In this document: positions 1 to 64,000 of the stretch, piece by piece
Layout of the letters: each line of letters begins with the position of its first letter
Position numbering within the stretch: the first letter of the stretch is position 1
NCBI RefSeq assembly: GCF_017308015.1
Contig: NZ_JAFKFW010000004.1
Coordinates: forward strand, 202,403-266,402
DNA from: Allobosea sp.
GTDB taxonomy: Bacteria; Pseudomonadota; Alphaproteobacteria; Rhizobiales; Beijerinckiaceae
Direction of reading: 5' to 3'
DNA: 64,000 bases
Notes under the pieces: generated by a model
What the model was told of the DNA's origin: nothing
Seen by the model: only the letters and a program-made list of their open reading frames with translations
Database searches by the model: none
Position numbers and translations under genes: made by a program

Positions 1-1
1 C

Positions 2-157
2 GATATCAAGGAGGTCTACGCCGAGGCCAAGGGCAACGGCTACGACGTGAAGGTGCTGCGCAAGGTCGTGGCGCTGCGCAAGCGCGACCTCGAGGAGCGC
101 AAGGAAGAGGAAGCGATCCTCGACCTTTATCTGCAGGCCGTCGGCGAGACCGCCTGA
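2..157 (+). CDS. gapR: GapR-family (DUF2312) protein, C-terminal part only
   Basis: Only the last 51 codons are inside the window; the reading frame enters at base 2 and stops with TGA at 155-157. The visible part matches the C-terminal half of DUF2312/GapR proteins: a [18 protein letters not shown] stretch followed by a highly charged ERKEEE helix and a short tail. GapR is a small nucleoid protein of Alphaproteobacteria that clamps overtwisted AT-rich DNA ahead of replication and transcription machinery. Family proteins are usually 80-90 residues, so roughly a third is missing upstream. A strong terminator follows 18 bases after the stop. The family call is secure; function is from the family. 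Confidence 0.85.
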
Positions 158-175
158 GCCTCGATGCCGAATGCG

Positions 176-215
176 GAAACGCCGCCGAGGGACTCCTCGG
201 CGGCGTTTCGCTTTT
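176..215 (+). terminator. Rho-independent terminator of gapR
   Basis: A perfect 15-bp stem, GAAACGCCGCCGAGG (176-190) and its complement at 195-209, closes on a 4-base GACT loop and is followed by GCTTTTC. It lies just after the gapR stop and could also serve the converging nitroreductase gene. Confidence 0.85.
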
Positions 216-282
216 CAGAGGTGCCATCCGGGCGGCGGGCTTGAGCCCAGGCGCCCGGCACCGGACGATCTCGAACCTGCGC

Positions 283-870
283 TCAACGATGGGTGCGGAA
301 GCGCAGTGCGTCGTCGATGAAGGTCTTTTCCGCGAAGCCGGCCTCGTTGGAGCCGAAAGGCATCTGGGCCGTGAGCTTCCAGGAGGCCGGGATGTTCCAT
401 GCCTTGGCGGCCTCCGCGTCGACGAGCGGATGGTAGTGCTGAAGGCTGGCGCCGATGCCGGCATCGGCCAAGGCGGTCCATACCGCCAGTTGCGCCATGC
501 CGGTCGAATGTTCGGACCAGATCGGGAAGTTGTGCGCGTATAGTGGGAAATTGGTCTGGAGTGCCTGCACCGGCTCCTGATCCTCGTAGAACAGCACGGT
601 CCCGGCTCCGCTCGCGAAGCTGTCGATCTTCTTGCTCGTCCCCTCGAAATCGGCGGCTGGCACGACCGCGCGAAGCGCTTCCCTGGTGATGTTCCAGAAC
701 TTGTCGCTCTCCTTGCCGAAAAGGATGACCGCGCGGGAGCTCTGCGAATTGAAGCTGGAGGGCGACAGCCGGATCGCCTCTCTGACCAGGCCATCCACCT
801 GAGCTTCGGAAACCGGCAGATTCTTGCCGAGGGCATATTGCGTGCGGCGCTTCTTGAGTTTGTCGAGCAT
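283..870 (-). CDS. Nitroreductase family protein (Frm2/Hbn1-like)
   Basis: A 195-residue protein of the small single-domain FMN nitroreductase superfamily. It begins MLDKLKKRRTQYALGK, has the SPSSFNSQSSRAV segment typical of the FMN phosphate-binding region, and near the C-terminus the GSNEAGFAEKTF segment; this pattern is closest to fungal Frm2/Hbn1 and bacterial YfkO-like nitroreductases. Such enzymes use NAD(P)H to reduce nitro-compounds or quinones. Start: ATG at 870 is preceded by GAGGAAGAC, while an in-frame upstream start at 954 would run into the divergent regulator's control region. It is transcribed away from a LysR gene 185 bp off, the usual layout for a regulator and its target. 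Substrate unknown. Confidence 0.85.
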   Translation of the reverse strand: MLDKLKKRRTQYALGKNLPVSEAQVDGLVREAIRLSPSSFNSQSSRAVILFGKESDKFWNITREALRAVVPAADFEGTSKKIDSFASGAGTVLFYEDQEPVQALQTNFPLYAHNFPIWSEHSTGMAQLAVWTALADAGIGASLQHYHPLVDAEAAKAWNIPASWKLTAQMPFGSNEAGFAEKTFIDDALRFRTHR

Positions 871-1055
871 GTCTTCCTCATCCTGGAATGCGTGTCGCCG
901 GCAAGCCGAGGAGGCCGGCCGGCTTCTCGAAACCCGGCCCCGTGCATCTTTCACGAATGCGGAGCCTGATATCTGGTGGTGGAGAGGTAGTGGTTCACTT
1001 CTCGCATCAGAACCCTCATAATCGGAACCAAACTGTTGCTGCAGGAGGAACGCCG

Positions 1056-2048
1056 ATGGCAGGGCTCGATGACATCCGGAGCTTCATCGCCGTGGTCGAG
1101 GCTGGTGGCTTCGGCCGGGCGGCGCAGACGCTGGGCTTGGCGAAATCGATCGTCAGCCGGCGGGTGAGCCGGCTGGAGGAGGAGCTGGGCACGCGCCTGC
1201 TCAGCCGCACGACGCGCGGCGTCGCCGCGACCGAGGCCGGGCTCGAGTTCAAGGCGCGCAGTGAGCGCATTCTGGCTGAGCTCGACGAGGCGTGCGAGGC
1301 GGTCGCGCAGCGGGCGGGCGGCGTTGCCGGGCGCCTGCGGCTGGCCATGCCGATGACCTTCGGCAACAAGCATGTCGCGCCGCTGCTTGGCGAGCTCGCG
1401 CAGAGGTATCCGCGGCTCGAAATCGACGTGCAGGCCAGCGACCGCTATGTCGACCTGATCGGCGAGCGTTTCGATGCTGCGATCCGGATCGGCTCGCTCA
1501 AGGATTCCAGTCTCATCGCCCGGAAGATCGCGCCGGTCCATGCCACGGTTGTCGGCAGCTCCGCCTATTTCGAGCGGAAGGGACGTCCGGCCATCCCCGC
1601 CGATCTCAACGATCATGACTGCCTGCTCTATAGCGGCACGAACGATCAGGACTGGGTGTTCCGGACCGGCAGGCGCTGGACCACGGTGCGGCCTCCAGGC
1701 CGGATGCACTCGGATAGCGGTGACACCCTGCTCTCCTGGGTCGTGGCCGGGCTCGGCTTGGCGGTGCTGCCCACCTTCATCGCTTCCGATGCGATCCGTT
1801 CCGGTGCGGTCGAGCCGATCCTGCTCGATTATCCGATGCCGACGCGCGCGCTCTATGTCGTGCGCCCGCCCGGCGCCTATGTCCCCGGCAAGGTCAGGGT
1901 GCTGATCGATCTGCTGGTCGAGCGCTTCGGTGGCACGCCCTATTGGGACCCCTGCCAGATGGAGGCGCATCAGCGGGGCCTGAGGCTCGACGAGCCGATG
2001 AGCAGCCAGCTTATGCCTGCCGTGAAGCCCGCGCATCAAGCGGCGTGA
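1056..2048 (+). CDS. LysR-family transcriptional regulator
   Basis: A 330-residue LysR regulator. Residues 1-60 form the winged helix-turn-helix (DIRSFIAVVEAGGFGRAAQTLG, then a SIVSRRVSRLEEELG recognition helix), followed by a linker helix and a periplasmic-binding-protein-like effector domain (about 90-300). The start ATG at 1056 has a good AGGAGGAA site 5-12 bases upstream. It is divergent from the nitroreductase gene, whose expression it may control; this is inferred from layout only. The long C-terminal tail past residue 300 (KPAHQAA end) is unremarkable. The GST gene begins 76 bases downstream on the same strand. Confidence 0.9.
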   Translation: MAGLDDIRSFIAVVEAGGFGRAAQTLGLAKSIVSRRVSRLEEELGTRLLSRTTRGVAATEAGLEFKARSERILAELDEACEAVAQRAGGVAGRLRLAMPMTFGNKHVAPLLGELAQRYPRLEIDVQASDRYVDLIGERFDAAIRIGSLKDSSLIARKIAPVHATVVGSSAYFERKGRPAIPADLNDHDCLLYSGTNDQDWVFRTGRRWTTVRPPGRMHSDSGDTLLSWVVAGLGLAVLPTFIASDAIRSGAVEPILLDYPMPTRALYVVRPPGAYVPGKVRVLIDLLVERFGGTPYWDPCQMEAHQRGLRLDEPMSSQLMPAVKPAHQAA

Positions 2049-2124
2049 TTCGGCGCATCACGCGAATTCGCGTGGCTTTGCGTTTCGGTTTCGGCACTCT
2101 CCCGCAGTTGAAACGGAGGTCGCG

Positions 2125-2733
2125 ATGCTGCTCGTCGGAATGCTGGATAGTCCCTATGTCCGCCGTGCGGCGATCACCGGAACCTTGCTGGAGGTGCCGT
2201 TCGAGCACCGCTCGGTCTCCGTCTTCCGGCACATGGAAGAGTTCCGGGCGATCAATCCGCTGATCAAGGCGCCGACGCTGGTCACCGACGACGGCATAGC
2301 GATCAGCGAATCCCTGCTGATCATCCAGCATTTCGAGGATGTCGCCGGCCGCTCGCTGAGGCCGCTCGACGGCGTGGCGCGCCGACGCGACCTGGCGCTG
2401 ACCGGTGTCGGCATCGTCGCGGCCGACAAGGCGGTCTCGATCGAGTACGAGCGCAAGCGGCCGGAAGCGCAGCGTTATGCGCCCTGGCAGGAGCGTATCG
2501 TCTTCCAATTGCACGTCGCGCTCGACCTGCTCGACGCCGCGGCGAAGGAGGGCGAGTTAACGGCGGGGCCGGAATTGCTGCCGAGCGATATCGCGGCCGC
2601 CATCGCCTGGGGCTTCTGCCGCTTCGTGATCCCGGAATTCGCCCCCGAAGAGCGCTGGCCGGCGCTGGCCGAACAGGCGCGAGCCTGCGAGGCGCTCGAC
2701 GCGTTCAAGACCTGGCCGATCGATCGAGAGTAA
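2125..2733 (+). CDS. Glutathione S-transferase family protein
   Basis: A 202-residue GST. The N-terminal thioredoxin-like domain (1-75) begins LVGMLDSPYVRRAAI, where Ser9 occupies the usual catalytic Ser/Cys/Tyr area, and contains the glutathione-binding cis-Pro segment (KAPTLV) and the SES motif (AISESLLI) at about residue 62. The all-alpha C-terminal domain follows. CGGAGG lies 6 bases before the ATG. The gene converges on the DUF882 gene with only 3 bases between the stops. It may be co-transcribed with the LysR gene. Specific substrate not predictable. Confidence 0.85.
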   Translation: MLLVGMLDSPYVRRAAITGTLLEVPFEHRSVSVFRHMEEFRAINPLIKAPTLVTDDGIAISESLLIIQHFEDVAGRSLRPLDGVARRRDLALTGVGIVAADKAVSIEYERKRPEAQRYAPWQERIVFQLHVALDLLDAAAKEGELTAGPELLPSDIAAAIAWGFCRFVIPEFAPEERWPALAEQARACEALDAFKTWPIDRE

Positions 2734-2736
2734 GCG

Positions 2737-4536
2737 TCAATTCTGGACGAAATTCGTCGGCAGCGGGCGGACGGCCGGGCCGCTGAAGGAGCCGGGCTTG
2801 GCGTCGACCGGGTCGGTATGGCTGAAGCCCAGCGCCGCGGCGGGGCTCGGGCCGGCGATCGGCGCGCCGGACGGACCGGCCGTCCGGGCGCGGGCGGTCG
2901 CAACATTGACCGGCTTGCCGGGAGCGATGCCGGAACGCGAGACCGCTGCGAACAGCGAGTTCAGGCCGCCGCGATCCATCTCGGCGGTATCTTCGGGCTC
3001 TTCTGGAACCGGAACGGAGCGTTGGGATGCGGTTGCGAAGCTGATGCCGCCCTCACGCGGACGCACCGGCGGCAACGAGGCGGTGACAAGGCGCCCTTCG
3101 GCAGCCTGGGCGAGAGAGGTTTCGGCTGAGCCGCTGCCGCGAAGCGAGGCGATCGCTGCGTCGGCAAGGGCGGTCGGCCGCATTGGCGGCAGCGGGGCGT
3201 TGGTTGGCTGGCCGGCGATGACGATTTCGCTCGGGCTGGCCACTTCGCCGGGGCGACGGGGTGGCAGGGAGGCGAGCACGAGCTTCTGCTCGGGCTGAGG
3301 CGCGAAGGCGAGGGCGCCGCCGGCTGCGGGCAGCGCGGCGATCTGGACCGGCGCGCCGTCATCCGCGGGAAGCGATAGGCCGCGTGGCCGTGCCAGCGGC
3401 AACGGGGCGTCGATCAGTTGCGGTCTGATTTCCTGGAGACCGCGCTGCGGCGCTGCAGCGATGGCAGGCTGGGCCGGAGCTTGCGGGGCGGAAGCAGGCT
3501 GCGGCGGAGCGGTGTCGACCTGCGGCGCGAGGCGTTCCGAGCGCTCGCGTGTCAGGGAGCGCATCGCCGGTTCGGCAGGGCGTTGCCCCAGGACGACGGC
3601 AAGGCGACCGCCGTCCGGCGAGTTGGCGTCGCCGTAACTGCCGGTATTGGCATAGGCCATGACCGTGGGCTGCTGGCGCGGCGCGGCGCGGCGGCCACGC
3701 GCGGCCGGACGGGCATCCGCCTCTTCCTCGTCGCCGCCGAACAGCGAGGCCCAGAGGCTCTTGCGGCCCGACGCGATCACGGCGCCCTCGTCGAGCTCGG
3801 CAGCAGCATAGCCAGCGACAGCACCACCACCGGATAGGATCTCCGCCCTGGCGAGCTCATAGCCGGCGAGCGGCTGGCCGTCGGCGGGCAGGTGTACCGT
3901 CTTCTCGTCGGGGAAGAGGCGCACGAGCTGATCGCGGGTCATCCGCGGCCAGGAGCGCACCGAGCCGACATCGAGATGGACGAAAGGCGTATGGGCATTG
4001 GGGTAGAAGCCGACGCCGCCGCGCTGCAACCGCATGCCGATCTCGCGGATGCGGGCGGTGGGCACGTCGGGCAGGTAGAAGTCCATCGCCTTGCCGAGCA
4101 TGTGCTGACTGTGCTTGGCAACGGCGCGCGAGCGGCGGCGCAACATCGCGTTGGTGCCGGGCGCGCGATAGGACGAGACGACGTGGAAGGGCTGGTCGGA
4201 GCCGAGCTGGCGCTGGACCTCCCAGATGACGTCGAAGAGCCGTGGGTCCATGCGAGTCGGTTCGTCGGTGCGCCAGTCGCGCAGGGCCCAGTTCAGCTTT
4301 TCCAGCGCAGCCCCATCGTAGCGGCCGTCACGCTTGAAGGTGACGGTCGTCTCCTCCTTCGTGTGCATATGCCGGATGGTGATGGTGCGGGTATCGCCGT
4401 TGGCGGCGGCATCCTGCGTGCCGCGGATGCCGACCAGCGAGGCGACCAGGGCCAGGCCGAGCGCCAGCGCCTGTCGCGCGGTCGGCTTCGTGCCGGACTG
4501 CGCCCATCCTGCAAGCGTGGCGGTTGACCTACCCAA
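2737..4536 (-). CDS. DUF882 (peptidase M15-like) cell-wall protein with long Pro/Ala tail
   Basis: A 599-residue protein. Residues 20-45 form a signal peptide or N-terminal anchor (ALALGLALVASLVG). Residues 48-200 are the DUF882/YcbK domain, related to zinc D,D-carboxypeptidases: SSYRAPGTNAMLR, then HSQHMLGKAMDFYLP with putative ligands His145 and Asp152, and FVHLDVG with His187. The rest (about 210-599) is low-complexity Ala/Pro/Arg-rich sequence with repeated PLPxxRP-like units (DAPLPLARPRG, NAPLPPMRPTA, TASLPPVRPRE), probably a periplasmic or wall-associating spacer. Family members act on or bind peptidoglycan. Neighbouring L,D-transpeptidase supports a cell-wall role. Catalytic activity is inferred, not shown. 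Confidence 0.85.
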   Translation of the reverse strand: MGRSTATLAGWAQSGTKPTARQALALGLALVASLVGIRGTQDAAANGDTRTITIRHMHTKEETTVTFKRDGRYDGAALEKLNWALRDWRTDEPTRMDPRLFDVIWEVQRQLGSDQPFHVVSSYRAPGTNAMLRRRSRAVAKHSQHMLGKAMDFYLPDVPTARIREIGMRLQRGGVGFYPNAHTPFVHLDVGSVRSWPRMTRDQLVRLFPDEKTVHLPADGQPLAGYELARAEILSGGGAVAGYAAAELDEGAVIASGRKSLWASLFGGDEEEADARPAARGRRAAPRQQPTVMAYANTGSYGDANSPDGGRLAVVLGQRPAEPAMRSLTRERSERLAPQVDTAPPQPASAPQAPAQPAIAAAPQRGLQEIRPQLIDAPLPLARPRGLSLPADDGAPVQIAALPAAGGALAFAPQPEQKLVLASLPPRRPGEVASPSEIVIAGQPTNAPLPPMRPTALADAAIASLRGSGSAETSLAQAAEGRLVTASLPPVRPREGGISFATASQRSVPVPEEPEDTAEMDRGGLNSLFAAVSRSGIAPGKPVNVATARARTAGPSGAPIAGPSPAAALGFSHTDPVDAKPGSFSGPAVRPLPTNFVQN

Positions 4537-4714
4537 TCTGTCTGACCCGTCTCGGTGTCTCCGCCGAAGCGGTGCGATAAACGTGAACGAACAGTTGCGG
4601 AGAAGCGTTAACGTCTCGTTAGCGAGCCGGCAATCACCACGCCGAGATTTTCATGCTGAAGGTGGCTAAAGACGGATCATGGCGAAAAGGTGCTCGCGCC
4701 ACGGGCACTTGCGT

Positions 4715-6631
4715 TCAGCCACCCTGCTGCTCCAGTGCCTGTCGGACCAGCCTGTGGAAACCGTAGATGTCGTCGAAGCGGATGATCTGCCCGTCATCGC
4801 CGACGACGATGGTGTTGTAGACCAGATGAATCGGCAGGGGCCGTGACAGGTTGATCCGGCGCTCGCCCGAGCCGATCAACCGTTTCAGACGCTCATGCGT
4901 CCATTCCGGGCCGAGCACCTGGTCCGCCAGCGCGAAGGGGTTCTCGACGCGGACGCAGCCGTGGCTGAGCGCGCGGCGCGCACCGGTGAAGAGGCGGCGA
5001 TTCGGCGTGTCGTGGAGATACACGGCATGCTCGTTGGGGAACATGAACTTGATCCAGCCGAGCGCGTTGCGCTCGCCCGGCGGCTGGCGCACCGAGATGC
5101 CGCCGCTCTTGGTGCGGGTCACGACATAGCCGCGCTTGGCGGCGTATTCCGGATCGGCTGCGAGACCGGGCAGGAATTCCTTCTTCAGGATCGAGGGTGG
5201 CACATACCAGGATGGGTTGACGACAACGTGGTCCATCACATGCGAAAAGATCGGCGTCGCGGTTTCCGGCTTGCCGATGATGGCGCGGGTCTCGTGCACG
5301 ACCTTGCCCGAGCGGATGACGCGTACGCGCATCTCCGGGACATTGGCCATGATGTGGTCCGTGCCGAGATCGGGCGGCAGCCAGCGCCAGCGCTCCATCT
5401 GGGCGATGATGTCTTCCTCGCCACGCGCGCTCGCCGGCTTGCCAAGTGCGGCGAGCGTGCGCTCGCTCAGGATGCCGTTGGCCGGCAGGCCGGCCTTCTT
5501 CTGGAAATCGGTCAGGGCGAGCGCGGTCGAGCGGTCGAAGACCGGCTCCTCGCTGGGGCCCAGGCCGAGGCGGGCGCGTACCAGCGGCACGCGCTCGTCG
5601 CGCATGCCGAGCTTGAGCGGCGGGCCGGCGGGGATGCGCACCAGCGGCGTGTCGTCGAGATGCTCGCGCATCTCCGCGAGCTTGGCCTTGAGGCGGCGAT
5701 AGCCCTCATGCGGCGGATTGTAGGCGGCGAGCACGGCGCCGGCGTCAGGCGCGCCGGCCATTTCCGAGAGCACCTCGGTTGCAGAGGGCAGATAGAGCGT
5801 AGGCGTGATCAGCTTCGAGAGCTGGCGCGGGTTGAGCCGGCCGCCGCGGGCGTCGCGGGCATAGAGAACGGCGATGGCCGAAAGACGGATATCGGCCTCG
5901 GCGAGCTTGGCCTTGTCGCTGGCCTCGAACACCGGCAGGGCATAGTCGTTCGGGCGCAGCGCGTCCTCGCCGGCGCGGCCTAGCTGCGTCGCGATGCTCT
6001 TGCCGGCCTCGTTCCAGCCCTTGGTGCCGACCCAGAAGGGACGATTCTCATTGGCCTGATAGGCGGCGACGATCTCGTTGCGCTCGCGCTCGCCGAGGCG
6101 GCGCAACGTCAACGCATCCGGCAGGGCAGCGGCGATCGCGGCGGAGAATTCCGAGCCGGGCGGCAGCTCGACGACGACCTTCGGCACATCCGGCAGCGGC
6201 ACGAGAGGCTCGACTGTGCGCAACGGACCTGTCGATGGTGCATCCTGCACTGGCTCGGGTGATTTCGCGGCGGGGATCAGGGCCGGGTCCGCGGCCGGCA
6301 TGTCGATCGCGGGAATGTCGAGCGTGAACGCTTCCTCGGTGGAGTCGAGAGGAGCGGCGGCATCCTGCTTCGCCGGATCCTGGAGGCGGCTGCCGGGCGT
6401 CACCGTCCCGGTGACGATCTCGGCATCGGCGGAATGGGCGGATGCGGTCGCAGCGTGCCCTGCGGGGACACGTGGCGCGATATCGGACAGCCTCAACTCC
6501 GGCTGCTCGGGCAGCGGAATGCCCAATGTGGCATCGGTGTTGAGAGGGGTCTCGGCGTGGGGCGGGAGGCATCCCAGGATGATGGCCAGGGCGGATGCCG
6601 AGGTCAGTTTCGCCCAATGGCGAGGACGCAT
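4715..6631 (-). CDS. L,D-transpeptidase, YcbB/LdtD type
   Basis: A 638-residue periplasmic peptidoglycan cross-linking enzyme. Order: signal peptide (MRPRHWAKLTSASALAIILG), a Pro-rich linker, the YcbB scaffold domain, a peptidoglycan-binding_1 repeat (RLGLGPSEEPVFDRSTALALTD), and the YkuD catalytic domain with ALSHGCVRVENP, catalytic Cys about residue 559. LdtD enzymes form 3-3 cross-links between meso-DAP residues. Start: ATG at 6631 puts the signal peptide at the N-terminus; an in-frame start at 6721 would add 30 residues ahead of it and is less likely. Upstream on the same strand is the sigma54-type response regulator gene's end (6737 side is its stop, so the two are tandem with about 100 bp between). 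Confidence 0.9.
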   Translation of the reverse strand: MRPRHWAKLTSASALAIILGCLPPHAETPLNTDATLGIPLPEQPELRLSDIAPRVPAGHAATASAHSADAEIVTGTVTPGSRLQDPAKQDAAAPLDSTEEAFTLDIPAIDMPAADPALIPAAKSPEPVQDAPSTGPLRTVEPLVPLPDVPKVVVELPPGSEFSAAIAAALPDALTLRRLGERERNEIVAAYQANENRPFWVGTKGWNEAGKSIATQLGRAGEDALRPNDYALPVFEASDKAKLAEADIRLSAIAVLYARDARGGRLNPRQLSKLITPTLYLPSATEVLSEMAGAPDAGAVLAAYNPPHEGYRRLKAKLAEMREHLDDTPLVRIPAGPPLKLGMRDERVPLVRARLGLGPSEEPVFDRSTALALTDFQKKAGLPANGILSERTLAALGKPASARGEEDIIAQMERWRWLPPDLGTDHIMANVPEMRVRVIRSGKVVHETRAIIGKPETATPIFSHVMDHVVVNPSWYVPPSILKKEFLPGLAADPEYAAKRGYVVTRTKSGGISVRQPPGERNALGWIKFMFPNEHAVYLHDTPNRRLFTGARRALSHGCVRVENPFALADQVLGPEWTHERLKRLIGSGERRINLSRPLPIHLVYNTIVVGDDGQIIRFDDIYGFHRLVRQALEQQGG

Positions 6632-6736
6632 GGTCGCTATCCCGATTGCTGCCGAACACCGCCATTCCTGCGTGACTCGGCTGGTTGAGACAAGATGCGG
6701 CGGCGCAACAGACCGCCCCATTCGGTTAGTCGCAGA

Positions 6737-8233
6737 TCATGCCGCGTCGGTTTCGTCGCCGTTCGATTCGCTCTCGATCAGCCCGTAATCCTTGAGCTTG
6801 CGGTAGAGCGTCGAGCGGCCGATGCCGAGCTTGCGCGAGACCTCGGACATGTGGCCTCGGTAATGTGCGAGCGCGAAGGTGATGATCTCGCGCTCGAGCT
6901 CATCGAGCTTGCGCATGTCGGAGCCGGCGACGAGGTCGAGCGCGTTGGGATCGCGCACCGGCATCTGGATGATGCGCGGCGGCGGCTCGCCTTGCCCCTC
7001 GGAGCGGGAAAGCGGGGCGGGGGCTGGCGGAATGCGGACCTCGTAGCCGTCCATCTGCGCAGCGATCTGCGGGAATTCGGTGATGTCGAGCTCCGGCCCG
7101 TCGGCCAGGACCACGGCGCGGAACACGGCATTCTCGAGCTGGCGGACATTGCCCGGCCAGTCATAGCCGGTGATCAGGGCGGCGGCCTCAGCAGTGAGCC
7201 CGGTGAGCTTGCGGCCCTCCTCGGCGGCGAAGCGGGCGAGGAAGCCGCGGGCGAGATCGGCGATGTCCTCCCGGCGCTGGCGCAAGGGCGGCAGTGTGAT
7301 CGGGAAGACGTTCAGGCGGTAGTAGAGATCCTCGCGGAACTCGCCACGCTTCACCTGATCGAGCAGGCTCTTGTTGGTGGCCGAGATCAGGCGGATGTCG
7401 ACGCGCACAGACTTCTTGCCACCGACGGGGTCGACCTCGCCCTCCTGGATGGCGCGCAGCAATTTGACCTGCGCATCGAGCGGCAATTCGCCGATCTCGT
7501 CGAGGAAGAGCGTGCCGCCATTGGCCTCGACGAACTTGCCGAGATGGCGCTCGGTCGCGCCGGTGAAGGCACCCTTCTCATGGCCGAACAGGATGGATTC
7601 GACGAGGTTATGCGGGATCGCGCCGCAATTCACGGTGACGAAAGGCTTGCCCTTGCGGTCGCTGGAGCCCTGGATCGCGCGCGCCAGCACCTCCTTGCCG
7701 ACGCCGGACTCCCCTTCGATCAGGATCGGGATGTTCGATTTCGCCGCGCGCTCGGCCAGCCTGATGACACGCGCCATGTCCGGGCTCTTCGTCGCGAGAT
7801 CGCGGAAACCCAGCGTGTTCGAGGCCCGGCGCTTGATATGGCGCAATTCATGTTCGAGCGCGCCGAGCTTCAGCGCATTGCGCAGCGAAACCTGCAGGCG
7901 TTCGGCCCCGACGGGCTTGACCACGAAATCTACGGCGCCGGCTCGCATGGCTGAAACGACGGTTTCGATCGAGCCGTTGGCGGTCTGGACGATGACGGGG
8001 GTCTCGCAGCCGCGTTCGCGGAGCGCCGCCAGCACGCCCATGCCGTCGAGGCCGGGCATGTTGAGATCGAGCACGACCGCGCTGAAACGCTCGCCCTCGG
8101 GTGCGCCGAGCAGGGTCAGTGCCGCTTCGCCGTTCTCGGCGGTCGCCACGTCGTAGCCGAAACGCTTCAGCATGGCGTCGAGCAGGCGGCGTTGGACGGG
8201 ATCGTCGTCGACGATGAGGACGGTGTCTGTCAT
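6737..8233 (-). CDS. Sigma54-dependent NtrC-family response regulator
   Basis: A 498-residue activator. Receiver domain 1-120 with phospho-acceptor Asp56 ([12 protein letters not shown]) and Lys106; AAA+ sigma54 interaction domain with Walker A GESGVGKE (about 174), the sigma54-contacting GAFTGA loop (221-226), Walker [10 protein letters not shown] and the GNVRQLEN sensor segment; Fis-type helix-turn-helix at the end ([19 protein letters not shown]). All hallmark motifs are intact. Start: ATG at 8233, with GAGG four bases upstream; a GTG at 8251 would add six residues. No histidine kinase gene is adjacent, so it is an orphan here. Its targets may include the tandem L,D-transpeptidase gene, but no evidence fixes this. 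Confidence 0.92.
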
Positions 8234-8438
8234 GGCACCTCGAAAGCCCACGCAATATGAAAGAAATCTTGGCTACCGGCGGAATCGCCTGTTCCGTTCT
8301 GGAGCATGGTCGGCCAGAAGGGTTAAGCGGGGTTTAAGCTAGGCGTGTCGCCGAGATGGTGAACGGGCTGCCGTTGATCGGCAGGCCTGCGCCGGCCTAA
8401 GGGTGAGGCTCGTTTCAGTGCGCGAAGGTATCGAGCGA

Positions 8439-10280
8439 ATGGGTTTTCATGAGACCGTCCTGCGTTCCGGCACAAAAGCGGGGGCGACGAAGCCGGCGAA
8501 GGTGATCGGCGATCTTCCGGAATGGGACCTGACCCATCTTTATCCCGGCACCGAAACCCCGGAGTTGAAGGGGGACCTCGAGCGCGGCCTCGTCGAAGCG
8601 CAGGCATTGGCCGGCCGCTATCGTGGCAAGCTCGCGGAACTCGCGGCGGCGCCTGACGGCAGCGAGGCCCTCGCCACGGCGGTGAAGAGCTATGAAAACC
8701 TGAGCGACCTGCTCGGCCGGATCGGCGCTTATGCAGGCCTCGTCTATTCCGGCGACACCACTGATCCGCAGCGCGCCAAGTTCTACGGCGACACGCAGGA
8801 TAAGCTGAACGCCGCGATCACCGAATTGCTGTTCTTCGAGCTTGAGCTGAACCGGATCGAGCCCGCCCTCCTCGCGAAGGTCGCGAACCAGGCGCCGCTT
8901 TCGCACTGGAAGCCCTGGCTCGACGATCTCGCCAAGGACAAGCCGCACCAGCTCGACGACCGGACCGAGGCCTTGTTCCACGAGAAGTCGATCACGGGCG
9001 CAGCCGCCTGGAACCGGCTCTTCGACGAAACCATCGCCTCGCTGCGGTTCACGATCGATGGCGAGGAGCTGACGCTCGAACTTACGCTCAACAAGCTGCA
9101 GGACAGCGATGGCGAGATCAGGCGCAAGGCGGCGGAGGCGCTGAGCCTCGTGTTCCGCAAGGAACTGCGCATTTTCGCGCTGATCACCAACACGCTCGCC
9201 AAGGACAAGGAAATCTCCGACCGCTGGCGCAAGTTCGAGGATGTCGCGGATTCCCGCCATCTGGCGAACCGGGTCGAGCGAGAAGTGGTGGACGCTCTTG
9301 TTGCCGCGGTGCGCGAGGCCTATCCGCGCCTGTCGCATCGCTACTACCGCCTGAAGGCGAAGTGGTTCGGCCGCGAGGAACTGGATTTCTGGGACCGCAA
9401 CGCGCCGCTGCCGCAGGTCAAGCAGCGCACGATTCCTTGGACTGAGGCGCGCGAGACCGTGCTCTCCGCCTATGGCGCGTTCTCGCCGGAGATGGCGGCG
9501 ATCGCCAAGCGCTTCTTCGACGAGCGCTGGATCGACGCCGCGCCGCGCCCCGGCAAGGCGCCCGGTGCCTTCGCACATCCGACGGTACCGTCGGCGCACC
9601 CGTATGTTCTGCTGAACTACCAGGGCAAGCCGCGCGACGTGATGACCCTGGCGCATGAGCTCGGCCATGGCGTACATCAGGTTTTGGCGGCACCGAACGG
9701 AGCCTTGATGGCGCCGACGCCGCTGACCTTGGCCGAGACGGCTAGCGTCTTCGGGGAGATGCTGACCTTCCGCAAGCTGCTGGATTCGACCACCGACCCG
9801 AAACAGCGCAAGGCGATGCTGGCGGCCAAGGTCGAGGACATGATCAACACGGTCGTGCGCCAGATCGCGTTCTACACCTTCGAGCGTAAGGTTCATGAGG
9901 CCCGGCGCGAGGGCGAATTGACGCCGGAAGCGCTCTGCGAGATCTGGATGAGCGTGCAGGCGGAGAGCCTGGGTCCAGCGATCCGGGTGTCGAGCGGATA
10001 CGAGCCCTATTGGTGCTATATTCCGCACTTCATCCATTCGCCCTTCTACGTCTATGCCTACGCTTTCGGGGACTGCCTGGTGAACTCGCTCTACGGCGTC
10101 TACCAGAACGCCGCCGAGGGTTTCCAGGACCGCTATTTCGCGCTGCTTTCGGCCGGCGGCAGCAAGCCCTATTCCGAGCTGCTGGCGCCCTTCGGCCTCG
10201 ATGCGAAGGACCCCGGTTTCTGGCAGATCGGGCTTCGGATGATCGAGGGCATGATCATCGAGCTCGAAGGGATGGAATAA
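8439..10280 (+). CDS. pepF: M3 family oligoendopeptidase (PepF-type)
   Basis: A cytosolic zinc oligopeptidase, 613 residues from ATG 8439 (in-frame GTG codons at 8403 and 8418 could extend it; N-terminus uncertain). It begins with a PEWDLTHLYPG segment typical of PepF clade proteins, continues through the helical lid region, and carries the HExxH zinc motif as MTLAHELGHGVHQ with the third ligand Glu in LAETASVFGEM about 25 residues on. Length matches oligoendopeptidase F (about 600). It degrades peptides of about 5-20 residues. The gene is flanked by a divergent response regulator and a convergent outer-membrane protein gene. Confidence 0.92.
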   Translation: MGFHETVLRSGTKAGATKPAKVIGDLPEWDLTHLYPGTETPELKGDLERGLVEAQALAGRYRGKLAELAAAPDGSEALATAVKSYENLSDLLGRIGAYAGLVYSGDTTDPQRAKFYGDTQDKLNAAITELLFFELELNRIEPALLAKVANQAPLSHWKPWLDDLAKDKPHQLDDRTEALFHEKSITGAAAWNRLFDETIASLRFTIDGEELTLELTLNKLQDSDGEIRRKAAEALSLVFRKELRIFALITNTLAKDKEISDRWRKFEDVADSRHLANRVEREVVDALVAAVREAYPRLSHRYYRLKAKWFGREELDFWDRNAPLPQVKQRTIPWTEARETVLSAYGAFSPEMAAIAKRFFDERWIDAAPRPGKAPGAFAHPTVPSAHPYVLLNYQGKPRDVMTLAHELGHGVHQVLAAPNGALMAPTPLTLAETASVFGEMLTFRKLLDSTTDPKQRKAMLAAKVEDMINTVVRQIAFYTFERKVHEARREGELTPEALCEIWMSVQAESLGPAIRVSSGYEPYWCYIPHFIHSPFYVYAYAFGDCLVNSLYGVYQNAAEGFQDRYFALLSAGGSKPYSELLAPFGLDAKDPGFWQIGLRMIEGMIIELEGME

Positions 10281-10292
10281 GCCAGGTCGTCA

Positions 10293-10313
10293 TGGCCGGG
10301 CTTGTCCCGGCCA
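10293..10313. repeat. GC-rich REP-like palindrome between convergent genes
   Basis: TGGCCGGG (10293-10300), loop CTTGT, then CCCGGCCA (10306-10313): a perfect 8-bp hairpin. The sequence matches the interspersed palindromes (ATGGCCGGGCTTGTCCCGGCCAT type) common in Rhizobiales intergenic regions. It sits between the converging stops of pepF and the barrel gene and may act as a bidirectional terminator. Confidence 0.7.
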
Positions 10314-10325
10314 CGATCGGCTGCG

Positions 10326-11903
10326 TCAGAACTGCACCCTGAGCCCCACCAGCGAGACGTTGGCGGTGTAGTCAGCGCCCTGTGCCGTTGAGTTCAGGCG
10401 CTCGTGGGTGAAGCTCGCGCGGACGGCGAAGGTGCGCGTCAGCCTGTATTCGAGCCGCGCGCCGACATTGGTGTAGTCCTCGCGCAGGCCCTGGCCGTCA
10501 TACTCGGTGCGGCTGAAATTGGTGAAGCCGGTGACGGTAAGGTTGCGGCGCAAGGCATGTGCCACTTCGAGCGTGGCACGCCGCACGGTCGTGCCGGAAG
10601 AGCCGGCGATCGTGGTGTCGCCGAGTTCGGCGCCGCCGCGCAGCGTCACCGTGGTCAAGGGCGTCGCCGACCACAGCACCGCGGCATCGCCGACGAAGCC
10701 GCGCAGGTTCTTCAGGCGCGTATCGTCGTATTTGCGATCCTGATAGCCGCCAGAGACCTCGCCGGTGAGCTGCTGGCTGATCTCGAAACTCGAGCCGATG
10801 CGTCCGGTCACGCCGTTCGAAGAGCGCATATAGCCGCTGGAATCGCTCTTCTCGTCGAAATCGCGCTGGTCGATTTCGGTCTGGACGAAGGGCTTGAAGC
10901 CCGGCGTGACCTCGTAGGCGGCGCGCAGTCGCAGGCCGTACTGCGTCATGTTCCGGTCTTTTTGCGACAGCACGGCGCCGTTCGACAGGCGAGCGTCTTC
11001 GTAATCGCTGCGATCGGCTGAGCCTCGCAACGTCAATTGCAGCCGGTTGATGTCGTGGGTGACGCCGGCGGAGGCGCCATACTGATAGATCTGCGGACGA
11101 CCGGTGACGGCGGCGGTCAGATCGGGCGAGCCCGGCCGTTGCGTGTCGAGCTTGAGGCGTGATTCCAGGAGAATGCGGGTGTCGCGCGTCGCATCGAACC
11201 GCAGGTCGAGGCTGCCCTCGGCATCGGGGCGCGAGGCATCCTTGGCCCGGAAGAATTCGAGATAGCCGCCGCGCAACTGGCCCTTGAGCTCGTGCACGTT
11301 CCAATCCGACTGGATAGCCAGCTCGCCCTCGTGCCGGCTGTAGGCAGAGCCCTTCGTGCCCGCCGCCGACGTGCGCTGTGGGTTGGTGTCGTAGCCGATC
11401 GCGCTTGTGATCGCGGGGCGCAGCGTGATCGAGCCCAGGCGGATGCCGAGGGCTGCATAGGGGTCCTCTTCGCTCGCGGCGCGGCGGCGTGGCGGCGGCG
11501 GAGGGGGAGGTGGGGGAGGCATGCTCGTCACCGCCGGTGGCGGCGGGCGGAACTGGCGCTGGGTGACGCCGCGCAGGGCCGGCGCCTGAATGGGCTGGCT
11601 TGCACGGGGCGGTTGCCGCCCCGAGACGGCGGAATTCTGCCGCTGGACCAATCCGGCAGGATCGCGGATGGCTTCCGGCTCGGCTGTCGCGGGCGAGAGG
11701 ACAGGCTGGGGCGTTGCCGGCTGTTGCGCGACATAGGTGGGCGTGCCGGTTCTGAGACTGGCGCGCGGCATCTGCTGCGCCTGTGTCTTCGCGCAGGCGA
11801 TTGCCAGCGCGGCCAGTGCCGTGCCGGACAGAAGCAGGGTCGTCGCGCGGCCGGACACGGGCGTCGCAGGGCTCCAGATGACAGGTGCGCGGGTGGCGCG
11901 CAT
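10326..11903 (-). CDS. Outer-membrane beta-barrel protein (BBP2-like)
   Basis: A 525-residue outer-membrane protein. N-terminal signal region (LLLSGTALAALAIACAKTQAQ, about residues 23-43), a Pro/Ala/Gln-rich linker including a run of about ten prolines (near residue 128-138), then from about 150 a beta-barrel of alternating amphipathic strands (LRPAITSAIGYDTNP, LKGQLRGGYLEFFRA and so on) ending in the C-terminal Phe (VGLRVQF), the signature recognised by the BAM complex. It resembles the outer-membrane beta-barrel family common in Rhizobiales, often linked to exopolysaccharide or stress loci; ligand unknown. Divergent from the KdsD gene with 104 bp between. Confidence 0.8.
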   Translation of the reverse strand: MRATRAPVIWSPATPVSGRATTLLLSGTALAALAIACAKTQAQQMPRASLRTGTPTYVAQQPATPQPVLSPATAEPEAIRDPAGLVQRQNSAVSGRQPPRASQPIQAPALRGVTQRQFRPPPPAVTSMPPPPPPPPPPRRRAASEEDPYAALGIRLGSITLRPAITSAIGYDTNPQRTSAAGTKGSAYSRHEGELAIQSDWNVHELKGQLRGGYLEFFRAKDASRPDAEGSLDLRFDATRDTRILLESRLKLDTQRPGSPDLTAAVTGRPQIYQYGASAGVTHDINRLQLTLRGSADRSDYEDARLSNGAVLSQKDRNMTQYGLRLRAAYEVTPGFKPFVQTEIDQRDFDEKSDSSGYMRSSNGVTGRIGSSFEISQQLTGEVSGGYQDRKYDDTRLKNLRGFVGDAAVLWSATPLTTVTLRGGAELGDTTIAGSSGTTVRRATLEVAHALRRNLTVTGFTNFSRTEYDGQGLREDYTNVGARLEYRLTRTFAVRASFTHERLNSTAQGADYTANVSLVGLRVQF

Positions 11904-12007
11904 GGTTAACGGAGTTAGAACGAACAGGGTTAAGGAGCCGTCAACGCGGGCCTTACGCTTCGGCAGGCGGTGGAAATGGCTTACGCAGCCGTGCTACAGC
12001 GCCGGCC

Positions 12008-12982
12008 ATGACAGCCGATATCCGTGACTCCGCCCTTCGCACCATTGCCACCGAGCGCGCCGGGCTCGACGCACTTCACGACGCACTGGCGAATGGATTG
12101 GGGGGGCCTTTCGCCGAGGCCATCGCGATGATCCGGGCATCGAGCGGGCGTGTGATCGTCTCCGGCATGGGCAAGTCCGGCCATGTCGGGCGCAAGCTCA
12201 CGGCGACGCTGGCCTCGACCGGCACGCCTGCGCATTTCGTCCATCCGGCCGAGGCGAGCCATGGCGATCTCGGCATGGTCCAGCCCGAGGACGTGGTGAT
12301 CGCCTTGTCCTGGTCGGGCGAAGCGGTCGAGCTTGCCGCGCTCGTCGGCTATACGCGCCGCTTCCGCGTCGGATTGATCGCAATCACCGCCAATGCGGAG
12401 AGCACACTGGGCAAGGAAGCGGATATCGCACTCGTCCTGCCCAAGGCGACGGAGGCCTGCCCGAACGGGCTCGCGCCGACGACTTCGACGACGATGCAGA
12501 TGGCGCTCGGCGATGCGCTGGCCGTGGCGTTGCTGGAGGCGCGTGGCTTCTCGCGGCAGGACTTCTTCGTCTACCACCCCGGTGGCAAGCTCGGCGCGCA
12601 ACTCAAGACCGTCGAGAGCATCATGCATCGCGGCGCCGAACTGCCGCTGATCGGGCTCGATACGCTGCTGCCGGACGTCATCGCGATGATCTCCGACAAG
12701 GGTTTCGGCTGCGCCGTGGTGAAGGACCTGGACGGCAAGCTCGCGGGCGTCGTCACCGATGGCGATCTGCGCCGCAAGACGGCGATGGCCGGCGGTGTCT
12801 CGCTCAGGGCGCGTGATATCATGTCGGCGAACCCCCGCCGCGTCGGCCTCGATACCTTGGCGGTCGAGGCGCTGGAACTGGTCAACCGCAGCCGGATCAC
12901 GGCGTTGATCGTCGTTGATGCCGAGGACCGCCCGGCCGGGCTCGTGCATGTTCACGACCTGCTTGCCATGGGCGTCGCCTGA
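12008..12982 (+). CDS. kdsD: D-arabinose-5-phosphate isomerase (KpsF/KdsD)
   Basis: A 324-residue enzyme that interconverts ribulose-5-phosphate and arabinose-5-phosphate, the first step to KDO of lipopolysaccharide. The N-terminal SIS domain (about 35-170) shows VIVSGMGKSGHVGRK, the HPAEASHGDLGM segment carrying the conserved catalytic His, and LSWSGEAVEL; a tandem CBS pair follows (about 200-324; SIMHRGAELPLI and DIMSANPRRVG). Length equals the family norm (about 328). The start ATG 12008 was chosen because the residues before it, from an upstream in-frame start, are non-homologous. Divergent from the outer-membrane barrel gene, consistent with envelope biogenesis. Confidence 0.93.
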   Translation: MTADIRDSALRTIATERAGLDALHDALANGLGGPFAEAIAMIRASSGRVIVSGMGKSGHVGRKLTATLASTGTPAHFVHPAEASHGDLGMVQPEDVVIALSWSGEAVELAALVGYTRRFRVGLIAITANAESTLGKEADIALVLPKATEACPNGLAPTTSTTMQMALGDALAVALLEARGFSRQDFFVYHPGGKLGAQLKTVESIMHRGAELPLIGLDTLLPDVIAMISDKGFGCAVVKDLDGKLAGVVTDGDLRRKTAMAGGVSLRARDIMSANPRRVGLDTLAVEALELVNRSRITALIVVDAEDRPAGLVHVHDLLAMGVA

Positions 12983-13016
12983 TCACGCTTGCAAACAGAT
13001 CGCGTGGGACTATCTG

Positions 13017-13037
13017 AAGCTATAGAAACTATAGCTT
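13017..13037. promoter_or_regulatory. Perfect MerR-type operator
   Basis: AAGCTATAG (13017-13025), spacer AAA, CTATAGCTT (13029-13037): a perfect 9-bp inverted repeat 14 bases before the MerR-family start. The CTATAG half-sites resemble those in operators of heavy-metal MerR regulators such as PbrR (CTATAGTAACTAGAG). Its position suggests autoregulation. Confidence 0.7.
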
Positions 13038-13050
13038 TTCAGGTGATGTC

Positions 13051-13497
13051 ATGACCGCGACCGTCAAGATCGACCGCGTGATGCCGATCGGCGCGCTTGC
13101 CGATCGCACCGGGGTCAAGGTCGAGACCATCCGTTATTACGAGCAGGTTGGGCTCTTGCCGCCGCCGGAGCGTTCCGAGGGCAACCAGCGTCGCTATGGC
13201 CGGCGCCATGCCGAGCGGCTCGCCTTCATCAAGCATGCGCGCGATCTCGGCTTTGCGGTCGAGAACATCCGCACATTGCTGAAACTGTCCGATACGCCTG
13301 GCATGGCCTGCGACGAGGCGCATGCGATCTCGGTCGCGCATCTCGACGAGGTCCGCGACAAGATCGCGAAGCTGCGCTCTCTGGAGAAGGAGCTGGAGCG
13401 GATCGCGACGACCTGCTCGGGCGGCGTGGCGGCCTGTGACTGCGCGATCATCGAAGCGCTTGCCGATCACGGGCAATGCAGCCACGCCCATCACTGA
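13051..13497 (+). CDS. MerR-family metal-responsive regulator
   Basis: A 148-residue MerR regulator. The winged helix is at about 12-50 (IGALADRTGVKVETIRYYEQ, then GLLPPPERSEGNQRRYG), followed by the long dimerisation helix and a C-terminal metal loop. Cysteines lie at 87, 122, 129, 131 and 143. Cys87/122/131 have the same spacing as the mercury ligands Cys82/117/126 of Tn501 MerR (uniform offset of five), while Cys129 and the His-rich CSHAHH tail are extra. This implies a thiophilic or divalent metal sensor, but the ion cannot be assigned: no mer, cop, cad or pbr gene is nearby. A perfect palindrome lies directly upstream. Confidence 0.88.
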   Translation: MTATVKIDRVMPIGALADRTGVKVETIRYYEQVGLLPPPERSEGNQRRYGRRHAERLAFIKHARDLGFAVENIRTLLKLSDTPGMACDEAHAISVAHLDEVRDKIAKLRSLEKELERIATTCSGGVAACDCAIIEALADHGQCSHAHH

Positions 13498-13785
13498 AGC
13501 GCACGCCGCCCCCGAATTCTGCCTTGCCTCTCGTCTCCGGTTCGAAAAGGCTTAAATAGAGCTCATGCCGGGCGGCGTCGAACGCTGCCTCGCCACGCCA
13601 ATCCGGGAGGGCGCGATGACGACATGGCCCATGCCGCCAGGGGACAGATTCCGAAAAGGGAACAAAACCCGATTCTGCCGGAGTCAGCGATTCGGCCCCG
13701 CTTCGTTCCAGACTCGTTCTTGCGCGGTCCGCTTCTAGGACCTGTTTAAACCCCGTCCACGCTCCCGCCCGCATGGGCGGGCGAT
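13498..13785. other. Spacer before the helicase gene; possible 40-codon ORF
   Basis: This 288-base spacer holds no recognised gene. The only candidate is a 40-codon frame at 13616-13738 (+) with GGGAGG seven bases before its ATG; the product is Arg/Phe-rich and unlike anything I recognise, so it is not called as a gene. The spacer must contain the promoter of the helicase operon. Confidence 0.4.
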
Positions 13786-16700
13786 TTGATCGGCTCCCTC
13801 GCCTTGCTTCCTTTCCGTTCGCTGCCGCCCGCCGCCCGCGCCAATGGCGTCACGGCCGTGCTGGGCCCGACCAATACCGGCAAGACCCACCTCGCCATCG
13901 AGCGCATGGTTGCCCATCCGACCGGGATGATCGGCCTGCCGCTGAGGCTGCTCGCGCGCGAGGTCTATCAGCGCGTGGTCGACAAGGTCGGCCCCGAGGC
14001 CGTCGCGCTGGTCACCGGCGAGGAAAAGATCAAACCCGAGCGGCCGCGCTTCTGGATCTGCACGGTCGAGGCGATGCCGCGTGATCTCGCCGTCGATTTC
14101 GTCGCCATCGACGAGATCCAACTCGCCTCCGATCTCGATCGCGGCCATGTCTTCACCGACCGCCTGCTGAACCGGCGTGGCCGGGCCGAGACCATGCTGA
14201 TCGGCGCGGCGACGATGAAGCCGCTGATCGAACAGCTCATGCCCGGCGTCAACGTCGTCACGCGCCCGCGCCTGTCGCAGCTCACCTTCGCCGGCGACCG
14301 CAAGATCACGCGCCTGGCGCCGCGCTCGGCCATCGTCGCCTTCTCGGTCGAGGAGGTCTATGCCATCGCCGAACTGATCCGCCGACAGAAGGGCGGGGCG
14401 GCCGTGGTGCTGGGCGCGCTCTCGCCGCGCACCCGCAACGCCCAGGTCGAGATCTACCAGTCCGGCGATGTCGATTATCTCGTCGCCACCGACGCGATCG
14501 GCATGGGGCTCAATCTCGACGTCAACCACATCGCCTTCGCCGCGGACAAGAAGTTCGACGGGCATCATTATCGCAAGCTCAACCCGGCCGAGTTCGGCCA
14601 GATCGCCGGGCGGGCCGGGCGGCATCTGCGCGATGGCACCTTCGGCACCAGCGGGCGCTGCCCGCCTTTCGATGCGGAACTGGTCGAGGCGATCGAGAAT
14701 CACCGCTTCGAGCCGATCCGGCAGATGCAGTGGCGCAATTCCGATCTCGACCTGCGCTCGGTCGGCGGTTTGCTGGACACGCTGAACCTTCAGCCTTCCG
14801 AACAAGGGCTGACGCGGGCGCTGATCGCCGAGGACATGACGACGCTGGAAGTTTTGGCGCGGGACCCGGATATCGCGAAGCTGGCGCAGGGACGCGCAGC
14901 GGTCGAGCGGCTCTGGGAGGTCTGCGGACTGCCCGATTATCGCAAGATCTCGCCGATGCAGCACGCCGATCTCGCGACAACCCTGTATCTGCGATTGATG
15001 CGCCATGGGCGGCTCGACAGCGACTGGTATGCGGCGCAATTGGCAGCGCTCGACCGCATGGATGGCGAGATCGATACGCTCTCGGCGCGGATCGCGCAGG
15101 TCCGGACCTGGACCTATGTTGCGAACCGTCCCGACTGGTTGCCTGATCCAGAGCATTGGCAGGGCATGGCTCGTCTTGTAGAGGACAAGCTGTCGGACGC
15201 TCTGCACGAGAGGCTGACCCATAGATTTGTCGATCGGCGCACCAGCGTGTTGATGCGCCGCTTGCGGGAGAATGCGATGTTGGAGGCTGAGGTCACCGCG
15301 ACGGGCGACGTGCTCGTCGAGGGCCAGCATGTGGGGATGCTGCAGGGCTTCCGCTTCACGGCGGATCCGAAGGCCGGCGGTTCCGAGGTCAAGGCGCTGA
15401 ACCTGGCGGCAATGAAGGCGCTCGGCTCCGAGATCGAGGCCCGGGCGGCGCGCGTCGTGCTGGCCGGCGACGATGCCTTCGTATTGTCGCATGACGGGTT
15501 GGTGCGATGGACCGGCGAGCCGGTGGCGCGTCTCACCGCCGGCGAGAAGGTTCTGGAGCCGCGGCTGCGCCTGCTGGTGGAAGAGCATCTCGGCGGTCCC
15601 GCGCGCGAGCAGGTCGAGGCCCGGCTCAATCTCTGGCTGAAGAATCACATCACCAAGCTCCTCGGCGCCGTGCAGATTCTCGAAGTGGCCGAGAACGTCA
15701 CCGGTATAGCGCGCGGCATCGCCTACCAGGCGGCCGAGGCGCTCGGCGTGCTCGAACGCTCGAAGGTCGGCGAGGAGATGAAGGCGCTTGACCAGGAAGG
15801 CCGCGCGGCCTTGCGCCAGCTCGGCATCCGCTTCGGCGCTTTCCACATCTATATGCCGGCGCTGCTGAAGCCGGCGCCGCGTGCGCTTGCCGCCCAGCTC
15901 TGGGCGCTTAAGCATGGCGGGCCGGAGACGGCCGGGCTCGACGATATCGCGCATCTCGCCGCCTCGGGGCGCACTTCCTTCCCGGTCGACAAGGCCGTGC
16001 CGAAGGGGCTCTACCGTGCCGCCGGTTACCGCGTCTGCGGCGAGCGGGCCGTGCGCGTGGATATCCTCGAGCGCCTTGCCGACCTGATCCGCCCGGCCAT
16101 CGCCTACCGTCCAGGTGTTACGCAGGGGACGCCTCCCGCCGGCGCTGCCGATCAGGACGGCTTCGTCGCTACTGGCGCGATGACCTCGCTCGTTGGTTGC
16201 GCTGGCGAGGATTTCGCCTCGATCCTGCGTTCGCTCGGCTATGTCTCGGTGAAGCGTCCGGGGCCTGCGATTACCGTACCGCTGGCGCCGCCGCCGGCCG
16301 CGACCGAGCCGGCGCAGCCTGTCGTTGCTGGCGAAGCGGAAGCGGCTCCTGCGGAGGGTGAAGCTGTTGAAGTCACCGCCGAGGCCGAAGGTCCGAGCGA
16401 GCCGGCGACGGCGCTGAATGCGGACGAGCTGGCCGAGGGCGAGGCGCCTGTCGTCGAAGCGCCTGCCGTCGAGACGCCGGATACGCCGATCCTGACCGAG
16501 GCTGAGCTGGACGTGGCGCGCGAGCCGGTGCCGGCCGACGCACTGGTCGCGCTGCCGAGCGCTGCGGCCGAGGAGACGGTCTCCGGCGAAGCCGCTCCCG
16601 ATGAGGCCCCTGCGGTCGAGGCCGCGCCGGCCGAGCCCGAGTTGATCGAGGTCTGGCGCCCGCATCGCCATCAGGGCGGACGCCGGCCGGAGCATGGCAA

Positions 16701-17103
16701 TCCACGTGGCCGCCGCGAAGGCGGTGAGCGTCGCGAAGGTGGCGAGCGCCGTGGCGGCGACCGGCCGCAGCGCGAGGGCCGCCCCGGTGGTCCGCGCCGT
16801 GACGGGCGGACGGACAACCGGCCGGCTGCTGCCGCGGGCGAGGGGACCCCGGCGCAGCGTCAGGAGCGTCCGCGCCGGGACGACCGGCCGCAGCGGCAGG
16901 ATCGTCCAGAGGGCAATCGCGGTCCGCGTCCCGATTTCAAGCGTGACGGCCGTCCCGGCGGCCCGCGTCGCGAGGAGCGGGGCGGTGCTGAGCGCTTCCA
17001 GCAGACGCCGCGTCCGCGCCCGGCCAATCGCGAGCCCGATCCGGATTCGCCTTTCGCCAAGCTCGCGGCTCTCAAGGCCCAGCTCGAAGGCAGCAAGAAC
17101 TGA
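13786..17103 (+). CDS. SUV3-like DExH helicase with basic C-terminal tail
   Basis: A protein of 1105 residues from TTG 13786, the first start after an in-frame stop at 13747. Residues 20-330 are a helicase core: Walker A LGPTNTGKTHLA, motif II DEIQLASDLDRGH, and motif VI QIAGRAGRHLRDG. The following region resembles SUV3/MgpS-type mitochondrial and alphaproteobacterial RNA helicases. From about 830 the protein becomes Ala/Glu-rich (acidic), then from about 950 strongly Arg/Gly/Pro-rich with repeated GERREGGERRGGDR-type units, resembling RNA-binding or degradosome-docking tails. Eukaryotic SUV3 unwinds RNA for PNPase; a similar RNA-turnover role is inferred. The next gene, an S4 RNA-binding protein, starts 21 bases on, likely one operon. 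Confidence 0.87.
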   Translation: MIGSLALLPFRSLPPAARANGVTAVLGPTNTGKTHLAIERMVAHPTGMIGLPLRLLAREVYQRVVDKVGPEAVALVTGEEKIKPERPRFWICTVEAMPRDLAVDFVAIDEIQLASDLDRGHVFTDRLLNRRGRAETMLIGAATMKPLIEQLMPGVNVVTRPRLSQLTFAGDRKITRLAPRSAIVAFSVEEVYAIAELIRRQKGGAAVVLGALSPRTRNAQVEIYQSGDVDYLVATDAIGMGLNLDVNHIAFAADKKFDGHHYRKLNPAEFGQIAGRAGRHLRDGTFGTSGRCPPFDAELVEAIENHRFEPIRQMQWRNSDLDLRSVGGLLDTLNLQPSEQGLTRALIAEDMTTLEVLARDPDIAKLAQGRAAVERLWEVCGLPDYRKISPMQHADLATTLYLRLMRHGRLDSDWYAAQLAALDRMDGEIDTLSARIAQVRTWTYVANRPDWLPDPEHWQGMARLVEDKLSDALHERLTHRFVDRRTSVLMRRLRENAMLEAEVTATGDVLVEGQHVGMLQGFRFTADPKAGGSEVKALNLAAMKALGSEIEARAARVVLAGDDAFVLSHDGLVRWTGEPVARLTAGEKVLEPRLRLLVEEHLGGPAREQVEARLNLWLKNHITKLLGAVQILEVAENVTGIARGIAYQAAEALGVLERSKVGEEMKALDQEGRAALRQLGIRFGAFHIYMPALLKPAPRALAAQLWALKHGGPETAGLDDIAHLAASGRTSFPVDKAVPKGLYRAAGYRVCGERAVRVDILERLADLIRPAIAYRPGVTQGTPPAGAADQDGFVATGAMTSLVGCAGEDFASILRSLGYVSVKRPGPAITVPLAPPPAATEPAQPVVAGEAEAAPAEGEAVEVTAEAEGPSEPATALNADELAEGEAPVVEAPAVETPDTPILTEAELDVAREPVPADALVALPSAAAEETVSGEAAPDEAPAVEAAPAEPELIEVWRPHRHQGGRRPEHGNPRGRREGGERREGGERRGGDRPQREGRPGGPRRDGRTDNRPAAAAGEGTPAQRQERPRRDDRPQRQDRPEGNRGPRPDFKRDGRPGGPRREERGGAERFQQTPRPRPANREPDPDSPFAKLAALKAQLEGSKN

Positions 17104-17124
17104 GAGCAGGGAGGCGCGCACGAT

Positions 17125-17433
17125 TTGCAGGACGGTCGTCAGCGCCTCGACAAATGGCTCTGGTTCGCGCGCTTCGCCCGCAACCGCCCGGCCGCCGTGC
17201 GCCTGGTGGAGGACGGGCATGTCCGCATCGAGGGACGCCGATGCGACAACCCGGCGCAGGGCATCAAGGTCGGGGTGGTGCTGACGCTCGCCCTGCCGCA
17301 CGCGACGGTCGTGGTCAGGGTCCTCGGCTTCGCCGAGCGGCGTGGCTCATTCACGGTTGCCCAGCAGCTCTATGAGCGGCTCGACGCCGGCAGCGGCGAT
17401 GCGTCGCTTGCGGAGACCGGGGACGAGGATTAA
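17125..17433 (+). CDS. S4-domain RNA-binding protein (Hsp15-like)
   Basis: A 102-residue protein with an S4 domain in residues 6-65: RLDKWLWFARFARNRPAAV, then GHVRIEGRRCDNPAQGI. This is the Hsp15/HslR layout, a small protein that binds 50S subunits carrying stalled peptidyl-tRNA. Start TTG at 17125 has GGGAGG upstream. It sits 21 bases after the helicase stop; co-expression suggests a common RNA or ribosome job. The C-terminal tail lacks the long basic extension of E. coli Hsp15. Confidence 0.85.
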   Translation: MQDGRQRLDKWLWFARFARNRPAAVRLVEDGHVRIEGRRCDNPAQGIKVGVVLTLALPHATVVVRVLGFAERRGSFTVAQQLYERLDAGSGDASLAETGDED

Positions 17434-17601
17434 ATTCCCGCCGTGTCGGCCGGCAGGCGCGAAAACGGGCCCGGGAGCAAAACTTCTCCACGGGGCCTCC
17501 CGAATGACAGAACGTTCTGCAAGAGATCACGAGAACGGCCTTGAAACCTGCGCCGGGCAGGGGTTTATGGGGCTGTTTAGAAGTGTTGGAAGGGCCGGCC
17601 C

Positions 17602-17937
17602 ATGACCTATGTGGTCACCGAGAACTGCATCAAGTGCAAGTATATGGATTGCGTCGAGGTCTGCCCGGTCGACTGCTTCTATGAAGGCGAGAACATGCTC
17701 GTCATCCATCCCGACGAGTGCATCGATTGCGGCGTCTGCGAGCCGGAATGCCCGGCCGAAGCGATCAAGCCCGACACGGAACCGGGTCTCGAAAGCTGGC
17801 TGCAGCTCAACGGCAAGTTCGCGGCGAGCTGGCCCAACATCACCCAGAAGAAGGATCCGCCGGCCGACGCCAAGGCGTTCGATGGCGTCCCCGGCAAGCT
17901 CGAAATGCTCTCGCCGGAACCGGGTGAAGGCGACTGA
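17602..17937 (+). CDS. fdxA: Ferredoxin FdxA (7Fe-8S type)
   Basis: A 111-residue bacterial ferredoxin. Two cluster motifs are complete: [17 protein letters not shown] (from Cys9) and [12 protein letters not shown], the arrangement of FdxA-type proteins that hold one [3Fe-4S] and one [4Fe-4S] cluster. The C-terminal part ([16 protein letters not shown]) is typical of alphaproteobacterial FdxA. It transfers low-potential electrons in the cytosol. It is 168 bases after the S4 gene and 380 before CarD; the helicase-S4-FdxA-CarD order recurs in related genomes as I recall it. Call is firm; partner unknown. Confidence 0.93.
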
Positions 17938-18317
17938 TCCGACCGGCATTTGCCGGCCGCGCTGCATTAACCAAGACCTCGCCATGCCGTTGCAGGGGAG
18001 CGCCGCCCGGCGTTTACCTTTGATTCGGCGTGTTTTTTGTGTTACAAGCTAGTCCCAGTCGAAGTCGTTCCGCATGTCCCTGCGAGATTCCAGCAATCGG
18101 GGCGCCCCCAAGAGATCAAAGACGATGAGAGAGCCGGCTTCGGCGCCGGCGGCTTCGATCGTCGTTCTTGGCCGGGGCACAATGAAACAATCGACTAGGG
18201 AGCGTGAAGCGGTGCGTTTTCCAAGCGTCGCATCAGGCGGAAAGTCCCCTGCCACCCGGCCGGGGACCAGATCATCACGTGCTCGCGCCGAGCGGGCCGG
18301 TCAGGAGTCGTAACGGC
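17938..18317 (+). promoter_or_regulatory. Long leader and probable promoter of carD
   Basis: This 380-base gap has no supported gene. A weak sigma70-like pair, TTGATT at 18020-18025 and TTACAA at 18042-18047 with 16 bases between, would give a transcript leader of about 265 bases before CarD. A small CCGGC/GCCGG hairpin near 17942-17955 has no T-run and is not called a terminator. Confidence 0.35.
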
Positions 18318-18908
18318 ATGTCCACTGCGAAGAAAGCTGTTGTGCGCCAGGGTTTCAAGACGGGCGAGTACGTCGTCTATCCGTCCCATGGCGTGGGTCA
18401 GATCACGGCGATCGAAGAGCAGGAAGTCGCGGGTTTCAAGCTGGAACTGTTCGTCGTCAGCTTTGCCAAGGACAAGATGACGCTGCGCGTCCCGACCGCG
18501 AAGGCCGCCAGCGTCGGCCTGCGCAAGCTTGCCGACGCCGAGTCGGTTGCCAAGGCGCTGGTCACGCTCACCGGCCGTGCCCGAGTCAAGCGCACCATGT
18601 GGTCGCGTCGTGCGCAGGAATATGAAGCGAAGATCAATTCCGGCGATCTCGTCGCCATCGCCGAAGTGGTTCGCGATCTCTACCGTTCCGAGGCGCAGCC
18701 CGAGCAGTCCTATTCCGAGCGCCAACTCTACGAGGCAGCCCTGGATCGCATGACCCGCGAGATCGCGGTGGTCGACGATGTCACCGAGACCGAGGCGCTC
18801 AAGAAGATCGAAGGGCAGCTCGCCAAGTCGCCGCGCCGCGCCGGCAAGGCCGAAACCGAGGCGGAGCTGGAAGGGGACAATGACGACCTGGCGGAAGAAG
18901 CTGCCTGA
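18318..18908 (+). CDS. carD: CarD family transcriptional regulator
   Basis: A 196-residue CarD/CdnL-type protein that binds the RNA polymerase beta subunit and stabilises open promoter complexes. The N-terminal RNAP-interaction domain (about 12-65) contains GEYVVYPSHGVGQIT; the helical DNA-contact domain follows (ARVKRTMWSRRAQEYEAKI and AEVVRDLYRSEAQ), and the last 30 residues are acidic (DNDDLAEEAA). Start ATG 18318 follows TCAGGAG; extending upstream would add unrelated residues. A clear terminator lies 28 bases after the stop. Confidence 0.93.
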   Translation: MSTAKKAVVRQGFKTGEYVVYPSHGVGQITAIEEQEVAGFKLELFVVSFAKDKMTLRVPTAKAASVGLRKLADAESVAKALVTLTGRARVKRTMWSRRAQEYEAKINSGDLVAIAEVVRDLYRSEAQPEQSYSERQLYEAALDRMTREIAVVDDVTETEALKKIEGQLAKSPRRAGKAETEAELEGDNDDLAEEAA

Positions 18909-18936
18909 GCGACTTCAGTCTTCGCAATTTGCAAGG

Positions 18937-18965
18937 AACCCGGCGGGCAATCGCCGGGTTTTTTG
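18937..18965 (+). terminator. Terminator after carD
   Basis: AACCCGGCG (18937-18945), six-base loop, CGCCGGGTT (18952-18960), then TTTTG. Perfect 9-bp stem plus T-run just past the carD stop, and 19 bases before the converging hydrolase stop. Confidence 0.85.
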
Positions 18966-18983
18966 TTGAGATGAACGGGATCG

Positions 18984-19853
18984 CTACGCCGTGCCTGTTC
19001 CCACCTTCAGGAAAGTCACCGTCCTTGCCCAGGCTTGCTTGGCTGTCGCGGCGTTGTAGCGCTCGGCGCTGGTGTCATTCATGAAGGCATGGTCGACATC
19101 GGGATAGACGATGGCTTCGTACTGGATATTGGCGGCCTTCAGCGCCTTCTCATAATCTGGCAGCATCTGGACGAGGCGGGTATCGCGCGAGGCCTGTTGG
19201 ATCAGAAGGCGGGCCTTGATCTGCGGTACCTTGGCGAGATCGGGCGAGCGGCCGTAGAAGACCACGCCCGCCGAGAGTTCCGGCACCGAGACGGCGAGGT
19301 CGTTGACCGAGCCGCCGCCCCAGCAGAAGCCGACCGCGCCTGTCCTGCCGGTCGCATCCGGCCGCGAGGCCAGGTATTTCAGCGCCGCGCGGCCCTGGGT
19401 GACGACCGTCTCGACCGAAAGCTGCGGGAAGAGAGCGCGGGCGGCGTCGGGATCGCTGGGCGTGCCACCGAGGGGGGTAAGGAAATCGAGGCCGAGCGCG
19501 GTGAAACCCTCAAGCGCGATGCGGCGGGTGATGTCCTCGATATGAGGATTGAGACCGCGATTCTCGTGGATGACGAGGACCCCGCCGCGCTTGGCCTCAG
19601 CCCTGGGCGTGACCAAATAGCCTTTCAGAGCCACGCCATCGAAGATCTGGTCGAACCGGCTCGCGGTGATGCGGGCATCGTCGGGTGCGACCTGCTGAGC
19701 CTGAGCGTAGTTCGGCTCCAGCAGGGCGAGCGCGGCTTCCGCCGCCGCCGCGGTGCCGGCGATGGCGAGCAGCCGGTTCATGAAGACGCGACGGTCCAGA
19801 GGCTTGTGCGTGTACTCGTCGTAGAGTTCGACGATCCGGCGATCGAGCGCCAT
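18984..19853 (-). CDS. Dienelactone hydrolase family protein, exported
   Basis: A 289-residue alpha/beta-hydrolase. A long N-terminal leader with DRRVFMNRLLAIAGTAAAAEAAL (20-42) resembles a Tat/Sec signal region. The catalytic set of the dienelactone hydrolase family is visible: VIHENRGL (Glu97), GFCWGGG nucleophile elbow with Cys177 in place of Ser, an Asp in ASRDTRL, and His in VDHAFMND. Typical members hydrolyse dienelactone from chloroaromatic breakdown, but this secreted branch, often called carboxymethylenebutenolidase, is common without any aromatic pathway, and none is seen here. Substrate unknown. Confidence 0.88.
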   Translation of the reverse strand: MALDRRIVELYDEYTHKPLDRRVFMNRLLAIAGTAAAAEAALALLEPNYAQAQQVAPDDARITASRFDQIFDGVALKGYLVTPRAEAKRGGVLVIHENRGLNPHIEDITRRIALEGFTALGLDFLTPLGGTPSDPDAARALFPQLSVETVVTQGRAALKYLASRPDATGRTGAVGFCWGGGSVNDLAVSVPELSAGVVFYGRSPDLAKVPQIKARLLIQQASRDTRLVQMLPDYEKALKAANIQYEAIVYPDVDHAFMNDTSAERYNAATAKQAWARTVTFLKVGTGTA

Positions 19854-19952
19854 TCTTGCCTCCCCTGATCATGGCTTTCCGCAATCATAGCGCCGGCCGC
19901 GAGTGATGCAGGAGGGCGTGAGACGGACTCGCGGCCTTGTGAAGGTGGAGGT

Positions 19953-21437
19953 CTACTCGGCGACGACCTTGTAGCGCTGGCCGGGCGTCAGCGCAGCGTT
20001 GCGGTCGAGCCCGTTGAGGAGCTGGAAGAGCTCGCCCGGCCGGTCCTGCTCGGGCATGCGCTCGGCCATGCTGGCGATGGTGTCGCCGGCCTCGGCAGCG
20101 ACCAGCCGGATCTGCATCGGGCGGACGGCCTGCGATTCCGCAGGCGTCATGATCCTGAAGCTGTCGACGATGCTGCGCATCTGCCGCTCCGGATCGGTGC
20201 CACCGCGTGCGGCCAGGATGAAGCGATAGACCCGGTCGCCGATCTGCACGGCGGCGAGCCTGAAGGTCCAGTCGGTGCCGCGGCCGTGGGCGCGCACCGC
20301 AGGCTGGCCGGCGATCTCGGTCTTCTCGATGCCGGTGGTCTCGACGCCCTCGATCCAGCCGGCGGCGACATAGGATTCCAGCGTCTGGCCGCTTTTCAGC
20401 GTGACGGAATCGAAGCGAAGGGCCTGTGCGCCATTGGCGCTGACGCCAATGACCATGTCCTGCGCGGATTCCAGGCCAAAGCCTTCGGGGGCGCTGAAGC
20501 CAATGCGCAGCGCGCTGTTGAGATAGCGCCGGCCCCGGACCACGCCATCACGCGGATCGTCGCCATACGCCAGGCCCTCGACCGCATTGAGCCAGCGATT
20601 GGCATCGCGCTCGCCGATGCCGGGTGCACCGATCTGGCGGGCGGCGGCGGTGACGGCGGCGATGCGTTCCGGGGTTTGCGGATGGCTCGATAGGATATCG
20701 AGCCGCTTGTCGTCGGCGCTCTGGTTCTGGCCGCTGCTGCGGAAGGCGGTGTTGCGGCCGAGCGTGGCGAGGAAGCGGCTTGCGCCATAGGGATCGTAGC
20801 CGGCGCGTGAGATGTTGCGGACGCTGATCTGGTCGGCGGTGAGCTCCTGCTGGCGCGAGAACTTGGCGAGCGAGAGCTTCGAGCCGGCGTTGACTGCCGC
20901 GCCGCGCGTGGGGTCCTTCAAGACCTGCGATACGACCCGGCTGACCAGCGCCGATTCCGCTTCCTTCTCGGCGCGCTCGACCGCGTGCCGCGCCGTGACA
21001 TGGGCAATCTCATGTGCCAGCACCGAGGCGATCTCGGACGTGTCGTTGGCCAGTGCCAGCAGGCCGCGCGTGACATAGAGCCGGCCATTGGGCAGGGCGA
21101 AGGCGTTGACCACCGGCGAATTCAGGATGGTGATGTCGTAATGACCGATCTGGCCTTCTCCGGCCTTGGCGAGGCGCTGCACGACCTCGTCAAGAGCGGC
21201 GCGGGCGCGTGGTGCGCGGTATTCGCCGCCGAAGGCCGCGAGCAGACGCTGATGTTCCTGGTCTGAGGCGCGCTGGATCGTGCTGATCCGCGGCGCGATC
21301 TCGCCTTCGGCGGTCCCGCCCGCCGGCAGCAGCACGCTCTGGTCGCCGAGGCAACCGACGAGCAGCAGTCCGGGCAGCGCGATGGCTGCCAGCCGCTTCG
21401 AATGTCGCGAAAGCGATGCTCGCCAGGACTCCAGCAT
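19953..21437 (-). CDS. M48 family metalloprotease lipoprotein with LysM-like tail
   Basis: A 494-residue lipoprotein: signal ending in LLLVGC with lipobox Cys29. The zinc protease core has SVLAHEIAHVTARHAVERAE (HExxH) and a distal ELTADQ supplying the third ligand, as in BepA/LoiP-like M48 peptidases that guard the outer membrane. After about residue 300 is a domain typical of alphaproteobacterial members, and the last 50 residues (TIASMAERMPEQ...LNGL...PGQRYKVV) look like a LysM-type peptidoglycan anchor. It is 4 bases after the thermonuclease-like gene, so the two form an operon. The family call is sound; LysM call is by pattern. Confidence 0.88.
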   Translation of the reverse strand: MLESWRASLSRHSKRLAAIALPGLLLVGCLGDQSVLLPAGGTAEGEIAPRISTIQRASDQEHQRLLAAFGGEYRAPRARAALDEVVQRLAKAGEGQIGHYDITILNSPVVNAFALPNGRLYVTRGLLALANDTSEIASVLAHEIAHVTARHAVERAEKEAESALVSRVVSQVLKDPTRGAAVNAGSKLSLAKFSRQQELTADQISVRNISRAGYDPYGASRFLATLGRNTAFRSSGQNQSADDKRLDILSSHPQTPERIAAVTAAARQIGAPGIGERDANRWLNAVEGLAYGDDPRDGVVRGRRYLNSALRIGFSAPEGFGLESAQDMVIGVSANGAQALRFDSVTLKSGQTLESYVAAGWIEGVETTGIEKTEIAGQPAVRAHGRGTDWTFRLAAVQIGDRVYRFILAARGGTDPERQMRSIVDSFRIMTPAESQAVRPMQIRLVAAEAGDTIASMAERMPEQDRPGELFQLLNGLDRNAALTPGQRYKVVAE

Positions 21438-21441
21438 ATCC

Positions 21442-22218
21442 TCAGTCGATCAATTCCAGCGCTGCCCCGGACGCAACCTCGAGCAGAAGGCCGTCGCGTC
21501 CGGACAGGACACCATAGGCGCGCAGCCGTTTACCGCCGAGATGGCTCGCGGTCCAGCCGGCGCTCTTGAGTTCGCGCCAGAGGCTGCGCGACAGGACGAT
21601 CGAGGCAGCCTCCTTGGGGCGGCGGGAGAAATTCAGATAGGTCCGCTGGGAGCGCTCGCCGACCGAGGCGATCCGGCCTTCCAGCATGACGTAACGCCCC
21701 TCCTGCGCCTTTACCGCGGCGAGATCATGGCCATTGACCGCCGTCAGCGGCGAAACTTGCGGTGGAGATGTTACTGATTCCTGAACGGGTGCCTTCGGTG
21801 AGGCTTCGCAGGGGGATAAGCCGGGTTCGGGCATCGGCAGGGCCGCGCCCTGCCGCATGAGCAGTTGTGCGAGATCCCGCGCCGGTGCGCCCGGCGACGA
21901 GGGCGGCACCGACAGCCGTGCGGGCAGGCGCCCCCAGCGGTCGGGCTCTCCGAGAAGGGAGAGGCCGAGCGGGCGCCCAAGGAAGTCGCGCAGACCGGTT
22001 TCGAAGCGCGATACCTCCTCCAGGCTCTGACGCGGCGCGAGACCGACGAGCCGAAGCTTGCGGCCGTCGTCCAGCAGCGGATCTCCGGCAGGGTCGAGGC
22101 CGGTCAATCGTGCCGTGACTGCGGGGGCGGCCTCCGGAACGCAGCCGGATGCGGCCCGTGCCGGCATGGTGGGAAGGGCTGCGAATACGACGATGGCAAG
22201 AAGGGACTTCACCCGCAT
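21442..22218 (-). CDS. Thermonuclease-like (SNase-fold) protein, probably degenerate
   Basis: A 258-residue exported protein: signal peptide SLLAIVVFAALPTMPARAAS. Residues 35-120 resemble the SNase fold: DGRKLRLVGLAPRQ stands where nucleases have DGxxxRLxGIDAPE, and DRWGRLPARL where they have DRYGRxLA. The catalytic Glu after the Ala-Pro is absent (Arg/Gln instead), so nuclease activity is doubtful. A second half (SVGERSQRTYLNFSRR) looks OB-fold-like. First gene of a two-gene operon with the M48 protease, 4 bases apart; a tRNA gene is divergent upstream. Function in the envelope, if any, is unknown. Confidence 0.7.
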   Translation of the reverse strand: MRVKSLLAIVVFAALPTMPARAASGCVPEAAPAVTARLTGLDPAGDPLLDDGRKLRLVGLAPRQSLEEVSRFETGLRDFLGRPLGLSLLGEPDRWGRLPARLSVPPSSPGAPARDLAQLLMRQGAALPMPEPGLSPCEASPKAPVQESVTSPPQVSPLTAVNGHDLAAVKAQEGRYVMLEGRIASVGERSQRTYLNFSRRPKEAASIVLSRSLWRELKSAGWTASHLGGKRLRAYGVLSGRDGLLLEVASGAALELID

Positions 22219-22246
22219 CGCGATTATGCTACACGGAGTTCCGTGC

Positions 22247-22323
<77 letters not shown>

Positions 22324-22512
22324 AATTATCTCATTGAAATCGTTTTCTTATGCCAACTTGCGGCGCTGCCTGGTCCTGATCGCCAGGCTGCCTCGGTCGA
22401 TCCGCACAGTTTTGGGGCTTTGGCAAAGCGGGTTTCAGCCTTGGTTATGCTGCCGCCGGGATTGGCTGCAGCGCGTTGAAGCAAGCGTGGTCCGGCGTCC
22501 GTTCTGACGGGA

Positions 22513-23850
22513 TCAGCCCAGCCGGCCAATCCGGAGCCGCGCTTCGAAGCCGTCTTCCTGCCCCTCCCTCGGCGAGAGCAGTTCGAGGCTGCTACCAGTC
22601 CCAGTGGCGATCGCTTTCGCGATGGCCAGCCCGAGCCCGGCGCCTTGCGCCTGCGCGCGGCCGCGCTCGAACGGGTTGAGCAGGCGGGTGAGCAACTCTT
22701 GCGGCACGGCGGGTCCTCCATTGGTGACGCGGAGCACGCCATTCACCGACAGAGTCACGCAGACCAGTTCGGAACGCGAGCCGTGCTTGAGCGCATTTTC
22801 GATCAGGTTCCGCGCCAGTATCGCGAACGCATCCGGATCGATGCGGGCCGGCACTGGACCGTCGGGCAAGGCCAGTTTGATCCGCCCGGCGCCGCCTGCG
22901 TTGGCGGTTAGTTCACCCACGATGATCCGGAGGATCGTGCCGGTGTCGACCGCCTCGGCACCATGGAGGCGGCCTCCTTCCGCCTTTGCCAGCTGCATCA
23001 GCTTTTCCGAGAGGTCGGAGAGCCTTCGCAAGGCGGCTTCAATGTCGCGAGCGCGCTTGCGTGCGGCACCATCGGTCGTTTCGATGATCAGTCTTTGTGT
23101 CTGTGCCAGCGCGGCCGCTACCGGCGTGCGCAATTCATGCGCCGAGTTGGCGGCAAAGCTGCGCTCTGCCTCCAAGGCGCACCTGAGGCGTTCCAGTAAC
23201 TGGTTCACCGCCTGTTCGACTGGCCGGATTTCCGAGGGCAGGCCGCCGGCGGCGACCGCGGTCAGATCTCCGGCGCCCCGCAGCTCGATCTCGGAGCGAA
23301 AGCGCCGCAGGCTCGTCGTCGACAGGCGCACGACGGCCCATATGCCGATCAGGCTGAGCGGAACGATCAGGGCGAGCGGGCGGGCCAGGCCGACGAGCAC
23401 ATCCCGTGCGACAGCGCGGCGGCGGGCGTGCGGCTCGGCGACGGTGATCGTGATCGTACCCTGCAACGCGGCATCCGAATAGAGACGGTGTGTCGGCGTA
23501 TCGGAGAAGCCCATGCCGCTGAACGGCGGAAAGACCGCCGGGTCGGCGCTGTGCGAGCGCAGCAGCGTCTGCCCGTCGGCGTTCCGCACCAGATAGGTGA
23601 AGTGCTCGTCATGCTCGCGCATTGTCGCGACGCTCTGGCTGGCTGAGTCGTCGCTGTCGCGCCCGATGATGTCGCGCACGGCCAACGGCAGCAGGCGCTG
23701 CCCGGTTTCCGCAAGCTCGCTGTCGAAGACCTCATCCATTTGATGGCGCAGATTCTGGGTCGTCACCGCGGCGGCCACTGCCCAGACCAGCGCGATGCTC
23801 AGGCCCAGCCAGAGCGACAGGCGCCATTGCAGGCTCTTCGGCGCGGTCAT
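22513..23850 (-). CDS. Sensor histidine kinase, QseC-like
   Basis: A 445-residue membrane kinase. TM1 about 11-31, periplasmic sensor of about 130 residues, TM2 about 155-177, then HAMP. The H-box is SFAANSAHELRTPVAAAL with phospho-His238; N-box RNLIENALKHGS; ATP lid GGPAVPQELLTRL and GAGLGLAIAK. Its layout is that of the QseC/PmrB group. The start ATGA overlaps the response regulator stop by 4 bases, so the pair is translationally coupled. It is transcribed away from the PepSY-b561-DUF2271-ApbE redox cluster that it probably controls; the signal (metal or redox) is not deducible. Confidence 0.92.
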   Translation of the reverse strand: MTAPKSLQWRLSLWLGLSIALVWAVAAAVTTQNLRHQMDEVFDSELAETGQRLLPLAVRDIIGRDSDDSASQSVATMREHDEHFTYLVRNADGQTLLRSHSADPAVFPPFSGMGFSDTPTHRLYSDAALQGTITITVAEPHARRRAVARDVLVGLARPLALIVPLSLIGIWAVVRLSTTSLRRFRSEIELRGAGDLTAVAAGGLPSEIRPVEQAVNQLLERLRCALEAERSFAANSAHELRTPVAAALAQTQRLIIETTDGAARKRARDIEAALRRLSDLSEKLMQLAKAEGGRLHGAEAVDTGTILRIIVGELTANAGGAGRIKLALPDGPVPARIDPDAFAILARNLIENALKHGSRSELVCVTLSVNGVLRVTNGGPAVPQELLTRLLNPFERGRAQAQGAGLGLAIAKAIATGTGSSLELLSPREGQEDGFEARLRIGRLG

Positions 23851-24509
23851 CGCGCGCTTCCCAGCCGATAGCCGATGCCTCGTACCGTGTGGACGGCATC
23901 GGGGCCGAGCTTCTTGCGCAGACGGCTGACATGGACCTCGATCGTGTTACTTTCGACTTCGGTACCGAAGGCATAGAGCCGGTCTTCCAACTGGGCCTTG
24001 GACATCACCTGGCCAGGGCGCTGGACGAAGGCTTCGAATAGCGCCCATTCGCGCGCGGTAAGGTCGATAAGTCGCCGGCCTTTTATGATCGTCCGTGCCG
24101 CCAAATCGATCTGCAGGCCGCCGATCTCGACGAGCGGGTTGGGATTGCCGCTGTAGCGACGTGCCACCGCATTCAGCCGTGCGGACAGTTCCGCGAGGTC
24201 AAACGGCTTGGTCATGTAGTCGTCCGCTCCCGCATTGAGCCCTTCGATGCGGTCGGAGATCTGGTCCAGCGCGGTCAGGATGATGACCGGCGTCACGCAT
24301 CCTTTCCGGCGCAGCTCGCGCAGGAAGGCGATTCCCCGACCGTCGGGAAGCATCAGATCCAGCAGGACCAGATCATAGGCTGCGCTGTCGAGATGCTCGG
24401 CGGCTCGGTCGAGGCGGCCGACCCAGTCCACAGAATGGTTGTCGCCGACGATATGGTCGCGCACCGCGGCCCCGAGGATCGTGTCGTCCTCGATCAGAAG
24501 AACTCTCAT
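23847..24509 (-). CDS. OmpR-family response regulator, QseB-like
   Basis: A 220-residue regulator. Receiver 1-115 with Asp8/Asp9 and phospho-acceptor Asp51 (VLLDLMLPDG) and Lys101 (KPFDLAEL); winged-helix DNA-binding domain 128-218 with LTAREWALFEAFVQRPG and ESNTIEVHVSRLRKKL. Start ATG 24509 begins directly with the receiver; a start at 24584 would add 25 non-receiver residues. Cognate partner of the overlapping kinase gene. It reads away from the redox cluster whose first gene starts 143 bases off, so the interval probably carries its binding sites. Confidence 0.93.
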   Translation of the reverse strand: MRVLLIEDDTILGAAVRDHIVGDNHSVDWVGRLDRAAEHLDSAAYDLVLLDLMLPDGRGIAFLRELRRKGCVTPVIILTALDQISDRIEGLNAGADDYMTKPFDLAELSARLNAVARRYSGNPNPLVEIGGLQIDLAARTIIKGRRLIDLTAREWALFEAFVQRPGQVMSKAQLEDRLYAFGTEVESNTIEVHVSRLRKKLGPDAVHTVRGIGYRLGSAR

Positions 24510-24652
24510 GAAGGCGCAATCCCATCTGTCCGAGACCTGTTGCCTGCGGAACCTGTCAGCTTCCTGAAGGGCCGTGCCCTTCACGCTTCAGCTACGCGTC
24601 AGGAAAGATTGTCATCATTCCGGCAGGTGAACGCTGATCAGGGACAAATGCC

Positions 24653-25048
24653 ATGGTGAAGCTGTTCGTCGCGGGCCTGCTGCTCCTTGCCGTCGCAGGG
24701 GCGGGCGCCGCGATGGCTGATGACGATTGCGACGTACCCCTCGGACAGTGGCAGCCCCGAGAGGCCGTGCAGGCGATGGCGCAGGCCCGTGGCTGGCAGG
24801 TGGACCGGCTCAGGATCGATGATGGCTGCTACCAGATCAGGGGCATCGACGAGACGGGACGGCCTTTCAAGGCCAAGATCGATCCTGCCACTCTGGCGAT
24901 CGTCAAGATAAAGCATCGGACCCGGAGCGGCGGACACCGGCATGAACGGGCTCCATCCGTCACCACAGAGGCGGCCGAACCATTGGCCCCGGTGTCCCCG
25001 AAATCCTTGTTCGACCGCAGCAAGCTGCCGAAAGCCACGGTGAATTGA
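24653..25048 (+). CDS. Exported PepSY-domain protein
   Basis: A 131-residue periplasmic protein: signal peptide (VKLFVAGLLLLAVAGAGAAMA), then a single PepSY domain at about 30-90 (PLGQWQPREAVQAMAQARGW, QIRGIDETGRPFKAKIDP), with Cys26 and Cys59 that might pair. The C-terminal 40 residues are His/Arg/Pro-rich (SGGHRHERAP), a possible metal-binding tail. Single PepSY proteins commonly sit beside cytochrome b561 genes and QseBC systems, as here. Its role is unknown; it may be a periplasmic partner or inhibitor of the downstream redox proteins. First gene of a five-gene run on this strand. Confidence 0.85.
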   Translation: MVKLFVAGLLLLAVAGAGAAMADDDCDVPLGQWQPREAVQAMAQARGWQVDRLRIDDGCYQIRGIDETGRPFKAKIDPATLAIVKIKHRTRSGGHRHERAPSVTTEAAEPLAPVSPKSLFDRSKLPKATVN

Positions 25049-25103
25049 GCGGGCCGGACTCCGTGTCCCGGGACGCTGCATCCCTTCGTCCAACGCTGGA
25101 GAA

Positions 25104-25625
25104 ATGGCCATGTCCGTCGCAACTGCGCGCTATTCGAGAAGTCTGGTCGTCATTCACTGGGTGACGGCCTTCGCTGTGCTGGGCGCATGGCTGACGGCGG
25201 AGGGCGGCCGTGAAGTGGTCCGGAACCCGCCTGTGCTGCATTTCTGGCTGGGCCTTGCGGTCCTGGTTCTGGTCGTTCCCCGTCTGATCCTGAGGCTGGC
25301 CCAGCCCGCTCCCGATGCAGGCCCGCAGCATGGCTGGCTCGTCATAGGAGCCAGGCTCGGCCATGGGCTGCTCTATCTGCTGCTGGTCGCCTTGCCGCTC
25401 ACCGGCTGGTACGCCGCTTCGCGCATGGGCGTGTCCGTTCCCTTTTTCGGCCTGCATCTGCCGGTCATTGCCACCCCGGTGCAGGGACGCCCTGGTCTGA
25501 TCGCCGAACTCCACGAGAGTGGCGGCACCTTCATCCTCATCCTTGCCGGCCTGCACGCCCTGATGGCGATCTGGCACCAGTTCGTTCTGCGCGACGGGGC
25601 GCTGCGGCGGATGAGCCTGCGCTGA
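25104..25625 (+). CDS. Cytochrome b561 family protein
   Basis: A 173-residue di-heme membrane cytochrome of the prokaryotic b561 family. Four TM helices at about 13-30, 46-66, 84-104 and 140-160 carry the axial histidines: VIHWVTAFAV (His18), GHGLLYLL, the ELHESGG loop and GLHALMAIWHQF. These proteins move electrons between quinol or superoxide and acceptors at the membrane. ATG 25104 is used; a second in-frame ATG at 25110 is possible. It follows the PepSY gene by 55 bases. Confidence 0.9.
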   Translation: MAMSVATARYSRSLVVIHWVTAFAVLGAWLTAEGGREVVRNPPVLHFWLGLAVLVLVVPRLILRLAQPAPDAGPQHGWLVIGARLGHGLLYLLLVALPLTGWYAASRMGVSVPFFGLHLPVIATPVQGRPGLIAELHESGGTFILILAGLHALMAIWHQFVLRDGALRRMSLR

Positions 25626-25893
25626 GAAGGCCGACGGTCGGCGCCTTCGCCTCTCCGGCCCTCCCTGCATCGATCGAGGCGGAGAGAACGAGGGAGGCGC
25701 GGCATTTCGGCACGATCCCGGCTCTTCCTGACGCCCGGCTGAAGCCAAAACCGACACGGCGTCAGGAGGCCGTCAGCGCAGGGGCCCAGGTTGATCGTGC
25801 CGGATGGCGGGGCGCGGCCTCGCCGGTACGGCTCGATGCTCACGGGCCGGAATATGCGGTTCTCGGGGCCGGGGAAAAGGAGGTCCAGCTACC

Positions 25894-26364
25894 ATGAAGA
25901 AGATCATGCCGGCCATCGCATTGGCCACGACGCTCATGTTGCCCGGTCTTGCCGAGGCGCGACCGGTCAAGCTCACCACCACGCTGGCCAATTATGGTGG
26001 TGACGGTGCCTATCTCGCATTCTATGTCACGAATGCGCAGGGGGCCTATTCCGGCAGCCTGTGGCTGGCTGGCCGCAAGTCGAAATACTACTCGCACCTG
26101 TCGGGCTGGCACCGCGCAACCGGTGGGAACCCCGCCGAGATCAACGGTATCACGGGTGCCAGCGTCGGCGGGGGCCGCACGCTCGAGATTTCGCTCGATC
26201 TGGCTGATGCGCTCTTCGACGCAGGGTACGTTCTGCATGTCGATGCCGCCGTGGAAGACATGCGCGACAGTCCGAGCGAGATCGCTATCCCGCTGACGAG
26301 CGCGGGCGCGAAAGCGCCGGTCCGTGGCCGGCGCTATGTCTCGAGTTTGGCTTATTCTTTCTGA
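25894..26364 (+). CDS. DUF2271 periplasmic protein with candidate FMN-attachment motif
   Basis: A 156-residue exported protein: signal MKKIMPAIALATTLMLPGLAEA, then a DUF2271 domain with SGSLWLAGRKSKYYSHLSGW and INGITGASVGGG (residues 83-94). The segment T87-G88-A89-S90 resembles the SGAT/TGAT motif where ApbE attaches FMN to Thr or Ser in FMN-bind proteins, and an apbE gene lies 2.2 kb downstream in this operon. Start ATG 25894 follows a near-perfect AAAGGAGGTCC; the open frame extends further 5' but those residues are not homologous. Flavinylation here is inferred, not demonstrated. Confidence 0.85.
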   Translation: MKKIMPAIALATTLMLPGLAEARPVKLTTTLANYGGDGAYLAFYVTNAQGAYSGSLWLAGRKSKYYSHLSGWHRATGGNPAEINGITGASVGGGRTLEISLDLADALFDAGYVLHVDAAVEDMRDSPSEIAIPLTSAGAKAPVRGRRYVSSLAYSF

Positions 26365-26376
26365 GCGGTGGCCGGC

Positions 26377-28581
26377 ATGATCCGTGTTGTCCATCGCTGG
26401 CCGGGTCTGCTCGCCGGCCTTCTTCTGCTGGTGCTCGGCCTGAGCGGAGCGCTTCTCTCGCTATTCCCGGCCATTGAGCGCCTTTCCTCGGTGCAGCCGG
26501 CCGCGCTCTCGACGGCGGAGCTGGCGGAGCGCATCCAGACGGTTCATCCGGAGGTCGAACAGATAAGGCGCAGGCCCTCGGGCCGGATTATCGCCTACTG
26601 GTCCGAGAGCGGCGTGCCGCGGGCGGCGGTCATGGATCCCGCGAGCGGCCGGGAGATCGCCTCTGCGGATCCGGATCCGTTCGAGCGCTGGTTGACCAGG
26701 CTGCATCGCTCGCTTCTTTTCGGTGATGCTGGCCGCATGCTGGCGGCGGTCGGTGCGGCAGCCATGCTGGTGCTGTCCGCTTCGGGGGCCGTGCTCGTCG
26801 CGCGGCGGACTGGCGGCTGGCGGCGCTGGTTCTCACCGTTGCGTGGGCCAGTCGCGGCGCGCCTGCATGTCGAGATCGCGCGGGTCGCGGTTGCCGGCCT
26901 GCTTCTGTCATCTGTCACAGCCCTGTGGATGTCGGCCTCGAGCTTCGACCTCCTGCCCGACGGGCCGTCTTCGTCCGTGACCGAGGCCGAGGGAAGCGGC
27001 CGGACGGGGATGCCCGTGGCAGACATGGATATGCTGAAGCGGACACCGGTTTCCGAGCTGCGTAGCCTGTCCTTTCCCGATCCGGCGGATGCGGCCGATG
27101 TTTTCACGCTTAAGACGGATCGCGGCATGGGCGATCTCGATCAGGGAACTGGCGCGCTGCTGACCTGGAGCGAACCGAGCGCATGGCAGCGCGTCTCGGC
27201 AACCGTCTACATGCTGCACACCGGACGGGGCGCCGCCGCCTTGGGGCTGATCCTCGGCCTCATGGCGCTCGGCGTGCCCGCGATGGCCGGGACGGGCTTC
27301 GTCCTGTGGTTCGCGGGCTGGCCTGCCCGTCCGCGCATTCGCAGTAATGTCGTCGCCGGGCGCGCCGAGACGATCCTGCTCGTCGGTTCCGAGGGCGGCA
27401 GCACATGGGGCTTCGCCGCGACGCTGCATGCGGCGCTCTCGGCATCCGGGCAAACTGTCCATGCCGCTCCGATGTCGACCTTCGAGCCGGCCCGCTACCG
27501 GCAGGCGCGGCGCGTCCTGATCCTGGCCGCGACCTATGGAAATGGCGATGCGCCTGCCTCTGCGCGCGGATTTCTCGACCGGCTGAAATCCCTGCCGGGG
27601 GCTCCGCCCGCCGCGCTCGCGGTTCTCGGCTTCGGCGATAGCAGTTTTCCCGGATATTGCGCTTTCGCACAGGCTGTTTCCGGTGCGGCGGAGACGGCGG
27701 GCTGGCACATGCTGGTTCCGTTCATGACGGTGAACCGCCAGTCGCCGCAGGATTTCGCCCGCTGGAGCCGGTCGCTGGGCGCTGCGATGGGGATACCTCT
27801 GAACCTCGTCCATCATCCGGTCCTGCCGGCAGTTTTCTCGCTGAGGCTGGTTTCGCGCCGTGATCATGGGGCAGAGGTGCAGGCTCCGACCGCGATCCTG
27901 CGCTTTGCGCTGCCGACGGCGCCATTCTGGCTGCGGTTCACCGGTCGCGGTTTCGGGCGCTTCGTGGCCGGAGATCTCCTCGGTGTTCTGCCGAAAGGCT
28001 CTGCCATTCCCCGGCTCTACTCGCTGGCCTCGGGTTGTCGCGACGGTTTCATCGAGATCGTCGTCAGAAAGCACCCTGCTGGCCTTTGCTCCGGCCAGCT
28101 CTTCGAACTGCAGCCGGGCGATACGGTCAACGCCTTCTTGCGGCGGAACCCCAGCTTCCATGCCGGCCACGACGCTACGCCCCTCATCCTCGTCGGGGCC
28201 GGAACGGGCATCGGGCCGCTGGCAGGTTTCATCCGGGCCAATGCCCGGCGTCGCCCCATCCGCCTGTTCTTCGGCATCCGGCATCCCGAGAGCGACTTTA
28301 TCTATGGCGAGGAGCTGGAGGGCTGGCGGCGGAACGGGCAACTGCAGCGGCTCGCGACGGCCTGTTCGCGCACACGGCAACCCAGCTACGTGCAGGATGC
28401 GCTGCGCGGGGAGGGTGCGGAGATCGCCCGCATGATTCACAAGGGCGCGCGGGTGATGGTGTGCGGCGGGCGCGACATGGCAGCCGGCGTCTCCGCCACG
28501 CTCGCCGACATTCTCGCTCCGATCGGGCTGACCCCGGCGCAGCTCCGCGCGGAGGGACGCTATGTCGAAGATGTCTTCTGA
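26377..28581 (+). CDS. PepSY-TM / flavodoxin / FNR membrane flavoreductase
   Basis: A 734-residue fusion (GTG at 26368 would add three residues). N-terminal PepSY-associated membrane module with TM helices at about 8-30, 119-138, 165-185 and 285-312, PepSY repeats between and conserved His in VVHRWPG. Then a flavodoxin domain (about 330-480; LLVGSEGGSTWGFA, AATYGNGDAP) and an NADPH-cytochrome-P450-reductase-like module: RLYSLASG for FAD, LVGAGTGIGPLAGF for NADPH, and the terminal YVEDVF typical of sulfite-reductase flavoproteins. It should pass electrons from NADPH through FAD and FMN and a membrane heme to the periplasm. Overlaps ApbE's start by 20 bases. Confidence 0.9.
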   Translation: MIRVVHRWPGLLAGLLLLVLGLSGALLSLFPAIERLSSVQPAALSTAELAERIQTVHPEVEQIRRRPSGRIIAYWSESGVPRAAVMDPASGREIASADPDPFERWLTRLHRSLLFGDAGRMLAAVGAAAMLVLSASGAVLVARRTGGWRRWFSPLRGPVAARLHVEIARVAVAGLLLSSVTALWMSASSFDLLPDGPSSSVTEAEGSGRTGMPVADMDMLKRTPVSELRSLSFPDPADAADVFTLKTDRGMGDLDQGTGALLTWSEPSAWQRVSATVYMLHTGRGAAALGLILGLMALGVPAMAGTGFVLWFAGWPARPRIRSNVVAGRAETILLVGSEGGSTWGFAATLHAALSASGQTVHAAPMSTFEPARYRQARRVLILAATYGNGDAPASARGFLDRLKSLPGAPPAALAVLGFGDSSFPGYCAFAQAVSGAAETAGWHMLVPFMTVNRQSPQDFARWSRSLGAAMGIPLNLVHHPVLPAVFSLRLVSRRDHGAEVQAPTAILRFALPTAPFWLRFTGRGFGRFVAGDLLGVLPKGSAIPRLYSLASGCRDGFIEIVVRKHPAGLCSGQLFELQPGDTVNAFLRRNPSFHAGHDATPLILVGAGTGIGPLAGFIRANARRRPIRLFFGIRHPESDFIYGEELEGWRRNGQLQRLATACSRTRQPSYVQDALRGEGAEIARMIHKGARVMVCGGRDMAAGVSATLADILAPIGLTPAQLRAEGRYVEDVF

Positions 28582-29536
28582 CCCAGCCCGCAAGACGTTG
28601 AGCGGATCCACCATGGGCACACGCTGGTCCGTGCTGTTCTACGCGACCGGAGCCTTCGACCCCGCCCCAGTTCGCAGCGCGCTTCAGGCTGCGGTCGACG
28701 AGGTGGACGGGCAGATGTCCAGCTGGAAGCCGGATAGCGACCTGATGCGCCTCAATGCCGCTCCGGTGGGGCGATGGATCGGGGTGCCCGACCGGCTGAT
28801 GGCGGTGCTGCGGATCGCGCTCGAAATCGGCCGCTCCTCCGTTGGCGCCTTCGACATCGGCATGGGCGACGCCGTGGACGCCTGGGGATTCGGCCCGTCC
28901 GGCGCAGATCGAGCCCTGATCCGCAAGGTGCTTGAAACCCCGCGACAGGCCGCATACGGGGTGCTGGAGCTGAATGTCGAGGGCGGCGAGGCGCGCAAGA
29001 GCGCTCCCATCGTCCTCGATCTCAATGGCATCGCCAAGGGCTATGGCGTAGACCGGCTGGCGCAGACGCTACGCGCATTCGGCATCACCAGCGGGCTGGT
29101 CGGCATCGACGGCGAGATGCGGGCCCTTGGCCTGCGCCCCGACGGCGAGCCGTGGACGATCGCCGTCGAGAAACCCGACCCAACCTCCCGTACGCCGCAT
29201 TCGATGCTTGTTCTGCAGGACGCCGCGGTGGCGACTTCCGGCGACTATCGACATTGGGTGGACGTCGGAGGGTGCCGCCTGTCGCATACGATGGACCCGC
29301 GCCGCGGCGCGCCCCTGACGAGGTCGCCAGCCTCGGTCACCGTGGTGGCGCGGACCTGTGCCGAAGCCGACGCCTGGGCGACTGCGTTGATGGTCCTCGG
29401 TGCCGGGGAGGGGGCGGAGCTCGCGCGGCGGCTCGGGCTCGACGCGTTGTTCCTGATGCGCGAGGGCCAAACCATCCGGTCCCGGGCGGTCGGTGCCCTG
29501 TTCACAGCTGCCCCGCTCAACCGGGCCGTGCGCTGA
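28562..29536 (+). CDS. apbE: FAD:protein FMN transferase ApbE
   Basis: A 324-residue ApbE, which uses FAD and Mg2+ to attach FMN to Thr/Ser of target proteins. Motifs in order: STMGTRWSV, SSWKPDSDLMRLN, GAFDIGMGDAVDAWGFG, VLDLNGIAKGYGVDRL, and SGDYRHWVDVGG followed by SHTMDPRRGAP. All residues expected for the flavin and Mg sites are present. Unusually, no signal peptide or lipobox precedes STMGT, although periplasmic ApbE proteins normally have one. The start overlaps the reductase gene by 20 bases, so it is co-translated; its likely substrate is the DUF2271 protein of the same operon. Confidence 0.93.
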   Translation: MSKMSSDPARKTLSGSTMGTRWSVLFYATGAFDPAPVRSALQAAVDEVDGQMSSWKPDSDLMRLNAAPVGRWIGVPDRLMAVLRIALEIGRSSVGAFDIGMGDAVDAWGFGPSGADRALIRKVLETPRQAAYGVLELNVEGGEARKSAPIVLDLNGIAKGYGVDRLAQTLRAFGITSGLVGIDGEMRALGLRPDGEPWTIAVEKPDPTSRTPHSMLVLQDAAVATSGDYRHWVDVGGCRLSHTMDPRRGAPLTRSPASVTVVARTCAEADAWATALMVLGAGEGAELARRLGLDALFLMREGQTIRSRAVGALFTAAPLNRAVR

Positions 29537-29989
29537 CCCTCACGAAGCGGCGTGGTTGTCACGATGCCGCGGCGCTGCTGCTTCTCCAGACAGTCGCCGC
29601 AGATGTCTGAGTTCGACGAAAGATGATTGGCCGCGTTGTGCGGGCCAGACACCGCAGCGGGAGTGTTCGAGGCCGGCTTGTACGAGCGCCCAGACTTCAT
29701 AACTATACGCTATATGAAATCGTATAATGATTGGCGATGAGAGGATGCCGACGACGCTGCCGTAAAGATCGCCGACCTGCTGACGGCCACCGGCCGGGCT
29801 AGCCAGCCGACGAGCGTCGCGCTGGCGGCTGGCCGTCAAATCCACCAACGACAGTCATCCGGAGCGACCCGGATACATCCCGCACCTGCCGGCTTCAGGT
29901 CGAAATCTCACCCTCATGCCCACCATAAACCGTCTCAAAGACGCTGGCCGCGGACGGTTTTCTGTCTTGCCTATGCTCCGCAAGAACGA
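29537..29989. other. Spacer without a supported gene
   Basis: No frame here has recognisable homology. It contains an AT-rich patch around 29699-29728 with the interrupted repeat TATACG-N11-CGTATA, and an 8-bp imperfectly spaced inverted repeat AAACCGTC/GACGGTTT at 29927-29960 (18-base loop) near the end of the Crp/Fnr gene that could be a weak terminator. Confidence 0.4.
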
Positions 29990-30700
29990 TCAAAAATTCC
30001 GCTGAAAGGCTCTCCGAATACGGCCATAACACTCGCATGCATGGTTCTCTATAATTCCAGGATCCAGCACGGTCAGGTTTCCACGCGCGTACGCGATGGC
30101 CCCCTCTTCCATCAACCGCGAGCAGGCCCCGTTGACGGTCGCCCGGCGAAGTCCGAGCGCCTCTGAAATCGCGATTTGGGTGAGTTGAAAGGAATCGCCG
30201 ACAACCCGATCACGCGCATCCAAAAGCCAACGTGAAATCCGCTCTTCCGCACTGTGGAGGCTGTTGCACGCAACAGATTCCAGCAGCTGGATGATGAGGC
30301 ATTTCGCATATCGCAGCATGGCGCTGCGGACGCAGGGAAACCGGGCGATGGCCTCATCGAGGTTCTCGATGGAAAGCCAGGAGGCATAGCCGGGCACCAA
30401 GACCGTGGATCGACTGAGTGCCCCGCCGCCGCCCATCACCAGCGCCATGCCGATGAAACCTTCATAGCCGATCGATGCTTTCTCGACACAGCGTTTGTCA
30501 CGCATCTCGGCCTGCAGAGAAATCACGCCCTCATGGGGAAATACTGCATGAGTAAAGGTTGCCTCGTTATCGTATATGACCTGGCCCGGCGATAGTCGTC
30601 TTGTGATCAGGTGAGGCTGCAGATACGCGCATGCTTCAGGGCGCAGGGAGAGCAGTATTCGATTTCGGATCTCGAAATCACCTTTTAATTTGTCCGCCAA
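29990..30700 (-). CDS. Crp/Fnr-family transcriptional regulator
   Basis: A 236-residue regulator. Cyclic-nucleotide-binding-like sensory domain about 20-140 (RRLSPGQVIYDNEATFTHAVFPHEG), a dimer helix, then a helix-turn-helix about 165-215 (LTQIAISEALGLRRATVNGACSRL). There is no N-terminal cysteine cluster, so it is not an oxygen-sensing Fnr; this type is abundant in Bradyrhizobium, Methylobacterium and Bosea. A perfect 16-bp palindrome lies 68-83 bases upstream of its start. Orphan by position, between the redox and the signalling clusters. Confidence 0.85.
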   Translation of the reverse strand: MADKLKGDFEIRNRILLSLRPEACAYLQPHLITRRLSPGQVIYDNEATFTHAVFPHEGVISLQAEMRDKRCVEKASIGYEGFIGMALVMGGGGALSRSTVLVPGYASWLSIENLDEAIARFPCVRSAMLRYAKCLIIQLLESVACNSLHSAEERISRWLLDARDRVVGDSFQLTQIAISEALGLRRATVNGACSRLMEEGAIAYARGNLTVLDPGIIENHACECYGRIRRAFQRNF

Positions 30701-31303
30701 GCAGTTCTCCCGGAAAGGTTGATTTCGGTGCCCTTTGGGCAGCTTATCTCTTTTTTAACTCCGCCTATGTACGATATCGTACAGTTCATGTTCGGTTTCG
30801 ATCATATCGGCTCATGGACATTGCACGTGACGATGAATGCGACGCCGGAGCCTTTATCTCATGAGTCAGCTTAGGCCGGAAGAGTCCGAAAAGACCCGCA
30901 GCCGTGAAGCTTTGCGGACCCCGCCCTCCAGCGTTGCGCGCCCCTTTGCACGAGCGCAAGCCGCGCCCGGCTGCTCCGCCACGCTCTCCTGTTCCGGCTC
31001 AAAGCCATGCTCGAGGGATGCTGCTCAAGGGAGCGGCGGCGTCGAAACAGTCGGAAAGCGCCACGAACTTCCGGTAAATTCTGCATTTTCAACCCGTGGG
31101 CCGACAATCAGGGGTAAAAATCGAACTCTATTTCAGAAATCAATATTCACCCACGAATTGAACTACAAATTCATACATAAAAACGACAATATATTAAATT
31201 CCATTATAAAACTATATAACCGCAAGCGTCATTGATTCAATAATTCGCCGAATCGGCATAGACAATACTTTTTCTCTCCCCTTAATCGCCAGACAGATTT
31301 CCC
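30701..31303. other. Long AT-rich spacer upstream of the c-di-GMP protein
   Basis: This 603-base gap has a GC-rich left half and a strikingly AT-rich right part (about 31090-31300). The palindrome at 30768-30783 is listed separately. A frame of 132 codons runs across it but ends in a low-complexity AT-coded tail, has no ribosome site and no recognisable domain; not called. Probably regulatory DNA for both flanking genes. Confidence 0.4.
30768..30783. promoter_or_regulatory. Perfect 16-bp palindrome upstream of the Crp/Fnr gene
   Basis: TGTACGATATCGTACA is a perfect inverted repeat in the divergent interval, 68 bases upstream of the Crp/Fnr start (minus strand). Shape and position suit an operator of a dimeric regulator. 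Confidence 0.5.
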
Positions 31304-34300
31304 ATGCCGCGTTCAGAGCTCTCAAGGCGCCTGGCGGTCCCTGCCGCGGTCGCCCTGCTGATGCTGGTTGCGCCTCTCCTGTGGATCGCAACCGGTCATT
31401 ACCGCAAGATTACACAAGGCCAAGCGATTCAAGGGCATGTCGAGCTCGCCAAGGTGGCCTCGAGCTTCGTTCATGAACTGCAGAAGGAACGCGGCCTTGC
31501 TGCCGGCGTTGCGGCCTCGCAGCGGGACTCGAGCCAGGAGGCGCGCCTCAAGAACCAGTTCCCTGTCACAAACGTGGCATTCGCCGCCTACCAAAACGCT
31601 GCCCGGCATGCATTGGGTCCGGATCAGGAGAATTCCCTGGCCGGCCCGCTTGGTGCGATCGATGTGGCGTTCTCCCGGCTGCTCCCGTTCCGCGACGCGG
31701 TCCAGCGTCAGATCGCAAAACCCATCGATGTTGTCGGGGTATATGGCGAGGCCATCGCTCCCCTATTCGAAGCGCTGGCCGAGCTGAGTTCATTCACTGA
31801 TGACGCTGAGTTTGTGCAGCGCCTGCTGGCATACCGGGCCTTGATGATCGCGAAAGATGCAGCCGGCATCGAGCGCGCAACTGGCAGCGCACTGATTGCG
31901 GCCGGCCATTTCGATCCAGACCTACACCAGATCTATGTCCATGCCGTCGCGCGCGAAGCCGCACATATGTCGGAGCACAAAGCCGCACTTGGTTCCGTTA
32001 AGGGCAACTATGTTTCGTATGCCGCCCGCGAAGCCGATAGCGGCGCCATCGAAGGGATGCGGCGGGCTTTCCGGGAACTGCCCCTGTCGCTTTTGCCGAA
32101 AAGTCTCGATGCCGGCGAATGGTGGACGAAAACGACAGCGCGGATCGATCGCCTGAAGGTTCTGGAGGACCAGTTCGCGGACGATATCAGCCGGCACGCG
32201 GCAGGCCGCCTAAGGAGCGCGTGGAATGGCTTCGTGGCGACAATCGCCATCGAGTTCAGCAGCTTTGCCATCCTGTCGTTCCTGGCATTCCGCTATGTGC
32301 GCCGCACCACCGCGATCATTGCCGCGGGCGAGGGGCGGCTGCGGCGCCAGGCGCGGCAATACGAGAGCATCGTCAATCAACTTCAGCAGATCGTCATGCA
32401 GATCGACGGGGACGGCCGCATAACCTTCGTCAACCACGCGTGGGAACGCATTCTCGGCCACTCCGCAGAGACGACGATTGGCCGACCGGTTGCTTCGTTC
32501 CTGGAGAGCGGAATCAACTTCAGCAGGATGGAGCCAGCCTTCGATTCCTCTGCATCTTCCCGAGAAGCGCCAGATCATGAGATGCAGTGTCTGACGGCGG
32601 ACGGAAAGACGCGCTGGCTGGAAATCAATATCGGTCACGATGACGGCGTAAACCAGGACGGCCCATTCCTCGTCACGTTGTCGGACGCAACGGAAAAACA
32701 CGAGTCTCGGATCAGGGAATCGGCGGTCAATCATGAATTGTCGCTACGTCAGTATGCTCTCGATCAGGCGGTCATTCTCGCCGTAACCAATATCGATGGC
32801 ACCATAACCTACGTGAACGACAAGTTCTGCAGCATTAGCGGCTATCAGCGGTCCGAGCTTCTCGGGTTTGACCATAGGATCGTCAATTCCGGTGCGCATT
32901 CAGCGGATTTCTTCCGCGACATGTATCGGACGATCGCTCGCGGAGCCGTCTGGCGTGGCGAAATCTGCAACCGAGCCAAAGACGGCACCCTGTATTGGGT
33001 CGACACGACGATCATCCCCAGACTCGATGATCGCGGAAAGCCGGCAGCATATATGGCAATCCGAGTGGACATCACCGCCCGAAAGGCGGCCGAAGCGGCG
33101 AGACAGACGAGTGAGCGGCACGCCAAGCGGAAATCCGCTCAGCTGGAGGCCATTCTCGCGAACATGAATCAAGGCCTATGCATGTTCGACTCCGACAGAA
33201 GGGTCGTTCTATGCAACGAAAAATATGCCCGGATGTATGGCCTGCCGCCGGACATCATCAAGGAAGGTATGCCTGTCCAGGAGATCATCAGACTCCGCGT
33301 AGACAGAGGCCTATACGCAGGAGGGGATCCCACGATCTACCTGGAAGATCGTGCGGAACCGATATTCAAGGCGTCTTACGAAGTCGAGGAATTGAACGAC
33401 GGGCGCGCCATCGCAATCAGCCGCCACCCCGTCCCGGACGGCGGCTGGGTGACAACGCACACGGACATCACGGAACGGCATCGTATCGAAAAGCAGGTTG
33501 CCTATGCCGCCAGCCACGACACCCTGACCAACCTCGCCAATCGCACCCTGTTCACGGAAGAAATGAAGCAGGCGCTCACGCGCCTGAGGCAGAGAGGCAA
33601 AGGATTTGCCGTCTACATGCTGGATCTCGACAAGTTCAAGGACATCAACGATTCACTTGGCCATCCGGCGGGCGACAATCTCCTCAAGCAGGTGGCGCAA
33701 CGGCTTCGGTCCTGCACGCGTCGCTCCGACACGGTCGCGCGGCTGGGTGGCGACGAGTTCGCCATCATCCAGCGGACGGAGCAGGATCAGCAGAAATGTG
33801 TAGCGCGTCTGGCGAGCAGGATCATCGACGCGATCAGCGCGCCCTATGACATCGACGGAAACAAGGTGACCATCAGGGCGAGCATCGGGATCGCCCTGGC
33901 GCCGACCGATGGGAGCACGGTCGAGGAACTTGTGAAGAATGCGGACCTGGCGCTGTACAAGGTCAAGGCGGACGGCCGCAACGCATTTCGACTGTTCGAG
34001 ACGACGATGGAAATCGAGGCGCGGTCCCGCCGCGGCCTCGAATCCGAATTGCGATCTGCGATCTCCCGACGGCAGTTCGAGCTCCACTATCAGCCCTTCG
34101 TTCATGCTGGGACGCAGCAGATCGCCGGGTTTGAGGCGCTGATCCGATGGCGCCATCCGCAGCGTGGCCTGATTTCGCCTGCAGAATTCATTCCTATCGC
34201 CGAGGATACCGGAGTGATCACGGAGCTTGGAGCATGGGTTTTGCGCCAGGCCTGCACGGATGCGACCCATTGGCCGCCGGAGATAAAGGTCGCGGTCAAC

Positions 34301-34804
34301 CTCTCTCCGGCGCAGTTCAAGAGCGGCAATCTCGTGGAGTTGGTTTCGGGCGCTCTCTTTGAGTCCAAGTTGCTGCCCGGGCGGCTGGAGCTCGAGATTA
34401 CAGAATCCGTCCTTCTCCAGAAAACCACCGAAAACCTCGAGATCCTAGGGAATCTCCGGAACCTCGGATCACGTATCGTCCTCGATGATTTCGGCATCGG
34501 GTTCTCTTCTCTGAGTTATTTGCAGAAATTCTCGTTCGACAAGATCAAGATAGACAAATCATTCGTCGAGGATATTCCAAGCAAAAACTGCAGTATGGCA
34601 ATAATCAGTGCGATCACGAGGTTGTCGAGAGAACTCAATATCATGACAACTGCAGAAGGCGTTGAAAGAGAAGAGCAGGCCGCGCTGCTCAGGGCTGTGG
34701 GCTGCAACTACATGCAAGGATTTCTCTTTGCGCGTCCTCGCTCATCTGTCGAATTGAATTTCAATTCCAAAATATTAAAGCGATCAAAACAGGAAGCGGC
34801 TTAA
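31304..34804 (+). CDS. NIT-PAS-PAS-PAS-GGDEF-EAL c-di-GMP signalling protein
   Basis: A 1166-residue membrane signalling protein. TM about 11-30; a periplasmic NIT (nitrate/nitrite-sensing) domain at about 45-290 (VASSFVHELQKERGLAAGVA); TM about 306-325; three PAS domains at about 345-465, 480-600 and 612-725; GGDEF domain with DLDKFKDINDSLGH and ARLGGDEFAII; EAL domain with GFEALIRWRHP, ELEITES, DDFGIGFSSLSYL and AEGVE. Both catalytic motifs look intact, so it could make or break cyclic-di-GMP, with the choice set by the sensors. Adjacent chemotaxis operon suggests control of the motile-sessile switch. Confidence 0.92.
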   Translation: MPRSELSRRLAVPAAVALLMLVAPLLWIATGHYRKITQGQAIQGHVELAKVASSFVHELQKERGLAAGVAASQRDSSQEARLKNQFPVTNVAFAAYQNAARHALGPDQENSLAGPLGAIDVAFSRLLPFRDAVQRQIAKPIDVVGVYGEAIAPLFEALAELSSFTDDAEFVQRLLAYRALMIAKDAAGIERATGSALIAAGHFDPDLHQIYVHAVAREAAHMSEHKAALGSVKGNYVSYAAREADSGAIEGMRRAFRELPLSLLPKSLDAGEWWTKTTARIDRLKVLEDQFADDISRHAAGRLRSAWNGFVATIAIEFSSFAILSFLAFRYVRRTTAIIAAGEGRLRRQARQYESIVNQLQQIVMQIDGDGRITFVNHAWERILGHSAETTIGRPVASFLESGINFSRMEPAFDSSASSREAPDHEMQCLTADGKTRWLEINIGHDDGVNQDGPFLVTLSDATEKHESRIRESAVNHELSLRQYALDQAVILAVTNIDGTITYVNDKFCSISGYQRSELLGFDHRIVNSGAHSADFFRDMYRTIARGAVWRGEICNRAKDGTLYWVDTTIIPRLDDRGKPAAYMAIRVDITARKAAEAARQTSERHAKRKSAQLEAILANMNQGLCMFDSDRRVVLCNEKYARMYGLPPDIIKEGMPVQEIIRLRVDRGLYAGGDPTIYLEDRAEPIFKASYEVEELNDGRAIAISRHPVPDGGWVTTHTDITERHRIEKQVAYAASHDTLTNLANRTLFTEEMKQALTRLRQRGKGFAVYMLDLDKFKDINDSLGHPAGDNLLKQVAQRLRSCTRRSDTVARLGGDEFAIIQRTEQDQQKCVARLASRIIDAISAPYDIDGNKVTIRASIGIALAPTDGSTVEELVKNADLALYKVKADGRNAFRLFETTMEIEARSRRGLESELRSAISRRQFELHYQPFVHAGTQQIAGFEALIRWRHPQRGLISPAEFIPIAEDTGVITELGAWVLRQACTDATHWPPEIKVAVNLSPAQFKSGNLVELVSGALFESKLLPGRLELEITESVLLQKTTENLEILGNLRNLGSRIVLDDFGIGFSSLSYLQKFSFDKIKIDKSFVEDIPSKNCSMAIISAITRLSRELNIMTTAEGVEREEQAALLRAVGCNYMQGFLFARPRSSVELNFNSKILKRSKQEAA

Positions 34805-34971
34805 GTATATTTTAATATTTAAGTATCATTATATTAGATATAGATTATAGAAATTCGACTATTTAAGTATTTATTCTCTAATAGATATTTTTTTTAATAC
34901 TCTTATTATGTGATTATATATTACATATTATTTTTCATCGTAGCGACTCGAATCGATCGATTGGTGGTGAT
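34805..34971. other. Extremely AT-rich spacer before the chemotaxis operon
   Basis: This 167-base stretch is nearly all A/T (TTAATATTTAAGTAT, TTATATATTACATATT) in a genome that is otherwise highly GC-rich. The AT bias continues into the first half of the STAS gene. It probably holds the promoter of the chemotaxis operon; no individual -35/-10 pair can be picked with confidence. It may also be a target of AT-binding nucleoid proteins. Confidence 0.6.
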
Positions 34972-35271
34972 ATGAAAGAAGAGGCGGTTTTTGAGTTACC
35001 GTGTAACATGTCGATACAATCTATTGCAGAAATACGAAACATATTTTTTGATTTGTATAGAAAAAATAGTAGTATTATTATCGACTGTAGTAGATCTCAC
35101 TATTATGACATTAGTGCTCTGCAGTTGCTTATCTCCGTGCGGAAAAGCGCAATTACGCAGGGGCTCGATGTCCGCCTCTCTGGCGTAACCGGCACTTTAA
35201 GCGCCGCGCTGATGCGCGCCGGCATCCCGCCCGCGCAGCTGCCCGACAGTATTCTCATCAACGGGGTCTGA
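34972..35271 (+). CDS. STAS-domain protein, first gene of che operon
   Basis: A 99-residue single STAS domain of the anti-sigma-antagonist type: SSIIIDCSRSHYYDISALQLLISVRKSA contains the conserved DxS (Asp-Ile-Ser) where such proteins are phosphorylated. It starts at ATG 34972 after GGTGGTGAT. The gene is compositionally split: codons 1-60 are AT-rich, with TTT, ATA and AGA codons, and the rest is GC-rich like the neighbours. A STAS protein at the head of an alphaproteobacterial chemotaxis operon is known from several species; its role there is not settled. CheY follows by 5 bases. Confidence 0.85.
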   Translation: MKEEAVFELPCNMSIQSIAEIRNIFFDLYRKNSSIIIDCSRSHYYDISALQLLISVRKSAITQGLDVRLSGVTGTLSAALMRAGIPPAQLPDSILINGV

Positions 35272-35276
35272 ATGGC

Positions 35277-35642
35277 ATGGCATCAATTCTGACCGTCGAC
35301 GATTCCCCCAGTATGCGGCAGATGATCAAGCTGGTGCTGGCGCCGTCCGGCCACAACGTCGTCGAGGCAGGCGATGGCTCGGAGGGGCTGGCCAAGGCCA
35401 GGGGAGAGCGCTTCGACCTGGTCATCACCGATCTGAACATGCCGGTGATGAACGGGCTGGAGATGATCCGTGGTCTGCGTGCGCTCCCGTCCTTCACCGG
35501 GGTGCCGATCGTCTTCCTCACTACCGAATCCGATGACGGCGTGAAGCAGCAGGCCAAGGCCGCCGGCGCGACGGGCTGGATCACCAAGCCGTTCAAGCCG
35601 GAACAGTTGCTCGCCGTCGTCGCCAAGCTGGTGCGCGCATGA
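35277..35642 (+). CDS. cheY: CheY-type response regulator
   Basis: A 121-residue stand-alone receiver: acidic pocket Asp8/Asp9, phospho-acceptor Asp52 (VITDLNMPVMNG), Thr in FLTTES and Lys in WITKPFKPEQL. No output domain, so it acts by binding the flagellar switch or as phosphate sink for the CheA encoded next. Starts 5 bases after the STAS gene and its stop overlaps the CheA start (ATGA). Confidence 0.93.
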   Translation: MASILTVDDSPSMRQMIKLVLAPSGHNVVEAGDGSEGLAKARGERFDLVITDLNMPVMNGLEMIRGLRALPSFTGVPIVFLTTESDDGVKQQAKAAGATGWITKPFKPEQLLAVVAKLVRA

Positions 35643-37675
35643 TGGCGCTCGATCCCGCCGAAACCTTCCGACAGGAGGCTAGCGACCTCCTCGACAGCCT
35701 CGAGGCCGCGCTGCTCGATCTCGGCCAAACACCGCAGGATGGCGGGCTGATCGATGCCGCCTTCCGGGCGCTGCATACCATCAAGGGTTCGGGTGCGATG
35801 TTCGGCTTCGACCGGGTCGCCGCCTTTACCCATGATTTCGAAACGGCCTTCGACCTGATCCGCAAAGGCAAGATCGCCGCCGGGTGCGACATCATCACTA
35901 TCTCGCTGGCGGCCAAGGACTATATCCGCACGTTGATCGACGATCCCGACGCGACCGATCCGATCATCGGCGAGGCGATCGTCCAGGAGCTCCAGGGCTT
36001 GATCGCCGGGGGGGCCGGAGCAAGCCAAGCGATCTGCGCTCCCTCGGCTACCAACGAGGCCGCCACCGCAGGCGCCGATGGCTGGCTGGTCGAGATCGCT
36101 TTCGAGCCGGATATCCTGCGCAACGGCAGCAATCCCCTGGTCCTGCTCGACGATCTGCGCGCGCTCGGTTCCTGCCAGGTCACCGCCCATCTTGGCGCCG
36201 TGCCGGAGCTTGAGGCGCTCGATCCGGAGGCCTGCCTGATCTCCTGGACCATCGAGATCCGTGCGGGCTGTTCGCGCGAGGACATCGAGGATGTCTTCAT
36301 GTTCGTCCGCGACGAGATAAAGCTCGCCATCATGCCGCTCGAACCAGCGGCTTACGAGCCTGTTCCGCCTTCGGCAACGCAGGCCGAGGTGCTGGCGGAG
36401 GCTGTCGTCCCGGCCCCGGTGAGGGAGCCGACCTTGGCTTCACCGGAACACGCCGGCGCCGAGAAGGCAGAGTACGTCCGCCGCGCCGAGGACAGGGCCT
36501 CGACGGTGCGTGTCCAGGCGGAGCGCCTCGACGAACTGATGGACCGCGTCGGCGAACTCGTCATCGCCCAGGCAAGGCTGAGCCAGCTCGCGAATTCGGG
36601 CTCCGACCTCGCGATCAAGTCGATCGCCGAGGAAATCGAACGGCTGGCATCGGGCCTGCGCGATTCCACCATGGGCGTGCGCATGGTGCCGATGGGCTCC
36701 CTTTTCGGCCGCTTCCGCCGCCTCGTTCACGACCTCTCCCGCGATCTCGGCAAGCCGGTCGACTTCGTTACCGCCGGCGAAGACACCGAGCTCGACAAGA
36801 CCATGATCGAGCGCCTCGCCGATCCACTGGTCCACCTGATCCGCAACGCCATCGACCACGGCATCGAGGCGCCCGTGGCCCGTGCCGGAACCGTCAAGCC
36901 GGAAACGGGGCGCATCGAGCTCGCCGCCCGCTATGTCGGCGCGCAGGTACTCGTGACCGTCCGGGACGACGGCGCTGGACTGGATACGGCCCGCATCCGC
37001 TCCAAAGCCGAGGAGCAGGGACTGGTCGCGCCGGGCGCTCCCCTGAGCGAGCACGAGATCCACCAGTTTCTGTTTCACCCCGGCTTCTCGACCGCCAGAA
37101 CGATCTCCGCCTTGTCGGGCCGGGGTGTCGGCATGGATGTCGTCAAGCGAACCATCGAGGCGATGCGTGGCACCATCGATCTTGCTACGGTGCCAGGCCA
37201 TGGCAGCACCGTGACGCTGCGGCTGCCATTGACGCTCGCCATCATCGAGGGACTTCTGATCCGCGTCGGCGAGGGCCGCTACATCATCCCGCTCTCGGCG
37301 GTCGAGGAATGCGTCGAGCTGACCGCGGCCGAGGAGGCGCGAGCCCGCGGCCGCAGCTTCCTGAACGTTCGCGGCGATCTGGTGCCATTCCTGAGGCTGC
37401 GCGATCTCTTCGACGCAGAGGGCGAGGCCGACCCGCACCAGAAGATCATCATCACCACGACCGGCGACACACGTGTCGGTCTGGTGGTCGATCAAATCAT
37501 CGGCAGCCATCAGACCGTGATCAAATCGCTTTCCAAGCTCCACGCCGACGTCACGATGTTCTCCGGCGCCACCATCCTCGGCGATGGCACGGCGGCCCTG
37601 ATCCTCGATGTCGCCCAACTCGTCTCGCTCGGCCAGAATCGCTCCGAGCACGATAAGACGCCGGAGGCGGCATGA
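35639..37675 (+). CDS. cheA: Chemotaxis histidine kinase CheA
   Basis: A 678-residue CheA. P1 HPt domain with phospho-His46 (LHTIKGSGAMFG); a P2-like middle region (about 140-250); P3 dimerisation (about 285-350; VQAERLDELMDRVGELV); P4 kinase with N-box IRNAIDHGIEAP, DDGAGLD and GRGVGMDVV; P5 CheW-like domain about 535-675 (YIIPLSAVEECVEL). All needed residues are present. It autophosphorylates in response to receptor clusters and feeds CheY and CheB. It overlaps cheY and cheW by 4 bases each, a tightly coupled operon. Confidence 0.95.
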   Translation: MMALDPAETFRQEASDLLDSLEAALLDLGQTPQDGGLIDAAFRALHTIKGSGAMFGFDRVAAFTHDFETAFDLIRKGKIAAGCDIITISLAAKDYIRTLIDDPDATDPIIGEAIVQELQGLIAGGAGASQAICAPSATNEAATAGADGWLVEIAFEPDILRNGSNPLVLLDDLRALGSCQVTAHLGAVPELEALDPEACLISWTIEIRAGCSREDIEDVFMFVRDEIKLAIMPLEPAAYEPVPPSATQAEVLAEAVVPAPVREPTLASPEHAGAEKAEYVRRAEDRASTVRVQAERLDELMDRVGELVIAQARLSQLANSGSDLAIKSIAEEIERLASGLRDSTMGVRMVPMGSLFGRFRRLVHDLSRDLGKPVDFVTAGEDTELDKTMIERLADPLVHLIRNAIDHGIEAPVARAGTVKPETGRIELAARYVGAQVLVTVRDDGAGLDTARIRSKAEEQGLVAPGAPLSEHEIHQFLFHPGFSTARTISALSGRGVGMDVVKRTIEAMRGTIDLATVPGHGSTVTLRLPLTLAIIEGLLIRVGEGRYIIPLSAVEECVELTAAEEARARGRSFLNVRGDLVPFLRLRDLFDAEGEADPHQKIIITTTGDTRVGLVVDQIIGSHQTVIKSLSKLHADVTMFSGATILGDGTAALILDVAQLVSLGQNRSEHDKTPEAA

Positions 37676-38157
37676 CGCAGCTCCAGACATCGGACAACGC
37701 CGCTCAGGACCCCGTGGCCTCGAGCGGGACCCGCCTGCAGGCGCTGATGGTGGGTCTCGGCAACGAGATCTTCGCGATCGAGGCCGACATCGTGCGCGAG
37801 ATCATCGACCCGGTCCCCGCCACCCGGGTCGCGGGCGCGCGAACATTCCTGCCAGCGCTGATCAATGTGCGTGGCAACGTCATTCCCCTGGCGGATCTGC
37901 GCCTGCGCTTCGGCATGCCTCGACGCACGGACACCACCGAAAGCCGGATCGTCGTCGTCGAGATCGAGATCGACGGCGACCCCGTCGCGCTCGGGCTCAT
38001 GGCCGACAAGGTCTACGAGGTCACGGAGATCTCGACTGCCGAGGTGCAGCAGGTGCCGCGTCTTGGCCTGCATTGGCGGCCCGAATTCATCCGCTCCATC
38101 ATCAAGTGGAACGACGAGTTCGTCATCGTTCCCGATCTCGAAGAAATCCTATGTTGA
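37672..38157 (+). CDS. cheW: Coupling protein CheW (first copy)
   Basis: A 161-residue CheW: LQALMVGLGNEIFAIEADIVREII at 20-43, the FLPALINVRGNVIPLADLRLRFG segment that contacts CheA-P5 and receptor tips, and DEFVIVPDLEEI at the end. It bridges receptors and CheA. Overlaps cheA by 4 bases; an MCP gene follows. A second, paralogous CheW lies after the MCP, and the two are not near-identical, so they may serve different arrays. Confidence 0.92.
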   Translation: MTQLQTSDNAAQDPVASSGTRLQALMVGLGNEIFAIEADIVREIIDPVPATRVAGARTFLPALINVRGNVIPLADLRLRFGMPRRTDTTESRIVVVEIEIDGDPVALGLMADKVYEVTEISTAEVQQVPRLGLHWRPEFIRSIIKWNDEFVIVPDLEEILC

Positions 38158-38211
38158 GGCGCTGTAAGGACAGCGCAAGGGCCCTTCACGTTGCTTACCG
38201 GGGGGACGAAC

Positions 38212-40398
38212 ATGAGAGTGACCATCAAGACCAAGCTGGCAGGCGCCTTCGGCGTGGTTATCGCGTTATCCTTGGCGGCAGGCGGCCTCGCCTATCAGAA
38301 GCTGACCGAAATGACCAAAGTGCAGGATACCCTGGTCCTCTTTACCGAGCGGGTCGGTAAAGTTGGAGATATCGCCAGCGCCTTCCAGGATTCCATTCGG
38401 GCAGAGAAAAACGCCATCATCGCCGCCTCGGAAAAGGAGGCAAGGGAGTATGCCGCCAGAGCCGCCGAGCGCCGCGCCGCCGCGCTCAAAATCAAAAATG
38501 AACTGGTTGCAATTGCGGTGGACGGCGGCAAGCGCAGGTGGGATGCGATGGCACCCAATCTCGAGCGCTTCGGCGCGGTGCAGGATCAGGTTCTCCAGTA
38601 TGCCCAGTTGAACTCGAGCCATCGGGCCATCGATATCTGGAATGGTGAGGGCCAGGCTGCCCTCAAAGAGTTCAACCAGACGATCGACCAGGCATTGGCT
38701 ACGTTGGGCACGGCCCAGACGGCAGAGGCAGCCCGGGCATCCCAGGCGATCCAGAACGGCAGGGCCGCGCTCGCCGGCTTGCTCGGCCAGCTCACCCAGA
38801 GCTTCTCTGCGCAGTCCGTCGACCAGATCGAGGAGCGCCGGAAAGCGATCGTCTCGGGCCTGGAGGTTGTGCGCACGGAGATGGCGAAAGCGGTCTCGAC
38901 AGTCCCGTCATCCAACGTAGCCCCTCACACGGAAGCGCTGCTTGGCCTGATCAACCGCGTCTCGGGCGTCGTCGGAGAGGCCGGCACCATCAAGGCCATC
39001 ACCTTGAGCATGGGTGAAGGGCGAACGGTCAGCAACGCCCTCGTGGCGGCGCTGGACGAGTACAAGATCTTCATCGATCAAACCGCGGCGCAGGCCGCCA
39101 AGGAAGCCGGTGAACAGGCGGCCTTTGCCAAGACGCTGCTAGTCGCGATCATCCTTGCCTCGCTGCTTGTCGCCCTTGGCGCCGCGAGCTGGATCGCGTT
39201 GAGCATCAGCCGTGGCCTGGCGAGCGCTGCCGGCCTCGCCAACGCCGTCGCCATCGGCGATCTCAGCCAGACCATCACTGTCCGGAGCCAGGACGAGATC
39301 GGCGATCTCGTCACCTCGCTGAACACGATGACCACCAATCTCAGCACCACGGCCAGGGTAGCGGACGCCATCTCCAACGGCGACCTGACCATCGAAGCCA
39401 AGCGCCTGTCGGACAAGGACACGCTCGGCATCGCGCTCGAGAACATGGTCGACAAGCTGCGCGATGTCGTCGGGCAGGTGACAAGCGCCGCCGAGAACAT
39501 GTCCTCGGGCAGCCAGGAGCTGTCGGCCAGCGCCGAGCAGCTCTCTCAAGGCTCGACCGAGCAGGCTGCATCGACCGAGGAAGCCTCCTCGTCCATGGAG
39601 GAGATGGCGGCCAACGTGAAGCAGAATGCCGAGAACGCCAGCCAGACCGAGAAGATGGCCTCCCAGTCCGCCAAGGACGCCGAGACGAGCGGCATCGCCG
39701 TCGGCAAGGCGGTTGATGCGATGCAGACCATCGCGGCGAAGATCAACATCGTGCAGGAGATTGCCCGGCAGACCGACCTGCTGGCGCTGAACGCGGCGGT
39801 CGAGGCCGCCCGCGCCGGCGAGCACGGCAAGGGCTTCGCGGTGGTGGCCTCGGAAGTGCGTAAGCTGGCCGAGCGCAGCCAGGCGGCGGCGGCCGAGATC
39901 GGAACCCTTTCGGCCGACACGGTCAAGGTCGCTCAGGAAGCCGGCTCGATGCTGGCCAGGCTGGTTCCCGACATCAAGAAGACCGCCGAGCTGGTCGAGG
40001 AGATCACCTCCGCCAGCCGCGAGCAGGATGTCGGTGCGGCCCAGATCAACCAGGCGATCCAGCAGCTCGACAAGGTCACGCAGCAGAACGCGGCGGCCTC
40101 CGAGCAGGTCTCCGCAACGTCCGAGGAGCTCTCGGCCCAGGCGGAGACGCTGCAGGCCACGATCGCCTTCTTCCGCCTCGACGAAGGCGGCCTGCGCCGA
40201 AGCGGCCAGCCGGCGACCAATATCGACAAGGCGGTCGCCCAGCTGCGCGGCAAGGCTGCGACCATGGCCTCGGCGCTCCAGCCGAAAAAGGCACCGGCCA
40301 TTGCGGCCCGTCCGGCGAAGAAGGTCGCCAATGGCGGCTTCTCCTTCGACATCGAAGACGGCGCAGACCAGCACGACGCGGCCTTCCATCGCAGCTGA
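38212..40398 (+). CDS. Methyl-accepting chemotaxis protein
   Basis: A 728-residue transmembrane receptor. TM1 about 10-30, a helical periplasmic domain of about 270 residues, TM2 about 304-328, HAMP about 329-385, and a cytoplasmic hairpin with the signalling tip [22 protein letters not shown]. No C-terminal CheR-tethering pentapeptide is visible (it ends [10 protein letters not shown]). Start ATG 38212 follows GGGGGGACGAAC; a TTG at 38191 is less likely. Embedded in the che operon, so it is probably this CheA's dedicated receptor. Ligand unknown. Confidence 0.93.
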
Positions 40399-40482
40399 GC
40401 CAATGCCGGCCTCGCCTCTGGGCGGGGCCGTGCCTGCCGCCCGCACCGAGCCACGCCCTAACCCCGCATCGGGAAATTTCTC

Positions 40483-40962
40483 ATGGCCGAGACCGCCCAA
40501 TACCTGACCCTAGGCATCGATCAGGAGCTCTTCGGCATCGATATCCGCAATGTCCGCGAAATCCTGGACATGCGCCCGATCTCGAAGTTGCCGCATGCAC
40601 CGGCCTTCCTGCTCGGCATGATCGATGTCCGCGGCGCCGGCTATCCGATCGTCGATCTGCGCACCAAGCTCGGGCTGCCGCGCGCCGAGCCGACCGAGGC
40701 GACCCGGATCATCATCCTGGACGTGCCGGTCAAGGGCCGCACGCTCGGCGTCGGCTTCGTCGCCGATCGGGTCTTCGAGGTCACCAGCCTTGATGCGGAC
40801 CAGACGGAGGCCCCGCCCGATGTCGGTGGGCGCTGGCAGTCGAACTACATCGCGGGGATCGGCCGCAAGGGCGAAGCCTTCATCGTCGTCTTCGATCTTG
40901 AGCGCCTCATGGAGGCGGACGACCTGGCCGTGGCCGACCTCGCCATCGACAGGGCCGCGTGA
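40483..40962 (+). CDS. cheW: Coupling protein CheW (second copy)
   Basis: A 159-residue CheW: YLTLGIDQELFGIDIRNVREILDM, APAFLLGMIDVRGAGYPIVDLRTKLGL and AFIVVFDLERLM. It is typical in length and motifs, and its sequence diverges clearly from the copy before the MCP. Its stop overlaps the CheR start. Two CheW genes in one operon are common in alphaproteobacterial che clusters. Confidence 0.92.
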   Translation: MAETAQYLTLGIDQELFGIDIRNVREILDMRPISKLPHAPAFLLGMIDVRGAGYPIVDLRTKLGLPRAEPTEATRIIILDVPVKGRTLGVGFVADRVFEVTSLDADQTEAPPDVGGRWQSNYIAGIGRKGEAFIVVFDLERLMEADDLAVADLAIDRAA

Positions 40963-41852
40963 GAGCGGTGCCGCACATGATGCCGGACCCCTCGGACCAC
41001 CTGGCCGACAGGCACTTCTCGGCCATTGCCGCAATCATTGAGAGCCGCGTCGGCATCAGGCTGCCTGCAGGCAAGCGCATCATGGTCGAGGGAAGGCTGC
41101 GCAAGCGCGCCCGGGCGCTCGGGCTGGCGGGCGCGCGAGGCTACGGCGCCCATCTCTTCGAGGATGGGGGCCTCGCGGACGAGCTCGTCCACCTGATCGA
41201 CTGCGTCACTACCAACAAGACCGACTTCTTCCGCGAGCCGAGCCATTTCGAGTTCCTGCGCAATGTCGCGGTGCCGCAGCTGCAGCAGCGCAAGGATACG
41301 CGCCCCGCGAGCCTGAAGATCTGGAGCGCGGCCAGCTCGACGGGGGCCGAGGCCTACACGGCGGCAATGGTGCTGCAAGACCTCGCCAATGCCGGCGCGC
41401 CGATCCGCTTCTCGGTCCTGGGGACCGACATCTCGACGGAGGTGCTGCGCGAGGCCGACATGGCGATCTATCCGAGCGCCTTCGTCGCCCCGGTGCCGAT
41501 GGCGATGCAGCAACGCTACCTCATGAGATCGAAGGATCTGCGGCAGGACCTCGTCAGGATCGCGCCGGAGCTGCGCTGCAAGGTCCGTTTCGAGCGTCTG
41601 AACCTGATGGACGAGAGCTATCCCTTCGACCGGGACATCGATGTCATCTTCTGCCGCAACGTCCTGATCTACTTCGACGGCACGACGCAGAAAGCTGTCA
41701 TCCAGCGCCTCGTCTCTCACCTGCGGGTCGGCGGCTACCTGATGCTCGGCCACTCGGAATCGATGGCCGGCAGCGGCATTCCGGGTCTCCAACAGGTCGC
41801 TCCGACCATATACCGGGCCTGCCCGACAGCGCTCGGGAGGTCAGCAGCATGA
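40959..41852 (+). CDS. cheR: Chemotaxis methyltransferase CheR
   Basis: A 297-residue CheR that methylates receptor glutamates from S-adenosylmethionine. An N-terminal helical domain ([18 protein letters not shown]) is followed by [31 protein letters not shown] (SAM pocket), [10 protein letters not shown] and [12 protein letters not shown]. The SAM-pocket usually reads AGCSTGEE, here AASSTGAE, a conservative change. GTG 40959 overlaps the CheW stop; ATG 40977 is an alternative start. Overlaps cheB by 4 bases. Confidence 0.93.
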
Positions 41853-42973
41853 CCCGCCAGCCGATCCGCGTGCTCATCGTCGACGATTCGGCCTCTGTAC
41901 GTCAGGTTCTCAGCGCGATCCTGGACGACGATCCCGGCATCGAGGTGATGGGTACGGCGGCCGACGTTCTGGCAGCGGTGCGCCGCCTCCAGAACGAACT
42001 GCCCGATGTCATGATCCTCGATATCGAGATGCCGGGCATGGACGGGCTGACCTTCCTGCGCAAGATCATGGTGCAGCGACCGATACCGGTGATCATCTGC
42101 TCGACGCTGACCGAAGCGGGCTCGCAGGCGCTGTTCGACGCGCTGGAGGCCGGCGCGGTCGACGTTCTGCCCAAGCCCCGCATCGACACGCGCAACGCTC
42201 TTATCGAGACGGCGGACCGGCTGAGGCATGCGGTCCGGGCGGCGGCGCAGGCGAAGCTGCGTCCAAGGCAGGCGAGAGCGCCGGTCGAGCAGAAGCTAAC
42301 AGCCGACGTCATGATGCCGCCGCCCGTTCCGGGGAGGGTTCGCGGCCAGACCGAGCGCATCGTCTGCATCGGCATTTCGACCGGCGGCACCGAAACCCTG
42401 CGGGAGGTTCTCACCGTTCTGCCGCCCACCTGCCCGGGCATCGCCGTTGTCCAGCACATGCCGGAGAAGTTCACCGCTGCCTTTGCTCGGCGGCTGAACG
42501 GCCTTTGCACGGTGGAGGTCAAGGAAGCCGAAGACGGAGATGAACTCAGAACCGGCCGCGTACTGATCGCGCCGGGCAACCGCCACATGCTGCTCCAGCG
42601 CTCGGGCACACAGTACCGGGTGGCGATCAAAGACGGCCCGCAGGTCTCGCGCCACCGCCCGTCCGTCGACGTCCTGTTCCGTTCAGCCGCCCAATATGCT
42701 GGCGCCAACGCGCTCGGCCTCATCATGACCGGAATGGGCGACGACGGCGCCCGCGGGCTCCTCGAAATGCGCAAGGCCGGCGCCTGCACCCTGGCGCAGG
42801 ACGAGGAAAGCTGCGTGGTCTTCGGCATGCCGAAGGAAGCCATCGAACTCGGCGCGGCCCAGCGCATCGTCCGCCTGGCGCGGGTGCCGCATGAGATAAT
42901 GGCCTGGCTGCAGGCGGCCGGCAATTCCGCGGCGGAGCCGCGCCTCGCGCACGAAGGGGTGGCTCCACGATGA
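41849..42973 (+). CDS. cheB: Chemotaxis methylesterase CheB
   Basis: A 374-residue protein-glutamate methylesterase/deamidase. Receiver 1-125 with phospho-acceptor Asp58 ([12 protein letters not shown]); linker; catalytic domain 180-360 with Ser in [10 protein letters not shown], His in [17 protein letters not shown] and Asp in [10 protein letters not shown]. CheA phosphorylates it so that receptor demethylation adapts the system. Overlaps cheR and the next gene by 4 bases. Confidence 0.95.
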
Positions 42974-44709
42974 GTTGCAACGATCACCCACCATCAATGC
43001 TGATCGACACGCTCAAGATCGGTGCGCGGCAGATCGACATCACCTTTGCCGAGGCGGGCGAGCGGCTCGGGGCCGGCCTGGCCCGATTCGACAGCCTGAA
43101 GGAGCGATTCTCGACGCTGTCCGGTGAGTTGACCGGCGAGGACTTCGCGCGCGCGCGGGCGACGCTCGACGGGTTGGTTTCCGACCTCCGCCGGCTCGGC
43201 CAGAACCTCGCGGGGGAAATCGGCAAGTTGCAGGATCTGGCGATGCACGACGCTGTCGTCTCGCAGGCGCTGGAACGCCTGATCCGGCAGATGCGGTTGA
43301 TCATGATCCTGACCCGCGGTGCGCGCATCGAAGCGGTCTCGATCGCATCGACCGGGAGCGACTTCGCCACATTCACCGGCGAGATCCTGACATTGACGGC
43401 CGAGGCGCAACGCACCGTCGAGGCTTGCGCCCGCGATCATGACAGGCTGAGCGCGCTGCTGCGCTCCGCTCTTGGAATGCAACGCGATTTCGAACGCCGC
43501 TACAGATGCGCTCTGTCCGCCCTCGCCGAAAAGCTCGAACTGACCCTCGCCGCGGTGGCGGTTCGCCAGCAGAAGAGCGCCGCACTGACGAACGATGCCG
43601 CGGTCCATTCCGGCCGGATCGCGATCGCGACCGGAGGTGCGATCATCGCCCTGCAGTCGGGGGACAGCATACGGCAACGGCTGGAGCACGCCATCGCGGG
43701 GTTGCAGGTCGTGGACGCGATCGCCGAGGGTAGCGGCCCTGGCGTGGGGCTTGGCGACGAGGCGAAGCGAGCCTGCCGCTTCGTCCTGCAACGACTCCAG
43801 TCCAGCCAGCTTCGCGACATTGCGGCAACGCTCGTCGGAGATGCCGATACGATCGAGACCGCGCTGGCGCTGCTCGCCGGGGATACGGCGAAGCTGATCG
43901 ACCTCATGTGCGTATTCTATGGCGGGCAGGGCACAGAACCCGTCTCCTTCCTCGGAAATCTCGAGGCCGAACTGGCGGAGGCCTCCGAATTGCTCGGCAA
44001 ATGCGATACCGCGCGCGCTGGCGTCGACCAGGTCACCGATGCGCTGTCGGGCGTGCTCGAGACTTGCCAGCGAACCGTCCCGATCCTGTCGAAAACCGTG
44101 TCCGACATCGTTCTGATCGGCATGAACGCGGGACTGCGCGCCGCACGTATCGGCGGGGACGGCCGCAGCCTGGTCGTTATCGCCCGGGAGCTGAAGCAGG
44201 CTGCCGACGAGATTGCGGTGGACACACGCCGCCTGACGCCGATCTTCGACCGGATGCAGGCCGTTTCCGGCGAATTCGAGCGCTGCGACAGGCTCGATGC
44301 GGCCCGGTTTGCGGCGCTCGAACGGGCGATGCGCAATTCCCTCGCCTCCATACGCGGGACCGGAGAACGACTTGGCGCCACGCTGGACTGGCTGGCCCAG
44401 GAGAGCAACGGCTTTTGCGCGGTCATCGCGCAGGCACGGTTGTCATTCTCGAATGTCGGTGCCACGGGCGACCTGATCGCATCCGCGGCCGACCAACTCG
44501 CCCATGCTGCTGCGCAGGAGCATATGCCGGAGGCGGATGCGATTGAATGCGTACGGGACATCCTGCTGGAGCAGATCTGGCCGAGCTACACGATGGCGGC
44601 GGAGCGCACGATTCACCGGGCGGTCATGGCAGAATGCGGTATCGATCAGGAGTTGGCGCAGCCCCAGCCGCACCAACCGGCTGCGGTGATCGACGAGTTC
44701 ATCTTCTGA
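42970..44709 (+). CDS. Soluble divergent MCP-like protein ending the che operon
   Basis: A 579-residue protein with no TM segment or signal peptide, predicted almost wholly helical. Residues about 365-415 ([21 protein letters not shown], then [18 protein letters not shown]) closely follow the MCP hairpin tip pattern LLALNAAIEAARAGE/GRGFAVVAxEVRxLA but with altered residues. No HAMP or ligand domain is recognisable. The start overlaps cheB by 4 bases, so it belongs to the operon. It could be a cytoplasmic receptor, a CheW/CheA decoy or an array scaffold; no function is established. Recognition is by pattern only. Confidence 0.7.
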
Positions 44710-45403
44710 GATTAACCGCCCAATTTTTTGCTGACGCCGCAAGCGTTGCAAGCCGTTGCGCCAACATCCGCATCTCGGACGTTATCCAGGATTGCGACGA
44801 TATCAACGCCAAGCTCGCCATGCGTGAGAAGGCCGCCGCCTGTCACACACGATAGACTCGCGCCGCGGCGCACCCAGACGACGTCGCCGGTCTCGCTACC
44901 GTGGCGGCGCGAAGCCGTGCGGACACGGACGTCGGGGCAACCGCGCTGATGGTTCTCTTCTCTGCCCCGGGAACTGGCCGAGCTTGCAAGGCCGCACCAG
45001 TTCCACGCGCTGCTTCTGGTGCGCGAGGGCGAAATCATCCGGCCCTGGACGGTAGGTGTCTTGCTTGGAGATGGCCTACCTGCTGGTGCCGGCCATGTTT
45101 TGCGCTGACAACGAGAGTGCAGTTCCGCCGTGCGCTTCGGATCGCGATCCACAACGGGGATCGTTGCGCTCCGTCAATGTGCAACACCCTGAATCGAATA
45201 TTCATTGGTGTCGGGGGATACGCAATGACGGTCGTGAGCATCGATAACTGGTTGTTGGCCGCAAGGCGGCCGGCCGGGGAGATGTGCGCCAGCCCGGCGG
45301 CGTCGGGCGTCGCCGCCATCGCCTCGGCCACGACGTCATCTTACCCTGACTCAGCGGAACGGCCGCCGTGCGGTGCGCATGATCGCTATGGAGCCTGACC
45401 GAC
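44710..45403. other. Spacer with gene remnant
   Basis: This 694-base gap between the che operon and the exporter operon contains the ApbE remnant (entry below) at about 44750-45060. From 45060 to 45403 I see no homology; it must contain the promoter of the exporter genes. Confidence 0.5.
44750..45060 (+). pseudogene. Decayed ApbE C-terminal fragment
   Basis: Bases 44836-45058 align with the end of the intact apbE at 29276-29510. In frame, LSHTIDSRRGAP matches SHTMDPRRGAP, then after one or two frameshifts ADTDVGATALMVL matches ADAWATALMVL, and the final VREGEIIRPW part matches MREGQTIRS. Single-base indels break the frame at about 44871 and further on, and no 5' part (flavin site, first motifs) is present. 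At the DNA level the CGCCTGTC...CGCGGCGC stretch differs from the intact gene at only a few of about 39 bases. Remnant of a second ApbE locus or of a duplication. Confidence 0.75.
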
Positions 45404-46639
45404 ATGGATGCACCATCCAACCAGCCGGGTATCGCCGGCGGCCTGAGCGCGACGAAGCGGAAGCAGACAGGCATCGTCGGCTGGCGAGCCGTCCGGCGTG
45501 CCCTTGCAGGCGCCGTGGTCGCCAGCGTGCTTTTGGGCGCCGGCGTTGTCTACAGTAATCGTCCGGTCGACGTTGAAGCACTTATGCCCGAGCGTGATGT
45601 TCCTGTCCGTGTATTCGGACTGGGCACGGTCGAGGCCCGCGTGATGTCCAAAGTCGGCTTCGAGGCTGGAGCTGCGCTGGCGGAGCTCCACGCGGATCAC
45701 GGCGACCATGTCAGCAAGGGGCAGGTTCTGGCCCGGCTCAGCCTCGGCGAACAGGAGGCCAAGGTGGCAAAGGCAGGCGCCGCACTCCAGATCGCCGAAG
45801 TCAACATCATGCGGGCGGAGGCGAATCTGGAGAAGGCGCGTGCCGTTCTTGCGCAAAGGCAGGTTGCCAATCGGCGCAGGCAGGAACTCGCCGGACGTAG
45901 CGTCGTGTCGGAGCAGTCGGCCGAAGAGTCCGCCCGGGACGAGGCCGTTGCCAAGGCGGACGTCACCGTCACCGAAAGCGAGGTCGCGAGCAGCAGGGCG
46001 CAACTGGCGGACGCTCGGGCGCAGGTCCAGTTCGAAAAAACATTGCTGGGGCACCGGACATTGACGGCTCCCTACGACGCGATCGTCATTGAACGGCACA
46101 AAGAACCAGGCACGGTCGTCAAGGCTGGCGATCCGATCTTCACCCTGATCGCAAACGACAGCTACTGGGGCCTTGCCTATGTCGACGAAGCGCGTGCCGG
46201 CTTCATAGCGGAGGGCCAGCCGGTGCAGGCCCGCTTGCGTTCCCGCCCGCAGGACGTCTTCACCGGCAAGGTGGCCCGCATCGGGCTTGAAAGCGATCGC
46301 AGCACGGAGGAGCGACGCATCTTCATCAGGGGCGACAACCCGCCCGCCCGCGTTTTCCTGGGAGAGCAGGTCGAATTCCTGATCACGGCTGCCACCCTCG
46401 CCGAGGCGCTTCTGATTCCGGAGGCAGCCGTCCATGGCTACAACGGCCACGAAGGCACGGTCTGGACGCTCGAGGATGGCCGGCTGAACCGCCGGCTCGT
46501 CAGGTTCCGGCATCGCACGGAAGATTCCCGCCTCGAGATCGTCGGCGGGGTGCCTGAGCGCGCGCGCGTGCTAATGCGCGTCGCGCCGGACTTGCGGGTC
46601 GGGCGCCGCGCGCAGGTCGGCGAGGGCAAGGGGCCGTGA
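45404..46639 (+). CDS. HlyD-family periplasmic adaptor (DevB-like)
   Basis: A 411-residue membrane-fusion protein: N-terminal anchor (ALAGAVVASVLLGAGVVYS, about 30-50), biotinyl-lipoyl domain (ALAELHADHGDHVSKGQVLARLS), a coiled-coil hairpin about 115-220, then beta-barrel (LTAPYDAIVIERHKEPGTVVKAGD). It links an inner-membrane ABC transporter to an outer-membrane partner. The stop overlaps the permease start by 4 bases (ATGA-type GTGA), with the ATPase next: a DevBCA-type exporter. No TolC-type gene is nearby. Confidence 0.9.
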   Translation: MDAPSNQPGIAGGLSATKRKQTGIVGWRAVRRALAGAVVASVLLGAGVVYSNRPVDVEALMPERDVPVRVFGLGTVEARVMSKVGFEAGAALAELHADHGDHVSKGQVLARLSLGEQEAKVAKAGAALQIAEVNIMRAEANLEKARAVLAQRQVANRRRQELAGRSVVSEQSAEESARDEAVAKADVTVTESEVASSRAQLADARAQVQFEKTLLGHRTLTAPYDAIVIERHKEPGTVVKAGDPIFTLIANDSYWGLAYVDEARAGFIAEGQPVQARLRSRPQDVFTGKVARIGLESDRSTEERRIFIRGDNPPARVFLGEQVEFLITAATLAEALLIPEAAVHGYNGHEGTVWTLEDGRLNRRLVRFRHRTEDSRLEIVGGVPERARVLMRVAPDLRVGRRAQVGEGKGP

Positions 46640-47769
46640 ACCTCGCCTATCGAGACATAAGGCACGGCTTCGGGCGCTTCATCCTGACCTGCATCGGGCT
46701 CGGACTTCTGCTTGGTGTCGTGCTGGCCATGATCGGCATCTATCGCGGACTTGTCGTCGATGCGCTGACCATCGCCCGGGCTCCCGCTGTCGATCTGTGG
46801 ATCGTCGAGGCCAACACGCGTGGCCCCTTCGCCGAAGCCTCGCGCATTCCCGGCGATGTCCGCGAGGCCGTCGCGCGCATTGCCGGCGTGGAATCGGCCG
46901 GCGGCATCACCTATCAGACGGTCGAAACCGAACATATGACCGCCAAGCTCAGGCTCTATGTCATCGGCTACGAGCCGACGCGGCCGGGAGGGCCGCCGGA
47001 AATTCTCGCAGGGCGGGGTATCGCCCGCAGTCATTACGAGATGGTGGCCGATCAAAGTGCCGGCCTCGCGCTTGGGGATCGCCTTCGCGTCGGCCGGAGC
47101 ACGTTTTCTGTCGTAGGATTGACGCGCCATCAGGTCAGCTCCGGCGGCGATCCGGCCGTATACATAACCTTGGCGGATGCCCAGAAATTGCAATTCGATC
47201 TTGCTCCGCCGGCGGCGCGCATCCAGCAGGCGCGCGGTGCCGTCGGAGGCAGCCGCGACACCGTGAACGCCGTCGTCGCAAGGTTGCAGCCCAATGCCTC
47301 GCCGGAAGCGGTGGCCGAAACAGTCCGCCGCTGGAAGCATCAGGCAGCGATCACCCAGGAGGCTCAGGAGCAGATCCTGATCCGCTCCCTGGTCGACCGC
47401 GCCAGACGCCAGATCGGGCTCTTCACGTCGCTGCTGCTCGTCGTATCCGCGGTGATCATTGCCCTGATCATCTACACCATGACCATGGAGAAGATGAAGC
47501 AGATCGCAACCCTGAAGCTGATCGGCGCCCCGGATCGAACCATTATCGGCATGATCGTTCAGCAGGCACAGGCGCTCGGGTTCATCGGATTTTCCATCGG
47601 CGTCACGCTGATCGTGAGCATCAGCGACTACTTTCCACGCCGTGTGATCCTCGAAATCGACAACGTACTCGCGCTCGGCCTCGTCGTGGTCGTGGTGTGC
47701 CTGCTGGCGAGCGGGCTCGGCGTGCGCGCGGCACTTCGGGTCGATCCTGCTACGGCACTGGGGAGCTGA
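46636..47769 (+). CDS. FtsX-like ABC transporter permease (DevC-like)
   Basis: A 377-residue permease of the MacB/FtsX group: TM1 about 17-37, a periplasmic domain of about 220 residues, then three TM helices at about 255-275, 305-325 and 340-360 with the FtsX core TLKLIGAPDRTIIGMIVQQAQ. Works with the adaptor before it and ATPase after it. Substrate not deducible; DevBCA relatives export glycolipids, others export peptides or lipids. Confidence 0.9.
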   Translation: MNLAYRDIRHGFGRFILTCIGLGLLLGVVLAMIGIYRGLVVDALTIARAPAVDLWIVEANTRGPFAEASRIPGDVREAVARIAGVESAGGITYQTVETEHMTAKLRLYVIGYEPTRPGGPPEILAGRGIARSHYEMVADQSAGLALGDRLRVGRSTFSVVGLTRHQVSSGGDPAVYITLADAQKLQFDLAPPAARIQQARGAVGGSRDTVNAVVARLQPNASPEAVAETVRRWKHQAAITQEAQEQILIRSLVDRARRQIGLFTSLLLVVSAVIIALIIYTMTMEKMKQIATLKLIGAPDRTIIGMIVQQAQALGFIGFSIGVTLIVSISDYFPRRVILEIDNVLALGLVVVVVCLLASGLGVRAALRVDPATALGS

Positions 47770-47772
47770 GAG

Positions 47773-48534
47773 ATGGCGGTTCATCCGCTCGTGCGATGCG
47801 AGCGCATCTCCAAGCATTTCGGCGAAGGCGAGACGCGCGTCGACGCGCTCCGCGATGTGAGCCTGGACGTCTATCCGCGCCAGGTCGTCGCACTGCTTGG
47901 CCCTTCAGGCTCGGGGAAGACCACGCTCCTCAATATCATCGGTTGCATCCTCGATCCGTCCTCGGGCGCGATGGAATTCGACGGGGAGACGGTGCTGAGC
48001 GAGGGGCGCTGGCTGAAGACCAATCTCAGGCAACTCAGGCTCCACAATATCGGCTTCATCTTCCAGTTCCACAATCTCATCCCGTTTCTCGATGCGACCG
48101 ACAACGTGGCCCTCGTTCTGCAACTGGCCGGAGAGGAAGCGGGTGCGGCTCGGGCCCGAGCAGTCGAACTGCTCAACTATCTCGAGGTTGGGCACCGCCG
48201 GAATGCCATGCCCGCCAAGCTCTCGGGTGGCGAGGCGCAGCGTGTCGCCATCGCGCGCGCCCTGGCCAATCGTCCACGCATCATTCTCGCCGACGAGCCG
48301 ACGGCGGCTCTCGATTCGAAACGCGCGGGAATCGTCATGGACCTGCTCCGAAAGGTTGCCGTCGAGCAGGAGGCCGCGATCATCGTCGTCACCCACGACG
48401 AGAAGATATTCGACTGGTTCGACAGAAAGTTCATTCTGCGCGATGGCCGCCTGGAGACAGACGATGCTGCTTCGGTAGAGCTCGACGCATCTGCAGAGCC
48501 TGCTTCCGCGGGTGGAGGGAGGGGGAGGTTCTGA
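47773..48534 (+). CDS. ABC transporter ATP-binding protein (DevA/LolD-like)
   Basis: A 253-residue ATPase with Walker [19 protein letters not shown]-loop [11 protein letters not shown], signature [15 protein letters not shown], Walker [13 protein letters not shown] and the H-loop VTHDEKI. It belongs to the MacB/LolD/DevA group that pairs with FtsX-like permeases. It follows the permease stop by 3 bases, completing the exporter operon. Confidence 0.93.
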
Positions 48535-48552
48535 GGTCCCCGTTTCCGGTCG

Positions 48553-49953
48553 CTACGCCGGTTCCGTGGGGGCTTCGCATCGCACCACGGTGACCGAACA
48601 GCCGGCCTCGGCCACGACCTTGGACGAGACGCTGCCGAGATGGCGACGCAGGGCGGAGGAGCCGCGCGCGCCGACGACGATATGACCGATCCGGTTGTGC
48701 TCGGCATAGCGCAGGATCGCGTCGGCTGCGCTCACGGCTTCCACCACATGGTAGCTGATCCGTTCCTCGGCGAGGTCGAGCGGGCGAGCCCAGTCCTTCA
48801 ACGCAACCAGACGCTTGATGTAGAAGGATCGGCCAGCGCTGTCGGCCTGGACGTCTTCGCGCAGAATTTCCGTCTTCAGGACGGTCAGGCAGACGAGGCG
48901 GGAATCGGCGCGGGCCGCCACGAGCCGGCCGGTCTCCGCAAGAACGGCGCCGGCCAGCGGATCAGTGCCGTCTGCGAGGTCGACCGCCGCCAAGACAAGC
49001 GCCGGACCAGCCTGCCGCCGCCGGGCCGTGGGCGCGCCGGTGAGCAGATGGTCGTCGCGCTTCTGGAAGGCCGAGAGCAGGCGGTCCCACCATGGGCGCG
49101 GCGGACCGGGTTCAAGGATCGCCACCTGTTCCGGGTTGCGCAGGTCGAAGGCGACGCGCGCAGCATCCGAATAGCGGCGGCCACGGTCGACCTCTAGGCA
49201 TTTGCGGATGACCGTATCGAGCCAGCGAGGCACCTTCGGGTTACGGGCGGAAGGCGGCTTCGGCGCATGGTAGAGCCGCCTTTTCATCCCCGCTCGGGTC
49301 AAGGGCCAGTCGAAGGGCGGTTCGCCGGTCGCGAGCAGATAGAGGATGCCACCCAGGGCAAAGATGTCGCTCGCAGGGTCGGTTCGGTCGCCGAGTACCT
49401 GTTCCGGCGCGATGAAGGCAGGGGAGCCCATCGGGACGTTGCTCTTCTCCGACAGGAGGTCCGGCAGCGCGGCATGGCGGGAGAGGCCGAAATCGAGCAG
49501 CACCGCGCCGCGTTCGGCGAGGATGACATTCTCGGGCTTCAGGTCGAGATGCGCGACCTGCTGCTGGTGCAGGCTGGTCAGGGCTATCGCCAGTTCGGCG
49601 CCGATGCGCGCGACCTCCTCGGGCGGGAGCGGCGCTCTCTTGACGATCTGCGACAGGCTCTCGCCCGCGACGAATTCCATCGCGATGTAGGGCGTCCGTG
49701 CGAGGTCGCCGGAGCGTATGTAGCGCGGGACATGCGGGCCCGACAGGCGTTTCAGGATCAGCTCCTCGACCTCGTAGCCGATAACGGTCGAGACATCCTG
49801 GCCGGGATCGAGAAACGGGATCTTGAGCACGACCGGAGCGTCCACATCCGGGTGGCGCGCCCGCCAGAGCGATGCCATGCCGCCGGAAGGCATGTGCTTC
49901 TCCAGGGTGAAGCCGTCGAGCACTTGCCCTTCGTGGAAGCGCATTCCGTTCAC
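48553..49953 (-). CDS. Ser/Thr protein kinase fused to a UspA domain
   Basis: A 466-residue fusion. Residues 10-280 are a Hanks-type kinase: ATP lysine in VVLKIPF (Lys44), catalytic loop HLDLKPEN (Asp137), DFG at 154-156, APE-like SPAFIAPEQ and the DIFALGG segment. A linker ([11 protein letters not shown]) leads to a universal-stress-protein domain at about 312-460 ending [20 protein letters not shown], which has the GxxGx9GS nucleotide-binding pattern. Kinase and UspA partner domains are rarely joined. The start overlaps the metallophosphoesterase stop by 4 bases, so both are co-expressed. No TM: cytosolic. Confidence 0.88.
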
Positions 49954-50690
49954 CGCCCGATAGCGAGCCGCGTGGCGAGGGCCGGCGGCAGTCCTGCCGC
50001 CAGCACCTTGCGGGCGGTCGTCTCGGCATCATAGGGCACGCGCCGCATGGTGACGCGGTGCCGATCGAGATCGATGAGCACGAAGCAGGCGGCCGGATTG
50101 CCGTCGCGCGGCTGGCCGACGGAGCCCGCCACCACGAGATGCCGGCGCGTCGCGATCAGCGGGGCGGGCTGGTCGTCGAGCGGGCGAAACGCGACGGGCG
50201 GGTGGCCGGCGCGCGCATAGAACATGGCGGGGACATGTGTGTGGCCGCAGACAATGAGGCGCGCTCCGGTGGCGGTGAATGAGAGGGCCGCTGCCTGCGC
50301 GCTCTGGACATAATGCCAGCGGCCGGGCTCGTCGGCGCTCGCATGGACGTAGAGCCGATCCTCCTCCGCAACCGTCAGGGGCATGCTTGCGAGGAATGCG
50401 CGATGATCAGCCGAAAGCTGTTGGCGCGTCCAGCGGATCGCCTCGCGGGCGATGCCCGTCATGCCGCGGTCCTCATCGATGACCGCCTGATCATGATTGC
50501 CCCGAACGACATGCGCGCCGCGTGTGGCGTAATCCGCCACCAATTCTACTGCGTAGGCCGGGTCCGGTCCGTAGCCGATGATATCGCCGGCGATGATGAT
50601 CACATCCGGTGCGGCTGCCGCGACCGCTTCGCGCACGGCGTCGAGCGCCTCGCGATTCGCATGGATGTCGGCGAGCACGGCGAGACGCAT
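49950..50690 (-). CDS. Calcineurin-like metallophosphoesterase
   Basis: A 246-residue phosphoesterase of the YfcE/MJ0936 type: metal motifs ADIHANREAL (Asp7, His9), AGDIIGYGPDP, RGNHDQAVI, then ICGHTHVPAMF and VAGSVGQPRDG. It uses two metal ions to cleave phosphomono- or diesters; specificity is unknown. It precedes and overlaps the kinase-UspA gene by 4 bases, so a role opposite to that kinase is possible but unproven. Confidence 0.88.
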   Translation of the reverse strand: MRLAVLADIHANREALDAVREAVAAAAPDVIIIAGDIIGYGPDPAYAVELVADYATRGAHVVRGNHDQAVIDEDRGMTGIAREAIRWTRQQLSADHRAFLASMPLTVAEEDRLYVHASADEPGRWHYVQSAQAAALSFTATGARLIVCGHTHVPAMFYARAGHPPVAFRPLDDQPAPLIATRRHLVVAGSVGQPRDGNPAACFVLIDLDRHRVTMRRVPYDAETTARKVLAAGLPPALATRLAIGR

Positions 50691-50950
50691 CGGTGACGAT
50701 CAGTTCGCTTGGCGCTGGCGGGACGGGGCGAGAGATTGACGCAATAGACCGGCTCCAGTTGCGTTACGCCGCGCAATCTTGATGCCAGCAGGACGGCAGC
50801 GCAACGGTGGGCTGGCCTCTCGAAGATCTTCAGACGATCCAATCACAGGTGCATGTCAAGAATGCGCGGCACCTGCAGAAACGGTTGCATATCGTGATAT
50901 CGACACAGCCCCTCTCGGCGGAAATCAACATCAAGGGCAGGCCGGTGTCT

Positions 50951-51280
50951 TTACCCCTTACCGGCGCAAAAGTGCCCGTAGAGCACTGTCATGATCTCAT
51001 TCACGACAGGATGGGTAATAAAATAATACAGGGTCCGGTGCTCGCGACGGAAATCGACGATACCTTCGGTCTTCAGCTTGGAGAGATGCTGGGACATGGA
51101 CGTTGGGGGCAGACCGATCGCTGCTATCAGTTCCGTAACGTTTTTTTCACCCTGGGACAGTGCGCAGAGTATGAGGAGCCGGCTCGGATTGGCCAATCCC
51201 TTGAGGAAGCCAGCCACCGCCTCGACGTTGTCAGGCTTGATCTGCATCAAATCCATTGCAGGTTCCATTTCACATTTCAT
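50951..51280 (-). CDS. ArsR-family regulator, SqrR/BigR-type persulfide sensor
   Basis: A 109-residue ArsR/SmtB protein with winged helix at about 45-80 (VTELIAAIGLPPTSMSQHLSKLKTEG). Its only conserved cysteines besides Cys3 are Cys39 (RLLILCALSQGEKNV) and Cys105 (GHFCAGKG), separated by 66 residues exactly as Cys41/Cys107 of SqrR and Cys42/Cys108 of BigR, which form tetrasulfide links with sulfane sulfur. ATG 51280 fits that numbering; later ATGs (51268, 51256) are possible. Divergent from AhpD-like and DUF2892 genes, which it probably represses. Confidence 0.85.
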   Translation of the reverse strand: MKCEMEPAMDLMQIKPDNVEAVAGFLKGLANPSRLLILCALSQGEKNVTELIAAIGLPPTSMSQHLSKLKTEGIVDFRREHRTLYYFITHPVVNEIMTVLYGHFCAGKG

Positions 51281-51310
51281 GTTTTTCTTATATTATAGAA
51301 GCGTGAAATG
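51266..51310. promoter_or_regulatory. Inverted repeat and AT-rich promoter between sqrR-like and AhpD-like genes
   Basis: CATTTCAC (51266-51273) and GTGAAATG (51303-51310) form inverted arms around the AT-rich core TTTTTCTTATATTATAG. It covers the divergent start region; the left arm lies within the first codons of the regulator. A plausible operator for the persulfide-sensing regulator. Pattern only. Confidence 0.45.
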
Positions 51311-51336
51311 ACAAATGCGCCGGATAGGAGCGGGTT

Positions 51337-51690
51337 GTGAGCAAGGATTATCGCGCTATCACCAAGGATATTTCAGCCTACACCGGCGAGATCAGGAAGC
51401 TGCAACCCGATGCCATGCAGGCCTTCTATGCCCTGTCGAAGGCGGCTGGCGCCGACGGTGCTCTGGACAAGAAGACCAAGGAGCTGGTGGCACTCGCCAT
51501 CGGTATCACGCAACGTTGTGACGGTTGCATCGGCTTCCACACCAAGGCGCTGGTCAGCCTCGGTGCGACGCGGCAGGAAGTCGCCGAAATCGCGGCGATG
51601 TCAGTCTATATGGGCGGCGGCCCGGCCCTTATGTACGCGGCGGACGCTCTGCGGGCCTTCGATCAGTTCAACGAACCAGCCGCAGGGTAA
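51337..51690 (+). CDS. Carboxymuconolactone decarboxylase family protein (AhpD-like)
   Basis: A 117-residue CMD/AhpD-fold protein with the CxxC pair in RCDGCIGFHTKAL (Cys61 and Cys64) and the following His, the peroxidase-type thiol site. GTG 51337 follows TAGGAGCGGG. Such thiol proteins often handle peroxides or sulfur species; adjacency to a persulfide-sensor regulator suggests sulfur or thiol stress. Length is normal. Confidence 0.9.
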   Translation: MSKDYRAITKDISAYTGEIRKLQPDAMQAFYALSKAAGADGALDKKTKELVALAIGITQRCDGCIGFHTKALVSLGATRQEVAEIAAMSVYMGGGPALMYAADALRAFDQFNEPAAG

Positions 51691-51862
51691 TCAAGGTGCT
51701 GGACGAGGTGTTCGGCGCAGCCTTGGTTGAGCCTTGCCTCTACCCTGCTCGTGTCAGATCGCAGGACGAGATCGCCGCCTGAACGTTGACCAGGCGGATT
51801 TCTGCCTCAAGGAGGCAGCCCACTCCAACTCGAAGCGGCCACAGGCTGAAGGAGAATGGACA

Positions 51863-52075
51863 ATGATCAAGAATGTAGGAGGAATCGATCGCCTGTTGCG
51901 AATCGTCGTTGGGCTGGCCTTGGTATCGCTGGTCTTTGTTGTCGATGGCGCAGCGCGTTGGTGGGGGGTGGTCGGGCTCGTTCCGCTGCTGACCGGTCTT
52001 TTCCAAACCTGCCCGCTTTATTCAATGTTCGGGCTCAACACCTGTCCGCTCCGGAACACCGACACGAAGGGCTGA
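51863..52075 (+). CDS. DUF2892 (YgaP-like) membrane protein
   Basis: A 70-residue protein: MIKNVGGIDRLLRIVVGLALV, with TM helices at about 10-30 and 35-53, and the conserved cysteines in LFQTCPLYSMFGLNTCP. DUF2892 domains form the membrane part of rhodanese YgaP and recur in BigR/SqrR-type operons. ATG 51863 is preceded by GGAGAATGGACA. 172 bases after the AhpD-like gene, probably the same unit. Confidence 0.88.
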   Translation: MIKNVGGIDRLLRIVVGLALVSLVFVVDGAARWWGVVGLVPLLTGLFQTCPLYSMFGLNTCPLRNTDTKG

Positions 52076-52251
52076 AGGGCGCTCCTGTCCGCGTGCTCAG
52101 TGCGACATGGCAAGGACGCCGAGCGCATGCGATGCGCAATGTGCTGGCCCATGTTGCCTAGGGCCAGCACACCATCTTCGACACCGCGATATGTCAGGCG
52201 CTCACCAGCTTTGCGGGTCGGGTTGCCCCAGATATGCGGCAGATCCAAGTT

Positions 52252-52572
52252 TCATGCGGAAATATCGACCTCGATATCGAGCAATGGTGCGTATTGCTGT
52301 GCGCCGAAAATGTCCGGATCACCGGCGCTGCCACTTGGGCGCAGCCGGTAGATTGTGAATTTGATCGCGCAGGCCGGGTCGTATTCGACGAATTCGGCGA
52401 TGCGACTCTGGTCGATTCCGTAAAGCGTCGCCACGGTGGCTGGCGTGAGGACCTTGCTGGCCCGCACGTGATCGTAGACGGCGCGATCAGTGAAGATGAT
52501 GTCGAAGGTGATCTTGTCGACGCCGGCATTCTTGCTGCGGATGGTCTTCGCAAGTTCGGATAGCTTCTTCAT
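52252..52572 (-). CDS. DUF4387 family protein
   Basis: A 106-residue soluble protein recognised as DUF4387 by its N-terminal LSELAKTIRSKNAGVDKITFDIIFTD and its pairing with DUF1446. Its stop is at 52252 and it starts 10 bases after the DUF1446 gene, so it is co-expressed. In known genomes this small protein accompanies AtuA-like proteins, probably as a subunit. Chemistry unknown. Confidence 0.85.
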   Translation of the reverse strand: MKKLSELAKTIRSKNAGVDKITFDIIFTDRAVYDHVRASKVLTPATVATLYGIDQSRIAEFVEYDPACAIKFTIYRLRPSGSAGDPDIFGAQQYAPLLDIEVDISA

Positions 52573-52582
52573 GATGAACCGC

Positions 52583-53941
52583 TCAAACGCCGATGGTTAC
52601 GGTGTGGGTGGGAAACAGCTCGAGGGGGTCGTCGACCGCCAGAGTGTGGTTGACGGTCCAGCGATAAGCCGGGGAGGCCTTCAGCACTTCGTCGAGCACG
52701 AACGCGACGCCTCCGGCGGTTCCTTTCACCTCGGGCAGGCGAGCATAGAAGAGCTGGCGCGTACCGGTCATGCAGACCTCCTCCGCCATCTCCACGGTCG
52801 GAGCAACGCCCTGCACGACGATGCAGAGCTCGTGGGCGGGTACCTTCACCGGCTCCAACTCGCCCATTACGCCGTTCTTGCCGAAGACATTGTAGAACAG
52901 CTCGTAGGGAGAGTTGCCGAAGCGCTCCGCCGTTTGCTGCTTGGCCCAGGCAATGACCTGATCGATATTCGCGATCGTGTAGGGATCCCGCACCGAGGCG
53001 ATGCCGACGAAACGTTCACCGGTCTTGCCAGCGCCTTCCAGTTTGACGCGGATACGCTCCGCCGGCTCGAAGCGCTGGCCCGTCACTTTCGTCGTACGCG
53101 CATCGATCTGCTCGTAGTGGCAGTTTCGCATGTCGAGGCGCCCGCCGGCGACGAATTCGTCATAGGGATTGGAGCGCTCATACATGGCGTGGCCGGAGAC
53201 CGATGCGATGGTACAGCGCTGGTCGGGATGCATGGCCGTCACGGTGACGCCAGACCCGGCTACCGCGCCCAGAACCGTTTCCTTCGCGCCATAGGGTTCC
53301 GCGCAGAATGAGGCGCATTCAAGCACCTTGCCGAGATAATAGGCATCGGCCTCGCTGGCGCCCCGGTGGAGGGCCGCGGCGGCAAAGATGGCACAATCGC
53401 TGGAGCGGCCGCCGATAATGACGTCGCAGCCTTCGTCCAGAAGCTTCATGAAGGGGTGGACGCCCGCCATCGCAACGATCCGTTCCGTGGCGTCGAGCTC
53501 GGCCTCGCTCAGGGCATCGCGGCCGTCCAGGCCGAGAACCGGATTGGAGCTGCCCACAGCCTTGCGGACGCGTTCCTTCTCGACCTCGGAATAGAAATAG
53601 CCCAGCTTGAACGGCGTGAGCCCGTGCTCGCTCGCGATCTCTCGAATGAGTTCGACATAGCGGTCGACGCGGCTGTTCGTGCCCGTGTCGCCCGACGAAC
53701 CGATGATCATCGGCACCCCGATGCGACGCGCGGCCAGCAGCATCGCTTCAAGATCCTGCCGCTGCCATGCCTCCGGCGAGGTGCAGGTGTCGGAACCAAG
53801 TGGCACCGGACCGATATCGTCGCTTCCCGAATCTGCCGCGATGAAGTCCGGCCCGGCCTCGACGCCGCGCAAGAAGCTCTCCAGCTTCAAGGGCGCAAAA
53901 CCCAGATGTCCGTTCGGGCAGATGATCTTGATCGATGACAT
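52583..53941 (-). CDS. DUF1446 (AtuA-like) protein
   Basis: A 452-residue cytosolic protein of the DUF1446/AtuA family. AtuA is named for acyclic terpene utilisation in Pseudomonas, but most relatives, including this DUF4387-paired type, have no proven activity. Visible segments: CPNGHLGFAPLKLESF, GSSGDTGTNSRVDRY, DEGCDVIIGGRSSDCAIFAAAAL and SVSGHAMYERSNPYDE. Start ATG 53941 follows GGGAGAATGCC; a long open frame upstream (to 54130) is not homologous and crosses the promoter. A -24/-12 element lies 42-56 bases upstream. Confidence 0.88.
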   Translation of the reverse strand: MSSIKIICPNGHLGFAPLKLESFLRGVEAGPDFIAADSGSDDIGPVPLGSDTCTSPEAWQRQDLEAMLLAARRIGVPMIIGSSGDTGTNSRVDRYVELIREIASEHGLTPFKLGYFYSEVEKERVRKAVGSSNPVLGLDGRDALSEAELDATERIVAMAGVHPFMKLLDEGCDVIIGGRSSDCAIFAAAALHRGASEADAYYLGKVLECASFCAEPYGAKETVLGAVAGSGVTVTAMHPDQRCTIASVSGHAMYERSNPYDEFVAGGRLDMRNCHYEQIDARTTKVTGQRFEPAERIRVKLEGAGKTGERFVGIASVRDPYTIANIDQVIAWAKQQTAERFGNSPYELFYNVFGKNGVMGELEPVKVPAHELCIVVQGVAPTVEMAEEVCMTGTRQLFYARLPEVKGTAGGVAFVLDEVLKASPAYRWTVNHTLAVDDPLELFPTHTVTIGV

Positions 53942-53982
53942 GGCATTCTCCCAGCGGCCTCGCGGCCGGACGCAGGAAGAAC

Positions 53983-53997
53983 TCAAGAACCGTGCCA
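53983..53997 (-). promoter_or_regulatory. Sigma54 -24/-12 promoter of the DUF1446 gene
   Basis: Minus strand reads TGGCACGGTTCTTGAG: a perfect -24 TGGCACG and -12 TTGA (consensus TTGC), spaced GG-N10-GA. The predicted start is about 30 bases before the ATG. Confidence 0.6.
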
Positions 53998-54079
53998 CGA
54001 TACGCCTTGTGCCAACCCTTTGATTAGGCAATGAATTCCGTCTGATCCGCCGTGATTGGCCCGAACTTGCCGGCCCTGC

Positions 54080-54094
54080 GCGTGAATTGCACGC
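54080..54094. promoter_or_regulatory. Candidate activator site upstream of DUF1446
   Basis: GCGTGAATTGCACGC, an imperfect palindrome about 85 bases upstream of the -24 element. It differs by one base from the GCGTGAATTTCACGC palindrome upstream of the binding-protein gene (61818-61832). Confidence 0.55.
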
Positions 54095-54126
54095 ATGGTG
54101 TGCGCGCTTTGCGCCGCGGCGGTTGG

Positions 54127-55107
54127 TCAATCGATGCTGAGCTTCAGCATCTGGTGGCGCAGGGCATGCCGGCTGAGGCCGAGTTCAGCAGCCGCTTCGT
54201 TCACGCTGCCATTGGCTGCGGCAAGCGCGCTCCTGATGAGGCTCGCCTGATAGTTTGCCGTTGCTTCGTGATAGTTGCGGCGCGGCTCGTCGCCCCCAAC
54301 GCTGCCCTGTCCTGGTTGCGCGCGATCGGCTCCCTGCACCTCCCGCACAATACGGGCCGGGAGATGTCGGAGCATGATGACATCCTCGTCCTCGAGGATG
54401 AAGATGCGCTCAAGCAGATTTTCGAGTTCGCGGACATTGCCCGGCCAGGCGTAGCGCCGGAATATCTCTGCGACCTCCGGCTCCAGCCCGCGAATGACCC
54501 GATTGTAGCGGCCGCTCAGGCGGCGCAGGAAATGATCGGTCAGGACGAAGACGTCATCGCCGCGCTCGCGCAGGGGCGGCATATTGATGGCGACGACCTG
54601 CAGGCGATAATAGAGATCCTCGCGAAACCGCCCCGCATTGACCTCCGAGAGCAGGATCCGGTTGGTCGCGGCAATGAAGCGCACATCGATCGCGACCGAA
54701 TCGGTGGCCCCGACGCGACGCAGGCGCTGGGTATCGAGGACGGTCAGCAGTTTCGCCTGCATGACGAGATTCATGTCCCGGATCTCGTCGAGGAAAATCG
54801 CCCCGCCATTGGCGGCTTCGATCAGACCGGATTTGCGGGCAACCGCTCCGGTAAAGGCACCTTTCTCATGCCCGAACAGCTCCGATTCCAGGAGTTGGTC
54901 GGGGATCGCGGCGCAGTTCACGTCGATGAATTGCTGAGAAGCGCGCGGCGATTGCTGATGGATGAGCCGTGCGATGAGGCCCTTGCCGGTTCCCGTCTCG
55001 CCGTAGACGATGACCGCGCGCGCGGCGCTTTTCGCGACGCGATCGATCAGACGCCTGACCTCGACGATCGAGCCGTGTTCACCGATGAGGCCCGCTTCAT
55101 ACGCCAC
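54127..55107 (-). CDS. Sigma54-dependent activator lacking a sensory domain
   Basis: A 326-residue protein from GTG 55107, 8 bases after the C45 gene's stop. It starts almost directly with the AAA+ domain: Walker A VYGETGTGKG, sigma54 loop GAFTGA (83-88), FLDEIRDMN, and PGNVRELENL; Fis-type helix-turn-helix ends it (VNEAAAELGLSRHALRHQMLKLS). No receiver, GAF or PAS domain is present, so its activity may be set by an effector protein or directly by expression. In-frame upstream start at 55206 would overlap the C45 gene by 92 bases and is less likely. Lies inside the transporter/DUF1446 operon, implying a local regulator. Confidence 0.88.
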   Translation of the reverse strand: MAYEAGLIGEHGSIVEVRRLIDRVAKSAARAVIVYGETGTGKGLIARLIHQQSPRASQQFIDVNCAAIPDQLLESELFGHEKGAFTGAVARKSGLIEAANGGAIFLDEIRDMNLVMQAKLLTVLDTQRLRRVGATDSVAIDVRFIAATNRILLSEVNAGRFREDLYYRLQVVAINMPPLRERGDDVFVLTDHFLRRLSGRYNRVIRGLEPEVAEIFRRYAWPGNVRELENLLERIFILEDEDVIMLRHLPARIVREVQGADRAQPGQGSVGGDEPRRNYHEATANYQASLIRSALAAANGSVNEAAAELGLSRHALRHQMLKLSID

Positions 55108-55114
55108 GCGATAC

Positions 55115-56200
55115 CTATTCGAATTGCGGTCGACACTCGAACGAATGCCACGGACTGCTACAGGGTTTGCCCGCCGAAAAGTAGAGGCGCCCCTCGGCGG
55201 GTGCAAACACCGAACAGGAGATGGTGTGCGAGTCCCCGTATTCGCCGTGGCGGCACAGCGCTTCCTGTCCCTGCTCCGGATGCGAACTCATGATAGCAAC
55301 GACCTCGTCGAACGAGAGGCTGCCCGTCCGTTGCCGGAGCCAGGACTGCAATCTGGCGTGACGGCCTCTGGTGCTCCTGACCGCCCTTTCGTCATCGGGA
55401 GCCAGCCAGGACGGGCCACATTCCCGGCTGACAAAATGATTGGTCCGCATCACGTAGCGTTCGCTGGTTTCGGCGGACCAGGCCCGGTGTCCGAGTTCGA
55501 CCGCAGCGCAGGCTCCCGACTTGTCTCCGAGGACGATGCTGCCGCCGCCCGCATGCGAGAGCCCGGCGATCATCCCCAGCGCCTCTTCCACGCTGCGGCA
55601 CTGCCACAGCAGCCGGGTCATCAGAAAATAACGCAGCAGGCCGGGGCCGTGGTCCCTGGTGGATACATGGGTATCGACCAGAGCCAACCCATGCGCATTC
55701 ATCCCGCTGGAAAAGGCGCCGGGGCTGCCGAGACTGCCGACGCACAACACCGCTTCGCCTGGCCTGGCCGGGTCACGGTGCAGGAAGACCCGCTGCAACT
55801 GGACATGTTCACCCCGGTAGTCCCGGTTCTTCACGACCAGGGGCCCCATGGGGCTGCCCGCGCCCCAGCTCCATGCCGTGCAGCCGTCCTGGGCGAGGTC
55901 GGCGAGGAGGCTCATGTGAAGATATGCGAGAACGTCCTCGACCGGCCGGCCGAAGCCATTCGCGACGCCCGCCAGTTCCTGCGCTCCCTCCGGGTCGATC
56001 TCGCTCAGCATCACCGCCTGCTGGGCTAGCAGGCCAGCGATTTCGGGCTTTCGGAGCTGACCCGCCGCCGCCTCCAGCCGGCTGTCGATCGCGTTCCGGA
56101 CGGCCGGTATGAGTTCGGCGGCAAAGGCCGACTGGGCAAGACCGCGCTCATAGGCGCTGCCCTCGAGGAGCAGCGGCGTCGCCGACATCGTTTCGATCAT
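55115..56200 (-). CDS. C45 family peptidase/acyltransferase
   Basis: A 361-residue Ntn-hydrolase of peptidase family C45 (acyl-CoA:6-aminopenicillanic acid acyltransferase group). The predicted N-terminal nucleophile is Cys107 in LAQDGCTAWSW, which should become the N-terminus after autocatalytic cleavage; also VVKNRDYRGEH, SGMNAHGLAL and GGGSIVLGD. Reactions hydrolyse or transfer acyl groups on amide bonds. Start overlaps the OppF stop (4 bases), so it acts downstream of the peptide uptake system; substrate may be an N-acylated peptide or amine. No signal peptide. Confidence 0.85.
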   Translation of the reverse strand: MIETMSATPLLLEGSAYERGLAQSAFAAELIPAVRNAIDSRLEAAAGQLRKPEIAGLLAQQAVMLSEIDPEGAQELAGVANGFGRPVEDVLAYLHMSLLADLAQDGCTAWSWGAGSPMGPLVVKNRDYRGEHVQLQRVFLHRDPARPGEAVLCVGSLGSPGAFSSGMNAHGLALVDTHVSTRDHGPGLLRYFLMTRLLWQCRSVEEALGMIAGLSHAGGGSIVLGDKSGACAAVELGHRAWSAETSERYVMRTNHFVSRECGPSWLAPDDERAVRSTRGRHARLQSWLRQRTGSLSFDEVVAIMSSHPEQGQEALCRHGEYGDSHTISCSVFAPAEGRLYFSAGKPCSSPWHSFECRPQFE

Positions 56201-57195
56201 GGGGCCTCGAGCAAGTGACAGGCCGCGGCGCTTTCAGGTCCCCGCGGGCGAAGAACCGGGGCTTCGACACGGCATCGGTCGAATACGAAGGGGCAGCGGG
56301 TGTGGAACTTGCACCCTGCCGGCGGCGAGAGGGGGGACGGCAGATCCCCCGACAGCTTCACCCGCTCACTCTTCTGCCGCACGTCGATTCGTGGAACGGA
56401 GGACAGCAGCGCTTTGGTGTAGGGGTGTTGAGGAGCCGTCAGCAGGCTCCGGCTCGGACCGGTCTCGACGATTTCACCGAGATACATCACGGCGATGCGG
56501 TCGCTGACATGGCCGATCACCCCGATATCGTGGGAAATGAAGATATAGGTCAGCCCGAGTTCGCGCTTGAGGGCCTTCAACAGGGAGATGATCTGCGCCT
56601 GCACCGACACGTCCAGCGCCGAGACCGGCTCGTCGCAGACCACCAGGCTCGGGTTGAGGATCAGAGCGCGGGCGATGCCGATGCGCTGGCGCTGCCCGCC
56701 GGAGAACTGGTGCGGAAACCGGTTGAGATACTCGCTTTTGAGGCCGACGCTCTCGATCATCGCTACGACCCGGTCGCGGATTTCCGACCGACGCGAAATT
56801 CCCTGGATCGCCATCGGCAGGCCAACGATATCGAGGACTGATTTGCGGGGGTTCAGGGAAGCATAGGGATCCTGGAAGATGATCTGCATGCGGCGGCGCA
56901 GCGCAGTCATCTCCCGATAAGGCAGCGCCGTAATGTCGGCTCCATCGAACACGATGCGGCCCGAGGTCGGCTCGTGCAAACGCAGCACGATCCGGGCGAG
57001 GGTGGATTTTCCGCAGCCGGACTCGCCGATCAAACCCAGGGTTTCGCCGGCCCGAACGGAAAAGCTCACTCGATCGACCGCTTTCAGTGCAAGGACCGGC
57101 TCGCGCGCGAGGCGTTGCAGAAGGCTGTTGTTCAGGTGGTAGGTCTTGGAAAGTTGGCTGACTTCGAGCAGTGGAGGCGTCTGCGCTTGGGTCAC
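56197..57195 (-). CDS. Oligopeptide/dipeptide ABC transporter ATPase (OppF/DppF)
   Basis: A 332-residue ATPase: Walker A LIGESGCGKSTLARIVLRL, Q-loop FQDPYASLNPR, signature FSGGQRQRIGIARAL, Walker B VVCDEPVSALD, and the C-terminal Cys-rich oligopeptide module (GCKFHTRCPFVFDRC) that may hold an iron-sulfur cluster. GTG 57195 follows AGGAGGT and overlaps the OppD stop (GTGA). Confidence 0.92.
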   Translation of the reverse strand: MTQAQTPPLLEVSQLSKTYHLNNSLLQRLAREPVLALKAVDRVSFSVRAGETLGLIGESGCGKSTLARIVLRLHEPTSGRIVFDGADITALPYREMTALRRRMQIIFQDPYASLNPRKSVLDIVGLPMAIQGISRRSEIRDRVVAMIESVGLKSEYLNRFPHQFSGGQRQRIGIARALILNPSLVVCDEPVSALDVSVQAQIISLLKALKRELGLTYIFISHDIGVIGHVSDRIAVMYLGEIVETGPSRSLLTAPQHPYTKALLSSVPRIDVRQKSERVKLSGDLPSPLSPPAGCKFHTRCPFVFDRCRVEAPVLRPRGPESAAACHLLEAP

Positions 57196-58199
57196 TGCGA
57201 GACCTCCTTCAGACGGGGGATCTCGTCGACCCGCAGGCAGCGGGCCTGGCGACCGGGCGCAACGGCGTTCATCGGGATGTCGCTTTGACACGCAGCCTGA
57301 CGGAACTCGCAGCGCTCGTAGAAGCGGCACATGCCGCCGAGATCGATCAGTTCCGGTACACGCCCCTCGATGGGGCGGATCGGAGCGTCGAGGTCCGACA
57401 ACCTGGGGATCAGCCCGATCAGGCCCCGGGTATAGGGATGCCGGGGCTGCTCGATCAGTTGCTGCGTCGGCCCCGTCTCGACAATCTGTCCGGCATACAT
57501 CACCGCGACCCGGTCCGTATGCTCGGCCACGACCCCGAGGTCGTGCGTGATGAGGACGACGCTCATGCCCAGTTCGCGGCGCAGGTCCCCGATCAGGTCG
57601 AGCACCTGCGCCTGGATCGTGACGTCGAGGGCAGTCGTGGGCTCGTCGGCGATCAGCAACTTGGGACGACAGGACAGGGCGATGGCGATCATGATGCGCT
57701 GGCGCATGCCGCCGGAAAACTGGTGCGGATAGTCGTCGATACGCCTCTCGGGGGCTGGAATGCCGACAAGCCGGAGCATCTCGACAGCGCGCTGCCGTGC
57801 CGCCTCGCGGCGCCCGCGCCCCGGCAGGCCGCCGGCATGGGCGAGGATCACCTCTTCGATCTGCTCGGCCACTCTGAGAGCCGGGTTGAGGGCCGTGAGC
57901 GCGTCCTGCATCGTCATGGCGATGTCGCGCCCGCGCAGGCTCCGCCAACCTTCGCTGTCCAGCCTGCGCAGATCGATGCCCTCGAAATGGATCGCCCCCT
58001 CTGCGATGTAGCCTGGGGGCCTGACCAGCCCGATCACGCTGGCGAAGGTGACGCTTTTGCCGGACCCGCTTTCGCCGACGATGCCCAGGCACTCTCCCGG
58101 GTAGACGTCGAGATCGACGCCATCGACGGCGGTGACCAGTCCCGCGCGCGTCGGAAAGCAGGTCTTCAGGCCACGGATCGAGAGGAGAGGAGCAGACAT
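57192..58199 (-). CDS. Oligopeptide/dipeptide ABC transporter ATPase (OppD/DppD)
   Basis: A 335-residue ATPase: Walker [19 protein letters not shown], signature [15 protein letters not shown], Walker [13 protein letters not shown] and a C-terminal oligopeptide module ([17 protein letters not shown]). Start ATG 58199 directly follows the permease stop (1 base between); further upstream in-frame residues are Arg/Pro-rich noise. Confidence 0.92.
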
Positions 58200-58200
58200 C

Positions 58201-59100
58201 TCAGTCGCTGAACTTCGGGTCGAAGGCATCACGCAGCCCCTGGCTGGCGACGTTGATCGAAAGCACAAGCAGAAGAATGGCGATGCCTGGAAATGTGGAG
58301 GCCCACCAGGCATCGAGAATGAAGGCGCGGCCATCGGCCACCATGGATCCCCATGACGCCGTCGGGGGCTGCACGCCGAGGCCAAGGAACGAGAGGCTTG
58401 CCTCGAGGATGATCACATGGGCCATGCGAATCGTCGACACGACGATGACCGGCGACAGGATGTTGGGCAGGATCTCCCTGACCATGATGTGAAGTCGCGG
58501 CGCGCCGACCGCGCGGGCGGCCTCGACATATTCCATCTCCCGTGCAGCCAGTACTTCACCGCGGACGACGCGCGCAGGAACCACCCACTCCTTGTAGACC
58601 AGTGCCAGGATGATGTTCTCAAGGCCCGGGCCCATCATCGCCATCAGGGCGATGGCAAAGATCAGATAGGGAAAGCCGAGCAGGATATCGATGACGCGCG
58701 AGACCAGAATGTCGACCCAGCCGCGCATATAGCCGGCGGCAAGGCCGAGCGCCGTCCCGACCGCCGTGGCGATGAGCACGACGACGACGCCGATCGCGAT
58801 CGAGACCCGGGCGCCGTAGATGATCCGGGACAGGATATCCCTGCCGAGGCCATCGCAACCCAGGAGATAGCTCCACTCGCCGCCTTCCATCCAGGCTGCA
58901 GGCTGGAGGCGACGCAGGAGATCGTTCTCGTCGGGATCATGCGGTGCGAGCCATGGTGCGAAGATCGCCATCAGGATGAACAATGCCACCACAATGGCCG
59001 CCAAAAGAGAGAAACGATCCGCCACAAAGCGGCGCAGGCTCTCCCAGGTCGGCGATCGCGTCGGCTTCTCCGGCGCGACCGATAGCGCGGCGGCGTTCAC
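58201..59100 (-). CDS. Oligopeptide/dipeptide ABC permease (OppC/DppC)
   Basis: A 299-residue permease with an N-terminal TM (LLAAIVVALFILMAIFAPWLA), a periplasmic loop (LLGCDGLGRDILSRIIYG is the OppC consensus), and the EAA-like loop YVEAARAVGAPRLHIMVREILPNIL. About six TM helices. Overlaps the DppB-type gene's stop by 4 bases. Confidence 0.92.
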   Translation of the reverse strand: MNAAALSVAPEKPTRSPTWESLRRFVADRFSLLAAIVVALFILMAIFAPWLAPHDPDENDLLRRLQPAAWMEGGEWSYLLGCDGLGRDILSRIIYGARVSIAIGVVVVLIATAVGTALGLAAGYMRGWVDILVSRVIDILLGFPYLIFAIALMAMMGPGLENIILALVYKEWVVPARVVRGEVLAAREMEYVEAARAVGAPRLHIMVREILPNILSPVIVVSTIRMAHVIILEASLSFLGLGVQPPTASWGSMVADGRAFILDAWWASTFPGIAILLLVLSINVASQGLRDAFDPKFSD

Positions 59101-60104
59101 AGGCGCACCCTCGGATTGAGCATCGTGTAAAGCAGGTCCGCGACGAAGTTCAGGAGCACGTAGGTCACCGCATAGAACAACACCGCCGCCTGGATGAGCG
59201 GGTAATTTCGGACGAAAATGCTCTCCACCACGAGACGGCCGAGCCCGGGCCAGCCGAAGACCGTCTCCACCACCATGTTCCCGCCGAGCAGCGACCCGGT
59301 CTCCATGGCCGCGACCGTGACGGTGGGAACGAGCGCGTTCTTCAACGCATGGCGCCAGAGGACACGCCGGCGCGAAATGCCCTTGGCATGGGCGAAGACG
59401 ATGTAGTCCGACCGCAAGACCTCGAGCATCGCCGCGCGCTGCACGCGGGTCAGGACCGCGGCCATCGGGAGGGCAAGCGTCAGCGCCGGCAGGATGATAT
59501 GAGACAGCGCGTTAGAAAAGCAGTCGGGCCGCCCGCGCAGCAAGCTGTCTATGGTCATCAACCTGGTTATCGGCGCGACTTCACAGGCGTAGTCCATGCG
59601 CCCGGATACCGGCAGCACCTGCATGTGAACCGCAAAAATCATGATCATGATGATGCCGAACCAGAAACCCGGCAGCGAAATACCGAACAGGGATCCAATC
59701 GCGGCCAGGCGATCGATGAACCTGTTCTTGTGAACTGCCGCGAGAACGCCGAGCGGAATGGAAACTGCGAGCGCGATCAGCAGCGCAGCCAGCGTCAGCT
59801 CGATCGTTGCCGGCAAGCGCTCGGCGATGACGTCGGTGACGGGGCGGCGATGAAAGAAGCTGAGCCCGAAATCCCCCGTCAGGGCATTGCCGAGGAAAAC
59901 CGCGAAGCGTTCCAGCGGCGGACGATCCAAGCCCATGTCGTGGCGCATCGCCTGCACCTGCTCGGGCGGGACCTGCTGCCCGGACAACATCACCTCCACC
60001 GGGTCGCCAGGCGTCAGGGCCATCATCACGAAGACGATGACGCTGACTCCGAGAAGGACCGGCAGGAGCTGAGCGGTGCGCCCCACGAGCGCCAGAACGT
60101 TCAT
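59097..60104 (-). CDS. Oligopeptide/dipeptide ABC permease (OppB/DppB)
   Basis: A 335-residue permease beginning TAQLLPVLLGVSVIVFVMM, with PGDPVEVML, the EAA loop YIVFAHAKGISRRRVLWRHALKNAL and GNMVVETVFGWPGLGRLVVESI, all DppB hallmarks. Six TM helices expected. Starts 36 bases after the binding-protein stop. Confidence 0.92.
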   Translation of the reverse strand: MNVLALVGRTAQLLPVLLGVSVIVFVMMALTPGDPVEVMLSGQQVPPEQVQAMRHDMGLDRPPLERFAVFLGNALTGDFGLSFFHRRPVTDVIAERLPATIELTLAALLIALAVSIPLGVLAAVHKNRFIDRLAAIGSLFGISLPGFWFGIIMIMIFAVHMQVLPVSGRMDYACEVAPITRLMTIDSLLRGRPDCFSNALSHIILPALTLALPMAAVLTRVQRAAMLEVLRSDYIVFAHAKGISRRRVLWRHALKNALVPTVTVAAMETGSLLGGNMVVETVFGWPGLGRLVVESIFVRNYPLIQAAVLFYAVTYVLLNFVADLLYTMLNPRVRL

Positions 60105-60140
60105 TGCGTTGCCTCCGGCACCGTCAGCCCGCCAGACCGT

Positions 60141-61670
60141 TCACTTCACGCAGACATCGTGAAGATTGATCCGGCTGTCCGCGCTCGGCTCCCAGCCGCT
60201 GACGCGCTTCGACACGCCGTAGATGTCCTGCGGAAGCCACATGAAAATCCACGGGGCCTCACCGTTCACGATGGTCTGCGCCTTCTTGTAGAGATTGGCA
60301 CGCTTGGTCTGATCGAGCTCGACATCGGCACTGTCGAGCAGCGCATCGACCTCCTTGTTGGAATAGAAGGCGCGGTTGCCGCGTCCTCCGGTGCGAAGCG
60401 TCGGCACGAAGATGTCGGACGGATCGAGGGAGCCGTTGCCCCATGAGGTGAACATCATGTCGCCGGTCTTTTCGCCGGCCGGAGCCCATTTGGCCTGCAG
60501 CGTCGAAGTTTCGCTGATGTTCACCTTGGCGCGGATGCCCGCCTTGCTCAGCATGCCTGCGATCGCACCCACCACATCCTTGAACGGCCCTTCCGCATCG
60601 AGGGTGACATCGACGCCGTCCGGATAGCCCGCTTCAGCCAGAAGCTTCTTCGCCGCGGCCACATCGAATTGATAGGCCGGCAGATCGGAATTGAACCCGA
60701 AGGCATCGGGACTCATCACGCCATTGAGAGGGACGGCTGTTCCCAGCAGGACCCTGTCGATGATGAGCGCCCTGTCGACTGCCATGTTGGCGGCCTTTCG
60801 AACGCGCAGATCGTCGAAGGGCTTCTTGGACGTGTTGAGCGCGACAAAGAATGTCCGGGTGCCGTTGACCTTCATTACCCGGGTTTTGCCGTTCGCCTCT
60901 ACCTTCTTCATGTCGTAAGGTGGAAGCTCGTTGATGATGTCGACCTCGCCGGCGAGCAGCGCCGCGACCCGGGAGGCATTTTCGGGGATGACGCGGAAGA
61001 TCACGCGCTCGACGCAGGCCTTGCCCACCGGCGGAATATCGGTCGCTCCGCCGTAATAGCTGTCATGCCGCTCCATGATCACCGTGTCGCCCTTGCGCCA
61101 TTCGACGAGTTTGAACGGGCCGGTGCCGTTCGCCTGGGTCGCCAACCCCTGCGGCCCGGCCTTCTCGGTGAAAGCCTTGCTGACCACCTCCTGGACCGGC
61201 AGCATGGCGGGCAGGATCGGCCACGGCTCCTTCAAGGTGAAGCGCACGGTCCGGTCGTCGACTTTCGTGATCGATTTCACCGGACCGACGAGGTCTTTCC
61301 GAGGGCTGGTCTTCCCGTCGAGAGCGCCTTCCAGGGTCAGGCGCTGGAAGGTGAACACGACATCGTCTGCGGTCATCAACGACCCGTCATGGAATGTCAC
61401 GCCCGACCGGAGGGTGAAATCATAGGTCACGGGATCGACCTGTTTCCACGATTCCGCCAGCTCCGGCACAATATTCATCTTCGAATTGCGCGTCAGCAAA
61501 CCATCGTAAAGGTTGCGAATAATGGTTTCGGTGTCGCGATTGCGATGATTGCCTGGGTCGAGGGTCAAGGCATCTGTTGTAAAGCCGACGCGCAGCTCCG
61601 TGGCGGTGCCGGAAACCGGCAGCGCCGCAGCCAATGCGAGAACCGTAATCGAAAGCGCCTTGCGAAGCAT
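60141..61670 (-). CDS. Oligopeptide/dipeptide ABC substrate-binding protein
   Basis: A 509-residue solute-binding protein of family 5 (DppA/OppA): signal MLRKALSITVLALAAALPVSG, then VGFTTDALTLDPGNHRNRDTET, YDFTLRSGVTFHDGSLMTADDVVFTF and NGTGPFKLVEWRKGD. It captures peptides or related amines in the periplasm. Start ATG 61670 has GGAGGGAAAA; in-frame frame upstream to 61793 crosses the promoter. A -24/-12 promoter lies 59-74 bases upstream, making this the first gene of the locus. Confidence 0.93.
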   Translation of the reverse strand: MLRKALSITVLALAAALPVSGTATELRVGFTTDALTLDPGNHRNRDTETIIRNLYDGLLTRNSKMNIVPELAESWKQVDPVTYDFTLRSGVTFHDGSLMTADDVVFTFQRLTLEGALDGKTSPRKDLVGPVKSITKVDDRTVRFTLKEPWPILPAMLPVQEVVSKAFTEKAGPQGLATQANGTGPFKLVEWRKGDTVIMERHDSYYGGATDIPPVGKACVERVIFRVIPENASRVAALLAGEVDIINELPPYDMKKVEANGKTRVMKVNGTRTFFVALNTSKKPFDDLRVRKAANMAVDRALIIDRVLLGTAVPLNGVMSPDAFGFNSDLPAYQFDVAAAKKLLAEAGYPDGVDVTLDAEGPFKDVVGAIAGMLSKAGIRAKVNISETSTLQAKWAPAGEKTGDMMFTSWGNGSLDPSDIFVPTLRTGGRGNRAFYSNKEVDALLDSADVELDQTKRANLYKKAQTIVNGEAPWIFMWLPQDIYGVSKRVSGWEPSADSRINLHDVCVK

Positions 61671-61728
61671 TTTTCCCTCCGATCCGCGGCCGTGGTTTCT
61701 GCCATTCTGAGCGCGGTGAAAACCATTT

Positions 61729-61744
61729 CGCAATTCGCATGCCA
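61729..61744 (-). promoter_or_regulatory. Sigma54 -24/-12 promoter of the transporter operon
   Basis: Minus strand reads TGGCATGCGAATTGCG, with GG-N10-GC spacing intact (-24 TGGCATG against consensus TGGCACG; -12 TTGC). Predicted start at about 61718, giving a leader of about 50 bases to the binding-protein ATG. Confidence 0.7.
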
Positions 61745-61817
61745 GCGATGGATAGCGTGAATCATTGCGCCAATCGCGGTTATGGCGGCCCACCTGACGG
61801 ATGATTGTACCTCTTGT

Positions 61818-61832
61818 GCGTGAATTTCACGC
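61818..61832. promoter_or_regulatory. Upstream activator palindrome 1
   Basis: GCGTGAA-T-TTCACGC, a perfect 7-bp inverted repeat with 1-base centre, about 75-90 bases upstream of the -24 element. Confidence 0.6.
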
Positions 61833-61837
61833 GACCT

Positions 61838-61850
61838 GTGAAAATTTCAC
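61838..61850. promoter_or_regulatory. Upstream activator palindrome 2
   Basis: GTGAAA-A-TTTCAC, a perfect 6-bp inverted repeat, centred 19 bases from palindrome 1, about two helical turns. Together they suit binding of an activator oligomer. Confidence 0.55.
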
Positions 61851-62097
61851 GCTGCACGCGGGTGCTCGCGCATGCCAATTCGGGCCGGCACCTTTGAGAC
61901 CGATGGAGATTTTCGGGAAAATGGAATTCCGGAGCAGCGCCACTCGAATCTCCATTGGCCATGAGGATGCGGCTCCGCAGGGGCGGAACCATGCAGGCTT
62001 TGTGGATGGATGGCGCGGGCATGCGCCCTCTTGCCGACGAGGGCCGTCCGTTGGCCTGTCAGGTTTGCGGCACCTGTCGGGGTGGTGCAGCGAAGGA

Positions 62098-62496
62098 CTA
62101 TTCGGCCTGCCGGTATCCGAAGCAGCGAACGACCAGGGTTATGGCGCTCCAGATGACCAGACGAAGTGTCATGGCACCCATCGTGCGCATCTCATATGAT
62201 CCCCCATTCCAGACGTGCCAAAGGAAGAGGACAAACACTGCGGCGGTAGCCAGAGTGATTCCGGCGGAAAGTGTTCGCGCCCATTCGGCTCGACGCCACA
62301 ACCCGATGCCGGCCAGCACGTAGGCGAATCCCGCCAGGAAGTTGAAACGCAGCACGAAGGGCACCACAGCCCCCATGTCCACGCCGCCAAACAGCGCTCG
62401 CCAGCCCGAGACGACAGTCACAGTTCCGAAGATGATCGCGATGACACCGGCGGCTATGATCGCAAATGGCCGGTCCGTTGCGAACTGTCTGTTCAT
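62098..62496 (-). CDS. Small four-helix membrane protein, unknown function
   Basis: A 132-residue protein with four TM helices at about 10-30, 46-66, 73-92 and 108-126. It ends VRCFGYRQAE. ATG 62496 is preceded by AGGTCCGCC, a weak site; an in-frame start at 62682 would add basic non-membrane sequence. I do not recognise the family. It lies between the control region of the transporter locus and the P450 gene, same strand as both, and may be transcribed from the P450 side. Confidence 0.65.
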   Translation of the reverse strand: MNRQFATDRPFAIIAAGVIAIIFGTVTVVSGWRALFGGVDMGAVVPFVLRFNFLAGFAYVLAGIGLWRRAEWARTLSAGITLATAAVFVLFLWHVWNGGSYEMRTMGAMTLRLVIWSAITLVVRCFGYRQAE

Positions 62497-62703
62497 GGCG
62501 GACCTGTTCCACCTTGATGGTGTGGGCTTCATTTCGGCAACCACCCTGCTGACGGGGAAACGAGGCGTGAACCTTGCGAGAGCCCGGGCCGAGGTCCCAG
62601 CTCGCCAGGTCGCATGGCGTAGTTTTCTCAGGCCTTGTGTGCGCTCCACCCTCAGACGCTTCGGGGAAGTCGGCAGCCGCACATGATTTCCACCCGGTCG
62701 GGA

Positions 62704-63852
62704 TTACGCAAGCCGGACTGGCAGCTCCGAAAATCCACTTGCCGGATAGAGCGCGATCGTCGGCGGGCAGCCAGGCACCAAGGTGATCCGGCTGGCGGAT
62801 TTCAGCAGCTCTTCCATGATCACGCGCAGCTCCAGTCGAGCCAGTTGCGCGCCGGGACAATCATGAATGCCGCGTCCATACAGAAGGTTCTGCGAAGGAT
62901 CGCGATCAAGACGGAATTCGTCAGGCTGATCGAAGACGGCTTCGTCGCGGTTTGCCGACGCCCAGATGAGGGTGATCCGTTCACCGGCCCCGATCTTGCG
63001 CCCGCCGATCTCCACAGGTTTGGTGGTGATCCGCCGATTGGCGATGAGCGGTGCGTGCAACCGCAAGATTTCGTCGATCGCAACCGGTAGGAGATCCGGA
63101 CATTCACGCAGCCGCTGCTGAATCGCGAGGTCTTTTCCCAGATAGTGAACCAGTATGCCGACGCAGGCGGTGATCGTGCCCAGTTCGCCAACAGTCCAGT
63201 TGCGCAGGATGCTGACAATTTCCTCGTGGCTCAGCGGTCTGCCGTCGACCTCTTCCCGCAAAAGATCGGTGGTGATGTCGTCCGGCGCCGTTGCGCCGGC
63301 ATTGCGCCTCACCTCCAGCAATTCTCCGATATAGCCGTCGAATTCCAATGCGATGGCCGTCATCGCCTCGGTATCCCTCGCCAATGTTGCGTTGTGATTC
63401 CGCTGAATCCAGCGCAGCAACGGGTCGTGCAAGCGGCGCGGCCAACCGAGGAAGGCGCACTGGATGCGAACGGCGAAGAGTTGTGCGAACTGTGCGACGA
63501 GGTCGATCTGTTTGCCTCTTGGCAGGCTCGAAACGAGTTCGGCCGAGATCATGCGGCAAAGCGGCTCGAAGGCCGAGACATGCGCGGGGGCGAGCCGTCG
63601 CTCGATCAACCGGCGATATGTCGTATGCTGCGGCGGGTCCATGCCGCTTGGCACCGACAAGTGGCTCGAAACGGCACTGCTGAAGCCATGATGGTCCTCC
63701 AGCGCGCGCACCACGTCCTCATGGCGAAACAGCGACCATCCCAGGTAGTCGCTGTAAGCTACCGGGCATTGATGACGCATCTTGTCGTAAGCCTTGATCT
63801 GGTCAGCGAGGACCTGATCCGATCGAGGATTCCAGTCGGGCCGGGTTTGTTC
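62704..63852 (-). pseudogene. Cytochrome P450 truncated at its N-terminus by an insertion sequence
   Basis: From ATG 63780 it encodes 358 residues including K-helix EILRLHAP, heme loop YGRGIHDCPGAQLA (Cys308) and the C-terminal strands. But homologous sequence continues upstream in frame (RPDWNPRSDQVLADQIKAYDK before the Met, to about 63852) without any start codon, until insertion-sequence DNA begins. So the native start is missing, about 25-30 residues lost. The I-helix reads VGELGTITACV, not the usual A/G-G-x-D/E-T-T. The remaining frame may still be translated, but is probably not a full enzyme. Confidence 0.75.
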
Positions 63853-64000
63853 GATTTTGTTGAAAAAGCCTGTGTTGCTGGAAGCTTGAGGTTCTGATTC
63901 AGTCGCCCTTGCGGAGGGCGACGCGATGATGGGTGAGCGGACGGTTGCGCAGGAGGCGCTGTTCTACGAGTTCAGCGTTGAGCGGCATGTCCCGGCCAAC
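63853..64000 (+). mobile_element. Insertion sequence, left end (IS5/IS1182-type), cut by window edge
   Basis: The boundary lies between about 63843 and 63880, where the P450 frame loses similarity; the sequence TTTTGTTGAAAAAGCCTGTG is a likely terminal repeat. The transposase starts at ATG 63926 with GCGGAGGGCG upstream and continues past the window. Confidence 0.6.
63926..64000 (+). CDS. Transposase, N-terminal 25 codons only
   Basis: Reads MMGERTVAQEALFYEFSVERH and continues to the window edge. This N-terminus matches the DUF772-DDE transposases common in rhizobia (IS5/IS1182-type from memory). The rest is outside. ATG at 63929 is a possible alternative start. Confidence 0.75.
   Translation, partial: MMGERTVAQEALFYEFSVERHVPAN

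Follow-up and report, generated by a model that had tools for sequence, protein, structure and literature searches.

A candidate σ54-controlled catabolic operon whose activator has no recognisable sensor domain

Among the activators of σ54-dependent transcription, those of type Ic are without a signal domain; PspF, HrpR/HrpS, and LafK are named as examples by Francke et al. (2011; PMC3162934). PspF and HrpS are inhibited in trans, by PspA and HrpV, respectively (PMC7057263). RtcR has a CARF domain that is bound by RtcA/RtcB, a precedent for pathway enzymes gating a σ54 activator (PMC9650030). On the enzymatic side, CmlA and CmlB (PDB 9erq, 9evf) are known here by their PDB names. Among the matches listed in the literature searched, no paper was found on CmlA/CmlB, on DUF4387, or on the nine-gene operon described below.

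The operon lies in a stretch of 64,000 nucleotides of an Allobosea genome (NZ_JAFKFW010000004.1, positions 202,403 to 266,402), referred to here as the window. A preliminary description, made from the letters alone, had proposed that it is a self-contained σ54 regulon for the uptake and breakdown of an unknown peptide or amide.

Layout and distribution of the operon

Nine genes, all on the minus strand between 52252 and 61670, belong by Pfam and NCBIfam profiles to the families to which the preliminary description had assigned them (Table 1). They are also as tightly packed as claimed. The gaps are 36 bases for SBP-OppB, -4 for OppB-OppC, -2 for OppC-OppD (1 with the OppD ATG at 58199), -4 for both OppD-OppF and OppF-C45, 7 for C45-activator, and 10 for AtuA-DUF4387; the one wide gap, of 185 bases, separates the activator gene from AtuA.

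Table 1. Genes, promoter elements, and palindromes of the operon (positions in the window)
Feature	Position	Strand	Basis
Operator 2 of the first promoter, GTGAAATTTTCAC	61850-61838	-	pattern
Operator 1 of the first promoter, palindrome GCGTGAAATTCACGC, odd centre	61832-61818	-	pattern and matrix
-24/-12 element before the binding-protein gene, TGGCATGCGAATTGCG	61744-61729	-	kept in orthologues
SBP_bac_5 (family 5) solute-binding protein, first gene	60141..61670	-	PF00496, 298.1 bits
OppB/DppB-type permease	59097..60104	-	PF00528, PF19300
OppC/DppC-type permease	58201..59100	-	PF00528, PF12911
OppD-type ATPase, ATG start taken	57192..58199	-	PF00005, PF08352
OppF-type ATPase	56197..57195	-	PF00005, PF08352
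C45 autoproteolytic acyltransferase/hydrolase	55115..56200	-	NF040521, PF03417
σ54 enhancer-binding protein, AAA+ and Fis HTH	54127..55107	-	PF00158, HTH_8
Operator of the second promoter, GCGTGCAATTCACGC	54094-54080	-	pattern and matrix
-24/-12 element before AtuA, TGGCACGGTTCTTGAG, -12 GA not GC	53997-53982	-	element scoring
AtuA/DUF1446, citramalate lyase subunit A homologue	52583..53941	-	PF07287, 80.9 bits; 9erq_A
DUF4387, citramalate lyase subunit B homologue	52252..52572	-	PF14330, 124.4 bits; 9erq_B

Related genomes share both the gene order and the sites, a comparison that the preliminary description had recommended: the same nine genes in the same order are present in the window and in 15 other genomes or records (13 among L005 and L031-L048, plus L070 and the Ciceribacter plasmid L073). 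No flanking genes were found to be conserved across genera; the few unlabelled clusters that recur are for the most part confined to a single genus or consist of overlapping frames. The distribution of the cassette is patchy, and it has probably spread laterally.

The activator, its promoters, and its operators

The activator contains an AAA+ domain (PF00158, 222 bits) with the Walker A sequence GETGTGKG and the GAFTGA motif, and a C-terminal Fis-type helix-turn-helix (HTH_8, 23.5 bits with a cut-off of 22), the last two having been seen before. With no signal domain and with upstream sites accompanying the -24/-12 elements, it has all four of the features of type Ic that can be read from sequence. 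Its start codon is GTG, and a TTG at 55206 is a possible alternative; when the protein is read from 55206, no Pfam domain is found N-terminal of the AAA+ domain. In the orthologous activators, that of L070 included, the common part begins just past C45, and in some of them (L038 and L043, for example) the frame is open further upstream, within the C45 coding sequence. The helix-turn-helix core, RHALRHQ, is identical in 16 of 16 activators. The activator is thus, as judged from its sequence, without a recognisable sensor domain, a feature that the preliminary description had overlooked.

Both -24/-12 elements are present where they had been placed, before the binding-protein gene and before the DUF1446 (AtuA) gene, each with p 0.014 against shuffles of its own region. 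Wherever the activator is present, an element scoring at least 9 of 11 lies upstream of the SBP gene (14/14) and of every AtuA gene that is separated from the activator by a gap (10/10), compared with 0/14 control starts; this threshold was picked in the course of the analysis, after an earlier look at the elements, and the loci are related by descent, making neither these counts nor those for the operators independent events. In the shuffle test, 2 of the 24 elements exceed p 0.05 (0.07 and 0.052). Held-out loci have an element of at least 9 at six of six promoters, two of which come from sister Cupriavidus plasmids. In loci that lack the activator, -24/-12 promoters were not found. A gene for σ54 itself, rpoN, was found in 22 of 22 genomes searched.

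The idea of two transcription units holds for the window and for loci that have an intact activator and an activator-AtuA gap of 116-286 bases; it fails for five loci in which this gap is 20-33 bases and no second promoter was found. The activator of L042 has lost GAFTGA, and the 176 bases upstream of its AtuA contain no -24/-12 element. At the AtuA promoter of the window, the -12 element reads GA, whereas GC is found in all 9 of the other gapped AtuA promoters, so the window may carry a weaker copy.

The GTGAA-type palindromes reported upstream of both elements are likewise present. A 16-base even palindrome fits more poorly than odd forms of 15 and 17 bases. A second site adjoins the first also in four species of one genus, and there the two operators and the -24/-12 element form near-identical islands amid diverged DNA. 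A plain count of operator mismatches leaves many single orthologous regions non-significant; because this count is too weak to decide, a matrix built solely from the two 15-base sites of the window was used instead. At other loci it yields z 11.5 across 13 SBP regions and z 8.0 across 9 AtuA regions, compared with 0.3 and -1.4 in loci that lack the activator; gapless AtuA regions, which are largely activator coding sequence, give z 3.7. In the held-out loci, an operator is detected at p<=0.016 for five of six promoters, the exception being the AtuA promoter of L070 (p=0.082). L072, a locus on a cut contig that may or may not include the activator, has an operator-like match (p=0.012) and no -24/-12 element. 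When scored with this 15-base matrix, the SBP regions of L037 (7.3) and L038 (7.1) come out close to shuffled sequence. By eye, these two regions contain a variant of the palindrome with longer spacing.

Across orthologous loci, where the preliminary description had looked for a decision, palindromes of the GTGAA/GCGTG type and both promoters recur when the activator is present, and they are lost along with it. Upstream of the activator-less operons there is a LysR gene in L044 and L045 and a GntR gene in L046; no replacement regulator was recognised upstream in L047. Together, these observations make control by the activator from within the operon well supported, and we infer that the activator binds the operators and regulates its own gene.

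That the elements and palindromes arose by chance, with the operon run from ordinary promoters, could be argued from the shortness of such motifs in GC-rich DNA, from the frequent weakness of operator tests on single regions, and from the GA at -12 of the second promoter in the window; set against the conserved positions, the co-occurrence with the activator, and the held-out loci in another class, this explanation is extremely improbable. A global or cross-acting activator, for which this operon would be one target among others rather than a self-contained unit, is also improbable, if less so. The argument for it is the 80 matches in the genome with at most one mismatch to the 15-base operator (13 for a reversed control pattern), which leave room for distant targets. 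However, GTGNNNTTCAC followed after 70-100 bases by TGGYA occurs at six places in the genome (control, 0), and a -24/-12 element of 9/11 is completed at only two of these, both at this locus. In the same vein, 3 of the 11 operator loci scored are from this locus and have a -24/-12 element, while the other 8 score <=8, and in four of four plasmid matches the activator is 184-216 bases from AtuA. The exact sequence GCGTGNNNTTCACGC is found at four places, two of them in this locus. As further members of the regulon, other palindromes of the genome were rejected for want of a -24/-12 element of at least 9, within a set that covers a minority of the 80 matches with up to one mismatch. L049, a paralogue of AtuA in the same genome, was rejected as well: its one-mismatch palindrome is inside its LysR gene, and there is no -24/-12 element there.

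Importer, hydrolase, and the AtuA/DUF4387 pair

An SBP_bac_5 protein, two BPD_transp_1 permeases, and two oligo_HPY ATPases make up an importer of the Opp/Dpp type. None of the five subunits reaches a curated subfamily cut-off among the matches listed (the best 25 of 184 for OppD and the best 25 of 190 for OppF); the best NCBIfam match of the binding protein is GsiB, at 192.8 bits with a cut-off of 594, and OppB gives 348 bits with Opp2B, whose cut-off is 350. The C45 protein matches PF03417 and scores 159.5 bits with NF040521 (cut-off 85). Its G106 and C107 are invariant in 18 of 18 aligned sequences, and Cys107, following Gly106, is the predicted nucleophile. AlphaFold2 models, computed from alignments of the window and L005 sequences alone, have a mean pLDDT of 32.1 for AtuA and 36.1 for C45.

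AtuA aligns with 9erq_A over residues 3-441 (E 5.9e-75) and DUF4387 with 9erq_B over residues 3-103 (E 3.7e-22). Along their full length, both are homologous to a pair of known structure, with chains named citramalate lyase A and B, and here they are encoded by adjoining genes. Because DUF1446 and DUF4387 are relatives of CmlA/CmlB, a later step of the pathway is probably the C-C cleavage of a hydroxy-acid. The unknown peptide or amide of the preliminary description is still presumed, but this homology allows it to be narrowed down. Within the genome, L049 is closer to CmlA (371 bits) than is the AtuA of the operon (256 bits), and for this reason the pair encoded here may have another substrate or carry out other chemistry.

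The regulation could be as described and the pair still not be a lyase, catalysing instead a hydration, an isomerisation, or a reaction of a CoA ester, so that the pathway could not be read from CmlA/CmlB. We consider this unlikely, though deserving of weight. The pair belongs to a divergent clade, as the bit scores of AtuA and its paralogue attest; the Pfam name AtuA comes only from terpene utilisation; and the neighbours in L042, an ornithine-cyclodeaminase/mu-crystallin protein and an FAD oxidoreductase, point to amino-acid chemistry. Against this stand the full-length homology of both subunits and the TctC receptors and RraA family protein beside relatives, which fit hydroxy-acids. RraA relatives include aldolases.

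Proposed pathway and comparison with known systems

The reading that we favour, with a probability of about 0.65, is a self-contained catabolic cassette in which an amide is imported, a hydroxy-acid is freed and then cleaved, and the genes are under an autoregulated, sensor-less activator. The Opp-type importer would take up an amide- or peptide-linked compound, and C45, in the cytoplasm, would cut the amide; the carboxylic acid set free would probably carry a tertiary hydroxyl and two or three carboxyl groups. AtuA/DUF4387, as a divergent relative of CmlA/CmlB, would split this acid, yielding a 2-oxo acid together with acetate, or comparable products. The activator would bind palindromes of the form GCGTG-N5-CACGC, which lie about 80-130 bases upstream of the -24/-12 promoters of the binding-protein gene and, in loci with a gap, of AtuA. 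It would in this way drive transcription of the whole nine-gene set, its own gene included. As it has no recognisable sensor domain, its activity would have to depend on its abundance or on a partner acting in trans.

Two Cupriavidus plasmids carry the activator, AtuA, and DUF4387 beside a TctC receptor, with no orthologues of Opp or C45, as expected if Opp and C45 merely bring in and free the acid. In Terrarubrum (L074), AtuA/DUF4387 occurs without C45 and with another ABC importer; because an Opp-type set lies just upstream (OppB-F 37-50% identical), the acid and Opp routes are not clearly distinguished here.

In every locus where the activator was met, the Cupriavidus plasmids included, it adjoins AtuA/DUF4387, even without Opp and C45. 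This suggests, quite speculatively and with the odds rather against it, that the lyase is the sensor: AtuA or DUF4387 might bind the activator, retaining it or letting it go depending on whether the enzyme is occupied by the hydroxy-acid. If true, this would be a catabolic trigger enzyme acting on the activator as PspA does on PspF.

With its single activator, two promoters, and defined operators, the locus offers a clean and testable σ54 regulon, and an activator with no recognisable sensor would here run a catabolic pathway; the gating of such activators thereby becomes testable in settings other than stress response or type III secretion. In addition, DUF1446 and DUF4387 are linked, in this context, to a family of hydroxy-acid lyases, and the locus provides a genetic handle on the substrate.

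Compared with the known systems, the activator resembles type Ic proteins in having an AAA+ GAFTGA domain, a C-terminal Fis helix-turn-helix, and no recognised N-terminal sensor, and differs from the examples in sitting within a transport-and-catabolism operon. Its score with the PspF equivalog, TIGR02974, is 248.3 bits, below the 443.55 required, and unlike PspF and HrpS it has no recognised trans inhibitor. RtcR possesses a sensor domain, whereas the activator of this operon has none that is recognised. The C45 protein is like the isopenicillin N acyltransferase-type enzymes in its proenzyme score over the cut-off and its invariant Gly-Cys, whereas its matches to solved C45 members are weak (3gvz, E 2.4e-8; 2x1d, E 0.015). 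Finally, AtuA and DUF4387 resemble CmlA/CmlB along the full length of both subunits, with their genes side by side, and differ from them in forming a divergent clade whose partner genes are Opp and C45.

Gene order and distribution of the cassette

All nine genes of the cassette are genuine, lie on one strand, and are densely packed in the window. Only 7 bases separate the end of the C45 hydrolase gene from the activator's likely GTG start, and the sole long gap, the 185 bases between the activator and AtuA (DUF1446), contains the second promoter, which has one palindrome. The first promoter, upstream of the binding-protein (SBP) gene, has two.

Coordinates of the operon and of other features in the window and in compared loci
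Locus	Coordinates	Strand	Feature
Window	52252-61670	-	Nine-gene operon
Window	62704-63780	-	Cytochrome P450 gene upstream of the operon; no relative among compared flanking ORFs
Window	7040-7777	-	AAA+ domain of another σ54 activator, 45% identical to the operon's activator
L042	5319-15646		C45-activator-AtuA-DUF4387 beside ornithine-cyclodeaminase/mu-crystallin protein, FAD oxidoreductase, CoA-transferase and acyl-CoA dehydrogenase; neighbours a possible lead to the substrate
L042	8484-9461		Orthologous activator with GKLSNV; possible natural conversion to a σ54-independent regulator
L049 (contig C4)	9233-14000		Second AtuA/DUF4387 pair of the own genome
L074 (Terrarubrum)	1-4519		Opp-type importer directly upstream of LysR-AtuA-DUF4387; OppB-F 37-50% identical
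L077 (Variovorax plasmid)	3280-8356		Distant cluster: TPP-binding protein, TctC receptor, AtuA, DUF4387, RraA family protein

Gene order was examined in L005 (Microvirga brassicacearum, same genome as L030), L031-L048, L070-L072, the Ciceribacter plasmid L073, and the Cupriavidus plasmids L075 and L076. The order first described recurs in related genomes; counting the window itself, nine genes in identical order are present in 16 loci (the window, L005, L031-L038, L040, L041, L043, L048, L070, and L073), and the palindromes and promoters recur with the activator. L039 is truncated by a contig end and its activator has an internal stop; L042 has C45-activator-AtuA-DUF4387 without orthologous Opp genes, although a distant Opp set lies close by; in L044-L047, eight genes are present and the activator is missing; the C45-AtuA interval of L071 is too short for an activator; and the L072 contig is cut at C45.

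C45 relatives occur in 11/298 genomes of the family (E≤1e-40) and, at E≤1e-60, in 6/397 of the order, 9/385 of the class, and 3/398 of the phylum (profile search); the own genome is part of every count, and the counts share some genomes. Since so few genomes per rank, and 0/20 same-genus species listed in the family search (E≤1e-40), have C45, its distribution is patchy. Comparison of flanking ORFs found no gene outside the nine that marks the flank across genera, which would fit a cassette moving en bloc.

Promoters, operators and regulator turnover

The proposal that the operon regulates itself through its own σ54 activator is, as a prediction from sequence, well supported by comparison across loci. 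Promoters were scored on the 11 specified positions of TGGCAC-N5-TTGCW, at most 130 bases from the start, with the GG and the -12 G obligatory. In activator loci, 14/14 binding-protein promoters and 10/10 gapped AtuA promoters (those with long activator-AtuA spacing) score 9 to 11; 14 controls score 7 or less (5 gapless AtuA starts, the L042 AtuA start, which has no -24/-12, and 8 starts of activator-less loci). The activator stop codon lies 116-286 bases from AtuA in gapped orthologues and 20-33 bases from it in the five gapless loci. When each of the 24 promoters is compared with 500 shuffles, 22 reach p≤0.05, and L048 SBP (0.07) and L032 AtuA (0.052) are above that level. The threshold was fixed after a first look at the data, and held-out loci therefore weigh more. 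Their promoters pass 6/6: L070 (9 and 9), L073 (11 and 10), and L075 and L076 (10 each), the last two being sister plasmids, with a third Cupriavidus record left out. Starts that fail belong to the LysR-governed L074 (0/2), L072 (0/1), and two other positions on L075.

An operator matrix built solely from the window's two 15-base sites gives a mean of 13.9 on 13 SBP regions of other loci (shuffles 6.3, z 11.5) and 12.2 on 9 AtuA regions of other loci (shuffles 6.2, z 8.0); on activator-less loci, z is 0.3 and -1.4. A comparison of four congeneric species shows a pair of adjacent operators and the -24/-12 nearly unchanged within intervening and upstream DNA that has diverged. In Cupriavidus, of another class, three GCGTG...CACGC-type sites are seen by eye above the AtuA promoter, the best having p 0.002 on each plasmid. 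Other results, however, count against the operators: the L037 and L038 SBP regions score close to shuffles, gapless AtuA regions give z 3.7, the signal by plain mismatch count is weak, and L072 has a match at p 0.012. The single region of L042 scores 14.3, below the shuffle maximum of 16.7.

In the loci seen, the activator and the -24/-12 are gained and lost together, as direct regulation predicts. In the AtuA tree, L048, which has the activator, groups with the activator-less L044-L047; a LysR gene lies upstream in L044 and L045 and a GntR gene in L046, and no regulator gene was recognised upstream in L047. L074 is drawn just outside the main activator clade, at nodes with support of only 0.50-0.56. 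L042 is drawn inside that clade; its activator has lost GAFTGA, and rpoN is present in its genome.

Uptake and probable chemistry

The uptake and breakdown of a peptide or amide originally proposed can be refined to a predicted sequence of import, amide opening and, probably, C-C cleavage of a hydroxy-acid. AtuA aligns with 9erq_A (E 5.9e-75, over residues 3-441), as DUF4387 does with 9erq_B (E 3.7e-22); by their PDB names, these chains are subunits A and B of citramalate lyase (CmlA/CmlB). The products of this enzyme are pyruvate and acetate (PMC4682846), and a passage of the same source places a DUF1446 gene of unknown function next to methylaspartate ammonia-lyase. Because a gene closer to CmlA exists in the own genome at L049 (371 bits; its neighbours are a LysR gene and, by eye from sequences, a spermidine/putrescine-like ABC importer), the operon pair probably acts on another substrate. 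C45 is above the family cut-off, with Gly106-Cys107 invariant in 18/18, and we infer a cytoplasmic location.

In the Cupriavidus plasmids, a TctC receptor adjoins the activator, AtuA, and DUF4387 (L075 by Pfam; the L076 copy is 95% identical), and no Opp or C45 orthologues are present in 21 kb; L076 has one 35% identical ATPase ~6 kb away. In the simplest reading, the Cupriavidus and Variovorax TctC clusters would import a free acid, and the Opp cassette an amide that C45 opens first. L074 is ambiguous as evidence on the uptake route, because C45 is absent and a different ABC importer precedes AtuA, yet an Opp-type set lies just upstream of LysR.

An activator without a recognisable sensor

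The activator consists of an AAA+ domain and a Fis helix-turn-helix, whose core, RHALRHQ, is identical in 16/16 activators; no further Pfam domain was found in the window activator, even reading from 55206. The part common to the orthologues begins just after C45. In the window and some other loci, the frame is open into the C45 coding sequence, and the activator may have a short N-terminal extension there. Identity to its nearest own-genome relatives is 41-45% (bit scores of 224.6 or less versus 704.2), and by sequence it is a separate lineage. Just 4 records among 72,556 plasmids contain it at E≤1e-90, with an activator-AtuA distance of 184-216 bases between matched ends.

Type Ic activators that lack a sensor include PspF, HrpR/S, and LafK (PMC3162934). 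PspA restrains PspF, and HrpV restrains HrpS (PMC7057263). Of most interest here is what gates this activator, in which no sensor is recognised. Whereas PspF and HrpS have these restraining partners, no comparable partner is recognisable at this operon.
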